The notes under the pieces are model-generated. The model was given only the letters and a program-made list of their open reading frames with translations. It did no database searches and was not told the DNA's origin. From NCBI GenBank assembly GCA_008330645.1, contig VLTN01000008.1:186001-250000 (forward strand): DNA of 64,000 nt, written 5' to 3'. Numbering within the stretch: position 1 is the stretch's first letter; every line of letters begins with the position of its first letter. Positions 1 through 64,000 of this stretch are shown here, in pieces. A program made the position numbers and the translations under genes. Source of the stretch: Cafeteria roenbergensis (lineage: Eukaryota > Sar > Bigyra > Bicosoecida > Cafeteriaceae).

Positions 1-113
1 CCGCGGCGAAGCAATTGGCAGTGCGCGGCCCAGGCTCGACCAGGCGCCGCAAGAGCAAGGCCGTGATATACGCAGCACACTGCCAGCCCGGCCAACGGCG
101 CCTGCCGCCTCAC

Positions 114-207
114 TGTTGGGGTCGAGGGTGTCGAAGCTGAATCCAAGGAGGAAGCAGCTTACGATCACCGTGATGCCGGTCATGCCGGCGAGGATGAAGC
201 CGGACAT
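114..207 (-). CDS. First exon of a membrane protein, runs off the left edge (partial)
   Basis: The minus-strand ATG at 207 opens 31 codons plus one base, ending at 114 before a GTGAGG donor (113-108). The rest of the gene lies beyond the left edge. The peptide has one strongly hydrophobic segment (about residues 4-23, core GMTGITVIVSCFLLGF) followed at once by FDTLDPN. I have a loose memory of protist membrane proteins with one N-terminal TM helix followed by a phrase like SFxTLxPNEYGL, some with SPFH/band-7 domains, but no such domain is visible here. Seen: start, TM segment and donor. Inferred: that it is a real gene. The start is divergent from the kinase gene at 620, which supports a promoter between them. 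A GTAAGC inside the exon is a possible alternative donor but would break the FDTLDPN phrase. Confidence 0.45.
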
Positions 208-619
208 GGTGACAAGCACGAGCCACCAACCCGGGGCACGAACAAGGGGGGGAGCGCGCGGGGCTGGCGCTCGGGGTCGAGTGGGTTCGGCGTGGGGAAC
301 GCCCGCAGAAAATGGGGCGCTCAACGAGCAGCCTCGCGATCGTCCTTGCCGGCGACTCAACCGCTGCCCGGCAGAGCGGGGGCGGCGCGGAAGCCCCTGC
401 TGGTGGCACGCAAGCCAAGCACGAGAGCCCCGCCTTGCTGCCGTCGGCCAATAGCCCTCGCAAACCTGGCTGCGGGCGCCTGACGGAAAATGCGGTCGCG
501 GCTGCGTCGCCTTGCTCCTGGTCGTGCTGCACCGGGGCTCTGCCTGCGCGGGCCGACCGGCCGGCCTGAGCCCATGCACCTTGACGACAGGTGGCACGGG
601 TAGCACCTGCGTGCCTGCT
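208..619. promoter_or_regulatory. Divergent intergenic region (membrane protein / dephospho-CoA kinase)
   Basis: The 412 bp between two divergent start codons hold no convincing coding exon. The region presumably carries both promoters and 5' UTRs. I see no TATA box or clear motif. Confidence 0.4.
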
Positions 620-1555
620 ATGGCGGGCGACCTGAGCATGGCAGTCGCGATTGCTGGCGCCGTCGCCGGTTGCCTGGTCGCCGGCTTTTTGGACAGGAGA
701 CTGGCTCACGTGTCCGCCGCTGCCCAGCTGGCGCTCCGCGGCGCGGCCATGGGCGGGATCGCGGTGGCTATCGCGCCGGCGTCTACCCGTGCCACGGTGG
801 CAGCAGTGTTCCAAGGGTCAGCGCCGTTGCAGTCGCTGATGTCGATGGAGGGCATTGCCTTTGCTGCGCGGGAGACCGCAGTCGTGATTGCCGCCGGTGC
901 AGCGTTCCTGCTTGGGCAGCGGCTGAACGCCGTCGGGGTCACGGGGGGCATTTCCAGCGGAAAGTCGGCCCTGTCCGCGGCCATCGCTGACCAGCTGGGG
1001 GAGCGGGCAGTGTTGCTGGACGCGGACGAGATCAGCCACCGCCTGCAGCGCCCCGGGACGCCGCTGCACGACCGCATTGTGAGGGAATTCGGGGAGGAGC
1101 ACGTGTGCGACGGCAAGGGCCGGCTCGACCGCCGAAAGCTGGGCCTCGTTGTGTTCGGGGACGCCGGCTGCCGGCGGCGCCTCAACGCCCTGACTCACCC
1201 GGCCATCGGCGCAGAGATTGCAAGGCTGGCTGCGTGGCACGGCCTGGTGCTGGGCAAGGTTGTGGTGATCGACGCCGCCCTTCTCCTCGCCTCTCCAGCC
1301 TTGGGATGGCTCTGCTGGCCGATCCTCGTGGTGACTTGCGACCCGGCGGAGCAGCGACGCCGGCTCGAGGCGAGGGACCCCGACCTGGGGCCCGACGCCG
1401 CGGCGGCACGCATCGCAGCGCAGCCCTCTGCTGCAGAGCTGCTCTCCAGGGCCGGGTGGGCCGGCCGGAGAATCTGCAACGACGGGTCGGTGGACGCGCT
1501 GCGGCGGCGGGCGGCGCAGGAGGGCGCTGCAATCATCGCGGCCCTAGGGATCTAG
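620..1555 (+). CDS. DCAKD: Dephospho-CoA kinase with hydrophobic N-terminal extension
   Basis: The 311-residue, single-exon product is a dephospho-CoA kinase (CoaE family), which phosphorylates dephospho-CoA in the last step of CoA synthesis. Residues about 105-300 carry the family signatures in order: P-loop VTGGISSGKS (residues 107-116, Lys115), the DADEISHRL acceptor-site motif, the dG-LDR-L-vF segment, an HPAIG motif, and a VTCDPAEQRRRLEARD lid-type arginine cluster. A typical CoaE starts a few residues before the P-loop. Here about 105 extra residues precede it, rich in Ala/Gly/Val with two to four possible TM or amphipathic helices, suggesting membrane or organelle targeting. The first ATG in frame is 620, with a second at 638. 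The frame stays open upstream, so an unseen 5' exon is possible. The family call is firm; the start and targeting are inference. Confidence 0.88.
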   Translation: MAGDLSMAVAIAGAVAGCLVAGFLDRRLAHVSAAAQLALRGAAMGGIAVAIAPASTRATVAAVFQGSAPLQSLMSMEGIAFAARETAVVIAAGAAFLLGQRLNAVGVTGGISSGKSALSAAIADQLGERAVLLDADEISHRLQRPGTPLHDRIVREFGEEHVCDGKGRLDRRKLGLVVFGDAGCRRRLNALTHPAIGAEIARLAAWHGLVLGKVVVIDAALLLASPALGWLCWPILVVTCDPAEQRRRLEARDPDLGPDAAAARIAAQPSAAELLSRAGWAGRRICNDGSVDALRRRAAQEGAAIIAALGI

Positions 1556-2080
1556 CGGAGGGGCGTTGGGCCCCGTTGCTCTTGCATGCGGCGGCTGCTG
1601 TCAGGCCGGACAGCGCGGTCGGCGCGCTAGCAGGCCGGCTCGCAGCGCGGCCCTTCACTCTCCACGCCGCGCCCTGCTGCGTTCTCATGCCGGGCTGCGC
1701 GCGAAAGCGCAAGAGCGGCTTCCCATTGTGCGACTCTGTCGGTGCGTTTGTGCGCGCGGCTGGCTGCTGCTCCAGGTGAGCGAAACGTTGCGCGTCCCTG
1801 GGCCGATCCGAGCAAGTCGCAAACTCGTCCTTGTCCGTCGCTGCCCGCACAAGAGCCACCGGCCACGCACCCAGTTGGGGGCGGCAGAGTGAGCCTGCCT
1901 TGGCCGTGCGTGTGAGCTCCATGGACCTGGGCAGGGCACAGTGGCCGCCCGCGTGCAGAGCCGCTCAAAGCTGGCCGTCGGGAGATTGGATGGTGCAACC
2001 GTCGAGCACCCGCAGCTCCGCGGCCTGGCCGAGGCGGCGCGGTGGACCGCGGGGCTTCTGGCCCCCCGCGGCGCACCGTC
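1556..2080. other. Intergenic region, nothing recognised
   Basis: These 525 bp follow the dephospho-CoA kinase stop and precede the next proposed start. Overlapping open frames on both strands look like GC-rich noise without family resemblance. I see no repeat or RNA gene. Confidence 0.4.
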
Positions 2081-5000
2081 ATGAGCAGCCGGGGCGGGGG
2101 TGAGCGTGTGGGGCGAGAGCCGGGCCGTGCGACCGGTGACTCGCGCTGGCGTTGGCCGCCCGGCCATCGTGATTGGCTGCGCTTCGCAACTTGCCAGGCC
2201 ACCTGTGGAAGGGGATGACACGCCACAGAACGGTTCGCCGCACCTTGATTTGCCTTGCGCAGGCCGGCCGGTGGCGCCTGACGTGGCTCCTTTGGCTGGG
2301 GGTGGGTTGTCCGCGCGGGAGTCGGCTCGCGGCGACCTCTCCCCGACCCGGTCTAGCGCTGGCCGCTCCAGTGCATCTCCGTCGAGAGTGCCGCGCTCAG
2401 GGCCGTTCGCAGGCTTGCGACGGGCGGCTGCGCGCGCCCCCGCACGCCGCAGCGCGTCTGGCAGCGGGAGGGACCCGTTCGGCTTGGCGTCCTCCGCGTC
2501 GCGAACGTCGTCTGAGCTTGCGCCGCCTCCGGTTTTCGGACGCAACGCACGGACCGTGCGGTTCCAAAAAGAGGGCCCTCGCTTCCAGAACATGGAGGCG
2601 CGCTACGTCAACAAGCGCCAGGCGCGGCAGTCCAGCTACGGCACACACAGCCCCGGCCCGGTGTACAGTCCTCAGTCAGACTTTGGCGTGGTGCCCCCCT
2701 TGCCCGAGTCGCACTTTCTGATGCGAACTTCGCCCCTTCTCCGTCTCGGCATCGGCACCGCAGCCGAGGCGCACATCCAGCTGAAACGGCAAGGTGAGCC
2801 CGCCGGCGCCGCGATGCCACTGCCCCACCGGCCACCCCCCGCCACTCACGCGCCCCCCCCCACCCCCGGATCACCTGCGTGCTTATTTTGCGGCAGAGGC
2901 GGGAGCGGGAGCCCTCTCCGTGAGCGTGCCAGCAAGCCCGCGCGTCTGGTCTTCCGGGCGTGCTCGCGAGCTGGCAGGCTTGGAGCTCGCGCCCGCCCCC
3001 GCCCCTTCCGCGGCCGCGCCACAGCCAAGGCTCAGCCGTGGCGCGGAAAGGCAGCACGCAACATCACCAGCCACTTCCCCCCCGCGGCGTCGCCGCCACA
3101 GCGCGCTTGGTCGGCTCCTGGCCGGCCTCCCGAGAGCCGTCGCCGCCACAGCGGCCGCCGTCGCTACCGCTGCTGCCGCAGCAGCCGCGTGGCGGAGGCA
3201 GGGCGCCGGGCGGGAGCGGAGGCGGGAGCGGTGTGTGCGTGTGTGTGCGTGTGCGTGCCTGGGGGCGGGCGCCCAGCGTCCTCCTCCCTCTCCGCACCCC
3301 GCACCGCGCACCACCTCGTTCCCAGCCCCAACCCGCCTGTCCCTCCGACGCTCGCGGCTTGCGCGTGCGAGCGCGGGAGCGGCGGCCGGCCGCCGGCGCA
3401 GCCCCAGGGAGGCAGGTGCACGACCCGACTGCCGAGCGCCGCGAACCCTCGGCGATGGCGACCGCGGCGGCATCCCAGCGCGCGGTGTGGCGTCTCCAGA
3501 CCGCGGCTGAGGTGCCGCAAGGCAACACCAGGACACCCCTTGCAACGCGGCGATGCTCGCTGTGCCGACCGCTCGCCGCTCGCCGCCCGCCGCTCGCTGC
3601 CGCTGCCGCTGCCGGCGAGATTGCGCTGTCACTATTCCTTTCATCCTCCTGCCGCGAAACCGCAGGGGCTGCGAACGATCCTTCCATTCTCGACCTGGAT
3701 CCCCGCGAGCGCCTTCACCGTCTGCCCGCTCGCTGGCAGGCGCCCCCCACCCGCCGCCGCATGGATGACACCGGGCGCTTCACCTCCCGGACGGCCGGCC
3801 AGGACGCCCTGGAGCGCCGCCGGCGGTGGCTCGCCCGGATCAGGGAGGCCGAGCCCTCGGCTGCGCGCGGCCAGGACGACGGGTCCACTTTTGCTGGGAG
3901 CGTGTACGATCGTCCAGCGAGCTCTGCCGCTTCCTACTTCTCCATCAGCTCCCGGCCGGGATCGCGTCTCAGCCACTTCGCCACCACGACTGCAGACGAC
4001 GCGAGCTTGGCCGGCGTGGACGAGACGCTCTTTGCGGAGGGGGGCGGCGGCTCCGCCACCTCGCCCCTGCGCTTCGGGCCGCCGAGCCCCCCGCTGACAA
4101 CGGTGCGGGAGGCGGCTGAGGCCGCGCCAGAGACCGTCGACCCGCGGCGAGCGAGCACAGCCGGCGCGGGGGCGCGGCCGGACGGAGCGGCGGCAGACGG
4201 AGGGGGCGCCAGTCGCCCAGCCCTGCAGGTTCGCCGAGGGCGGTTCACGGCGAGCACGCCTCTCTCGGCCTCGGACCTGCTGCACCTCCGCCGCCAACGG
4301 GAGGCCGAGGCTCAGACCGCCCGGCCAGGCGGCGCGCGCAGTGGCGCCCCCGCGGAGCCTCCAGCCGGCGCCTCCGACAGCGCCAGCGCCGCCTCCGGGA
4401 AGAGCGCCCAGGCTGCTGCCGCTGCGCTGGGCAGCCGCGCGCCCGGCGGCCGAGGCCGCCGCCCTGCCGCGCTGTCCGTGGGAGACGACGACGCCGAGTG
4501 CGGCGGCGCTGCCGGTGGCGCGGAGGCGAGCGTGCCCGGCAGCCCGCCGCCCAGCTCGCCGTCGGGCGGGCCGCGGAAGGACTGGCCCGGCGTCGGCTCC
4601 GTCGCGCGGCCGCTGGCGTTCCGGCCCGCGGGCATGCCCCCCGTCGGTGTTCGCCACGCCGTCGCCTCCCCGATGGCGGCGAGCGCCAGAGGCGGCGCGG
4701 CGGCGGGCCCTAGCTCTGGCAGCGGAGGAGGGGCGGGGCCCGACCCCGGCGCCGGGTGGGGGCGCGCAGACTCCCGCTCTTCGCCCGCGGCTCGCGTCCC
4801 GGCACCCTCTCCTGTGGCGACCCAGGCCGACGCCGCCGCCGCGAGTGGGCCCTACGGCAGGCTTTCGCCGGGCGCGGCTGCGCAGCGGGGCTGGGCTGCG
4901 CACGGGGCCGCATCGTCCGCCGCCCGGGCCTGCCCGACGGGACCCGACTTGCCTGCCCAGAGGGCTCTGCCGGGGTTCTTCGACGCCACCCGCAGCGGCG

Positions 5001-6301
5001 CTCACGCCACCGTGACGGCCTTCGAGGACGATGAGCTTGCAACGGCCCACGGGGCGCGAGAGGCACGCATCCCAGGGGCGCAAGCTGCCGAGGCCGCGCG
5101 CTCCGCCGCGATGGCGGAGGTGTTGATGCGGGCCGGAACCTCGCCAGAGGCCGTTTCGGCGGCCGAGGCAGAGGCGGGCTTGCTGCGTCCCCGCTCCCGC
5201 TCCGGGATGCGCCAGGGCGATTCGCGGGTGACGGGCATGGGCAACAGCGCAGCCGGGTTCGTCGCCGGCGGCGGCTTGGGTGGCAGCCGTCCATGCACGG
5301 CTGGGAGCGAGGCGGGCTCCATCTTCGCAGACGGCCACTTCCCGCCCTGGCCGTCCCGCCCCGCGTCGCGCGCAACGGAGATGTTCTCGGCGTCGCGGGG
5401 CCCGTCGCCGTCGCAGGGGTCCGACTGGCAGGACCTCCACTCCGCGCCGAGGGGCGCGGACGGGCCAGCCGGGCGCCGCGGCTCGTCGGGCGGCAGCCCC
5501 AGCTCCATGGCAGGCCCGTCCCGCCCAGAGGGCATCCTGCTCGCCGACTACCGCTGGCACGACCCGGCCTCCCGCCGCCCGTCCACCCCCGACCGCCCGG
5601 CCGTCCGCACCCCCCAGCCCCGCCCCGCGCACTCCCAGCTCGCCGCCCTCTCGCCGCGCCACCACGGCGCCCCGACGGCGGCCCGGTTCGCCCAGCCCAC
5701 CGAAGCGTCCTCCTTTCGCGAGGCGGAGCTGGCGCGAAACCGCGGGGACAGGCCTCTGGCCGCCACGATCCTGGCCAGCACGGTGGCCGGCGCGGGCCGG
5801 AGCGCCACCGCCGAGGCCTCGCTGCTTGCCTCCCTGGCAGTGACGGAGGCAAGCCGGCCCGTGTCTGCAGCAGCGGCCTCGCGGCCGCGCGGCGGCGTGG
5901 CGAGCCGCGCCAGATCACCGCCTCGCGCATCCACGCCGGCCGTGGGCGCGGGGGCGCTGAGCTATTCAGCGCAGTCCCTGCCGCTCCAGCGCTACCTCGC
6001 GACCGGGGCGCGGCCAGTGCCCAAGACAGCCCGCGCGCGCGGCGCAACGGAGCTCTTCCCCTTCGCCAACGCGGAGGCCGTGCCAGTGGCCTGGGCCGCT
6101 GCGCAAGTCGATGAGGGCGAGGCCAAGGCCGAGGGAGGCCGCCAGCTGCCGCGCAGCTCGGGAGGGGTGCCCAGGGCCAAGCGCAGCTGGGCAAGTGCCC
6201 AACAGCTGCCCAGGGTGCGCGGCGCCTCTGCGCAGCGCACCCGGAAAGTCGCCATAGCCGGGCAGCGCCCCGCGACCGCAGTGGCCCGCGCCCGCCGATG
6301 A
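2081..6301 (+). CDS. STPGP-type (CIMAP/ODF3-like) N-terminus joined to long disordered protein
   Basis: Proposed exons are 2081-2099, 2263-2793 and 3666-6301 (phases 1 and 1), giving 1,061 residues. Exon 2 ends with a stretch typical of flagellar STPGP proteins: VRFQKEGPRFQNMEARYVNK, then SYGTHSPGPVYSP. This resembles axonemal proteins of the ODF3/CIMAP type that bind microtubule walls. Exon 3 encodes about 850 residues rich in Ala, Gly, Pro, Ser and Arg with no recognised domain, probably disordered. The junction rests on a GTGAGC donor at 2794, an acceptor after a pyrimidine tract at 3665, and matching phase; the 872-bp intron holds a GT-rich run. The alternative is two genes, the second starting at ATG 3761 (846 residues). 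The exon 2 family link and the existence of the 3' ORF are reasonably safe. Their fusion is not. Confidence 0.5.
3231..3258 (+). repeat. GT-rich simple repeat
   Basis: An imperfect (GT)n/(GTGC) run lies within the proposed 872-bp intron of the STPGP-type gene. Confidence 0.7.
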
Positions 6302-6823
6302 TGCCCCTTGTTCAGCGGCAGGAGTGCTCGGCGGGCTATACATTTGCCCAGGAGCCTTCACACCGCACCTCTTGTACCCGTCTTGTTTGGATGCGGGAGC
6401 TTCTGAACACAGATCTCCGGCCGCAAGTGCGCGCGCACGCCGGTGAAAGCTGTACGGCAGCGGGCGCCTTGCGAGGACTGTGTGAGCGAGACGCTTCCTT
6501 CCTGTCTTGCAAATTGAGCGCCCGCAACACGCCTGGCAAAACCGGGATGACTAGTGTCGAATCCAGCGCCGTCGCTGCACGCTCTCACCTAGCAATTGGA
6601 GTGACGCTGCGGCGAAGAGTGCACAGAATTGCCGGTTTCACGGCGGGTCTGTTGCGCACGCGCACGGCTCCATCGCCGCAGCGGCCGCACCTGCGGGACG
6701 GTGGGCGGACGGTTGGCGATATTGGCCGGCGGCAGCAACATTCAGCAATCGAGCGCGCGGAATGTCGCACACTGCTGGGGCACCGCCGCAAGAGCCGGAG
6801 CGCGCCCAGCAGCTGGCAGCGGC
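6302..6823. other. Intergenic region, presumed promoter of the Josephin gene
   Basis: These 522 bp lie between two plus-strand genes. I see no ORF with family resemblance and no clear core promoter element. Confidence 0.35.
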
Positions 6824-8721
6824 ATGTTCGATCCGTCTGGGAGCTTCGGTCGTCTCACGACTGCGGCCTGGTCGTCGCTTGCGGGAGCTGGCCAGCCGGA
6901 GCAGCTCATATTCCATGGTGAGCAGCTTACTGCCGCCCAGGCGCGCTCGTGGCGTCGTGCTGCCCCCTCCCCGGTCCCCCCCCCCCCCCCCATTCGCCGC
7001 GAGAGAGCGCCCGTGTCTCGTCGCTTGCTGTTGCACGCAGAGCGGCAACAGGCCGCGCTCTGCGGTCAGCACTGCCTGAACAACCTGCTGCAAGGTGAGA
7101 GTCAAATGCCGCAGTCCGGCCATCCGAGCATGTGCGCTGTGGCTGGACCTGGCAGTTTGGCTTGGACGCACGGGCATGCCCTTCTGCGCAGACCCAGCAA
7201 GGTCGAGCCCGCTTGCCGAACCAATCGTTCCGCTGTCGCGCAGCTCCGCTGTTCACGGCGAGCGACTTGGCCACGCTCGCGTGGGAGTTGGACAGTGCCG
7301 AGGCAAGCCTCATGGCTGGGGGAGTAGCGGGGGAGAGCACCAACGTGGACGAGGCAGGCAATTTCAGCATCTCCGTGCTGCGGCGAGCCGTGGGGCGATC
7401 GCACGGGCTGGAGCTGCTGTCAGACCCGTCCCTCGTGGAGGCGGCGCTCCGGTCGCCCACTGAGAATGCCGCGTACGTGCTGAACCACCACGCGCACTGG
7501 TTCACGGTGCGGAAACTTCACGGAACGTACTGGGACTTGAACTCGACGAGGGCGTTCCCGACGAAGATTACAGACTTTTATCTCGCAGCGTACCTGGCTC
7601 AAATGCAGTCCGACGGCTACAGCATATTTGTAGTGCGGCCCGCCGACAAGCTCCCGCCCCCGCCCAAGGACCGCAGCATGGGCGCCAGCTCCAGCTTCCA
7701 TACCCTGGCCTCTCTCCGCGCCGCCGAGGAGCGGGCCGTCCGGGAGGCACGCGCCGCTCAAGCCTCCACCGCCGCCCAGGCGGACACCGACCCGCAGCTG
7801 GCCGCCGCACTGGAGGCCAGCCGAGCCGCCGCCGAAGGCCGTCCCGCGCGCTTCGCGTCGCCGACCACCGCCGCAGACGAGGAGGAGGCGCAGCTTCAGT
7901 CCGCGCTTCGGGCGTCTTTGGGCCAGGGAGGGGCGCCGTCCTCCTCCTCCTCCTCCTCCTCCTCTTCCCGGCTGGCCCCGTCCCCGTCCCGCACCGCCAC
8001 TGCGGAGGAGCTCGCGGCAGTGCGCGCCATGAACCCGGGGCTGGACGACGACACTCTCACCGCCATCGCGCTCAGCCTGCGCGCCCCGTCTCCCGCGCGG
8101 GCGCCTGGCGCCGCCGCCTCGCGCAGCCCCGCGTCGCCCATGGGAGGCAGCGCCAGCCACGCCGCCGCCGGCGGAGGCTTTCGGCTCGGAGGCGGCATCG
8201 GGTCGTCCGGCGCCAGCGCGGGTGCCGCCACGGCGCCGCCCGCCGGAGCCGGGGCACGCGCCCCGCCAGGCGCTGCCGCTGCTCTAGGGAAGCTCGAGGC
8301 GGCAGCGACGGTGCTCCTTCCGGTGACGACGCCGGGGCCATCCACGCGTGTGCGCATCACGCCGCTGGCACCCTCGGGCGCGCCCGCGCCCCACGTGAGC
8401 TCCAGAGTCCCCCTCGAGGCCCCCGCCGCTGGAGTGCTGGCGTGGGCATGGCTGCAGCAGCTCGCCGTCTCCTTCCCGGGGCTCGAGGCGGAGCCTTGCC
8501 CCATCCCGTCGTCCAAGTCGCACGCTGCGGCGCTTGTGTCCACCGCCGCGGCCCAGGCCGCGGAGGCCTGTCGCGTCGTCCTCAACGCCAAGGGAACACC
8601 CGGGACGCTCGAGGCTGCGGTGCAGGCGGCGAGCCCGACTCTCCCGGGGGGCCTTCCCACAGTGGCCGACGCCAACTTCAAGATGCAGCAGGTCGTCGCA
8701 TCGCCCCGTCCCGAGGCTTGA
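6824..8721 (+). CDS. ATXN3: Josephin-domain deubiquitinase (ataxin-3 type) with UIMs
   Basis: Exons 6824-6917, 7041-7094 and 7244-8721 (both introns phase 1) encode 541 residues. Joining them recreates the Josephin start: IFHERQQAALCGQHCLNN, then LLQAPLFTASDLA. Cys39 (LCGQHC) is the expected catalytic Cys. The catalytic His lies in AHWFTVRK and the Asn in YWDLNS, so the triad is complete. The family cleaves ubiquitin chains in protein quality control. Downstream are three UIM-like helices (around QLAAALEASRAA, AQLQSALRASLG and LTAIALSLRA), as in ataxin-3. A poly-Ser run encoded by (TCC)n lies between the second and third. The tail is Ala/Pro-rich. About 31 residues precede the usual family start, so translation could begin differently. 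The gene converges with the DUF155 gene at 9048. Confidence 0.9.
7940..7971 (+). repeat. (TCC)n coding microsatellite, poly-Ser
   Basis: A run of TCC codons in the Josephin gene encodes about 10 consecutive serines between UIM-like motifs. Length variation is likely. Confidence 0.75.
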
Positions 8722-8760
8722 CAGCAGCAGGGACAGGCGCCTGTGCGCACGTGCGCCTGG

Positions 8761-8796
8761 TGTGTGTGTGTGTGTGCGTGTGTGTGTGTGTGTGCA
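8761..8796 (+). repeat. (TG)n microsatellite downstream of the Josephin gene
   Basis: Thirty-six bases of nearly pure TG with one interruption begin 40 bp past the Josephin stop, in a 326-bp convergent intergenic region (8722-9047). GU-rich stretches commonly lie downstream of eukaryotic cleavage sites, so a 3'-end role is possible but unproven. Confidence 0.75.
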
Positions 8797-9047
8797 CATG
8801 GCCCGCAGTGCATGGCTTGTTGCTCTTCACACGCGTTCGTCCCTCCTGCGGCCGGGGCAGAGCAGGCCGGCTGGCGCCACCCGCCGGCCTCCCGCAGCAC
8901 CTCCCTGCCCCTGACACCACACAGGCAGTCGAGCACTCAGCCGCCTTGCCTTGCAAGCGTCCCTGCGCGATCGAGCCAGCGCTCGGCAGTGCGGCCCCGC
9001 TCTCTTCTTCACGCCAGTCAGTCTCTCAGGCAACGCAGCGGCCGCAC

Positions 9048-10715
9048 TCAGTGGCGCTGGCCCGCCACGTCAGCGAGGGTTGAAGCCTCGCCGGCCAGGA
9101 GCTCCCACAGACCGCGCACGAAGGCCCCGCCATGCCCGTGGTACAGCTCCACCGCCGAAATGGCAAGCTCCACCGTCAGGATCAGGACGATTTGCACCTC
9201 GAGCCGCTCGATCGCGGTTTCGCCCTTCTGCGCTCAGCAGCGGGACGCGTTGGGCAGGGCGAGTCATGGTTGCGCGCGAGCGCGCGCGTTCGTGCGCGCG
9301 CGTGAACGTGCGACCCCAGGCGCTCGTGGCGCAGGCTGGCAAGAGAGCTTGACAAGGCTGCTCGCAGCAAAGGTGCCCACCTCGTGCAAGCAGAACTTGA
9401 CAAGCTCGCTGACGTGGCCCAGGCGCTCCACCACCTCAGCGGCACGGGTGGGCAGCTCCAGCTCGTCACTCTGCGACAAGGCGACCGAGACACGAGCGGT
9501 GGTGCACGCCAGTCGCTCGAGACAGCCGCAGCAACCCTACCACGTGCTAGCCGCGCCCTCTCGTGGGGGCGAGCGGGCGGCTGTCAAGACAGATGCGGCG
9601 CAGCCAGAGCGCCGCCGGGCTCACCATGGCCGCCAGCAGGTCCTCGTAGCGCGTATCCATCCAGGCGGCAGAGCCTGGCAGTCGCATCGACTGCACGCCC
9701 GTGCCCATGACAGCGTCCGTTACGGCCGAGTTGGAGGCCAGCACCCGGTAGAGGCGCTTCCTCCCAATCGCGTCCAGGCGTTGCTCCTGCGCCGGGACGA
9801 GAGCGAGAGGCGTCACGCGCGCGCAGCGGGGGCGGCAGCGCCAAAGGGGGGGGGGGGGGGTTGCGGGAGGCCAGGGCACGGGGGCGGCTCAAGCCGGACC
9901 GGAGGCGCGCTTGGGCGGGGTGCAACCGGCAATGCCGCCCCGCCAGCGAGGAGCGGGTTCTGAACGCAGAGGGCTAACGCGGGAGCTCTCACCCTGACAC
10001 GTTCGTTGAGCCAAGCGGCCTCAGCGTGCAGCCTGTCAGCGCCGCCCTCGTACACCTGCAGGAGGATGGACTGTTCCAGGGCCCCAGCGATGACGCGCAC
10101 GCTCTCCAGGTCCAGCCGCTTCACCACCAGCGTGCCCTCCTCCAGGGCGCACCACCCCTCGAGGGATCGGCGCACCTCCACGGTCATGTAGTCGCTGATG
10201 CGGCGCAGCTCCATGTTGGACACGGCGGCCGGGCCCTCGAAGGGCATCACGGGCAGCGGGGAGCTCGAGGGGGCAGGCGGAGGGCGGGGGCCGACGCCTA
10301 GCATGCGCAGGACCCGCTGAACGCCGCCGCTGGGCGCTTGCGCCGTCTCAAACGCTGTTGCTGCGGTCGCGGCCGAGGACATCGCCGGGCCCGACTCCAC
10401 CTCGAGGGGACTGGCGTGCGCCACGGCAAGCGCCAGGGGCTCTTTGCACTCCTCCAGGTCGCAGTTGACCAGAACCACGACGCCCCGCCGCGTGATGCAC
10501 AAGTGCGAGGCGAGACGCGTTGCTGGTTTTTGCATGGCCAGGTGCGGCACCAGCTGCTCCTCCCGAGGCCTCAGGCTGAGCGTCAGCATGTTCTTGTCGC
10601 TCGTGGCGAACCACTCCTGGCTCAGCGAGTGCGACATGATCGCGTTGCGCAGCGTGGGCAGGCGGACCTGGCCCATGGCCTTCATGGCCAACACCCGCGC
10701 CTTGTCTGACGGCAT
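9048..10715 (-). CDS. RMND1/RMD1-type (DUF155) membrane protein
   Basis: Minus-strand exons 10715-9993, 9786-9625, 9470-9381 and 9227-9048, all phase 0, encode 384 residues (family usually 350-450). The call rests on the order of conserved DUF155 features: an N-terminal Arg/Thr-rich strand region with RGVVVLVNCDLEE, then YMTVEVRRSLEGW, then a helix ALEQSILLQVYEGGADRLHAEAAW, then RLYRVLASNSAV...SAAWMDTRYEDL, then PTRAAEVVERLGHVSELVKF, and finally RLEVQIVLILTVELAISAVE as a C-terminal TM segment near the end. In animals RMND1 supports mitochondrial translation at the inner membrane; yeast RMD1 relatives occur at other membranes. No clear mitochondrial presequence is visible at ATG 10715, so location is open. 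Donors are GTGAG except GTGGGC after exon 3. The family assignment is from memory of motif order. Confidence 0.78.
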
Positions 10716-11048
10716 GGCCAGCGCGCACGCTCGTGGGCCAGGGGAAGACGGGCCGGGCCCCGGATCCTACCCAGCGGGGAGTCAATGCCGGCCTGGTCTG
10801 CCGAGCGCCGCCCTTCCCCTCGTGACGCTGCGGCGGCGACGGTGCGATTCGATGGGGGGCAAGTTCCCGCGGCCGGCTCTGCCCTGGGGCGCATGTTTTG
10901 CGCCCACTGTGACGAGCGCAGGCGCCAGCAAAGACTGGGGCGGCGATGCGCGTGTCCACACGAGCGCTTCGGTGTGTGCAGCTAAAGGCGGCTCACACGC
11001 ATGTTTCGACTTGGGCGGCACGACTGACTGCGACGCAATCGCGGCGAC
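10716..11048. other. Intergenic region upstream of the DUF155 gene
   Basis: These 333 bp lie between two minus-strand genes, the UCH 3' end being at 11049. The stretch presumably holds the DUF155 gene promoter. I see no distinctive element. Confidence 0.35.
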
Positions 11049-12598
11049 TCACTCGGCGGCGGGCGCGAGGGCCAGCATGGTGAAGCGGATCTCGCCCTCG
11101 TCGCGGGCCATGAACTCGCGCATGACCTTCATGCTGTCCTTGAGCACGGAGTCCTTGGAGGACGCGCCGTGGTTGATGGGGGAGTCCTTCCGGCCGTCCA
11201 GCTCGTACAGGCAGCCGTCCTTCTGCACGAAGGCGATGAAGTGCGTGTAGACGTCCTCCGTCTCCAGCACCGCAGCCGACTCGTCGGTGGCGGTCTTCTT
11301 GTGCTCCTCCTCGAGCTGCGGCGGCACCGGGCGGCAAACGGCGGGGAGGCCGCGCTTGCAGCACGGCGGCGGCGGCAGGCGGGCCAGGGGCGCAGCGCCT
11401 GCAGGGGCTGCGGGCCAGGGGCGCAGCGAGCGCACAGTGCACCCGCCCACCCACACACCCACGAGCAGCGGGCCTCACCTCCTCGTCGGCCTCCAGAGCG
11501 GCGGCCTTGTCGTCAGCTGACATGTCCTTCGTCTTGGACACGAAGGAATGCCACCACTTGCCCGGGGCTGTTCGTAAGTGGGGGGGGACGGGGGAGGGAG
11601 GAGCGATGCGACGGGCGGAAACGGTGGCGGCGGGGCGACCAGGAGCGGCGGCGGGGGAGGGCGTCGAGCGCCACACTGCTGCAGCGGCGATGCAGCGCTC
11701 ACCGAGGGGGACGTCGCCGCCAGTCAGGTCCGAAACGTTAGCGATGGCATGGAGCAGCCCGATGGTGCCGCAAGCGTTGCCGATCGTCTGCGGGGGGCGG
11801 CAAAGAGCGGGGGTGAGAGCAGAGCAACTGGTTTGCTCGGGGGCAACAGAGCGGAGGGCCCGGAGAGCCTGAGCAAGCACGCAGCCGGCAGCCACGACAG
11901 GCACTTGCGCTGCGCGCACCTGCTTGGTGTAGTAGAGCTTGTCGGAGACCTCCTGGCCGTCCTTGGCGATGCGCTCCTTCTCAGCAGCGCGGTGGGCCTC
12001 GGTCGAGTCCTTGATCGGGTACAGGAACACCACAGCAATCACAGGGGCCGGGATCTGCGTGGCGCACACGAAGCAAGCGGCACCGAGTCGCAGGTCGAAG
12101 CAGTGGCGAGCCATGGAGGGGGAGCTGCACGGACCACCAGGAGGAGCACTCCACGGCCGAGTCGATGAGCCTCACCATCTCGAGCGCCCAGTCCTGCGGG
12201 CCAAGGGGGCGCGGGGAGGCGGTTCCAAACAAGGTCCACTCGAGAGGGGCAGCAGCGTGGCCAGCGCGCTTCCTGGGGTTCGGGGCAGGCTGGCACGGAC
12301 CTGAAAAATCGTTCGCTTACCTCCGTGGAGAAGATCTCGTGGAACTGGTACATGGCCGTCGGGAAGCCCAGCGACTCGGCGTACTTGTTCATGAGGTCCG
12401 GGTTGGACTCCTGCGGGCCCGGGGCGCAGCGGCAGGCGGCGCTCGACTGGATTGCATGCCGGCGCGGATCAGTGGGCTGAGCGGGCAAGCGCCGCGCGGC
12501 GGGCAGCTCACAAGGGGAAGCCAGCGCTTGCTCTTGACAACCTCCTCGCTGGAGGCGCCAGCGCTAGCGGGGGCTGGGGCAGGCGATGCGGCGGCCAT
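11049..12598 (-). CDS. UCHL3: Ubiquitin C-terminal hydrolase, UCH-L3 type (peptidase C12)
   Basis: Seven minus-strand exons encode 256 residues: 12598-12512, 12410-12321, 12193-12176, 12054-11920, 11787-11703, 11567-11479 and 11315-11049. Family landmarks follow in order: [67 protein letters not shown], and [20 protein letters not shown]. The active site is complete: oxyanion Gln110, Cys116, His193, Asp208. UCH-L3 enzymes trim small adducts and precursors from ubiquitin or NEDD8 C-termini in the cytosol. The protein is slightly longer than human UCH-L3 (230) because of an Ala/Pro/Ser-rich N-terminus and a longer crossover loop. Exon 3 is only 18 nt (DWALEM). The gene is divergent from the MYB gene with a 323-bp spacer. 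Confidence 0.95.
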
Positions 12599-12610
12599 TT
12601 TCGGCGGGGG

Positions 12611-12650
12611 CAGAAAGCGCAAGTGCCGGCAGCGTCTCCTGCGCTTTCTG
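12611..12650. repeat. Inverted repeat 1, 10-bp perfect arms
   Basis: CAGAAAGCGC at 12611-12620 is matched by its exact reverse complement at 12641-12650, leaving a 20-nt spacer. It ends two bases before the second inverted repeat. Confidence 0.8.
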
Positions 12651-12652
12651 GG

Positions 12653-12687
12653 CTTCGGCGCTGGCCGGGTGCTGGCCAGCGCCGAAG
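12653..12687. repeat. Inverted repeat 2, 14-bp perfect arms, 7-nt loop
   Basis: CTTCGGCGCTGGCC at 12653-12666 and its exact reverse complement at 12674-12687 flank the loop GGGTGCT. The GC-rich stem could fold as a hairpin or cruciform, or bind a dimeric factor. It could also sit in the 5' UTR of the UCH gene. Confidence 0.85.
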
Positions 12688-12921
12688 GCCCCAGCAAAGC
12701 CCCGAGCGTGCAGTGGAGGGCAGCGGCTCCCCGCAGCAGCCGTCCAGCACGGAGGCGGCCGTTTCTGCGCAGCGGCTACGTACACCCGCCGCGCTGCGCG
12801 TCGCTGGCCCGCGGCAGGCGCCGCTGTGGCGCAGGCGACCAAACATTGCAGTTGCAGAGCCGCCATTGCGGCGTGCTGCAATTTTTTCGCAACGCACTCG
12901 TTGAGCAGGCGGAGTCCGAGA

Positions 12922-15453
12922 ATGGCGTTGCGCTCCGTCCCCAGGCCCGCCCTGGGCGTGGAAAGCACCATGTTCAGCTCCAGCGGCATCGACCCGCCCG
13001 CTTTGGTGCAGGGTGCGGCGGTGGACGCCAGCGTGAGCTCGCAGTGGCAGCGCTTCCACTCCCTGGTTGACGCCTGCGCCATCCTCAGCGAGGCCCAGGA
13101 CTACAAGCACCCGCACAGGGCACTGTCGCCGGAGACGGTAGCGCACCACAGCGTGGCCAGCACCAGCCCGCTGTCGACGTTCGGTGAGCCGTGGCATTGC
13201 TGAGGCCGCCCCAGCGGAAAAACGGCCAACCCCCGTTTCGGCGCTTGTCGCGCCGGCCGCCTTCCCACGCTGCTGAGCCAGCCCCGGCCGGCCCAGTGGC
13301 AGGACATTGCACAGCATCCCTCCGCTGCTGGGCTCGCGGGCCGGCAAGCTCCGCGCGCGCCCCAGCCGGGCTCGTCGCGCGCCGTCGGTCGGAGTCAGAG
13401 GCTTCCACCCACCGAAGTTGCAAGCCAGCCCCCCGCGCGGGCCGGGGGCGGTGCGAGCCGCCCGGCGTGCGCGCGACCACCTCCCCCGCCGCTGCCAAGC
13501 GTGCTGGCGAGCGGGAACGGCCCGCAGGCCTGCCCGTCGTGCGCCCCAGAGGCCGCGGGGCGCCTCGCGCCGAAAAGTTCTCCCAGCGATGCACTGGCGC
13601 GCCGGCGTGTCGCGCAGCGCCCGCGAGGCCAGGCAGCGCCTGCTCCCGAGCCTGACCAGCGAATGCAGGGGTTCGCGAGGCAGCAGCTCCGCGCCGGGCG
13701 TCGCAGGGAACGGGGCCGCCGTTGGGGCGCCGGGGAGCGCATGCCGCCGTTATTCGCCGTTTGCGCGCCAGCTCGGGCAAGTGTCCGCGCGCTGTGCACC
13801 GCGCCCCCGCCCTGCCCCGAGGAGCGTCGGTGCGCTCCCCTGTCCCTCCCCGCGCCAACAACGCCATGCGATGCAAGCCGCAAGGCGCCCGGCCTCGGCT
13901 CTCGAGGCCGCTGCAAGCGGCGCGCTGCACGCGCGCCATTCCGGGTGTTGCATCGCTGGGCGCCGCTGTTGCTGGCCCGTTAGCAACTGCGCCCGCCGCA
14001 GCGCGGCCCTGTGCTCCCGCTCCCCCTCCCCCTCCCCCCCCCCCGCTTACGCTGCTCCGCCACTGCGTTTTGTGATCTCGCTCTTGCCTCGTGTGGCGCA
14101 GGCGGTCCGGACAGCTTGCAGCGGGGCCGCGTGTCTGTCGGCCATTCCGCTGGACTGGTGGTGCCCGGGTTCCCTCCCAGCCCGGGCGCAGCGCGTGGCG
14201 GCGCGTCCAGCAAGCGCAAGCAGGTTACTTCTGCAAACCCCGTGTCGTCTCTCCCCCCGGCCGGGCTGCTTGAGGCCGCCCTGAGCTCGGAGTCGTCTTG
14301 GCGCACGTTTGCTCGCCCGGATCCGCACATGGTGCTGTCCGTGGGCTCCGGCCGCGCAAGCCGCGGCGTAGTCGCTGGCCAGCGCGCCTCTGTGTCCAGC
14401 GAATGCCTTTCCGCGACCGACGGGGCTGACAGCGACTCCAGGTCGGTCGGAAGCTCGGCCGCGGCGGAGCGCTCCACGAACACCCCGCTTCGCGCCGGAC
14501 TCTACAGCGCCTCCGCAGCATCGGCTGGAATGTCCTCAGCAGGAACAGCGCGCACAACAACGTCAGCCCACGGGCAGCAGCTGAGGCCGGGCACGCTGGA
14601 GGCGGCGCGGTCTCTCGCCGGTGGGCGGTGCGTCACGCGAGGCCTCAGCGCCGCCGCCTCGTCTGCAGCGGGCGCCCCGTCCGTCGACGGTGCCGCTTCC
14701 GATGCCGGGGGCATCGCCATGGGGCGGGCCACCCGCTGGAGCGCACGCACCGGCGGTGCGCGTGGCGCGGGTGCCCCTGGCGCCACCTCCGCCTCTGGCT
14801 ATGCGGCCTCGATCCACAACCAGGTCCGGGACGAGGACCGACAGGCGGCGGCAACGCTGGCGGCCTGCGCTGCCGCCGCGTCGGCGGCTGGCCCGGCTCG
14901 CCGCGACGCGCTGGCTCCGATTGCGGCGTCGGCCCCGGCAGGCGGCGTCCTGGCCTCCTCCGCCCGCTGCTCCACGCCCATGGCAGGCGATGGCGCCTCT
15001 CACTCGAGCGGCGCCTCGGTGGCGTCGTCGACCGCGGCACCCCGGGCCAACTCCTCCCGCGGAAGAGCCGCAACCGGCTCCCGGCGCCGCAGTCGCGCCG
15101 GTACCAACACCGTGCCGCAGAAGCTCAAGGGGCCCTGGACCGACGAGGAGGACGCCAAACTTGTTCGCCTCGTGCTGGAGCTGGGCCCCAAGAACTGGCG
15201 CATCATCGCGATGCACATGACCGGTCGCGTCGCCAAGCAGTGCCGGGAGCGCTGGCACCACCACCTCTGCCCCGGCATCAACAAGAGCGCATGGACGGCC
15301 GAGGAGGACGCCTCAATCCTGGCGCTGCGCCAGCAGCTGGGCAACCGTTGGGCCGAGATTGCCAAGCACCCGAGCCTGGCCGGCCGCACAGACAACGCCA
15401 TTAAGAACAGGTACAATTCCAGCCTGCGCAAGGCGGAGAACGGCAGCGCATAG
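12922..15453 (+). CDS. R2R3-MYB DNA-binding protein
   Basis: Exons 12922-13183 and 14102-15453 (phase 1, GTGAGC donor, GCAG acceptor) encode 537 residues. The C-terminus carries two adjacent MYB/SANT repeats. R2 (about residues 430-480) starts KGPWTDEEDAKLVRLV and contains NWRIIAMHMTGR and CRERWHHHL. R3 (about 482-532) starts KSAWTAEEDASILALR and ends GRTDNAIKNRYNS. All regularly spaced Trp positions are present, so it should bind DNA sequence-specifically in the nucleus. About 425 residues of Ser/Ala/Gly-rich, probably disordered sequence precede the repeats, a reverse of the usual plant layout but common in protists. The 918-bp intron is much longer than most here and contains a C-rich run at 14026-14044. 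The target genes are unknown. The first exon is inferred from frame and splice match and is less certain than the repeats. Confidence 0.88.
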
Positions 15454-15883
15454 GCGCGCTGTGCGTAGGCAAGAAGTGCATGGTTGCGAGTTGATGCTCA
15501 GTGGGCTTCGTTCTGTGGTTGCGGTTTTCTTATGCCGCTCGCTCGCCGGTCCCCTGCCCTCTCTGGCTCCCTGCGCCGCTGCCCCTCCAGCAACTGAGTG
15601 GACGGGCTGTGTGCGTGCGGCGTGCGAAGGGGGGTGCGCGTGTGAGTGTGTGCGATGGTGTGTGTGTGGGGGGGGCAAGGGCCTCTGGCTGCGCTGCCGG
15701 GCACGTTCGTGCGTGCACCAATGCAGGCTTTATGTGGCGGCTTCCCCACGCGCGCCCAATGGCTGCGGGTCCCACTCGCGCGCGACAAACACGTTGCACC
15801 GTTGTCATAGACCGGCCGGACGACGGCTGCGGGGAGAGCGGCTGCAGGGGTGGGTGGCGCTGGGCCCACGGGCAAGGCCGCGC
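15454..15883. other. Convergent intergenic region (MYB / deaminase-fold)
   Basis: These 430 bp between two convergent stop codons contain a GT-rich repeat near 15636-15669. No gene is recognised here. Confidence 0.4.
15636..15669 (+). repeat. GT-rich simple repeat in convergent intergenic DNA
   Basis: An interrupted (GT)n run followed by a G tract lies about 185 bp past the MYB stop, comparable in context to the TG repeat at 8761. Confidence 0.7.
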
Positions 15884-18541
15884 TCAGAGGCGCATCACCT
15901 CCAGAGCCTCGCAAGAGAGGTCCGGCCGGTGAGCTGTGGTGCGGTGTGCGATGCCGCGCTGCGTGGTGTGCAAGATGTGCGCAACTCCCAGGCGAGACAC
16001 CCCTCGGCTGCACATGCGGCATGGCTGCGCGTCGTCGAACCCGACGCCCACGCCGTCCAGCTCCACGACCAGGATCTGCGAGTGTGTGTGTGCGGGGGAA
16101 TGGGGCGGGGGTGGGGCGCCGGCTGACGGCGGGAGCGGAGCGTCTGCGTAGAGTCTCGACCAGCAGCAGCAGCGGCAGCAGCAGCGGCAGCAGCCAGCAG
16201 CAGCGGCAGCAGCAGCAGCAGCGGCAGCAACAACAGCTGCAGCAGCAACAACAACAACAACAACAGTTGCAGTTGTGGCAGCCAGCAGCAGCAGCAGCAG
16301 CAACAACAATTGCAGTTGCAGCAGCGGCAGCGGCCACGCGCGCGATCGGCTCTGCGTCAGTCTCACATGGGCGCCCCTGGCAGTGTCCAAGTCGTACAGT
16401 TGCTGGAAGCAGTGCACTTCAGCGTGGAGCACGCGGGTGCGGGTGCCCGTGGCCGCCAGCTTTGCATCCTCCTCGGCCATGCCTGCCTTGTCCTTCAGGG
16501 TGGCCGCAGCCATGGCGCCGAGCCTGGGCAGGCTGTCCGCAGCGGGGATGATGTCGAGAGGGTCCACCCGGTCCGACAGGTCCGCCGTCCGCTCAGCACC
16601 GGGCTCCGTCGTGGGGCCGTAGGAGGCGACGGCGAGCGGGGACGCGATGCCCTCTGCTTGCAGGGACCGCAGGGTGGACAGGGAGGGCCGCCCGCCCAGG
16701 GGCAGGCCGTCGAGGACCCTGCCGGGCAGAGCTGGCTCGCTGATGCCGGGGGGCGCGATGCCAGCTGCGCGCATCGCGATGGCGGCCCTGCGGCGCGCAT
16801 GCGGGTGGGCCTCTGCCACGTGGTTGAACCCCACCGAAATGACTCGCAGCTGGTCGTCGAACAGGACCGCGCCGTGCTTGGACCCGCTCTGGTCCCCGCG
16901 GTGCCCCGCTGCCACGGCAAGCCCCACCAGGAACGGAAGAGTCCCCGGCCTGTGCGCCAGAGCGCCGCGCAGGCTTGCGGAGGGGATGCCGGCCGAGGCG
17001 GCAGCGGAGGCGAACGGCCCCCGCATCGCGTCCAGAGCGGGCTCCGCCAGCACCTCCCACAGGTGAAGCCCCGCCGTGGCCGCCGGCGGGGCCCGCGCAG
17101 CTGCTGGCGCTGCTGCGGCGGCTGGTGCCGCTGGTAGGCCGCTGGCTGGGGCGCTGTCTGCGGAGGGGTCGGCGCCCTCCGGCTGGTCGTGCTCCTGCGC
17201 AGCCTCGCTGCCAGCCAGCACCAGCGGGACGGCGCTGATCACGTCCAGGGCCCCGTCCTCAGCGTCGGGCTGCGACCCGCCGACGTCGGGCAGCTCTGCA
17301 ACGCCGGTGGCTCGCACCAGCGCAATGGCGGAGCGCAGCCGACACCCGGCCGCCGGGCCGATGCTCTCCGCGCCCTCTGCTCCCGAGGCGGACGCGGGCG
17401 GGCATATGCCCCGCTCCTCGGCGGCGCGCTGCCACACCGACGTGCGGAGGGCGACCACCGCCTCCCGCGCCTCTCGCAAGCTCCGCACCAGAGTCAGCGG
17501 GGCCATTGCGGCGGACTCGCCGGTCGAGCCGGGCGGCGCACGTGCAGGCTCTGCATCGAGCACGGCCGGCGCAGGCGCGGGCGCAGGCGCGGCGGCAGCG
17601 GCAGCGGCGTCGGCAGCGGTGGCGGCGTCGGCAGCGGTGGCGGCGTCGGCAGCGGTGGCGGGTGCGCGCTGCTCTGGCTGGCCGGGCGGAGGGAGGGTGC
17701 TGAGGAGGCCGAGGGCGTAGGCCGCCGCAGGAAGGGGCAGGCCCACCCGCTCGCACTGCGTGAGCCACCAGGCTGTCATGCGGACGCTTCGCTCCAGCAT
17801 GGAGGCCGCGGAGGCGTGCTTGCCTCGTGTGACGACCCTCATCACGTTGGAGCGGAACTCACGGCCCAGTCTCGACGCGCGGATGCCGCGCTGGCGAGCC
17901 ACGGCCTGCACGGCCATCGTGAGCGTGTCGGCGTCGTCGCCGCCGGACGGCGAGCCCTGGCCGTCGGCAGAGCTGCGCTCCTCGCCCCCTGCCCGCGGGC
18001 GCTTGCGGGAGCTAGAGTCGGGGCCGGCCGGCGGGGACACGTTGCCGCTCGACTCGCTTGCCGGGGGGGCGGTGGCGGAGCCAGGACCCGCCTCGCTCGT
18101 CGCGACAAGCCGCGGACGCTTCGGGGCAGCGACACCTGCGGAGCCGCGCCCAGCCATGGCCACCTCCTCGATTTCGTCCTCGGAAATGTCGAAAGATGCG
18201 TTCACGGACTTGGAGGTGGCCTCAACGCGCGCAGCGAGCTCCTCCTGGCTCGGGCAGACAACGGCGCCCTCCATCGCCAGGTCGGCGGTCACTGCCACGC
18301 CAATCCATTGAGGGCTCTGAGTGGCGAGCACGCTCGACCTCATGCACGTGTACGCGTACTCTGGGTTCGACAGGTGACCGCCGCGGTGGCCGCGGAGCAA
18401 CAGCGCCAAGCAGGCGCTGTGGCATCGCATTTGGCAAAGCGCCTTCGTTGCGCTCCGGAACGGCCGCGCTCGCACGGCCTCGCCTTCGCGAAGCAAGGCA
18501 GCCATGTCCGGTGGCGGACCGCCAAACGGGTCCGCTGCCAT
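15884..18541 (-). CDS. Cytidine/deoxycytidylate-deaminase-fold zinc protein with long N-terminal region
   Basis: Minus-strand exons 18541-16367 and 16075-15884 (phase 0) encode 788 residues. The frame is open to a possible non-ATG 18610; 18541 is the first ATG. The C-terminal region shows a Zn-deaminase core: HGAVLFDDQLRVISVGFNHV (first strands), LHAEVHC with His706 and Glu708, and DDAQPCRMCSRGVSRLGV with Cys744 and Cys747. These are the HxE and PCxxC zinc and proton-shuttle residues of cytidine, dCMP or tRNA-adenosine deaminases. Some 110 residues of Pro/Ala-rich sequence separate the first strands from HAE, an unusual insert. The N-terminal half contains a Cys/His-bearing segment (LCQMRCHSACLALLLRGHRG) and an acidic patch, with no known domain. 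The substrate cannot be told: free nucleotide, tRNA or mRNA are all possible. The single intron separates HAE from PCxxC. Confidence 0.72.
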   Translation of the reverse strand: MAADPFGGPPPDMAALLREGEAVRARPFRSATKALCQMRCHSACLALLLRGHRGGHLSNPEYAYTCMRSSVLATQSPQWIGVAVTADLAMEGAVVCPSQEELAARVEATSKSVNASFDISEDEIEEVAMAGRGSAGVAAPKRPRLVATSEAGPGSATAPPASESSGNVSPPAGPDSSSRKRPRAGGEERSSADGQGSPSGGDDADTLTMAVQAVARQRGIRASRLGREFRSNVMRVVTRGKHASAASMLERSVRMTAWWLTQCERVGLPLPAAAYALGLLSTLPPPGQPEQRAPATAADAATAADAATAADAAAAAAAPAPAPAPAVLDAEPARAPPGSTGESAAMAPLTLVRSLREAREAVVALRTSVWQRAAEERGICPPASASGAEGAESIGPAAGCRLRSAIALVRATGVAELPDVGGSQPDAEDGALDVISAVPLVLAGSEAAQEHDQPEGADPSADSAPASGLPAAPAAAAAPAAARAPPAATAGLHLWEVLAEPALDAMRGPFASAAASAGIPSASLRGALAHRPGTLPFLVGLAVAAGHRGDQSGSKHGAVLFDDQLRVISVGFNHVAEAHPHARRRAAIAMRAAGIAPPGISEPALPGRVLDGLPLGGRPSLSTLRSLQAEGIASPLAVASYGPTTEPGAERTADLSDRVDPLDIIPAADSLPRLGAMAAATLKDKAGMAEEDAKLAATGTRTRVLHAEVHCFQQLYDLDTARGAHVRLTQSRSRAWPLPLLQLQLLLLLLLLLAATTATVVVVVVAAAAVVAAAAAAAAAAAGCCRCCCRCCCWSRLYADAPLPPSAGAPPPPHSPAHTHSQILVVELDGVGVGFDDAQPCRMCSRGVSRLGVAHILHTTQRGIAHRTTAHRPDLSCEALEVMRL
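16076..16366 (-). other. In-frame, stop-free 291-nt intron of the deaminase-fold gene
   Basis: A GTGAGA donor (16366-16361) and a CGCAG acceptor (16077) delimit 291 nt, exactly 97 codons, with no stop in the reading frame. Splicing joins TARGAH to ILVVELDG and restores normal deaminase spacing. Retention would insert a Leu/Val/Ala/Cys-rich segment between the two zinc motifs. Confidence 0.65.
16154..16325 (-). repeat. CTG/TTG trinucleotide tract inside the deaminase intron
   Basis: On the plus strand it is a run of CAG, CGG and CAA triplets. In the transcribed (minus) sense it reads CTG, CCG and TTG. It is a long imperfect trinucleotide repeat lying wholly within the proposed intron, so it is not a poly-Gln coding region. 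Confidence 0.8.
17585..17660 (-). repeat. 18-bp coding minisatellite (TAADAA repeats)
   Basis: About three tandem copies of an 18-bp unit encode alternating [18 protein letters not shown] in the disordered part of the deaminase-fold protein. Confidence 0.65.
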
Positions 18542-18967
18542 TGTGGGCCTGCCGCGGCAACGTCTGCGGTTCGATTTGCGGGCTGGCAGTGGCGCGCACA
18601 GGGCTGCCACAGCCGACCGCTGCTGAATATTTGGCCCGCGCAGCCAAATGCGCGCCGCGTCGAGGCCCTAGCTGTGCCAGCCGCGCTGCACGGGGGATTG
18701 AACAGGAAATCCCGCAAGCGTCCTGGGGCTCGCTTCCTGTCCAGTTGTGATCGCACCGAGGCGAGCCCAAGTGCTGCCAAGCCTGCCCGGGCGAACCTGC
18801 GAGTTTCGGGCGCTGAGGCTGGCAGAGTTGGCCGCAAGTCAGCGCTGCCTTGTAACGGCGAGGCGGCAGCGCCGCCGGTTCCCCGGCCAGACGGAGCACA
18901 GCCCGAGGCAGCCACCGCACGCGCCTGAAGATCGTGGGTAGCTGTGCCGCGGGCTCCTGGCGCCAGA
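18542..18967. promoter_or_regulatory. Divergent intergenic region (deaminase-fold / Sfi1-like giant)
   Basis: These 426 bp lie between divergent ATGs and presumably contain both promoters. The minus frame is open to 18610 but lacks a further ATG. No distinct motif is recognised. Confidence 0.4.
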
Positions 18968-21900
18968 ATGGCCACGCCGCCGGTGCTGCGGTGGCCTCGG
19001 CCGGCGGCCGGCGCAGAGCGACCCAGCTCTCCCGGCAGCAACGCCCCCCGCCCTCGCGCAGTGCTGCCCCCCGCCGTGCGGGACGACCTGGAGCGCAGGT
19101 GCCAAGCGCTGGTCGAGCAAGGGCAGCGCGAGGATGCCATGGCGCTCGTGCGCGAGACGCTGCTGCGCTACAGCAGCGCGCGACCGGACGCCCGACTCCC
19201 TCGTCCGGCCCCTCGCCGCGAGCCGGAGCCTGCTGCGCCCGTGAAGCGCGTTCCAATGTCACCCATCCGACGGGCTGGGGACAGCGCAGACCCGGGTGAA
19301 GCTGGGCCAGTCCGACGCGGCGCCAGCAAGGTTGCCTGGTCAGCCAGCGCTGGCCTCGGCCCGGCGCGAGGGCTGACCGCCTCGGCATCGACGCCGTCCC
19401 TCTCCCGCCTGGGCCCCGTGGCCACTGCGGCGCGAAGGCTCCCGGCCCTGCCCCGCGCTCCCGTGCCTGCGCCGCCTCGCGCGGGCTCGGCGGCCCGCGC
19501 CCGCCGCGCCGAGCAGGCCATGGCCGGGATCACGGCCTACACCGCGGACGCGGCCCGCCGCTGGGCTCCCCCGGTGCTGGGCTCCCCCTCGGTCAGCCGC
19601 CTCTTCTGGCTCTGCGCGGCGCTTCTGCGGCACCAGCTCATCTCGACGGCGCTGCCGGGATACCCCGAGGACGTCCACCTGGGTTGTAGTGACCTGTGGA
19701 CGCAGCGGGCGGCGGCTGCGGCGGCAGCTGCGGCCGAGGGGATCCCCGGCTGCTGCCGGCGGCGAAACGCTGGCGGGTCGCGACGGCGGCGGCGAGTGCG
19801 CGCGCAGGCGCAGTTTGGACCCCCGCTGGTGTGGGCGTGGGCGCGCGGCGCGGCGGCGGCGGTGCGGTCTGGAGGCGCCATCCCTGCCGTGGAGCTGGCG
19901 AAGGCGCCAGCGGCGCCCCCGGAGCTGCAGCCGTCGGCGGGACTTGCCTCGCCGCTGTGGCCAGCAGTTGCAAGAACCGGTGTGCCGGCTCTGCCGCGAA
20001 CCCGGTCCGGCACGCTGCGGGCAACGGCCATGGCGGCAGCGGGGGGATTCGCTCCGTCAGGCGCGCAGAGCAGTGGCGCTGGCGCTGGCGCTGGCGCTGG
20101 CGTTGATGGCGCTGATGGCGCTGGTGCAGTTGCTGCTAGTGGAAATGACACCGGTTTTGGCCCGACTCGCGGCGCCAGCGCGGCGTCACGGCACCGCATC
20201 GCGCGGCTGCGCAGAGAGCGGTTGGAGGCTTCCAGCGGCGCTGTGTTGGAGTCGCTCGGGGATGCGTTCGCTGGCGTGGGGGCTTCAGCAGCGCCGTCAC
20301 AATCGCCACCACTCTCACCCGGAGGCGGAGGCAGAGGAGGAGGAGGAGGAGGAGCAGCAGAAGCAGCAGCAGGGGAGAGAGACCGAAGAGCGTCGTCAGC
20401 GGGCCGCGAACTGGCACCGGTCGCTCCCCCAGTCGCGGATACGGAGGGGGCCCAGAGCGCAAGTCGTCCGGCCGTGCCGCGGCCCCTCGGCTTCGAGCGG
20501 CTGTCCAGGGCAGAGCTCACCACCGCAGCGCGGGGCATGGTGGCGGCCCGGCCGGAGCTGCTCGCCGCGCGCACATCGCGACTGATCCTGATGCAAGCGT
20601 CCTCCTCCTCCTCCTCGGCGTCAGTCCCTGAGCTTCCGGACCTCGAGAAGGCCCGCGGCGCAAAGCAAGCGGCGAAGCTGTTCGCGGAGAGTGGAAGGGT
20701 TCGTGCCCTGAGCAGAGCCAAAGGAGAGACCAGCGGCAGAGCCAGCAGTGGCGACGGGTCGGACGCCGAGGCGAAAGCCGCCACAGGCCAACCAGCTGCA
20801 CAGCCGTCGGCTGCAGCGAGCTCTGGCGAGGATGAGGAGGCGGGGGCGGATCGAGCCGTTTGGCGGAAGACGATCCGGCGCCGGTGGGCGCACGGCCGGT
20901 CACGGGAGTCCAGTCCAGACCTTGGGGAGCGGGCGGGTGCTGCCCCGGCGGGCGCTGGGGGCAGGGGGGCGGAGGAGGCGAGGGTGCTCGAGCGACGCGC
21001 CAGCGTTGTCCGAGAGCGGCTGCACGCGATGGTGGCGCCCGACACCGCGGCGCCGAAGCGGTCGGCCTCGCCTGCGGTGCTCCGCCACCAGGAGGTGCCC
21101 CCCTCCCTGAACAGGGACGTGTCGCTGGCGCAGCTTCGGCGGTTCCACTCGATATTCCTGCTGGACCAGCGAGAGGCCGGCGCCGCGCCCGCGGGGGCAG
21201 GCGCTGAGGAGGACGCGGGGGCGAGCGGCGCCGAGTCGGCGGGGTCGGCCGGGGCGGGGCAGCGCCACGAATGGGGGCGGTTTCAGCTGCGGGACGACCC
21301 CTTGTCCGTGGCGCAGCGCATCCCGCTCGTGGCCGTGCCTGTCGTCGTGGCCGCAGCGCGGGCGGCCAGGGTGGTGGCAGCGGAGCGCATTCAAGCAGCG
21401 GCCCGCGGGCGGGCGAGCCGGCGGTCGGCTGGGAGGGCGCGGGCGGCGCTGCGCATGGCCGTGAGCACTTGGCAGGGGTTTCAGCGGCGCACGCTGAGGG
21501 CGTGGCTGCGGGAGGCGAAGGAGGCGCCGCTGCGGCGAGTGCAGCTGCGGCGGTTTCTGCACTGGCGAGCGGTCGTGCGACGCACCGTGTGGCAGCGGAT
21601 GTTCTTCAGAGTGGCGTCGGGGCCGTTCCACACGTGGAGGGAAAACGCAAGACAGCAGCATAAGGACAGGGTGAGGGCCATGCTGCTGCAGCGGCTGCGG
21701 CGGCGCCTGCAGCAGCGTCGCTTCCTGCTCGAGCTGTGGCGGGCTGCCTGCGGCAAGGAGTGCGAGAACGACCCCACCACGCTGCGCGGGGCCGCCCTGT
21801 GGCGCCAGCGGCGGGACGTGAAGTCGGCATGGGTCACACTTCGCGGGAGGATGCTCGGCAGAGCCAGAGCGGCGGCCGCCCCGCTGCGAATGGCAGGGCT

Positions 21901-24900
21901 AGTGGCACGCGTGCGCGGCCCCGTCCCCGACGCTGCGGCCGCGGCTGCAGCCGCCAGGGGCGGCACAGAGGCCGCCAGCGCGCCGGCCGGGGCAGTCCCG
22001 TTCCCCGTGAGCTTGAGGCAGGCTCGCGTGGCCGCGACGCTGGTCCCGTTCCGAGCGTGGGCGGCCATCGCAAGAGCGGAGCGGTTCGGGAGGCGGCTTG
22101 GGACTCGGCTTGGGTTCCCGTCGCAAATGCCCCTGACCTCGGCCGTGCTGCTGCGCGATGCGCCAGCAGAGGCGGAGGAGGACGAGGTGGCGGAGGCGGA
22201 TGGCGGCGCCAGCAGGGCTGGCGACGGAGCTGGGCAGGGCAGCGCCGCCGTGCAGGCCGACGCAGCAGGCACCGGGGCCGCAGCGGCCAGGCCCGTGTCC
22301 CCCGCCAGTAGCGCGGGCAGCCGTGGACAGTCTCTGGCCCGCCGCCCTCGCCGCCCGGCTCGGGACGCCGTTTCCGGCCGGCGCGCGCTCCGGGCTGCTG
22401 CGGCTGGCATCGCGGAGCTTCTGGACGAAGACGGCTCCCCCATCGACGTCTATGCTTTGCGGGAGCCGTGGGTGGCCAGCGCGGCGGCGGCGGCGCTCAA
22501 AACAGGCGCGACGGACGTGTGTGCCGGGATGCCCCGCCTGCAGCCTCTGCTGCTCCCGCTGCTCTCCCATGCATCGCGCGTCGACCTGGCTCTCGCCGAC
22601 TCCGCCCACACCGCGCTGCGCAGGGGCATGCTGGCCGCCCGGCGCCGGGCTGTGGGCCCGGTGGCCTTTCTTGACGATTCGGGCGCGGCCACCGAGCTGT
22701 ACGACACCGTCTCGCGTCAGGCGGCGCGCCAGGCAGCCTCCGCGCTGACGTCGACGAGGCAGGCCCTGCAAGAGTCAGGGGCCGGCCCCTCCGCCGTGGA
22801 CGCTGGCGCAGCGGTACTCAGTGCCTCCACCGCGGGCTCCGCAATGCAGCTGGCTGACAGGCGGGTTCGCGAGCATGCGGCTACGACGTTCGTCCAGTTC
22901 ATCACGCTGGTGCGCACGCGGTTTGAGGCGTGGTGCTCGTTCCGGGCGCACCGCCAGCGCGCCCGGATGGTGGAGCTGCTTCACACAGCGGCTCTGCAGC
23001 GCCGAACTCTCAGGGCGCTGCAGTACGCGACGGCCGCGAGTCTCGAGGCCCGCCTGACGCGCGAGGAGCGGCTAGCGAGGCTCAAGGCGCGCCTGGGCGA
23101 AAGGCGGCGGTCTGTGGAAATGGCGGCGGCTCCAGTGCGGGCAGCGGGCGCCACGGATCCATCTCCAGTGCGGGCAGCGGGCGCGACGGGCCCTTCTCCA
23201 AGTTCTGCGCCTGGAGACGCGGCCGGCGACACGCGTGGTCCTGAGCGCACGGACGCAGCACCCCAGCCCGCTGTGGACGAGCGGGCGGCTTGCGGGCGTG
23301 GGACCGTCTTCGCTGGCCCGGCGGGCGGGACGAGCGACGCAGACGGGGTGTCTTCTGTCGAGAGTGCAACTGTGGGTTCCACTGCGGCCGCAGCCGCCGG
23401 CGGAGCCGCAAGTGGCCGGAGATCTGGGCCCGCAGGCATCCCGCTGCCGGGCTGCAGCGACTCGAGCGCAGGTGGCCCCGGACTCGCTGAGGACACGGGG
23501 GCAGCAGCGGCAGCAGCACAAGCACCGCCCGCACCAGCAGCAGCAGCAGCACCAGCTGCTGCTGTCGGAGTGCGCGCAGTCGCTCCTAGCCGCGCAGCCA
23601 GCTCGGAGCGTCCTGCGCTGCGTGGCCCGGGCGAGGGCGTCAGCCTGCCGGGCGCGAGCTCCGGCCCTCCCCGTCAGTCGTACCCGGGGCCAGAGGCAGG
23701 GGCGAGGGAGCCGTTCAGCACCCACGCAACCACGGGCTCGGGCGGCGCGCAAGCCAGCTCCGCTCTGGACGCCCTGGACTCGCCCGAGGCTTCTGGTGCG
23801 GCATTCCAGCCCGGGAGCGGGGCTTCAACAGCGGGCGGGGGCGCTGCCCCCGCAAGCACAGCAGCCTTCGACGAAGCTGCAACCGTCCTTGGCGCAGTCG
23901 GCGATGAGGCTGCAGCGACAGACGGCACGCTCTCTGGCCCGCAGATCGCGCTTCCGAACCCAGCCGCCGCCGGAGATCCGGCCATGGCGACAGCAGCGCC
24001 GTCCGGCCCCGCGATCGCTCGAGGCGTTTCCTTCGCGGGCGAGGTGCACCAAATCCCGGAGCAGAGCCCAATCCCGGACGAGGGGGGCGGAGAGGGCCCG
24101 TGGCTGGCTGCAGGGTCGGGCTCGTCGGGCGGGCGCGAGCGTCCCGCGAGCGCCAGGGCTGGCGCTGAGCGTCAGCTGGCGGTGAGCAAGGGGGCAGCCG
24201 CGCGTCGCCGCGCGTCGGTGAGCACGGACCCGACGCTGCTGCACCAACAGATCGCGCAGATGAGGCTCAAGCACGCGCCGCTGCAGGCTCGCGTGCAGGT
24301 GCAAGAGCAGACGGAGGGCTCCAACGGCATCTGGGGGCGCTGGGAGGCCCGGGCGTCGGGCGAGATGGACTATCGCATCGAGCAGGCGCGCCTCGAAGCA
24401 GCGAGGCGGCAGGCCGAGGCTGAGGCGAGGGCGGCTCGCAACGGCGGAATCGGCGAAACGGACGCCCTGATGGTGGAGCGCGCTCGCCTGCTCCACGACG
24501 CTATGTGCAAGGGGTACGATTGGCTCTACCACCTGCGGGACCTGCGCTGGCGCATGCTGTGCTTCAACAGGCTGCGGCTCTGCGTCCGGGACAAGGTGGG
24601 CATCCGGCTCGGCAACCGGGCGAGGCTGCGGCGGTGGCTGCGCATTTGCGCGCGCCTCAACTGGATTCGCCGCAACGCGGCGGCCTTTCGCGCCAGGTGG
24701 ATGGTGATGCGGACGTTCTTGGCGCTGGCGGAGGCCAGGCGCATCTCCAGGACGGTCGGGACGCCGGGGCAGTGGGAGGCTAACAGGAGGCGCAAGCAGC
24801 GCCAGGCAGCCCTGTCGCGACTCATCGAGGACCTGCCCCGGCCGGAGGCCGAGGTGGTGATTGCCTCTGCGAGAGGGCAGTTCCTGCTGTGGCGCGAGCG

Positions 24901-27900
24901 TGCGGGGCGCCAGCGGGCGCGGCAGGACTTGCTTGACGGCTTCGCGCGCATGGCTCGCGTGCGGCGGCTCCGTCAAGCGTTCTGCGCCCTGGCGCTGGTG
25001 CGGGAGGCGGCGGCTCTCGGCAAGCCAGTCATGCCGATGCCAGCGTTGACTGACGCGCCCTCGCCTGCCCCGGACGCCGCCGCAGGGCCAGCCGCCCGAA
25101 GCGGCGGCGAATCGGCCCCCTCCCGGTCCAAGCCCCCTAGGGGCGTGGCCCCCGTGGCGGACATGCGTCGGGTCGTCTTCGTGGCCCCGGAGCTGCGCTG
25201 GCTCTACCCTGCCCTGATGGCTGCGCACTGGCCGGCTCTGCCAGACCGCTCGTTGCCCCGCCACTCGGCGACAGCGTCGCTCAAAGAGTCGCTCAGAGTG
25301 CTTCGGATCAGGGACAGGAGGGGCGAGCGAGCAGCCCGCACTGGTCCTGTGGTGGTGGTCGGCGCGCCGCTTGGCCCCGTGGGCCTGCGGGCGGCCGTCG
25401 ACCTGGACACGCTTCGGCGCACCATGTTCGAGACGGCTCTTCCGGAGCGACTTCACACTTCGTGGCTGATGCAGAACCTGGACACGGCGCGGCGGGCCCG
25501 GCTGCGCGAGGCGGCGGCGCGCGAGCGAAGGATGCGTGTCGCCGCGATTCACGCCGCGGCTGGCGCCGCCGAGGCCAGGGAGGCCGAGGAGGCCGCGGAT
25601 GAGGCAGCCGACGAGGCAGAGGCTGCCAACGCGAGCGCCTTGGCCGCTCACGCGTCCTCGCAGAGCCTGATTCCGACGTCGCCCGAGGCGGCAACGGGGA
25701 GCGCGGGCTTGGAGTCCGGCGGCCAAGACGCCGCGGCCGCCGCCCCAGACTCCGGCGGTGCACTGGTGCCAGCAGCTCTGCCGTCGCTTGCGGTGCGGGG
25801 GGTGGACGATCGGACGACGCGGCGGCTGGCAGCGCGCAAGTCCACCCGCGCCGTGCTGGGGGGCGAAGCAGCCTCCGCCTGGGACAGCATCATTCCAGAG
25901 CCCACGTCGGGCGGGGTGTCGCTCATCGACAGGCTGCCCCCCCCGCTGCCTGCTGTCGTTGGCGGCTCGCTGTCGTTCCCCGAGGCGGTCGACGTCCTGG
26001 ACGCGTCGCTCCGCAGCACTCTGGCCGTCGAGCGGAAGCTGGTGGCCGTCGCGGCAGCAGAGCGCGCCACGGTGGCCAGAGGCGGCGCGCGGTGCCATGG
26101 GCCCGCCACCAAGCCCATTGCGGCAACCCTTCCCTTTGCAGAGGCGTGCGCGGCAGACGAGTCGATTTGGGGGCTCATTGCGCAAGTGGGGAAGGATGGC
26201 TCGGTTGCGTCGCTCGGTCTATTGTTTGGCCGTGGCGTGAACCGACTGATGGCGCGCCCCCTGGGCAGGCGCGATGCCGCCGATGCAGGCGACGCCAGTG
26301 TCGGCCGGCTTCGCAAGGGCTCCGGTGGTGAGCCCGCACCAGCCGCCGCTGCTTCGGCGGGAGGACAGAGGTCGCCTGGCCGCGCAGTCACGCAGGAACG
26401 GGCTGCATCCCCAGGCTTTCGAGGCGGGACCGCGTCCCCGCCGGCTTCCCGCCGGGAGCGAGGCGAGCCCGACGGGTTCCTCGGCGCCGGCGCCGGTGCA
26501 GGCGCAGGCGAGGCCATCGCTGCGGTGCGGCCCACAGCGGCCTCTCTCGCACTGGCAGCGGCGGCTGCGTCGACGGCGTTGCACCCTATGGCCGGCCTGG
26601 CGCTCACAGCGCGGCTTGAGGACGACGCGGCAATGGCGCGCGTCGCCATTGAAACGGGCGCAAGCATCGGGCTGGGGCGGCAGCAGCCGCAGGCGGTGGA
26701 GGCCAGCCTGGACGGCCACACTCTGGCAGGGCTGCGAGCGGCGCAGCTGGCGGCCGCGGTCGAGGCCGTGCCGCCGCGGTGGGTCGGCGCTGAGGCGTCG
26801 GGCATGCTGCTGCGAGCCAGCCGGCTGCACGGCAGGGGGGCCACGCCGCAGTTGCGAGCGGAAGCGGCCGAGGCAGGCAAGCGGGCCAGCGCCTGGGAGG
26901 CGGCGCTGATCAGCGCGACGGCGTCATTCAGAAGCGGATCAGCCAGGGCCCGACAGGACGCCGCGGACGCCATGCGGGCGGCGACAGGCGAGTCCGAGGA
27001 GGCAGGCTCCCATCGAGGGCGGCCAGGCGGCGAGGGCGGTGTCGCAGGCCCCGCGACCGTGCGCATGCTCGCTCTGCTTCGGGACGAGGACGCGTGCGCG
27101 CTCGTGGCGGCCGTTACCCCTGAGAACATTCTAAGGGTGTGCCTGCTCACGGACAGGGGGCGAGTGACACCGTGGCTGGGCACGGCCCCCGGGGGCAGGC
27201 TGGTGGTTCTCGGGGACCCACGGCCGTTTCTGCAGGCAGCCGCAGCGTCAATGCGCGGGGAGCAGCAGCCCCGAGACACGGCACAGCCGGGCAGTAAGGG
27301 CGGGGCTGGGCGCCACCTCGCCGGTCTGTTCGGCACCGCGTCGCGCCTTGGCGGGCTTCAGTCGCTCGGCGCCGTTACGCGGCTGACCACCCGCCGATCC
27401 CAGCTGGCCGGGTGCTGGCCCCACGAGTCCTTGCCGCCGTGGAGACGCGGAGTGGCCGCGTGGCGGCGCGAAGCTGTGGGTCTGGTCCAGCGGGCGCTGG
27501 CCCCAGCCGCAGCGGGCGCCAAAGCTCGCGGGGGGGGCGTATCCGCGGCAAGCAACAACGAGCCAAGCGTGCCTCCGCAGGGTTTCGGGTCGATGTCGGC
27601 CCGCGAGCTGGAGGCGCTGCCCAGCCGGTCCAAGCGCGTGCTGGCCTCCAGAAGCCGGGGCCTGCTGGAAGCTGCCGCTCGAGCAGCGGCCACCGATCCA
27701 CGGCTTGCGTTGGCGCTGGGCGACGCAGTTGCCAGCGTTCGTGTTGACGACGCGGTGGTGGTGGTCGAGGAGCCGTCTGCCGTGTGGGACTCGCCTTCCT
27801 TGGACGCTGCCGTTGCCACCTCCGAGTCCCGGGCCAAGCCGCAGTCTGCCGCATCGCGCGTGCGCTGGGGTACGCCCATGCGCCTGGACAAGGCTGGTGG

Positions 27901-30571
27901 GCGGGCATCTCCGGGGGCTGGCCCTGTCAACGGACGAGCAGGCGGCGAGGCGGCGGGAAGTGGCACGAGCAAGTCTCCAGAACGAGACGAAGGTGTTCCG
28001 GGCGGCCGCCCACGAGCTGGTGCAGCGGTGGCGTCATCGCCAGCTGCCGAATCGGTGGCTCCAGCCCCTCACACCACCAGCGATGGCTATGGTGGCGGTG
28101 GCGACGGCAGGCCCAATCCCCGCCCGTCAGATCGCGCAGTGCTTGCCCTGCAGCCCGGCCAAGCGGACGCCCTGGCCTTGTCCGGGACCCGCTTGGATTC
28201 GCCAGCGCCGCCAGCGGCCCGAGCGGCCGCTGCCTCGCCGACGCGATCGGAGAGCGCCGACTGGACGGCCGGCCCGAGAAGGCTTGCACCGCCCGGCGGG
28301 CGGGAAGCCAAGCCTTCGCCGGACAAGCCTGTCTGCGGCACGGCGCCTCAGCCCGGCGCGCCTGCGCCTCACGTCGAGAAGCGGTCCGCGGAGACGAGGG
28401 GGCGGGACCGCTCGGGCGGACTTGCTGCCTCGCTGCGGCGATTCAGCGCGCTGGGTCTGCCAGCGCTGTACGGTCTCGGGTCCGACCCGTTCCTCGTCGG
28501 CTGGCACTCCGGTGAGATGGGCGGCTCTGGGGCGCGGCCCCGGTCCGTGTCTGAGCGACGCCGCAGCGTGGTGGGGCCTGCGGGAGCCCTGGCCCTGCCT
28601 CCCCTGGGGCAGAGGCGGCCCGCCACGCCGGCGGACCGCGCCAAAGAGAGAGAGTGGCGGCGGCTGCGGAGGTCGCTGAGGCGCGCGAGGGCGCCTCTCA
28701 TTTCGCGCGGGGAGCGCTCGGAGGTGCTGGCCGGGTGCCAGATTGACGAGGACGGCCGCCAGGAGACCCCGCTTGCCAAGGGGGCGGCGGCCGAGGCAGA
28801 GGCTTCCCTGAGCCCGTCTCTTCGAGCCGCGCTGGCGGCATGCGTTGCAGAGCGACAGGCGGTGGTGGCCGCAGCGTCGAAGCGCGCAAACGATCTGGCT
28901 TTCCGCCTCGTCGCCCTCCGGGAAATCGGAGTCGGGCCGGCCGTGACGCGAGCGTTTGCGGAAACGCCAGTCGGGGGCCACAACCAGGCCCTGCTGGGGG
29001 GTGAGGCCGATGCCGCATCGCTTCGCCCCCTCAGCAGCAAGCGGCTACGGGGCGCGCTGGGGTCGCGGTTCGTGGCTTTCGGCATCGCGCGGTGGCTGCT
29101 GCGCGCGCTGTGCCACGGAATTACAACGGAGGGGGGTGCGGGACCTCAGCCTGGCGAGGCCTCGGACCAGCAGTCAAGCCATGCAATCTGGGGCAGGCAT
29201 GTGGAGGACGATGGGGGGTCGGGAAGCGACTCGAGCAACTTCGACGACAGCGAGGACGACAGCGGGGACGAGGCCGAGGGCGTCTTGCAGGCCGAAGCAG
29301 GGCCGGCGGCTCTCGCGCCCGCGGTGTGGCAGGCGTGCGTGGGGGCAGCTATGGCGGTCTACATGCCAGAGGGCGCAACCGCAGTGTCGGCCGAGACCAG
29401 ACAGCTGGCCGCGGCCGCAGCTCTTGCCGTTTCGCGGGCGGCGTCAACAACCTTGGGGCTTCGCGTTGCCGTGCCGCGCGAGCTGGTGCTCGCCGCGAAG
29501 CCGCCAGCTCCTCCGGCGGCCAAACTCAGGGGGGCCGGGCGCCACCGGGGCCGGATGGCTGCGCCCCCCGGAACGAGAGTCGGGACGCAGGGCGCCACGA
29601 CGAGTTCGGCCCCAGCTTCAAGCGCCACCTTCCCAGCCGAGTCGACGCCGACGTCCGACGACGAGGCCGACACCACCCCGCCGGCCCTTGAGGAGGCGGA
29701 GGAGGAGGGGGAGGGGGAGCACTCGTCAGTGGGCGCCGAAGCGGACCAGGCGCAAGGCCCCGCCGGGGAGGAAGGCGCCGGGCCACAGCTGACCCACGCG
29801 CAGCGGGCCGCGCGGGCATCGGAGCTCCTTTCGGCATCGCGAGCGCTGGCCCGCAAGGCCCGAAGCCTGTTGCTCAGGGGCCGGGCGGTGGTGTGTGCTG
29901 CTGGCGAGGGCTCTGGCGCGACGTCAACTCTCGATGTGTTCACGGCTGTGACGGGGAGCGATGCGGAGGTGAGAGCAAGGGGAGCTCTGCTTGCAGCAGG
30001 GGTGGACCAGCAGCGCGCCTCAGCCAGGCTGCGCCGCCTGGCATCCGCGCTGGAGCGCGCAGCAGTCCTCGGTGGCCCGTCTCTGCCTCCCCGGGCTGTT
30101 TGGAGGCGCGGGTTCGAAGACAGCGTGCTGGCCAGGCAAGCTTCAGGGCAGGCAGCCCCGCAGGGGGAAGGCTCTCTCGTTGGCGTTGGCGCGTCTGAGC
30201 TGAGCGGTGCAGGGTCCATGGAAGCACGGAGGGCTGCTGTGCTAGAGCTTCGCCAGGGCCGGCGCATCGGCATGCCGGGCCGACGTCGAATCATGCTTGC
30301 GGCACGTGTAGCTGCTCAAAGGGTACGGTACTTTGGGCAGGGGGCCGCTGCGGAGACGACTGGGGCAACGAGCGTCGGCAAGCCGCGTCTTGAACCTCTG
30401 GGCTGGGGATCCGACGAAGCCGAGGACGAGCTGGGCGACTCCGGCCAGGCAGGCAAGCAGCAGCCTGGCGACGGCGCGAAGCAATCAGCGGCCGGGACTG
30501 CCCTTGGCGGGCTAGCGCGTACGTTTGAAAGCTACAGACGGCCTGGGGTGCTCCGCATGTTCCGTGGCTGA
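18968..30571 (+). CDS. Giant IQ/Sfi1-like Trp-Arg-rich repeat protein
   Basis: A single uninterrupted ORF of 3,868 codons gives 3,867 residues; 18968 is the first ATG. Long Ala/Gly/Ser/Pro-rich linkers alternate with helical, basic, Trp- and Phe-rich blocks. The first (about residues 800-930) opens with an IQ motif ([15 protein letters not shown]) and continues with units such as [38 protein letters not shown] and [13 protein letters not shown]. Further blocks lie near 1298-1365 ([17 protein letters not shown]), 1841-1930 ([17 protein letters not shown]) and 1968-2015 ([17 protein letters not shown]). Spaced Trp/Arg helices like these resemble Sfi1 repeats, which bind centrins along basal-body and centrosome fibres; the IQ motif suggests calmodulin or centrin too. 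The C-terminal third has no visible domain. The call is by pattern only. The absence of introns over 11.6 kb is striking beside its neighbours. Confidence 0.6.
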
Positions 30572-30860
30572 GTGTCGGCATGGCATGTGCACCTTTGAGC
30601 TGCGCTTTCTTGCGACAAGGTCGCGGCGCCGCTGCAACGCGCCCCCCTGCGCACCTTGTCTGCCGAGCGTTCAACAGTGTGGCACACACCACACACTGAA
30701 GGCCCCCCGTCCCGGCAGCGGTCGGCCCCAGGGCGGGAACGGGATGCGGCTAGCGCCGGGGCTCCGAGTGTCGCGATGCTGGCAGAGCTCGGCCGCAGCG
30801 TGGATTCTTTGCCAAGCCGCCTCTCGCAGGTCACCCTCGCCCGGCTCCCCGTCGGCAGCC
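30572..30860. other. Short intergenic region before CK1 copy 1
   Basis: These 289 bp between two plus-strand genes presumably hold the promoter of the first casein kinase. I see no motif. Confidence 0.35.
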
Positions 30861-32482
30861 ATGTCAGAGCTCAAGGTCGGCAAGAAGTACCGCGTGGTCA
30901 AGAAGATCGGCGCCGGCTCGTTCGGCGACATCTATCTGGGCATCAACGACTCGACAAAGGAGGAAGTCGGTGAGCGCGGCGCGCTTGACCGCTTGCGCGG
31001 CTGGCTCAGGCTCTCGCTGGACCAACTGCCCCCGTCCCCTCTCCAGCCCTCCCCCCTCCCGCCCCGCCCCGCAGCCATGAAGCTCGAGTCTACCAAGAGC
31101 AAGCACCCGCAGCTCATCTACGAGGCCAAGCTGTACCGCATCCTCCAGGGCGCCGTGGGTGAGACATTTTTGGCTTGACGCTCTTTTTGGGGGGCTGCTT
31201 CAGCGCCGGCTACGCCAAAAGTTCGCGCGTTGGCGCCCCTCCGCCCCTGACCCGCTTCCGCCCCGCTCTCCTGGCTCTCCGCAGGCGTTCCCTACATCCG
31301 CTGGTACGGAGTGGAGGTGAGCCCCGCGACGCCGGCGAAGCTGCGCGGCCGTGGGAGAAGAAACTGCCACTGCGCCAGTCTGGGCGCGATTCGTTGGAGT
31401 GGGACGGTTCTCTGTGCTGCAATCGGCGCCTTTGTCGTGCCCGCAAGGGCACCCTGGGCTCTGAACCCCAACCGAACCGAGTGCCCGCCTCGAAGGCGGG
31501 GCACGCGCAGCAGCAGGAGGCATCAGCCCCACCCTCCCGGCTCCTGCCGCAGGCGTTTTCTGGTCCGAAGGCGCCGCCCGCGTTCATCGTGTCGACCTCC
31601 CCCCCGCTTCCTCCCTTACCCCTGCCTCCCCCTCCCCCTTCGCTGCGCCCGCAGACCTTCCCCCAGGGCTCCTTCAATGTCCTTGTCATGGACCTTCTGG
31701 GAGAGTCCCTCGAAGACCTGTTCAACCGATGCGGCCGCCGCTTCTCGCTCAAGACCGTGTTGATGATCGCCGACCAGGTGCTGCTCCGCCTCGAGTACAT
31801 CCACTCCAAGTCGTTCATCCACCGCGATATCAAGCCCGACAACTTCCTCATCGGGCGTGGCCGCCGCTCGAACATCATCTACGTGATCGACTTTGGCCTG
31901 GCCAAGCGCTACCGCGATCCCAAGACGCACGTGCACATCATGTACCGCGAGAACAAGCACCTCACGGGCACGCCGCGCTACGCCTCCATCAACAACCACC
32001 TCGGCATCGAGCAGTCGCGCCGGGATGACCTCGAGTCGCTCGGGTACGTATTCATGTACTTCCTGCGCGGCTCTCTGCCGTGGCAGGGCCTTCGTGCGAA
32101 CACGAAGAAGCAGAAGTACCAGAAGATCATGGAGAAGAAGATGGCGACGCCTGTGGACCTGCTGTGCAAGGGCTTCCCGGACGAGTTCCGCATCTACTTC
32201 GAGTACTGCCGCGCGCTGCGGTTCGCGGACAAGCCGGACTACTCGTACCTTCGCCGTCTGTTCAAGGACCTTGCGCTCCGCAACGAGATCGAGTACGACG
32301 GCAACTTCGACTGGCGTGCCTCGGAGAGCGCTCCTGCCGCGCGCTCGTCGCGCACTGCCGCCGCTGGCGCGGCCGCTGCCGCTGGTGGGACGGGCACCGG
32401 CACTGGCACTGGCCGTGCGGCGGCTCCGGCCGGCGCCCCCGGCGCTGCGGGGGCCTCTGGCTACGCTGAGGGCGCCTACTGA
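30861..32482 (+). CDS. CSNK1: Casein kinase 1, copy 1
   Basis: Exons 30861-30969, 31075-31158, 31285-31316 and 31655-32482 encode 350 residues. Order of motifs: Gly-rich loop [15 protein letters not shown] with the ATP-binding Lys, [10 protein letters not shown], catalytic [10 protein letters not shown], metal-binding DFG in [12 protein letters not shown], and the CK1-specific SIN sequence ([20 protein letters not shown]) that replaces APE of other kinases. TKKQKYQKI is the conserved basic motif linked to nuclear and centrosomal targeting in CK1 delta/epsilon. The catalytic domain fills about residues 1-297. The tail is Ala/Gly/Thr-rich, without clear autoinhibitory sites. CK1 enzymes phosphorylate pre-primed Ser/Thr and occur in axonemes, centrosomes and nuclei. 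All donors are GTGAG, and exon 3 is only 32 nt. Intron 3 (338 bp) contains a pyrimidine-rich tract. Confidence 0.96.
31645..32316 (+). repeat. Homogenised segment, CK1 copy 1 (partner 33846-34517)
   Basis: A 672-bp block from just before the last acceptor to codon FDWR aligns without gaps to 33846-34517. By eye there are only about ten base differences, while flanking intron, upstream exons and tails are diverged. Confidence 0.85.
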
Positions 32483-33419
32483 GTGTCTCCACTCAGACAG
32501 GCCAGGCCTTCGTCCTCAGACAGCTTGTGCGGATCTGACCTTTGTCCGCTTCACAATCTCGGCAGGCGAGTTCAACTCAGGCTCAGCAGCCCTCTAGCAG
32601 CCTTTGCTGAGTCTTGATGAAACGCGCACGAACTTCCCAGGCTGGTCAGCTAGCCTGGCTTCCTTCTGCGTCGCTCAAGCCTCTGGCTCCCGGGCCTGTG
32701 CCCCAGCCACCCTTCGGCTACCTGAAACCTTGGGCCTCCCGCTGCAGGCGATTGCCCCGCCGACGCTCCAGCTCCCACTCTCCCCTTGCTGCCTGCCGCC
32801 GTCATCAGGGAGCATCCTCCTCCAGAAGGCTCAGCAAGCTCACCTTGACCCGATGGACGCCACCGCGGTTCCGCCGCAAGCTGATTGCCGCCTGATCGCG
32901 GAAGCGTCCAGCGCGCGGCTGGCACGCCGCGTGAGCCAGGACCCCTGGCGCCCTGATTGGAGAAGCTGCAAGACACCCCAGCGCAAGCGCACAGCCCTTC
33001 ACCAGGAGCGGTTGTTTGCCACGCTGGGGCCGGCACTGCTGCTCCAGTTCCTCAGCGCACCATGGCGTTCCGGCTTGTGCTGGTGCCTCGCGGCTCCGCC
33101 CTGCTGTGACTGACATTTTGGCTGTCTGCTTTGCTTTTGCATCGACCAAGTTCAGCATGTGATGCTTCTCGCAAGCACCCCCCCTCACGCAAGCCTGCCG
33201 AAGCGCTTTACACAGGCGTTCCTCCCGGGAACGCAGCCAGCTTCGCGCGTGATGTTCGTCGGCCCACACGAGACTCATGGGCAGGTGATCGAGCCCTGAG
33301 GGAACGAGATGAACCATCTCCAGCGTGGCGCTCTGCCATCCTGCAAGCCCCCCTTTGCCCCGCACTCTTGCGAGCTCGCCCGCCTCTGGGCCACAGCTGG
33401 GAAGGGGGCTGCTGTCGAT
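32483..33419. other. Intergenic region between the two CK1 genes
   Basis: These 937 bp between tandem casein kinase genes contain no ORF with family resemblance. The stretch is not obviously a copy of the region upstream of copy 1, so the homogenised sequence is limited to the kinase genes themselves. Confidence 0.4.
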
Positions 33420-34611
33420 ATGGAGCTCCGTGTGGGCAAAAAGTTCAGGCTGGGCAAGAAGATCGGCTCCGGGTCGTTTGGAGACATTTACCTGGGCACC
33501 AATGTCTCAACCGGCGAGGAGGTGGGCATGAAGATGGAGTCAACCAAGACGAAGCACCCGCAACTGGTTTACGAGGCCAAGCTTTACAGGCTCCTGCAAG
33601 GGGCGGTTGGTGAGGCAGTGCACATGAGCGGGCGCTGACGGCACGGCAAGCACGGCAAGCTCCGGACCCCGTACCCACGCCGACCGCGTCGCCTCTTTGG
33701 CGCCGGCCTGACCCCTCGCAGGGATTCCCTACATTCGCTGGTATGGCGTTGAGGTAAGAGCTCAATTGTAGGGCCTGGGTGGCGGCTAAGAATTCAGAGC
33801 TGGCCTTGCTGAGCCACTTGTACCAATGTCCGGTCGTGCTCCCTCGCGCCCGCAGACCTTCCCCCAGGGCTCCTTCAATGTCCTTGTCATGGACCTTCTG
33901 GGCTACTCCCTCGAAGACCTGTTCAACCGATGCGGCCGCCGCTTCTCGCTCAAGACCGTGTTGATGATCGCCGACCAGGTGCTGCTCCGCCTCGAGTACA
34001 CCCACTCCAAGTCGTTCATCCACCGCGATATCAAGCCCGACAACTTCCTCATCGGGCTTGGCCGCCGCTCGAACATCATCTACGTGATCGACTTTGGCCT
34101 GGCCAAGCGCTACCGCGATCCCAAGACGCACGTGCACATCATGTACCGCGAGAACAAGCACCTCACGGGCACGCCGCGCTACGCCTCCATCAACAACCAC
34201 CTCGGCATCGAGCAGTCGCGCCGGGATGACCTCGAGTCGCTCGGATACATGTTTTTGTACTTCCTGCGCGGCTCTCTGCCGTGGCAGGGCCTTCGTGCGA
34301 ACACGAAGAAGCAGAAGTACCAGAAGATCATGGAGAAGAAGATGGCGACGCCTGTGGACCTGCTGTGCAAGGGCTTCCCGGACGAGTTCCGCATCTACTT
34401 CGAGTACTGCCGCGCGCTGCGGTTCGCGGACAAGCCGGACTACTCGTACCTTCGCCGTCTGTTCAAGGACCTTGCGCTCCGCAACGAGATCGAGTACGAC
34501 GGCAACTTCGACTGGCGCACTCTGGGAGCCGCAGCTGAAGACTCCCCAGCAGGAGAGCCCACAAGGCCTGGTGATGAAGCAGCGGCTGCGGGTGCGGCTG
34601 GAGCAGAGTGA
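33420..34611 (+). CDS. CSNK1: Casein kinase 1, copy 2
   Basis: Exons 33420-33609, 33722-33753 and 33856-34611 encode 325 residues. It has the same catalytic motifs as copy 1: [31 protein letters not shown] and the SIN sequence. Two differences stand out. The first intron of copy 1 is absent (codon 37 lies mid-exon), and the residue there is Gly, giving VGMK instead of VAMK two residues before the ATP-binding Lys. The last catalytic exon is nearly identical to copy 1 at DNA level, whereas exons 1-2 and the tails are clearly diverged. The tail is short and acidic/Gly-Ala-rich ([12 protein letters not shown]). The start at 33420 aligns with the family N-terminus; an in-frame ATG at 33309 would add 37 unlikely residues. 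It converges with the STPGP array gene, 115 bp apart. Confidence 0.95.
33846..34517 (+). repeat. Homogenised segment, CK1 copy 2 (partner 31645-32316)
   Basis: This is the partner of the copy 1 block, of equal length and about 98-99% identical by eye. Identity stops abruptly at the same codon (FDWR) in both copies. Confidence 0.85.
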
Positions 34612-34726
34612 CGAGTGATCCACTGGTCGCAAAGCCGAATGCGCGTTTCTTTCTCGGCTCGGTGCCGAGCTTGGCACGGCGTCACCACGCAAGCATGAAA
34701 CGCGAGCAAGGCAAAGCGGACAGGCC

Positions 34727-37700
34727 TCAGCGGCCACGCATGGTGAAGGCAGGTGCTGAGCCATCCTGCCCAAGGTAGTATCCCGGTCCGTACGCACCCG
34801 GACCCGGAGTGTCGGAATGTTTAGAACTGTCCCTGGCGCCAGAGCCGAGCCCGTACGCCGGCGCGGACGCCTGACGAGACCCAGGCTGACGACCGAAGCC
34901 GCTGCCCGCACCGTACTGGCCTGCGATCCAACGCACACGCCCCGCACGACACCACAACATCACAACGTCGGACTACGACCCGACCCCTCCCCGACCATGC
35001 ACCGGCGACCCCAACGCGCGACACAGCCCCCCACCCGCCCAGCACGACATGCACTCACCGGGACCCGGCGTGTCCGACGGACGGCCGTCGCCGCGCTCCG
35101 CCGTGCCGAACTTGGCACCGCCGGCCGACCGGTGAGTGTCCGGGGCGCCGTACGCTCCCGGGCCCGGAGTGTCGGAGCGGCTAGGGCTGTCCCGGGCGCC
35201 AGAGCCGAGCCCGTACGCCGGCGCGGACGCCTGACGAGACCCAGGCTGACGACCGAAGCCGCTGCCCGCACCGTACTGGCCTGCGATCCAACGCACACGC
35301 CCCGCACGACACCACAACATCACAACGTCGGACTACGACCCGACCCCTCCCCGACCACGCACCGGCGACCCCAACGCGCGACACAGCCCCCCACCCGCCC
35401 AGCACGACATGCACTCACCGGGACCCGGCGTGTCCGACGGACGGCCGTCGCCGCGCTCCGCCGTGCCGAACTTGGCACCGCCGGCCGACCGCCGAGTGCT
35501 GACCGCCTGCCGGCCCATCGAGTCCGGCGCGCCGTACGCTCCCGGACCGGGGGCGCCGTCGCCGCGCCGCGGGCTGTCGCGCGGAGCCGAGCCGAGCCCG
35601 TACGCCGGCGCGGACGCCTGACGAGACCCAGGCTGACGACCGAAGCCGCTGCCCGCACCGTACTGGCCTGCGATCCAACGCACACGCCCCGCACGACACC
35701 ACAACATCACAACGTCGGACTACGACCCGACCCCTCCCCGACCACGCACCGGCGACCCCAACGCGCGACACAGCCCCCCACCCGCCCAGCACGACATGCA
35801 CTCACCGGGACCCGGCGTGTCCGACGGACGGCCGTCGCCGCGCTCCGCCGTGCCGAACTTGGCACCGCCGGCCGACCGCCGAGTGCTGACCGCCTGCCGG
35901 CCCATCGAGTCCGGCGCGCCGTACGCTCCCGGACCGGGGGCGCCGTCGCCGCGCCGCGGGCTGTCGCGCGGAGCCGAGCCGAGCCCGTACGCCGGCGCGG
36001 ACGCCTGACGAGACCCAGGCTGACGACCGAAGCCGCTGCCCGCACCGTACTGGCCTGCGATCCAACGCACACGCCCCGCACGACACCACAACATCACAAC
36101 GTCGGACTACGACCCGACCCCTCCCCGACCACGCACCGGCGACCCCAACGCGCGACACAGCCCCCCCCCGCCCAGCACGACATGCACTCACCGGGACCCG
36201 GCGTGTCCGACGGACGGCCGTCGCCGCGCTCCGCCGTGCCGAACTTGGCACCGCCGGCCGACCGGTGAGTGTCCGGGGCGCCGTACGCACCCGGGCCCGG
36301 AGTGTCGGAGCGGCTAGGGCTGTCCCGGGCGCCAGAGCCGAGCCCGTACGCCGGCGCGGACGCCTGACGAGACCCAGGCTGACGACCGAAGCCGCTGCCC
36401 GCACCGTACTGGCCTGCGATCCAACGCACACGCCCCGCACGACACCACAACATCACAACGTCGGACTACGACCCGACCCCTCCCCGACCATGCACCGGCG
36501 ACCCCAACGCGCGACACAGCCCCCACCCGCACAGCACGACATGCACTCACCGGGACCCGGCGTGTCCGACGGACGGCCGTCGCCGCGCTCCGCCGTGCCG
36601 AACTTGGCACCGCCGGCCGACCGCCGAGTGCTGACCGCCTGCCGGCCCATCGAGTCCGGCGCGCCGTACGCTCCCGGACCGGGGGCGCCGTCGCCGCGCC
36701 GCGGGCTGTCGCGCGGAGCCGAGCCGAGCCCGTACGCCGGCGCGGACGCCTGACGAGACCCAGGCTGACGACCGAAGCCGCTGCCCGCACCGTACTGGCC
36801 TGCGATCCAACGCACACGCCCCGCACGACACCACAACATCACAACGTCGGACTACGACCCGACCCCTCCCCGACCACGCACCGGCGACCCCAACGCGCGA
36901 CACAGCCCCCCACCCGCCCAGCACGATATGCACTCACCGGGACCCGGCGTGTCCGACGGACGGCCGTCGCCGCGCTCCGCCGTGCCGAACTTGGCACCGC
37001 CGGCCGACCGCCGAGTGCTGACCGCCTGCCGGCCCATCGAGTCCGGCGCGCCGTACGCTCCCGGACCGGGGGCGCCGTCGCCGCGCCGCGGGCTGTCGCG
37101 CGGAGCCGAGCCGAGCCCGTACGCCGGCGCGGACGCCTGACGAGACCCAGGCTGACGACCGAAGCCGCTGCCCGCACCGTACTGGCCTGCGATCCAACGC
37201 ACACGCCCCGTACGACACCACAACATCACAACGTCGGACTACGACCCGACCCCTCCCCGACCATGCACCGGCGACCCCAACGCGCGACACAGCCCCCCAC
37301 CCGCCCAGCACGACATGCACTCACCGGGACCCGGCGTGTCCGACGGACGGCCGTCGCCGCGCTCCGCCGTGCCGAACTTGGCACCGCCGGCCGACCGCCG
37401 AGTGCTGACCGCCTGCTGGCCCATCGAGTCCGGCGCGCCGTACGCACCCGGGCCCGGAGTGTCGGAGCGGCTAGGGCTGTCCCGGGCGCCAGAGCCGAGC
37501 CCGTACGCCGGCGCGGACGCCTGACGAGACCCAGGCTGACGACCGAAGCCGCTGCCCGCACCGTACTGGCCTGCGATCCAACGCACACGCCCCGCACGAC
37601 ACCACAACATCACAACGTCGGACTACGACCCGACCCCTCCCCGACCACGCACCGGCGACCCCAACGCGCGACACAGCCCCCCACCCGCACAGCACGACAT

Positions 37701-40700
37701 GCACTCACCGGGACCCGGCGTGTCCGACGGACGGCCGTCGCCGCGCTCCGCCGTGCCGAACTTGGCACCGCCGGCCGACCGCCGAGTGCTGACCGCCTGC
37801 TGGCCCATCGAGTCCGGCGCGCCGTACGCACCCGGGCCCGGAGTGTCGGAGCGGCTAGGGCTGTCCCGGGCGCCAGAGCCGAGCCCGTACGCCGGCGCGG
37901 ACGCCTGACGAGACCCAGGCTGACGACCGAAGCCGCTGCCCGCACCGTACTGGCCTGCGATCCAACGCACACGCCCCGCACGACACCACAACATCACAAC
38001 GTCGGACTACGACCCGACCCCTCCCCGACCATGTACCGGCGACCCCAACGCGCGACACAGCCCCCCACCCGCACAGCACGACATGCACTCACCGGGACCC
38101 GGCGTGTCCGACGGACGGCCGTCGCCGCGCTCCGCCGTGCCGAACTTGGCACCGCCGGCCGACCGCCGAGTGCTGACCGCCTGCTGGCCCATCGAGTCCG
38201 GCGCGCCGTACGCACCCGGGCCCGGAGTGTCGGAGCGGCTAGGGCTGTCCCGGGCGCCAGAGCCGAGCCCGTACGCTGGCGCGGACGCCTGACGAGACCC
38301 AGGCTGACGACCGAAGCCGCTGCCCGCACCGTACTGGCCTGCGATCCAACGCACACGCCCCGCACGACACCACAACATCACAGCGTCGGACTACGACCCG
38401 ACCCCTCCCCGACCATGCACCGGCGACCCCAACGCGCGACACAGCCCCCCCCGCCCAGCACGATATGCACTCACCGGGACCCGGCGTGTCCGACGGACGG
38501 CCGTCGCCGCGCTCCGCCGTGCCGAACTTGGCACCGCCGGCCGACCGCCGAGTGCTGACCGCCTGCCGGCCCATCGAGTCCGGCGCGCCGTACGCTCCCG
38601 GACCGGGGGCGCCGTCGCCGCGCCGCGGGCTGTCGCGCGGAGCCGAGCCGAGCCCGTACGCCGGCGCGGACGCCTGACGAGACCCAGGCTGACGACCGAA
38701 GCCGCTGCCCGCACCGTACTGGCCTGCGATCCAACGCACACGCCCCGCACGACACCACAACATCACAACGTCGGACTACGACCCGACCCCTCCCCGACCA
38801 TGCACCGGCGACCCCAACGCGCGACACAGCCCCCCACCCGCCCAGCACGACATGCACTCACCAGGACCCGGCGTGTCCGACGGACGGCCGTCGCCGCGCT
38901 CCGCCGTGCCGAACTTGGCACCGCCGGCCGACCGCCGAGTGCTGACCGCCTGCCGGCCCATCGAGTCTGGCGCGCCGTACGCTCCCGGACCGGGGGCGCC
39001 GTCGCCGCGCCGCGGGCTGTCGCGCGGAGCCGAGCCGAGCCCGTACGCCGGCGCGGACGCCTGACGAGACCCAGGCTGACGACCGAAGCCGCTGCCCGCA
39101 CCGTACTGGCCTGCGATCCAACGCACACGCCCCGCACGACACCACAACATCACAACGTCGGACTACGACCCGACCCCTCCCCGACCATGTACCGGCGACC
39201 CCAACGCGCGACACAGCCCCCCCCCACCCGCACAGCACGACATGCACTCACCGGGACCCGGCGTGTCCGACGGACGGCCGTCGCCGCGCTCCGCCGTGCC
39301 GAACTTGGCACCGCCGGCCGACCGCCGAGTGCTGACCGCCTGCCGGCCCATCGAGTCCGGCGCGCCGTACGCTCCCGGACCGGGGGCGCCGTCGCCGCGC
39401 CGCGGGCTGTCGCGCGGAGCCGAGCCGAGCCCGTACGCCGGCGCGGACGCCTGACGAGACCCAGGCTGACGACCGAAGCCGCTGCCCGCACCGTACTGGC
39501 CTGCGATCCAACGCACACGCCCCGCACGACACCACAACATCACAACGTCGGACTACGACCCGACCCCTCCCCGACCACGCACCGGCGACCCCAACGCGCG
39601 ACACAGCCCCCCACCCGCACAGCACGACATGCACTCACCGGGACCCGGCGTGTCCGACGGACGGCCGTCGCCGCGCTCCGCCGTGCCGAACTTGGCACCG
39701 CCGGCCGACCGGTGAGTGTCCGGGGCGCCGTACGCACCCGGGCCCGGAGTGTCGGAGCGGCTAGGGCTGTCCCGGGCGCCAGAGCCGAGCCCGTACGCCG
39801 GCGCGGACGCCTGACGAGACCCAGGCTGACGACCGAAGCCGCTGCCCGCACCGTACTGGCCTGCGATCCAACGCACACGCCCCGCACGACACCACAACAT
39901 CACAACGTCGGACTACGACCCGACCCCTCCCCGACCACGCACCGGCGACCCCAACGCGCGACACAGCCCCCCACCCGCCCAGCACGACATGCACTCACCG
40001 GGACCCGGCGTGTCCGACGGACGGCCGTCGCCGCGCTCCGCCGTGCCGAACTTGGCACCGCCGGCCGACCGCCGAGTGCTGACCGCCTGCCGGCCCATCG
40101 AGTCCGGCGCGCCGTACGCTCCCGGACCGGGGGCGCCGTCGCCGCGCCGCGGGCTGTCGCGCGGAGCCGAGCCGAGCCCGTACGCCGGCGCGGACGCCTG
40201 ACGAGACCCAGGCTGACGACCGAAGCCGCTGCCCGCACCGTACTGGCCTGCGATCCAACGCACACGCCCCGCACGACACCACAACATCACAACGTCGGAC
40301 TACGACCCGACCCCTCCCCGACCACGCACCGGCGACCCCAACGCGCGACACAGCCCCCCCCCACCCGCCCAGCACGATATGCACTCACCGGGACCCGGCG
40401 TGTCCGACGGACGGCCGTCGCCGCGCTCCGCCGTGCCGAACTTGGCACCGCCGGCCGACGGGTGAGTGTCCGGGGCGCCGTACGCTCCCGGACCGGGGGC
40501 GTCGTCGCCGCGCCGCGGGCTGTCGCGCGGAGCCGAGCCGAGTCCGTACGCCGGCGAGGACAGCTGACGGGACCCAGGCTGACGACCGAAGCCGCTGCCG
40601 GAGCCGTACTGGCCTGCGAACGGACGAAAGTCATCGTTGTCGCCACTCGCCACATTCTGTCACGCGAGGGGTGAGCTTGATCTGCCGGGGTGTGCTTTGC

Positions 40701-41595
40701 TCGCACTTCATGCTCTTCGCTGCTTGCTACGCTTACCTGGACCCGGTGTGTCAGACGGCCTGTCAGGCGATCGTTGTGCTGTTCCAAATCTGGCTCCTGC
40801 TGACTTTGGCCTCTCAGCAACGCTGTAGGCTCCAGGGCCTGGACTTTCGTCCTTGCTTTCGCACGCCCCCCTTGGGGTGCTCCGAAGCCCAAAGGCTGGG
40901 GCGGTGATTCGGGTTGATGCCGACTGCCGTCCGAATCCGCTGGGCGATCTGTACTCGCCAGGGCCTGCGCGCTTGCAGTGCGGGAGCGACAACATCTGCC
41001 GGCATTCGTCAGTGGCGCCTTGGCAGGCCGCTCGCAAGTCAGGGACAACAGAAAACAACAATCACCATGGACGACGGAACCGCCTGGGCTCACCTGGCCC
41101 GTCCGGCCTGGTCGGCACGTCTCGAGGAGAGGTGCCGAACGAAGGCGTTGCTGAGCTCCTGAACTTGGAGCTATAACGGATCTTGCCGTACATCTGGCCA
41201 TCCGCTGTGCTCCCGGGCCCGGGGGTATCTGCGAACAGGGCATGCCGGGAAGAAGATAGCTGGCAGCCAGGCAGTCGGCACAGCGCAGGGCGGCTTGAAA
41301 AATGTGCCAGACCGAGCGCCGTCTCGACGTTGACGTTGCCGCGCGCTTCCACACGGCCCAGGCGCGTCAAAGCACCCCATCCGCCTGGGTGCTCACCATT
41401 CTTTATATGCTCTTCACGCTGGGACGTGCCAAACACATATGACGGGGCCGTGATCTTGGTGGAGAGCGGCTGCTTTCCGACCGCGTCGCCGTGCGGGTGG
41501 TACACCGGCCCCGGCCCCGGTGGCGAGAGAGCCCGCTCGAACGGCGCCTGCTTCAAGGATGTGCACAGCTGCCCAGCAGTGCGGGAAGGGTCCAT
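34727..41595 (-). CDS. STPGP-repeat (CIMAP/ODF3/SHIPPO-like) protein with multiplied exons
   Basis: Start is ATG 41595. Unique 5' exons are 41595-41397, 41228-41094 and 40964-40737. Then come 16 related exons: 40613-40389, 40247-39999, 39860-39639, 39500-39252, 39110-38862, 38723-38475, 38338-38093, 37954-37709, 37570-37325, 37186-36938, 36799-36551, 36413-36192, 36054-35806, 35667-35419, 35280-35059 and terminal 34920-34727. All introns are phase 1, so whole-exon gain or loss keeps frame. The product is about 1,458 residues. Each full exon encodes 74-83 residues with two Pro-Gly-Pro motifs (DTPGPGAYGAP or GAPGPGAYGAP, and SDTPGPG) and the phrases GSGFGRQPGSRQ and AKFGTAERGDGRPS. STPGPxY proteins line axonemal or sperm-tail microtubules. 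The 5' exons carry diverged versions (SPPGPGPVYHP, PGPGEYRSPSGFG). The last exon ends AFTMRGR. Confidence 0.88.
34921..40388 (-). repeat. Tandem exon+intron array, periods about 360-387 bp
   Basis: Fourteen full exon units, bounded by the terminal exon and the 5'-most unit, are separated by near-identical introns of about 138 bp. Exon types by length: A 222 nt, B 249 nt and C 246 nt. In transcript order from 40247 they run B A B B B C C C B B A B B A. Introns differ by few bases (for example a C-run length and a CACGCACC/CATGCACC/CATGTACC variant), so amplification is recent or homogenised. Confidence 0.92.
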
Positions 41596-41940
41596 GACAG
41601 CGGTGCGGCGTCGCGCTGCAACGACGCAAGTGGGAACGAGCGCAGCGAGATCGAGCGACTGCGCACCGGACGAGGCATCGCAAGCGGGCAGAGCCCTGCC
41701 CTGGTCGTTGGCAAACTTGGCTCAATGCGGCATTGCTGCGGCTCGCTAGGGACTCGCGATCCGGGCTGCAGCCCCGAAACCCAGGCATGTCGCCACCCTC
41801 TCGCTTGCGCGTGAGTGCTGCGGGTGTGGCCAGCCACAAACCGCACGCCGATTGCCGACTCGCGTTGCCAACTCCTTGCCGAATCACACACGAGCTTGAT
41901 TTCACACCGAATGAGCGGGGGGGAGGGGGGGCTGAATCGG
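41596..41940. promoter_or_regulatory. Region between EML-like stop and STPGP array gene start
   Basis: These 345 bp between two minus-strand genes must contain the EML-like 3' end and the array-gene promoter. I see no distinctive motif. Confidence 0.35.
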
Positions 41941-44900
41941 TCAGCATCGCCCGGTCTCATCAGCTGGCTGCAGCATGATGGGGAACGGGCCCAGGGCCGG
42001 AGCCGCGAGCGGAGCCTGGTCTCTCACAACGCGCCATTGCATCAGCGACTGGTCGGCACCTCCCATGGAGAAAAGGTGGCCACCGTCGCATGCAAACGCG
42101 AGCCTTTGCACAGGACTGCAATGGGCACGGCTGACGCGAGGCAGAGCGTCCTTGTACGCAGCCGGGTATCGCATCAGCAGCAGTCTGCCGCTGGTGTCGC
42201 CCGCCACGATGAGCTCCTTGAACGGGTCGGTGCAGGCCGAGATCACGTCGCAGTCGGCCATGTCAGCAAGCAGTGGGCCACGGCGGCCCCGTGGCGGGGG
42301 AGCAGGCGCCCATGCGGCTTGCGCCGCCCAGCCGGCAGGCAGAGACCAAGTGCTCCACTCGGCGTCACGCAGCTCGGACGGATGAGGAACCTCCTCTCCG
42401 CTGGCAGCGGACAAGAACAAAAGCTGGCCTTCGCTGTCGTTTGCCTGCAGAAACTGGCCTGTCGCGTCAAAGTCCAAGGCCACCACTCGTCCAGCGCATG
42501 CCTCGCTCACAGCCCTGAGCTCGACCGAGGCCAGTGCCGTTGGACCCTTGCCCTCCGAAGTCACGGAGAACAAGTACACCTTGGAATCGTACGACCCTAC
42601 AGCGAGCATGCTGCCATCGGGCGAAAAAGCCAGCACGCCGACAGGCAGATGGGACTCCCTGCCGTGGAAGAGTACACGGAGCGTCGAGGCGTCGAGCACC
42701 AGCAGCACGCCATCCTGTGCCCCGGCGCCTGCGCTCGAGCCCTCGCCCCACCTTGCGCCCATGCCGACGGCAAGCAAGGTCCCGTCGGGCGACCAAGCCA
42801 CGGCGCGCGCCGGCCCCGGGAGCGCCACGGACGAGAGCTCCACGCGGCGACTGCGGGACCAGAGCCTCAGCTTGGCGTCATCGCCAGCCGTCGCCACAAG
42901 ATCAGGCTCGGTTGGATGGGGTGCCAAGCCGCGAGCCTCCCACCCCGCATGGCTGGACACCAACCGCGAGCAAGATACGTCATCCAGGAAGCGCCGCCGC
43001 TGCCGGTTCGCGCCGCCCATCCGAGCTTCCAAGGCGCTAGGCTGCGCGTCCCCACCCGCCCCAACAACCACAGGGTTCTTCAGCTGCTCCGCCGCCTCGA
43101 TGCTTCTGCCGTGGCACCCGCCGCTGGGCCGCGCGAGCTGAAATACCTCGCCTCCAGCAGTGCCAACCGCCACGACAGCCCTCTGCAGGTCCTGCGAAAT
43201 GCACACCGCACGCACGGACGAGTCCGTGGGCACAGGCGACGCGATGCCCCCCAGGCGAACGCTTGTCAGAGCGGCGAGCTCGGCCCCGCCTGGGCCACCA
43301 GCCCAGAGGAGCACGCGCCCGTCCCGTCCGCCCGTGGCGAGCAAATCTCCTGTAGAGTGCATGCAGGTGACTGGGCCGTCGTGGCCCGGCAGCGACCGCA
43401 CACACCGACCGTCGCGCCACTCCAGCAGCTTGCCAGATGCAGTCCCGGTGACAAGGCGCCGGTCCACGACGGCGGCTGTTGTCAGCGGCTGCCTCTGACC
43501 GGCAGGCTCAAATGTCGCTGACCACCGCCGCACCGCCGAGTCGCCGATGCGCAGCAAGCAGAGGAACCCGTCACCTCCCACCGCGAGGTGCGCTCCGCGG
43601 TTCCGAGTGCCCGCGCAAAATGCTGCGAACGCAACCGCGGCAGCCCCCACGCTTGCAGTCGCCACCAGGTGGGCGTCGCCATCCCAGCGCCCACCAGTGC
43701 TCTCCCACAACACCAGGCGATGCTCAGGGTCGCTCCCCACGGTTGCAAGAAGGCAGCGGCCGTCAACACTGGCGCCCAGCCCTGCGTCTGGGCCAGCGCC
43801 ATTGGCACCACCCAAGCCCACGACTCGGGGGAACGGGCCTCGTGCGCCGACCGCCTGCTCAGCCCCTCCACCTGCTGCGCTGCGGGATCGGGCGCGTTGA
43901 GCTGCGCCTTTCGCGATGCTCTCAGCTGCAGACACAAGCCGGTGGCGAGCTCCGGGCGCCAGAGCACCGCCCGCCAGGCCCAGGCCCGTCGGCGCGGCCG
44001 CGGCCATGGCGCCGTCACTGCCCAGTCCGTCTGCCCCGCTGCCGCCTGACGCCGCAGCATCGAGGCCTGGCCGCTTGAAGGGCGCAAAGGCCGCTGCTGC
44101 CACGCCGTGCGAGTGCGCCGCTGGCAGCACGCACAGGCACCGCCCCTCGGCATCGGGGTCCCACAACACCAGCACTGGCCGAGGCGCTCTGCGAATCGCG
44201 TCTGGCCCTGCCTGAGGACGCGCCGTGTGTCGAGCAGTGGCCGCTCTGCTGCCGGTGGCGTCTGCCCCGTCGACGGGCGGCGCCGTGGCAGCCATGGCGG
44301 CCCCAGTCTCGGCAAGCAGCCGCGCGGAAGCCGGGTTGCCGAACGACGCAGCGGCGACCGCGCGGCCCTCCGCAGGGGTGACAGCAGCCGCGGGGTCCAC
44401 AGCACAGACGCTGAGTGCTACGCGCCCGGAGTGCGACATCACCAGGCCGGTGACTTCGGCGCCCATGGCTGGGCCAAACGTCTGAGACTGCGACTGCGTG
44501 TCGAGGGCAATGCTGAGGCCCGCTGCCGGGTAGACCACGCGCCCCGCCGCGCTGTACCACACGTTTCCGCGGAGCCCGTGCGTGCCGCTGTATCCGTGGA
44601 CCCACTCCAGGCGGAGGTACGCCGCGGGGGGCTCAGGCGGGGGTCGCAAAGCGCTGCTGGGCGCCACAATGGAGGACACCCACGCCCGGGGGCGCCGTCG
44701 CCTGCGCGCGGCGAGCCGGGTGTGACCCCCTGCCCGAATGAGCTGCTCTTCCCCTGCAGGCTCTGCCTCGTGGTCTTCGTAGTCGCGGGCGCGGGTCGCC
44801 CGGCACACGGCCTGGCCAGCCTGCCAAACGTCAGCGCCAGCCGCACTGGCAGCATCGCCCCACAAACGGCCGCTCGCCGGCAGCGGAGCCCCTGCAGCCT

Positions 44901-47900
44901 CCGCGCGTGGGCCAAGGCCGTCGGCGTCCTCGTCGACGACGACGGCCTTGCCAGTGGCTGCCTCTCCAGCACCCAGGGCCTTGTGCGGCGAGGCTGCGAC
45001 GCCTGACTCGGCAGACAGAGCCGCGCCCGCGTCTCCAGGGAAGCACACCCGCCACACGGTGAGCGCGCGGTCGCGAGCGCCCAATGTGACCAAGGCCCTG
45101 CCACCCGCCACCCATGCCAGCGCCCCCACGGGCCCTGCATGGGCCCCGTCCGCCACAACCGAAACCATGTCGCGCGGGGCCGTGGCTGCAGCCGCAAGAG
45201 GTGCGGCTCCCGCTGCCGGCTCTGCCGGGGCGAGGTCCGACGGCCCGGCTGGCTCTCCGGAGAGCAGCAGCATCGCCCTTCCCGCTGTTCGCATTGCCCC
45301 TGTTCCAGCTGCGAAGTCCACACTGCAGAGCTGGGGGTCGCTCGGCGCAGCCCTGCCGATGCCAAGATGGGCGGAGGTGCTGCTCCCGGCGCCGACTCCA
45401 AACGCTCCGACTGTCGCCCCTTCCGCGGACAGCTGCGCTCCGCTGAGGCCGCTGGTCCCGCCGGGGCCCTTGGTGATGTCGATGGACTCGGCGTCGTCGT
45501 CGGCCCCGCTGCCGTAGGCCGCCGGGCCTGAAGCGGCGGCGCCGCTCAAGTCCACCGTCAGCGGAGCAAGGCCAGACCCGGCGCCTCCGGCCGCCGCGGC
45601 ACCGGAGAGCGGCGGCGTGGCTGCCAACGCGCGCGACGTGGACCCGCTGGGCCTCCCCACGGCCTCGGCCTCGGAGAGCGCGCCAGCAGTGTGGGCCGGG
45701 CTTGTGGCCGCCAGCACGGACTCGGGACGCACGCACGGGTACGGCCAGAGCCGTAGGCGGCCGTCTCGGCCCGCGGTCGCGAGCAGGGCGCCGGTGGCGC
45801 GGCTGCCGCCGGCGGCCCCCGCAAGAGTCGCCAGCACCTCAGCCTCGCGGTCGACGAACCCGGCGGCGGCGCTCCTGCCCCCCTCCCCCTTGTCCGTTGC
45901 GATTCTGTGGAGAGCGCGGGCGAGCGTCCACGCGGCCCTGACAGCGTCTTTCCACCCGGGCAGTGGCGCCCCCACGGCCAGCGGCGCGCCGAACGCCCCA
46001 ACGCCCGCAGGGGCTCGTTCCACGCACAGCGGGGCCGCAGCGCCGCCGTCGTGAGTTCGCGGCCATGCGCCGTCCACATCCATGCCCCACGGAGTGGAAG
46101 TCGTCTGCCAGGGCGTTGCGGCCGCGTCAGCCGCAGCAACCGCCTCTCCGGTTCCGCCTTGGCAGTACGCAACGTTTCCGGCGACATCGGCCGAGCGCAG
46201 AACGCGGCCGTCGCATGAGAAGTCGAGCGAGGCGATGGCCCGTCCGTGGCGCGTTGCGATGCCCCGCACCTCCCAGCCGAGCCCGCCCTCTCCCGCCGCC
46301 GCCGCTCGCTCCAGGTGCGCCCCGACAGCAGCGCCCGCGTCGTCACCGCCACCGCCGCCGCCACCGCCGCCGCCGCCGCCGTCGATGCCCCGTGTGTCGT
46401 AGAGGAACACCTGGCCGTCGGCCGCCCCCACAGCGAGCACCGTCCCGTCGGGGCTGAACCGCAGGGCCGTGACGGCCGCCGATCCGTCGCGGCAACGGTG
46501 CACGACCGCCATGTCACTCGACCTCATTGCGACCACCGTGCCGTCCCGCCGAAGGCGCTCGTCGCGCGTGCCCTCGTCGCCGCCGCCCAGCCCCGCCACC
46601 AGCACGTCCCCGCTGGGGTGGAACGCCAGGGCGCGGCACGTGCCGTCCACGTCCGCCGATGCCACCAAGGCGCGAGCTTCAATGTCCCAAACACGCACCG
46701 TGCCGTCGTCGCCGCCAGTGGCCACGATTGCCTCTGTCGGGTGTGCCGCCAGCCCCCGCGCCTCCCCCGTGAAGTGGCCTTGCGTCACCGGCCCCTCCCC
46801 GCCCGAGGAGCCTGTCTGCTCCCACGTGGTGTTTTCGCCGTCAGCCAGCCTGACCTCGAAAATCTCCCCGCCGGCTGTCCCGATGAGAGCCCGCGCGCCC
46901 CCGCTGTCCAGGGCCGCGTCGAAGTCGCCCTCGCCTCGGCCACCGGCGCCGGCCTGCGGCCCGCCCACGGGAACCACCTCTCCCTTGGCGGTCAGCACCG
47001 GACCCGAAACAAAGTCTACCGACCTCACTGCCGGGACGAGGCACTGCGGCAGCCTCGAGACGTCGACCTGGCAGAGCAGCCCCAAGCCGCCGTCCCACAC
47101 CTTCACAAGGCCGTCAGCGCCCCCGGTGATGAGCCCACCCGGTGCCCCTCCGAGGGCCGCATCTCCTGGCGCCGACCTGCCGTGGGACCCCTGCGCTGGC
47201 CGTGCGCACGCGCAGTACACCGCGCCCCTGTGCGCCTCGATGGCCTCAACAGCGCGCACTCCCTCGAAGCGGAGAAGCTGCCCGGACGCGGTTCCCACGA
47301 CCGCTTCGGACCCGACCCACCCGGCGCACAGCACGTCCTCCCATGCCGCTCCGGTGGCATCCCCCAGCACGGCAGGGCGCCGGCAGAAGCCCCTTCCGTC
47401 GAGCGTGAGGAAGGAGCAGTGCCGCCTCCCCGCCACCAGCACTCCCTCCCCGCCGGGCGACCACTCCAGGCAAAACACGCGGCGGTGGTGCGTCGTGGAG
47501 GAGGCCACCACCTCGCCCGTCCGCCAGTCGTGGACCACCACTCTGTGGCGCGCGTCCAGCCCAACGGACGCGACGAGCGGCGCCGAGCGGCGCCCCTCCG
47601 AGTGCGGGCGGAACGCCACGTGCGAGACTCCGGCGTGGTGGCACGACGACAGCACCTTGATGGTCTGACCGCGGCCGCCCGACCCCTCGGGCGCCCACAC
47701 CCGCACAGCCGCCGCACGCTCGCGCGCGCCGCTGGCGATGACAACCCTGCCGGTCGCGGGGTCCGACCCGACGGCCAGACACAAAACGGGGCCCGAGTGG
47801 CCCTGGTAGAACGCCTGGCTCCAGCCTGCGCCGTCGCGGCGCTTCCGCGCCAGGACCACGCTGCGGCCACTCGGCCACGCCGCCGCGGCGCCCACCGGCG

Positions 47901-50900
47901 ACATTGGGGAGCCCGGAGCGCGGACAGCAGCCGTCGCAGCGGCGGCGGCGGCGGCGGCGCCCCGCCCGGCAGCAGCGAGCGGGGATGGGTGAGCCGCGAG
48001 CAGCGGGTCCCAGGCGTCAGGCGGCGACTCCGGGACGTACCGCACCGCCTGCCGTGTTGCCTGCATCGAGGCGCCGAACACCCACTCGCGGCGAACGTAG
48101 GGTGCGGCGGAGGCCAGGGCGGCCTCGGTTGAGGCGGCGGCGCGGCGGAGTAGCGCGGGGACGGCTCCTGGCATGGCGTCCGACGCGCTCGCGTAGGCGG
48201 CCGAGGCGGCCGCTGGGAGCAGCGCCGCCAGGCCCACCAGCTTGCTGCGCAGCCCGGCAGCGTGCTCGGCAGCCGCTCGGGCTAGGTGCGCGGGGTCGGC
48301 ATCGGCCAGCTCCGCGAGCTGCTTCCGACTGAGGGACGCCAGCGCAAGCACGAGGGGCAGCGGCAGCTCCGGCTGGAGCGACGCCGGCGTGGGCACCGCA
48401 GCGGACACACGCCACGGGAGGGGAGCCGCTGCGGGGGCGCCGGCACCGCGCCAGCACACGAGGGCTTCGTCGTCCTCAGTGGCAGCGGCCTCCTCCCAGC
48501 CCTGCCGGCCTGCGGCCACCTGCATCGAGCTCAGCGGCGTGTCCTCGTCGAACGCGCCAGCGGCCGCCGCTGCCGCCACGCCGTCCGGGTCGCCTCCTCC
48601 GTCGTCCCCGAGCACGTCCTCCTCTTGGCCAAAGTCGGCCGCGCTGCCGAAGTCGCTCGCCCCGAACTCGCCCACAGAGTTGTCGGGCCGGAGGCGCGCC
48701 CCGGGCGCAGCACTGACAGCCACGCGGGCCCCCGGCATGCCCGCCGCGGCGAGCTCGGCGTCGTTCGAGGGCTCGTCCACCTCGGCAAAGTCCACCACGA
48801 ACTGAATCACGCAGCCGTCGGCGTGCCCCAGGGAGAGGAGGCGGCCGTCCCCCGCGGCGAACGCCAGCGAGGATCCACCCGGCGCGTGGCCGCGGAGCTC
48901 GATGAAGGTCCGCCGCCAGTCGTCCGCCGGGTAGCGGTGCACCCTGGTGCGGCCGTACTCGTCCGCCGAAACGAGCAGCTCGCCGGCGTGCGAGCGGGTG
49001 GCCGCCACCACGTTCATGAACCGGTCGGCCACCATGGCTGCGTCCGCCCACACGGCCCCGCTGGGGGCAGGGAGCGGGCCGTCCGTCAGCGTCTGCGCCC
49101 CGGCCCGCACCTCCAGCGCCAGCTCGTCGGGCTTGCCGTTGGCCCGGCGGGGCACGGGCGCGGCCTGGCGGCCTGCTCGAGCGCCCGCGCCCCGCGCTGC
49201 CGCCACCCCCGAGTCAGCCACCTTGGACGAGGTCGGCGCCTCGAATCCGCGCCCGTTGCGTGGCCACGCGCCCCTCGTCGCCCACTGCAGCGGGCTCGAC
49301 TCCGTCCGCCACTTCACCTGCCGGAGCAGGCCGGCAACGCGCGAGGGCTCGCCGGTGTCCGTTGACCAGAAAAGCGTCTCCCAGCCGTCCCCCATGGCCC
49401 TCCGCACAGCCAGGGGGATGCCCTCGGCCGCAAAAGCGGCGGCGTTGGTGGCAGACCCGCGCGCCGCTTTTGCGGCCGAGGCGGGAGGCTTGCTCTCGCG
49501 CCAAGGGACGACCAGGCCAAAGGCCTGGCGCAGCGCTGCCTCTGCCACCACACCGCCGGGAAGGGTGCCCCCCACCACGCCCCGCAGCGGGACCTCGTCC
49601 GTTTCGGCTGCCATGGCCGAGGTGCGGAGCAGCGTGCCGTCCTCGGAAAAGTCCAAGAAGGCCACGCCCGCCCGGTGGCCCGTGCACTTGGCCTTGGGCA
49701 AGTAGGGGGGCGACTCGAGCCCCGCCAGCGCAGACTGGGAGGCGGCGGCGGCCGACCCGGCAGGGAGGCCCTTCTTGCCGCGCGCGGAGGGCTGGCTGGA
49801 GTCGTACAGGTATGCCGTTCCGTCCGACGAGCCGACAGCGAGGGTGGCGCCGTCCGGCGAGAAGGCCACCGTTCTGATCCAGCGGCGGCTGTCCCTGCCA
49901 ATGTGAAGGGTGGCCAGGTCGGCGTAGCGAAGGACGACAAAGGCACCCTCGCGCCGCGCCGCTTCGGCCAGCGCAGGGTGGGAGGCCTTGTCCGCCGGGC
50001 GCAGCTGGGACGCCCTCTCCGTCCCCTGGGGCGACCCCATTCCGACGGCAATGACCTCGCCGGAGGGGTGGAAGGCCACGCAGCGGGCCGCGGCCGGGAG
50101 GCGCAGCGATCGCAGCTGGCGCCTGTCGCCCGAGTCCCACACCCTCACGACGCCGTCGTCGCCGCAGGTGACAAACTCCTCCCGAGTTGGGTGGGCGGCG
50201 AGGCCGCAAGCCCGGCCCGCGAAGTTGGCGTGCATGATAGGGCCCTCCGGGTGGTAGGAGGCCCCGCTCGAGGCGTGCAGCTCGTAGGCCTCGCCGGCAG
50301 TGGTGCCAAGCAGCAGCCTGTCCGCCTCGGGCCGCCACTCCAGCGACTGCACGCCGCCGCCCGTGCACCCCAGCGGCTGCATCTCCATGATGCGCGTGGC
50401 CGACAGGCCGGGCCCCTCGAAGAAGCGAACTTGCTGGTCGTACAGCCCGCCCGTTGCAACTCCGGCCCCCGGTGCGAGGCTGAGGCAGGTGACTGGCCCG
50501 CGATGAGCAGGCACTTCCCGCACGGCCACCGTGCCGCAGAATTCCACGAGCGAGCCGGCGAGGGTGCCTGCTAGCGCCCACGATCCGGGCCCGGCAGCAG
50601 CCGCGTCGGCATCAGCCTCGTCCTCCTCGGCAGCTGCTGCGTCCACCCCGCTGCCGTCCGTCGCTGGCGGCGCGGTCCGTGGGTGCGGGCAAACGCACGT
50701 GAAGGTGGGAGTGGATCCGAGCCTGCCGAGCACCCCGTCCCGCACCGCGAACGCGCCCCCGAGCGACGCGTCCGGCTCGATGAAGGCTGCGAAGCGCACG
50801 CCGACGACGGCCAGCCGGTCCGGCCCGACCCACGCCGCTCCCAGGGGCTTGTGCCGCGGGGCCGGCGGGAAGGGGGGCAGGCCGTCCCTGGCTCTGCCGA

Positions 50901-53609
50901 CGGACCTTGCAAAGTCCCCGGGCGCGCCTCCACACGTCGCCGAGGGAGGGTACGCCTCCGGGCCCGCCGGCAGCGCGGCTTCGAAGGCCGCCATCGCGTC
51001 GACGTCGTCCGCGTCGGGGGGTGCGAGGTGCTGCGGGATCAGTGCGAGGCAGGCCAGCACCTCCAGCTGGGGCGCGCAGCGGCGGGCGGGGGCCGGGGCG
51101 GAGACTGGCCAGACCTCGGCCCGCGAGCCCGCTGTGCCAGCGTCGGCGTCTGCAGCAGCGAGGCCGTGGTCGTCCTCCGCACCCTTGCCCTCGCTGGCGG
51201 GGGGCTGCGTGGCAGGGCGGGCGGCCACGTCCGTTGTGGAGCCGTCGTCATCGTCGCCGAAGCCCTCGCCACGGGGCGTGCTGGGGCTGTTTTCCGGGCC
51301 GCTGGCCCCTTCGAGATCGTCCTCGAGCGGACCGATGGGGCCCCCTGCGGGGTCCACGCCCGCCAGGCGCAGGATCACGACTGTGCGGTGGGCGTCTGCG
51401 CACACCGCCGCCAGCCGGCGGCCGTCCGGCGCCCAGGCAAGGTGCGTGACTCCGCGCGCAAACGCCGGCAAGCGGGCCGCGGCCACGGCGGAGCAGTCGG
51501 ACGAGCGCCAAACCCTCACGCAGGGCCGCAGCCCGGCCTCGGCCGTGACGACGAGCGAGTCCGCGCCCGAGGGCAGCGTGTGTACGTCCATGGCCGTGAC
51601 CTCGTCTTCGTGTCCGGCAAAGATGGCTTGGCTGTGGTGGCCCAGCCCTTCTCGGTGGTCGCGAACCACCCCCATTGTGGCAGCGGGGTACACGACCCGC
51701 CCGTCGAAGGCGTAGCGCAGAGTGCCGCGGGACCCCTGGCAGCGGTAGCCGAACACCCACTCCGCCGACACGGTGACGTCGGGCGGCGACCGCGAGATGA
51801 GGGGCGGGGCGCCCGGGGCGAGGCGCTCCGCCGTGTCGACCCACTGGCGGGCCGCGACCAGCGTTGAGGCGAGCGCGTCGGCGTGGCCGGGCAGGCCTGG
51901 CCTGCTGCCGTCCGTGTCCACGACGGCAGAGAGGCGCGTGGCGGCGAAGCCCGCTGCATCGAGCGCAGCCACCTCGGCCACTGATCGGGCCGCGATGGCC
52001 CCTTCCCTGTGCAGAAACTCCTCCACTGACACCGACGGCGCGACTGTGCCGGTGTACACTGCCCTGGCGCGGCCAGAGGCGTCGTCGGCCGCCCCCCCGC
52101 GCTCCCCGGAGTCGACCTCGTCGGCGCCCGACGGCGCCTGGCCGCGCCTGTCTGGAGCGGGGCGGGCAGCCCTGGCCCCCGTCCCGGCCAGGGACGCGTC
52201 TGGCGACGACGACAGGTGATCCAGAGGCCCCGCCGCCGGAGCAGGCGGGGCTGCCGCCGGGAGCAGCTCCGGCGCCTGCGTTCCGCCGACGAAGAGCGGA
52301 GTGGAGCCGACCGCCGTGCCGACCGTTGCAGCTGCGGCCTGCGCAGAGGCAAGCTGCTCGGCCAGTCGCAGCTCTGCCAACGCCGGGTGGTGCCGCGTGT
52401 CCGGCCACTGCACGTGCTGCAGCCAGGACCTGGTCGCGGGGTGAGCGATGACCGCCCGCACGAGCTGGCTTCGCGAAATGGAGGCCTTTCTGAGGTTCGG
52501 CCCAGAAGACGACTCTTGCCGGGGCAGGCCGTTGAACAACTGCGAGCAGCTTGGGGTCGCGGAGGAGCGGGTTCGCGGGGGTGGGGGGAAGGTGGGGGGA
52601 GCGGGGTGCACGTCGTGGGAGCGGGCATCTGCGCGCTCCGGCAAGCGGCAGGCGGCTGGGTGGGGTGGCGGCGAGCGGGGGTGAACATCGTTGGGGGAGA
52701 GGCTAAAACGGCGAGGGGGTGGGTTACAACGGCGCGGGGGTGGGGCTGGGAGAGGCGGCGCGATGGCGGCGGGACGCCGGGATGCTGGGCGCTGGCTCTC
52801 TCACAGCTGCAATGGTGGTGTCCACGGGCGCGTCGGACGGGGGCCGCGTCAATGTGAGCTTGCAGAGGCCGTGGGCGAGCGTGCGTGCGGCGAGCAGCGC
52901 CTCGTCGAACCCGAGGGCGCCTGTCTCGTCAAAGTCAAACACGCGGGCCACGACTGCGCGTGCGGAAGGCGGGGGGTGGATGGGCGTGGAACGTGGAAGG
53001 CGGGGGATGGGGAGGGACAGGGCGCACTGGCGACAGCCGATGCGGCAGTGGCGGGCGATTGGCTCACAGTCGATGCGCTGGGCGAGGCCCATGGACGAGA
53101 TGGATGCAAGGCATGAGAGCAGCTCCATCGAGTCGATGAGCCCGTTATCGTCCGTGTCCAGGCGCCGAAACAGGCCACGGCTGAGCCTCGCAAGCCGGCC
53201 TCTCGTCAGTGCCAGTGCAGGCTGCAAGCAGGTCAGAATCTCGCAGGTCTCCTCCTCGCCGATGCCAAAGCCCTCCGCAACCGAGTGGAAGGCATCCCAC
53301 ACGGCCCAAATCGCGTCCACGGGGACTGCAAAACGCAGGGGCAGCACAAATGCGCAAGCAACGGCACAGCCGAGGCGGCTTGTGGCGGTTGGCAAGTGGA
53401 CCAAGCCCACCTATGGGCAGACGTAGCGCCTTGCACACCAGGTCGACACCTTGGGTCGCGCGTGCGAGGGACTTGGGGGCGGCGGGGAGGAGGGGGGCGG
53501 TCGGGAAGCGAGGGAATGGCCAGGCCGGGCAGCTTGCGACCGCTCGCTCACGATTTGCAAACGGCTGGGCCTCCGGCACGAGGTGGGCACGGCCCAGGCG
53601 CTGGCCCAT
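41941..53609 (-). CDS. Giant EML-like protein: two EF-hands plus three HELP/WD40 modules
   Basis: Proposed exons are 53609-53552, 53449-53411, 53325-53068, 52953-52805 and 52539-41941 (last exon 10.6 kb), giving 3,700 residues. The N-terminal part has two EF-hands: DTDDNGLIDSME (residues 89-100) and DFDETGALGFDE (125-136), the second restored by splicing MGLAQRID to FVARVF. Three modules follow, each a HELP motif then many WD40 repeats: AEWVFGYRCQGSRG (about 426), RREWVFGASMQATRQ (about 1648) and LRLEWVHGYSGTHGLRGN (about 2808). WD units show typical GHEDEVTAMDVH, VWDSGD and VRVWDIEA signatures. Three HELP/WD modules match the EML5/EML6 plan, but those are about 1,950 residues. EMAP-like proteins bind tubulin; EF-hands suggest calcium control. 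The first two exons (MGQRLGRAH...; VDLVCKALRLP) are the weakest part. Poly-Gly and Ala-rich inserts add length. Confidence 0.85.
46346..46386 (-). repeat. Poly-Gly coding run in the EML-like gene
   Basis: A GGC/GGT-rich triplet tract encodes about a dozen consecutive Gly in a loop of the second WD40 module. Confidence 0.7.
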
Positions 53610-53887
53610 GGAGCTTGGTGTGGACTGCACACACCCGTCCTTGGTGCTGAAACACTCCTCCTCAGTGGCCAGGGCCACGCAGCTCCCGGCAGTCCGAGGC
53701 GTTGGCCCAGCAGCCTTGGCTGCAGAGCCTCGGCGGCGGGTTGCAGCAGCAGGCGGGGGAAACTGCGGCACACCCTCGCCCGCCGGCGCGGAACACCACC
53801 CCGGCCCACGGCGAGGGCGCCGCACTGCCTCCGGACTCGGGCAGGCAGCGCAGTCCGGTGGCCCTTGAGCGCGTCGCTGCGCAGGGC
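53610..53887. promoter_or_regulatory. Divergent intergenic region (EML-like / C2-like)
   Basis: These 278 bp lie between the proposed EML-like start (minus) and the first ATG of the plus-strand ORF. They presumably form a shared promoter. The plus frame is open to about 53702 without an ATG, so an upstream exon of the right-hand gene cannot be excluded. Confidence 0.4.
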
Positions 53888-55462
53888 ATGGCGCTTCCGC
53901 AGTGGCTTGCTTGCCTGAGCGGGCTGGAGTGCGAGCCGGCGCCAGACTGCGGAAGCGCACTGGTGGTATCCGTGGGCGCCGCTGCTGGCGGCCCGACGAT
54001 TGCCGCAACCGAGTCCAGTCGGCCGGCCGACGGCAGGTGCGAGTGGGAGGGCGCCGTCCTGGAGTGCCCGACGGCTTCGCCAACGCTGACCCTGAGGCTG
54101 GAAAATGAGGGCTCCGCCGAGGTTCTGGGCACGGCCACTCTCGCGGTCGCCGCTCTGAGCGGGCAGGGGTGGACACACTGGGGGGTCGCGCTACGTGGGG
54201 CGGGCGCGAGCGGGTGCCTCATGCGGCTGAGCATCGCTGTCGTGGGCAGGGCCGCCGGCGCGACGAGCCGCACCGATGCCCAATCGGGCCTCTCCCTCCG
54301 GGCGCTCTCCGCCTGGTCCGAGCCCCGGACTGCCGAGGGGCTGCTCCGGCGTCTTGCCGCCCTGCGAGAAGCGGCAATGGACTCCAAGGCGCCCGCCGAC
54401 GCCGAGGCGCCAACGCGGGGCGAGGCTTCGCGCAGCCGCCCTGCCGACGCCAGCTCCCGTGGGCGGCCGACGCCTGCGCGCGAGCCGGCGCCGCAGCTAG
54501 TCACACCCACGCTCGCGCGTCTGCGACCGGCCGCCACCCCCGGATCGCACTCCTCTGCCGCTGCCCGTCGTCGGCAGCTCCTGCTCGGCCTCGCTCCGGG
54601 CACGCCCTGCACGGCTGGCACCGGGGGCGACGCCAGCCAGTCCGCCGATGGCACCTCGTCCGGGGAGGAGGAGGGTGGGCCTGGCGCCAGCCGCGGCGGG
54701 CACGGCCACACCGCCTCGGGCTTCGCGCCCGGCTGTGGCCCGGACCTCGCGGACGGCCGCAGCGGCAGCGCCAGGCCGCGGATCAGGCGGGGGGCTTCCG
54801 TTCGCAACATCTGCGCCGGTGGCACCCACAGCAGCGGCAGCGACGACCAAGCCCGCGACTCCGACCATGGCCGCGGCGATGTTGGCGACGACGGTGACGG
54901 GTGCGACCCTCGGGCTGGTCACAGGCCCCGCACGGACAGCAGACTGTCGTCATCCACGCGCGACGCCGCCGCGAGCGCGGGCGCAGCGGCGGCCAGCGGC
55001 GGAATCCGGCGCAACCAGCTCAGGCCCGCGCTGCTGTCGCCGCCGCCCGCTTCCCCCTGGGCCTCAGCGGTGGCCATGGCGTCAGCTGGGCGGGCGGAGT
55101 GGCTGGCGGGTCAGAGGGACCCGCCGCCGGGGGCGGTGGCGGAGGGCGAGGGGCTGGTTGAAACGCGCAGCGGCATGCCAACGCAGCCGGCTGACCTGCG
55201 ACAAGCGGGCGTGTCGGGCGGCATGCACGGCACAGTCGAGACCAGCGGCGAGGGGGCCCGCGGCGGCCCGGCAGTGGTGTGGCCCCCGCCCGTGTGGCCG
55301 ATGCCCTGGCCGGGAGGGGACGCTCCCATGCCTTCGGGCACACCCTCAGAGGCAGTGAGTGTGCGGGCCATTTGGGAGCCCGTGGCAATGCCACGGCCTC
55401 CTGCCAAGGATGTGGCAGGGCTGCCTGCGTGGGCCAGACGGCTGATCACCGGCCACAGCTGA
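53888..55462 (+). CDS. Protein with N-terminal C2-like beta-sandwich and disordered tail
   Basis: The single ORF of 524 residues starts at ATG 53888, the first in frame. Residues about 10-125 have the rhythm of a C2-type domain: ALVVSVGAAAGG, then WEGAVLECPTASPTLTLRLE, then GSAEVLGTATLAVAAL, then a Trp-containing strand and CLMRLSIAVVG. C2 domains bind lipids or partner proteins and occur in many ciliary transition-zone and centriolar proteins; the calcium-binding Asp clusters of classical C2 are not evident. The remaining 400 residues are Ala/Gly/Ser/Arg/Pro-rich and likely disordered. It is divergent from the EML-like gene and convergent with SSNA1. I do not recognise an orthologue. The ORF's reality rests on GC-rich third positions and the domain-like pattern, so it is moderate. 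Confidence 0.5.
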   Translation: MALPQWLACLSGLECEPAPDCGSALVVSVGAAAGGPTIAATESSRPADGRCEWEGAVLECPTASPTLTLRLENEGSAEVLGTATLAVAALSGQGWTHWGVALRGAGASGCLMRLSIAVVGRAAGATSRTDAQSGLSLRALSAWSEPRTAEGLLRRLAALREAAMDSKAPADAEAPTRGEASRSRPADASSRGRPTPAREPAPQLVTPTLARLRPAATPGSHSSAAARRRQLLLGLAPGTPCTAGTGGDASQSADGTSSGEEEGGPGASRGGHGHTASGFAPGCGPDLADGRSGSARPRIRRGASVRNICAGGTHSSGSDDQARDSDHGRGDVGDDGDGCDPRAGHRPRTDSRLSSSTRDAAASAGAAAASGGIRRNQLRPALLSPPPASPWASAVAMASAGRAEWLAGQRDPPPGAVAEGEGLVETRSGMPTQPADLRQAGVSGGMHGTVETSGEGARGGPAVVWPPPVWPMPWPGGDAPMPSGTPSEAVSVRAIWEPVAMPRPPAKDVAGLPAWARRLITGHS

Positions 55463-56161
55463 GCGCCGGAGGCCGCGCTGTCCAGAGCAGTGCGGCCACC
55501 GCTGCAGGTGGGCCCTCGGTTCACCCGGGCTGTTTGATGTGTCTCTGCGTGGTGGTAGCCGGCCGGCGGAGCGAGTGCCTGAGGACCGGGCATCGCGACG
55601 CTGAGAATCGGGTGCCTGGCCGAGTTCCGTGGCACGGCCAGTCGCCACGGGGGCTGGCACACCCACAGACACACACACATGCAAGCACGATGCAGCGGCC
55701 AATTCGAGACTCCCGCGAGAGGCTCGCCGGCCTGGCGCAGCCCCGCGCGTCGCCCACCCGTCCCGATCCCGCTTCTCGGCCCTCTGAAGCTATCTGCTGG
55801 GGCAGGCGTGCGGAATTTCGCGCGCGCCCGCCCAGCACACGGCGGAGAAGGAGGTCGCTGGAGGCGCTGTCCCGCAAAGCCTCGGGAGGCAAGTGCGCCT
55901 GCACCCCCCCCCTCCCCCCAACACCCACGCAGCCCCAATCCCCCTCCCCCTCCTCGCGCCCTCGCACACAGATAGGCCACGAAGGGAAGACGCGACGCCC
56001 ACCACGCCCGGATGGCGGGGCGGCGAGGGCACAACGCGCCAGGTCTTGCCGGCGGCAGCATCGGCATCGTGGCAGCCGAGCCTGCCCCGGCCCCGCGCGC
56101 CGGACAAGGCCAGCCCGGCCAGGCCCAGGGACGGACCGCCCACGAAGAATGCGTCTGCCGC
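55463..56161. other. Convergent intergenic region (C2-like / SSNA1)
   Basis: These 699 bp without a recognised gene contain a CA repeat at 55658-55679 and pyrimidine-rich DNA near 55905-55965. Confidence 0.4.
55658..55679 (-). repeat. CA/TG simple repeat
   Basis: A short (CA)n run on the plus strand reads TG on the minus strand, the coding strand of SSNA1, about 480 bp past the SSNA1 stop. Confidence 0.65.
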
Positions 56162-56867
56162 TCAGGTGGACGAAGACTGGCGCTTCTTGGTGAGGCTGGT
56201 CGCCTCGCGCTTGAGCACAGTGAGCAGCGTTTGCGAGCTCTCCAAAATCTTCATGTAGGCTGCCTCCGTCTCCTGGATAGTTGTGTCGTACTCGTTGCGG
56301 GCGCTCACCTTGCGCGCGAGCTCCTCGTTGATCTTGTTGAGGCGCTCCGTCAGTGTGGTGAGTTGCTGCGCGCGACAGCGGCGACGGGAGTCGAAGCAGG
56401 CCAGGCAAGCGGCTGGTTGCACAGGCCCGGCAGGCGGCGCCGGGGCGCTGGGCGCGTCGCCCAGTGCGCGGCCGCGATGCATCACCGGACGGGGTGCAGC
56501 AGCCCCACCCCGTGGGGGCGGTGGTGCGGTGGGACGCACTGCGCGGCGCGGTCCGCCGCGGCAGAGAGCAGGCGGAAATGTCTGGCCGGTGCGTTCTCAC
56601 CTTCTGGATCTTGGCCTTCTCCTCCTCGGCGCGCAGGATCTGCCTGTTCACCTCCTCGCGCTTCTCACGAAGGTCCTCGATGCCTGCGGGGCGTGGGGAC
56701 GGGCGCCGGGGCGGTGTGGCGGTCGCGCGTGTTGGCATGCCGCCTCAGGCCTGCGCAACGGGTGTCATGCGCGCCGCCCTCTGTGCTGCCCGCGACCGCG
56801 CAGCCGGCGCCTCACACTTGACCAGCTCGTTGTTGTAGTTCTGCAGAGACGCGCCCTTGGCAGCCAT
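56162..56867 (-). CDS. SSNA1: SSNA1 / DIP13 coiled-coil microtubule protein
   Basis: Minus-strand exons 56867-56816, 56683-56601 and 56365-56162 encode 112 residues, close to human SSNA1 (119). Spliced sequence follows the family closely: [75 protein letters not shown] and [15 protein letters not shown]. Nearly the whole protein is a coiled coil. SSNA1 (NA14; DIP13 in Chlamydomonas) forms fibrils at centrioles and basal bodies and promotes microtubule branching. Introns are phase 1 and phase 0 with GTGAG donors; the first splits the Cys codon in VKC. It ends KKRQSSST. The start codon is 198 bp from that of IFT172 on the opposite strand, so the two probably share a promoter. Confidence 0.97.
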
Positions 56868-57065
56868 GGCGCGAGCGGAGCGGGTCGGACCTGGACTTGT
56901 GCCTCGCGCGCGCGCAATTGCCGGCAGAGGGCGACGTCCCACGCTGAAAAAACGGGTGAGTTCTGGGGATGGGTGGGAGAGCCCAGTGCCAGCGTCTCTG
57001 CCGGCCCAGCCAGCCCAGTGGCAACCGCGCACGCGGAAGGGGCGCGCCGCCCGGGCCCAGCAGCC
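56868..57065. promoter_or_regulatory. Bidirectional promoter, SSNA1 / IFT172
   Basis: Only 198 bp separate the two start codons, so both promoters and 5' UTRs must lie here. A GGCAAC (GTTGCC on minus) at 57020-57025 matches half of an RFX X-box, but no second half is present. No TATA box is seen. Confidence 0.6.
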
Positions 57066-60000
57066 ATGAAGCTGCGCCATCTGCAGACGCTCATGCCGCC
57101 GGCGGACGGCCTGTGCCGCGTGACGTCGCTGTGCTTCTCGCCGAACAACCTCCGCCTTGCCGTGGTAACCGTCGAGCGAGTGATTCACCTTTTCGACGAG
57201 GACGGCAAGCGCAGGGACAAGTTCTCCACCAAGCCCGCGGAAAAGGTGCGTGCGCAAGCCTCGTGGGGGCGCGTTGCACGGGCGAGCGTGCGGCGCCTGG
57301 ACAGTTGCGGCCGCGGCCCTGCGCAGCAGGCCAACGTTCGCGCCACAATCGCCCCCTTGCGCCGGCAAGGTGGGCCTGCCGCGCGCTTCCCGCCCGCCTG
57401 CGTCGCTCCTTAGCCCTCTTCTTTTACCCCCGTGCCGGAAACGCGAGCCGCAGACTGGGCCCAAGACGTACATGGTGACCGCAATGGCCTTTTCGCCAGA
57501 TTCGACGATGCTCGCCGTTGCCCAGTCCGACAACATGGTCTTTGTGTACAAGCTCGGCCTCGACTGGGGGGGTGAGCTCGGCTTATACAAATTGCCGCGA
57601 GAAAGGTCGCCCTGGCCGCGGCCAGAGGGAGGAAGGAGTTGAGGGGTGGCCCGGCCTGGCACTTGCGGCCACGCGCGCGCGCCGCCCGGCCCTGGCCCTG
57701 GCCCAGGCTGTGTCGCTGGCCAACCCCAAACCACGAGCCCCTGCCCGCTGCCTCCCGTGGCCCCGCGCAGACCGCAAGTCCATCTGCAACCGGTTCCGCC
57801 AGGCCTCCTCGGTGACCGCCCTCGCGTGGCCGTCGTCTCGCTTCGGCGACCTCATCTGCGGAACCGTGGACGGCGGCGTCCACCTCTGCCAGCTCAAGTC
57901 CAACCGCAGCACCACTCTCTACACCGCAAACTACATGACCGTCAGCGCGTGCGCAAGCCCCGACGGCACCGCGTTCATCACCGGCCACGCCGACAAGAGC
58001 GTCCACCGCTACCACTATGGCGACGACGCCATGGGACCCAGCCACAGCGTGTTCTGCCTCCACTCCTGCATCCCCACCTGCGTCGCGTGGGCCGAGGGCA
58101 TCATGGCCGCCGGCGCCGACAACAGGGTCACCTTCTACGACGACTCAGGCGCACCGGCGCGCACCTTCGACTACTCGGACGACGAGGACGCGCGTGGTTT
58201 CACGTCCTGCGCGGTCAACCCGGGAGGGGACAGCATCGTGGTGGGCGGGTTCGACGAGTACCGAATCTTCTCCCACGCCTCCAAGGCCCGCACCTGGGAA
58301 GCCACCACGCACCAGCGCGTCCCCCACCTCTACACCGTCACGGCGCTGGCTTGGAAGCCCGACGGCTCGCGCGTCGCCCTGGGAACCCTCTGCGGCCTCA
58401 CCGACGTGTACGACGCCTGCCTCAAGCGCGTGCTCTACAAGGGCCGCTTCGAGTTCACCTACGTGTCGCCGAGCCAGGTCATCGTCAAGCGCCTCTCCTC
58501 GGGCGCGCGCATCGTCCTGCGCTCTACGTTCCGCTGCGAGATTGGCAAGGTGGCCGTCTATCGCGACCGGTGAGGCTGGCTCCTGCTGGCGGGAGGGGGG
58601 CTGCCCTCCCTCCGATTCGCGGCGCTGCGATGCCGCGCGCAGGCGCGTCAGCGTCGCCCAGCCGGTGAACCGGGGCACTCGCTGGCCCTCCCACCCGCGT
58701 CCCGGCACGGCGCCACGCAGCGCCACGCAGCGCCACGCAACGCAACGCCGCGCGCGTTTTGACGGCTGCTTCCCCCGCCCTGGCCGCTGCGCCCGCAGGT
58801 TCATCGTCGCTCACACGCCCGAGACCCTTATGGTGGGCGACCTGGAAAGCTGCAAGCTGTCCGAGGTGGCGTGGCGCGGCGGGGCAGAGGGCTCCGGCGA
58901 GCGCTTCCTGCTCGAGCACCCCACCGTGTGCGCCGTGTACCGCGCCGGGGAGCTCACTCTCATCGAGTACGGCAAGAACGAGGTGAGCAGCCATGGCAAA
59001 TGCGCTTGCTTGGCAGCAGCTTGCCGGCCTGCTGCAGCGAGCCCTGGCCGGCGCGACGCGCAGCCCGCCCGACCCAAGGCCTGCCTCCTCGCGCGCCGCG
59101 CCCTGCGGCTGCCAGGGTCTCCCTCAGCTTCAAACGAGGCCCGCATCTGCCCCCCCCCCCCACCCTCCTCCGATCTGCCGTCCCCTCGTCATCACTCTCC
59201 CAACGCGCGCCTCCCGCCACCCACCCCTCTCGCCTCCCCGGCGTTCTCGCTTGTTCTCCCGCCCTGCCGCGCAGCTGCTTGGCTCCTGCCTCACGGAGCA
59301 CCTGAGCCCGCACCTGCTGTCCATCCGCATCAACGAGCGGCCCCCCGCCGCTGAGGACGAGGCGGCCCTGGCCCTCGCCGCGCCCCCTCTCGACGGCGAG
59401 GACGACGTGCCCCCGGAGAACAAGAAGATCGCCTTCCTCCTCGATGAGCAGACCGTCCGCGTCCTCGACCTCACCAGCAACACCATTCTGGCCACCGTCT
59501 CCCACGACTGCCGCATCGACTGGCTCGAGCTCAACGGCAGAGGCAACCTCCTGCTCTTCCGCGACCGCCGCCACAAGCTTGTGCTTCACGATATCTTCGC
59601 CGGCAAGAGCAGCACTCTCCTCAGCCACTGCTCCTACGTGCAGTGGGTTCCCGAGAGCGACGTGGTCGTCGCTCAGTCGCGCTCCAGCCTCTGCGTCTGG
59701 TACAACATCGCCGCCCCCGACAAGGTTACCTCATACGGTGAGAGCGCTCCGGCGCGCCGCCCCGCACGAGCTGCCTATGAGCGCTAGCGTGTGCGGCTCG
59801 CGCGCGTCGGCCCCCCGCTGCGCCCCCTCCTCCCCCTGCTGCGTCCAGTGCACTGCTCGCCACTCGGGTTGCGTCGCGCCGTCGGGGCGCGCCTCGTCGC
59901 CACCCACCGCCCGCGCGTTTCCGACCCGGCGTCCCCGGCCGTTTGCTCGCAGACATCAAGGGCGACGTCGAGGACATCGAGCGCGCCGACGGCCGCACTG

Positions 60001-63000
60001 AGGTGGTGGTCGACGAAGGCCTCAACACCGCCTCCTACCTGCTCGACGAGGGGCTCATCGCCTTTGGCACGGCCATCGACGACCGCGACCACGACGGGGC
60101 CATGGACATCCTCGAGGGGCTGGAGCTGTCGTCTGAGACGGAGGCCATGTGGCGGCGCCTCGGCGACGCCACGCTCGAGGCCGGCCACTTGCTCATCGCA
60201 CAGCGCTGCGCCGCTGCCGTGGGCGACATTGCCCGCGCTCGCTTCCTTCACAAGACTGCCAAGATCGCGCGGCTGGCGGAGCAGAAGCTCGGCACGGACG
60301 GCCGCGACTTTTGGATGGTGCGGGCGAGGCTTGCGCAGCTCCGGGGCGACTTCGACGAGGCCGAGGGCGTCTTCCTGGATGCGGGAAAGACGGACGAGGC
60401 CGTGATGATGTACCAGACCATGCACCGGTTCGACGAGGCCATCGCAGTTGCGGAGAGCCGCGGCCACGGCGACACCGAGCGTATGAAGCGCGAGTACCTC
60501 GACTTCCTGCTCCGCTCCGGGCAGGAGGACAAGGCGGCCGAGATCAAGGAGGTGAGCCCCTGCCCTTCAGCCAGCGTGCCTGCGTGCATGCGTGCCTGCG
60601 TGCCTGTGCCTGCGTGTGTGTGCGCGCATACACGCACGCTGGGGCTGCCCGCCTTTCCCTGCCCCGCCGCAGCTCCCGCCGCGCATGCTTTGCTTGCCTC
60701 GCGGGCAATCCTTTCCCGCGGCAGCCTGCCCCGGCGACGACCGCCTCTCGAGCGCTCGTGTGCGTGAACTTGCTTGCGCGTCGCTCCGCAGGCCGAGGGC
60801 AGCGCCGAGGAGGCGGTGGAGCTCTACCTGGGCGGCGGCTACCCGGCGCGCGCCATGGCGGTGGTGTCGTCCCGGCCTTCCAGCTTCGCCCCTGAGCTCA
60901 TCGAGCGGGTCGCAGCGGCTCTGCAGACGGCCGGCCTCAGCGGCCGCGCCGGTGCTCTGTTCGAGAAGATCAACGACGACAGGCGCGCTCTGGAGTGCTA
61001 CGTGCGCGGCAACGCCTTCCGCGAGGCGGTGGAGCTCGCCCGGCGGGCCTTCCCTGCCCAGGTGACCAAGCTGGAGTTTGCCTGGGGCTCCCACCTCGCC
61101 TCCAGCAAGCAGCTGGAGCAGGCCATCAACCACTTCATCGAGGCGGGCGCCCACAAGGAGGCCATCGACGCGGCTCTCCGCGCGCGTCAGTTCTCCAAGG
61201 CGGCGCAGCTCATCTCGGACATGCAGCTCGAGGTCTCGGAGTCGGCGCCGCTCTACCTGGAGCTCGCCCGCCAGTACCGCGCCGCCGGCCGCCTGCGCGA
61301 GGCCGAGAAGGCCTTCGTCCAGGCGGGGCAGCCGCTGCGCGCCGTGCAAATGTACGTGGAGGCGGGCCGGTGGGAGCCCGCGCTCAGCATCGCCAACAGC
61401 TCCATGGGCGAGGACGACGTCCAGGCGCTCTTCACGCGCGAAGGCAAGCGCCTCGCCGGGGAGGGGAAGCTGCGCCAGGCGGAGCGCGTCCTCCTCATGG
61501 TGGGGCAGCACTCGCTGGCCATCACCATGTACAAGCGGGCAAAGCAGTACGACGCCATGATCCGCCTTGTGGCAAAGTTCCACCGCGACCTCCTCGCCCA
61601 GACCCACTCGCACATTGCGAAGGCGCTCGTCAAGGAGGGCGACCACGCCCGCGCAGAGCGCCACTTCGTGGAGGCGGGAGCGTGGAAGGAGGCGGTGGCC
61701 ATGCACCGCGAGGCCGGCCGCCTCACGGACGCACGCCGCGTGGCCAAGGCGCAGGGCGGCAGGGACGCCTGGCAGCGCGAGGCGTACTCCCAGGCGCTCG
61801 AAGCGGGCGGCGAGAAGGGCAAGGAGCTGCTCCGCGAGCTCGGCCTCGTGCTCCGCGCCATCGACTACTGCTGCGACACCCGCGACTGGGACGGCGCCCG
61901 CGAGCTCGCCCGCCGCCACGCCCCTGACAAGCTCAAGACCATCACCTTCAAGCGGGCGCTGCAGCTGGAGGACGACGGCCAGTTTGAGGAGGCAGAGGCC
62001 GAGTTCATCTCCGCCCAGCGCCCCCGGGAGGCCGTTGAGATGCACCTCCACCAGAAGGCGTGGGACTCCGCGATGCGCGTCGCAGAGGCGAACGACCAGT
62101 CGAGCGTCCCCCGCGTCCTCATCGCCCACGCCAACAGCGAGGTCGCCTCGGGCAACCTCGACGCCGCCCTCCGGCTCTTCCTCGACGCCAAGCAGCCCGA
62201 GCTCGCCGTGGAGGCCTTCATCGCGACAAAGCGCTACCCCGAGGCCATGCGCACGGCCAAGCAGCACCTTCCCCGCGACCGCGCCGCCGCCTTCCAGCGC
62301 CAGATCAAGCGCCTCATCTCGGGGTCGGAGGCCGGAGACGGCGGCGACTTCCACGACGTCGACGGCGGGGCCGGCGGCGCGGCTGCGAGCGGGCCCTCGG
62401 CGCACGGCCGCAAGCCCGCCGCTGCCCCGTCCGACTCGGCCGCGGGGTCCCTCTCCATGGGGGCTGGCGGCGGCACTGGCGCTGCTGCGGCCAGCGCGGC
62501 GGCGGCGGCCGTTTCGGCCGCGGCGATTGGCTCGCACGGCGGCGTGAACCACCTCGAGAACGGCCGCATGTACGAGGCGTCCCACGAGCACGCGCTTGCG
62601 ATCGACGAGTACCTCAAGGTGACGGAGGCCGACGCGTCGTCCCAGGCGGCCAGGGAGAGCGCCTGGATGCGCGCCACGCAGCTGGCTGCCAGCCACGACG
62701 AGCGCCGCTACGAGGAAGTGGCGGTCCGGGCGGCTCGCCTCATGGGAGGAGCGGGGAGCTGGGAGAAGGCGGGCGACCTGTTCGCCGGCGCCTCCAAGCC
62801 CGAGGATGCCGTGGGCGCTTACCTCCGCGGAAAGAAGTTCAAGAAGGCCCGCCAGGCGGCCAAGGAGGCGCGGTCGCCTGCGCTGGAGAAGCGGGTCATG
62901 GACGAGGAGAAGGCCTTCAACGAGAGCTCGGGCGACGTCGCCGGCCTGGAGCAGAGCGGCCACGTTCAGAGTGCCGTGCGCGTGCTGGTGCAGCAGGGCC

Positions 63001-63944
63001 GCTGGGAGAGCGCGCTGGAGAAGATCGCCAAGGCCAAGGCCACGGAGCTGCTGGAGGAGGTGGCTCCGCAGCGGGTCAACGCGCTCCTGGGCGAGCGCAA
63101 GGCCGCCGAGGCGGTGCGCCTGCTCGCCACCTACGGCGCGCCTGTCGGCGACGGCCTCGCGGAGATGTACATGCGCCTCACGCAGGCGGTCTTCATCGGC
63201 CCGCGGGCCAAGGCCTGCGCCCCGGCCGTTGTGGCATCGCTCAGGGACGTCTTGTACAAGGTTGCGGCCGCGCGGCGGGCGGGATCCGCGGCCACTGCTG
63301 CAGCAGCTGCAGCGTCCGGCGCGGCCGGTGCCAAGGCTGACTCGTCTGTGATCGAGCGTGCTCTCATGGCCTGCCACTACTCCGCAATGGCCTCGGAGGC
63401 AGCGCGGCTGGGCCTGCCGGCGCTGCGCGCGGACGCCTCGCTGTCCCTCCTCCGCTACTGCGGTGTGGTCCCGGCCGACAGGGCCTTCCTTGAGGCCGGC
63501 GAGGCCTGCCGCGATGCCGGCCGCCTCAACGTGGCCTACGTGATGCTCAACCGGTTCCTCGACCTGTTCGAAGCCATCGAGGAGGGCGACGCCAACGACA
63601 TCGACAACACTGACTTTGAAGGCACAGACATCCCGTCCCCGCTCGACTTCCCGCTCCCCGCGGCGCACTGGCTCAGCGAGGACGAGACGGAGGAGGCGCG
63701 CAAGTGGGTGCTCTCGGCCTCGGTCGACAAGACCGTGGCCCAGACCCTCTCGCACGGCGACCTGCCCACGGCCGAGCAGGCGTCCCAGAGCCGCTGCGCC
63801 ATCACGGGCTTGCCCGTGTCTGCGGCGGACCGCGTGGCGTGTACGTCTTGCTCGTCTGTGGCAATCCGCCGCGCGTGGAACGCAATCGTGGCCAAGACGG
63901 GCGCCTGCCCCTGGTGCTCGGCCCACCAGGCGCCCTTCTACTGA
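57066..63944 (+). CDS. IFT172: Intraflagellar transport protein 172 (IFT-B)
   Basis: Exons 57066-57245, 57454-57571, 57771-58569, 58799-58982, 59275-59737, 59953-60551 and 60792-63944 encode 1,831 residues. It begins [20 protein letters not shown], followed by WD40 propellers ([36 protein letters not shown]) and, from about residue 600, a TPR-like alpha-solenoid ([40 protein letters not shown]). The C-terminus carries a zinc/U-box-like cysteine set: Cys1783, CTSC (1798, 1801) and CPWC (1820, 1823). IFT172 is the largest peripheral IFT-B subunit and is needed for cilium assembly and turnaround at the tip. The protein is about 80 residues longer than usual because of a Gly/Ala/Ser-rich insert around 62335-62540. 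Donors are GTGAG except GTGCGT after exon 1. Intron 6 contains a TG/TGCC-rich run. The stop lies 56 bp from the window edge. Confidence 0.97.
60597..60640 (+). repeat. TGCC/TG-rich low-complexity run in IFT172 intron 6
   Basis: Imperfect TGCCTG and TGTG repeats lie inside the 240-bp intron 60552-60791. Confidence 0.65.
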
Positions 63945-63978
63945 GCGGTCCTCGGGCTCGGCGCGTCTCCCGCCTCGG

Positions 63979-64000
63979 CCCTGCTCCTGCTCCTGCTCCT
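63979..64000 (+). repeat. (CTGCTC)n hexanucleotide repeat at the right edge
   Basis: At least three copies of a CTGCTC-type unit end at the window boundary, 35 bp after the IFT172 stop. The true length cannot be seen. Confidence 0.6.

Follow-up and report, generated by a model that had tools for sequence, protein, structure and literature searches.

A predicted SHIPPO-like gene of Cafeteria roenbergensis with multiplied and probably homogenised exon-intron units

Gene structure and introns

We analyzed a stretch of 64,000 nucleotides of DNA from Cafeteria roenbergensis, a bicosoecid flagellate (the window; contig VLTN01000008.1, assembly GCA_008330645.1). Later papers name the species C. burkhardae. 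The gene predicted for the minus strand comprises 19 exons in a single open frame of 1,458 amino acids, from an ATG at 41595 to a stop codon that ends at 34727 (Table 1). Sixteen of them, E4 to E19, measure 194-249 nt and alternate with 15 array introns. The initial annotation had described sixteen exons of this size and placed them exactly, with E4 beginning at 40613 and the stop codon ending at 34727. Three further predicted exons, E1-E3 (41595-40737), were found 5' of the feature annotated at first, and the frame stays open through these diverged exons and the diverged E19 as well as through the array. All 18 introns of the predicted gene are in phase 1, cutting the codon after its first base, so whole units could be added, removed or exchanged without disturbing the reading frame. 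With splice sites that are identical, some isoforms that skip an exon and stay in frame would be expected. Since four C. roenbergensis strains are reported to average 1.67-1.89 introns per gene (PMC6972860), 18 introns in one gene is unusual for the species.

The array was also detected by Tandem Repeats Finder, as a repeat with a period of 387, 14.4 copies, a match of 94% and a score of 9400 over positions 35138-40619; the second-best score in the window was 135 among 24 rows. The GC content of the window is 64-79% in 2-kb steps, and that of the CrBVI assembly of C. roenbergensis is given as 70.1% (PMC6972860). No Rfam family matched the window at gathering scores.

Table 1 Features of the predicted gene and their positions in the window.
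Feature	Position	Strand	Description
E1, first coding exon	41397..41595	-	One degenerate PGPG motif; predicted ATG and GT donor, phase 1
E2	41094..41228	-	One PGPG motif, no Y
E3, diverged two-motif exon	40737..40964	-	61-65% DNA identity to the four array exons compared
Intron E3/E4, 123 nt	40614..40736	-	Score of 13 against the array intron, reached by 227 of 300 shuffles
E4, first array exon	40389..40613	-	B-type front and A-type back; reciprocal of type C
15 homogenised introns and 14 exons, E5-E18	34921..40388	-	Exon order B A B B B C C C B B A B B A
E10, example of a type C exon	38093..38338	-	A front, B back
E19, terminal exon with stop	34727..34920	-	Divergent from the array exons; identity to type A (E6) about 85%

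All 15 array introns run from GT to AG and are in phase 1 in the predicted frame. They are nearly identical within the gene, with a mean pairwise p-distance of 1.46% (n = 15). The initial annotation had described nearly identical phase 1 introns of 138 nt; the identity and the phase were borne out, whereas the length of 138 nt applies to ten introns, the rest measuring 141 nt (two), 137 nt (two) or 136 nt (one). Those of 136 and 137 nt are the three whose length is not a multiple of three. If retained, 14 of the 15 would introduce a stop, and the remaining one, of 136 nt, a frameshift. None of the three introns that follow E1-E3 is clearly similar to the array intron: intron 2 had no similarity to it (191 of 300 shuffles scored as high), and the local score of intron 1 against it was 28, the maximum of 300 shuffles being 27.

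Predicted protein and its motifs

The predicted protein has a mass of 143 kDa and a pI of 10.5, is rich in G, A, P, S and R, and is likely to be extended and of low complexity. It carries 36 PGPG motifs, 34 of which occur as PGPGxY and two of which are degenerate. The motifs form a ladder with spacers of about 40 amino acids: 30 of the 35 spacings are 41-43 aa and five are 32-33 aa. Each array exon contributes two PGPGxY motifs, mostly 41-42 residues apart, one of them completed across the predicted splice junction. The first four motifs, encoded by the non-homogenised exons E1-E3, have spacings of 43, 42 and 42. Because the spacings within the array copy each other, independent support for this distance comes from these first four motifs and from a paralogue on contig C28.

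We searched Pfam with the two ends of the protein (345 and 138 of the 1,458 aa, the middle left out) at E values up to 1. SHIPPO-rpt (PF07004) was the sole family matched, with 28.4 bits for the N-terminal 345 aa and 22.5 bits for the C-terminal 138 aa against a cut-off of 20, which makes the protein SHIPPO-like and agrees with the initial annotation of an STPGP gene with Pro-Gly-Pro motifs. A sequence search of the PDB with the N-terminal 345 aa gave a weak match to Tetrahymena STPG2 (E 0.0011; matched stretches with i-Evalues of 0.59 and 9.9), and the other two matches listed had E values of 0.78 and 0.89.

Exon types and recombination between units

The 14 inner exons fall into three types, in the order B A BBB CCC BB A BB A that had been reported at first. 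Type A comprises E6, E15 and E18 (222 nt), type B comprises E5, E7, E8, E9, E13, E14, E16 and E17 (249 nt), and type C comprises E10-E12 (246 nt); the length is a multiple of three in all 14. Identity between types is 91-98% (three representative pairs, gaps left out). It had been claimed that the introns are as similar as the exons. Their similarity exceeds that of most exon pairs drawn from two types, but falls short of that among exons of a single type.

Differences among the types of the inner exons are confined to alignment columns 79-175, outside which singletons alone were seen (column 61 in E10 and column 247 in E8). The type C exons are A-like up to column 127 and B-like from column 139, which places a breakpoint in between. 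As E4 has a B front with an A back and type C an A front with a B back, all four front/back combinations are present, a sign of recombination between units. Four combinations were also found at 107 of the 253 pairs of informative sites, most of which reflect a small number of block boundaries and are thus non-independent. Two pairs of intron sites show four combinations as well; both share one site, which by eye resembles a CpG transition. Reassortment within the introns is thus the weaker evidence, and recurrent mutation at the common site is possible. The presence of both front/back recombinants fits the earlier view that a unit of exon plus intron was multiplied and recombined.

We considered whether a raw-PacBio assembly had inflated or mis-ordered a smaller array, which we regard as improbable. 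If this is the CrBVI assembly, raw PacBio reads went into it, polishing used PacBio reads followed by MiSeq reads, and redundant allelic contigs were removed (PMC6972860); a G-rich run differs in 5 of the 15 array introns. The unit count and the intron variants may therefore hold errors if the assembly is indeed this one. However, the array is interspersed with three exon types, both recombinants and several point differences in the introns, a pattern not expected from simple stutter, and the PacBio depth for BVI is reported as 45x (PMC6972860).

Duplication and homogenisation

The initial annotation had ascribed the gene to about 15 recent duplications. Among the 14 units E5-E18, E4 being left out, we detected no signal of neighbour duplication over the whole unit at lags 1-6: neighbours at lag 1 had 12.2 differences (permutation P 0.55), and at lag 3 P was 0.54. 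Similarity between neighbours is a prediction of simple stepwise tandem duplication and is absent from units E5-E18. The exon types were arranged in 8 runs, where 9.2 would be expected (P 0.31). That the three type C exons lie together, examined since it is visible, was mildly unusual (P 0.03).

With neighbouring units resembling each other no more than units far apart, single recent duplications are uncountable. There is no significant excess of runs either, and the figure of about 15 is not supported as a countable history. A better fit than counted duplications is homogenisation, whether through unequal crossing over or conversion, or else duplications of several units followed by mixing. 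It is also doubtful that E4 and E19 are founders, since units at the edges of the array that were left out of the homogenisation would look just as they do. Judged from sequence, the ancestral exon with two motifs would be more likely to survive as a relic in E3 than in E4 or E19, because of its 61-65% identity to array exons and a downstream intron without detectable similarity. We propose that one two-motif exon together with its downstream intron was multiplied into 15 head-to-tail units (E4 to E18), and that these units may since have been shuffled and homogenised through unequal crossing over and/or gene conversion.

Coding constraint and competing readings of the array

Among the 3,396 bases compared between exons of one type, 4 differences were seen, two of them in E8, and all four are synonymous. 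The synonymous share of sites is 28% (33% for transitions alone), which gives four of four a chance of about 0.6% (about 1.2% for transitions). These synonymous-only changes, together with the exon lengths, support a protein that is presumably translated and constrained, though the events are few. A decaying or non-expressed array, with its frame kept merely by recent homogenisation, is quite unlikely. High identity by itself would keep the copies open for some time, but this would not account for substitutions within types that are synonymous in every case, for exon lengths that are all multiples of three where 3 of 15 intron lengths are not, or for the open frames of the diverged E1-E3 and E19. 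We consider it likely that the locus is a functional gene, with units that were multiplied and then homogenised, and that it encodes a microtubule-associated protein of the STPG/ODF3 (SHIPPO) kind, large, basic and PG-rich.

We searched the assembly (36,303,456 bases, or 36.3 Mb, in 167 contigs) with the array intron at the DNA level, skipping simple repeats and very common words and limiting the scoring to the best candidates. This search gave 15 matches, 15 of 15 within the array. Introner-like mobile introns, inserted serially as near-identical copies into a repetitive exon, would be in keeping with introns that are 98.5% identical and occupy identical positions. However, the intron was matched at the array alone, copies in unrelated genes were not found, and the exons were duplicated along with the introns. 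On the result of this search of the assembly, an introner element was rejected as extremely unlikely. Equally hard to credit is a coding plus strand with intronless repeat ORFs of 129-aa period antisense over the array (483, 431 and 624 aa at 34817-36268, 37263-38558 and 38800-40674): such ORFs arise from unit lengths that are mostly multiples of three, yet they occupy three frames with no single plus frame open across the array, whereas the minus strand yields a SHIPPO-family protein with matching predicted splice sites, and antisense coding was rejected since its frames are broken.

Relatives in the genome

A protein search of the genome with one unit gave 19 matches, namely the 14 inner exons, E3, E4, E19 and one match each on contigs C28 (46% identity) and C63 (38% identity). 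Searching for the SHIPPO family at E values up to 1 gave 12 matches on nine contigs, seven of them at or above the family cut-off. The array gene accounted for a single one of these 12 (in E3), so counts of array exons from this search are lower bounds. One of 14 control genomes also had a match, below the cut-off, and weak matches may be due to chance.

Motif spacings at the paralogous loci were taken from a six-frame scan of open frames with at least two PG motifs, which was used for these spacings alone, as it misses the array in the window, where the motifs are split by introns. The spacing is 42 aa in the paralogue on C28. A paralogue on C64 has three motifs with spacings of 188 and 134, and no ladder. 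No tandem array with a period of at least 60 was found within 10 kb at each of the paralogous loci on C28, C63 and C64, nor in 17 other readable 10-kb stretches and the rest of the window. The survey comprised 18 stretches of 10 kb, one of them all N, with two flanking the window and 16 at one fixed position on 16 contigs, a non-random sample.

Discussion

The architecture of this gene is known already from silk genes, and its setting, a protist and a putative microtubule-binding protein, is new among the sources found. Repeat exons with near-identical, homogenised introns have reportedly been described in a study of the spider flagelliform silk gene. In Argiope MaSp2, repeat exons are likewise bounded by short near-identical introns (94.3-99.7% identical on average within the gene), which are thought to be homogenised by recombination (PMC9779670). 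The silk genes differ in encoding secreted animal fibre proteins as opposed to a probably intracellular, lattice-binding protist protein, and the Cafeteria array has two putative tubulin-binding motifs per exon.

Kringle IV type 2 of human LPA resembles the array in being a coding repeat, with copies that vary (1-40 per allele) and many isoforms (PMC6314250, PMC11462820). Its unit measures 5.6 kb, compared with about 360-390 bp in Cafeteria, and its polymorphism is demonstrated, whereas the Cafeteria array is known from one assembly. The spider MaSp2 and flagelliform silk genes are the closest genomic architecture found in the sources available, and LPA the closest variable coding repeat. A literature search for SHIPPO/STPGP repeats and tandem exon duplication by unequal crossing over gave no match, and a wider search gave nothing closer than spider silk among the matches listed. 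Arrays with homogenised introns found in print, as far as these sources extend, are those of secreted animal proteins (silk; PMC9779670). In contrast to those, what the repeat of the protist gene stands for physically is known from a relative, with one PGPGxY per tubulin dimer (PMC10105768), by which copy number would be convertible to nanometres.

Tetrahymena STPG1A is reported to have five PGPGxY motifs with spacers of about 40 residues, to bind successive tubulins and to cover 8 nm with each spacer, and two Tetrahymena ODF3L proteins with 12 motifs are suggested to cover 96 nm (PMC10105768). STPG1A, STPG2 and ODF3L share with the Cafeteria gene the PG motifs with spacers of about 40 aa (as PGPGxY in STPG1A and ODF3L), but have 5 (STPG1A) or 12 (ODF3L) motifs compared with 36 PGPG (34 PGPGxY). 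By analogy with STPG1A, one motif would grip one tubulin dimer, each unit would add about 16 nm of reach, and with its 36 motifs the protein could extend over some 288 nm along a single protofilament. The unit copy number should accordingly set the reach of the protein along the microtubule. A caveat is posed by the five spacings of 32-33 aa, which are shorter than the published ladder of about 40 aa; an 8-nm reach is assumed there.

The 8-nm spacing in Tetrahymena STPG1A makes length polymorphism and a ruler function, both suggested by the initial annotation, plausible. The more specific idea that the array is an adjustable molecular ruler with 16 nm per unit, its 288 nm equal to 3 x the 96-nm repeat and its count possibly held by selection, is a long shot. 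Under such a scheme, recombination would keep supplying variants in unit number, and selection would favour values that fit the axonemal repeat. The match of 36 to 3 x 12 is weak because units add motifs in twos, about one in six even numbers would fit, and two of the motifs are degenerate.

The four sequenced C. roenbergensis strains are about 1% apart, with ANI values of 99.05-99.67% (PMC6972860). As the intron divergence of 1.5% is of the same order as this divergence between strains, the composition of the array may well differ from strain to strain. The four strains (PMC6972860) offer a direct test of variation and constraint in the reach of a putative axonemal protein.

Genes surrounding the array and related open frames

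The predicted SHIPPO/STPG-like array gene shares its strand with its immediate upstream neighbour, a single 3,567-aa ORF whose product is probably a giant EML-like, microtubule-associated protein. Beyond the array gene stop, two protein kinase stretches were found to be arranged in tandem, the second ending 115 bases from that stop. The two stretches appeared strongly alike by eye, and both look like casein kinase 1. A Pfam search of the 3,875-aa ORF at E 0.001 gave zero matches. The antisense ORFs covering the array are a by-product of array unit lengths that are divisible by three. Further SHIPPO-like, PG-rich open frames were observed in the same assembly, at three 10-kb paralogue loci (L010, L030, and L031).

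Features of the window and paralogue loci (coordinates of the latter count within each locus)
Feature	Position	Strand	Domains
3,875-aa ORF	window 18944-30571	+	
Protein kinase stretch 1	window 31175-32482	+	Pfam Pkinase
Protein kinase stretch 2	window ~33856-34611	+	Pfam Pkinase
Antisense ORFs (483, 431, and 624 aa)	window 34817-40674	+	
3,567-aa ORF	window 41941-52644	-	EML beta-propellers, HELP motifs
PG-rich frame, 533 aa	L010 3691-5289	-	SHIPPO-like
PG-rich frame, 202 aa	L030 4395-5000	-	SHIPPO-like
PG-rich frame, 508 aa	L031 3369-4892	+	SHIPPO-like
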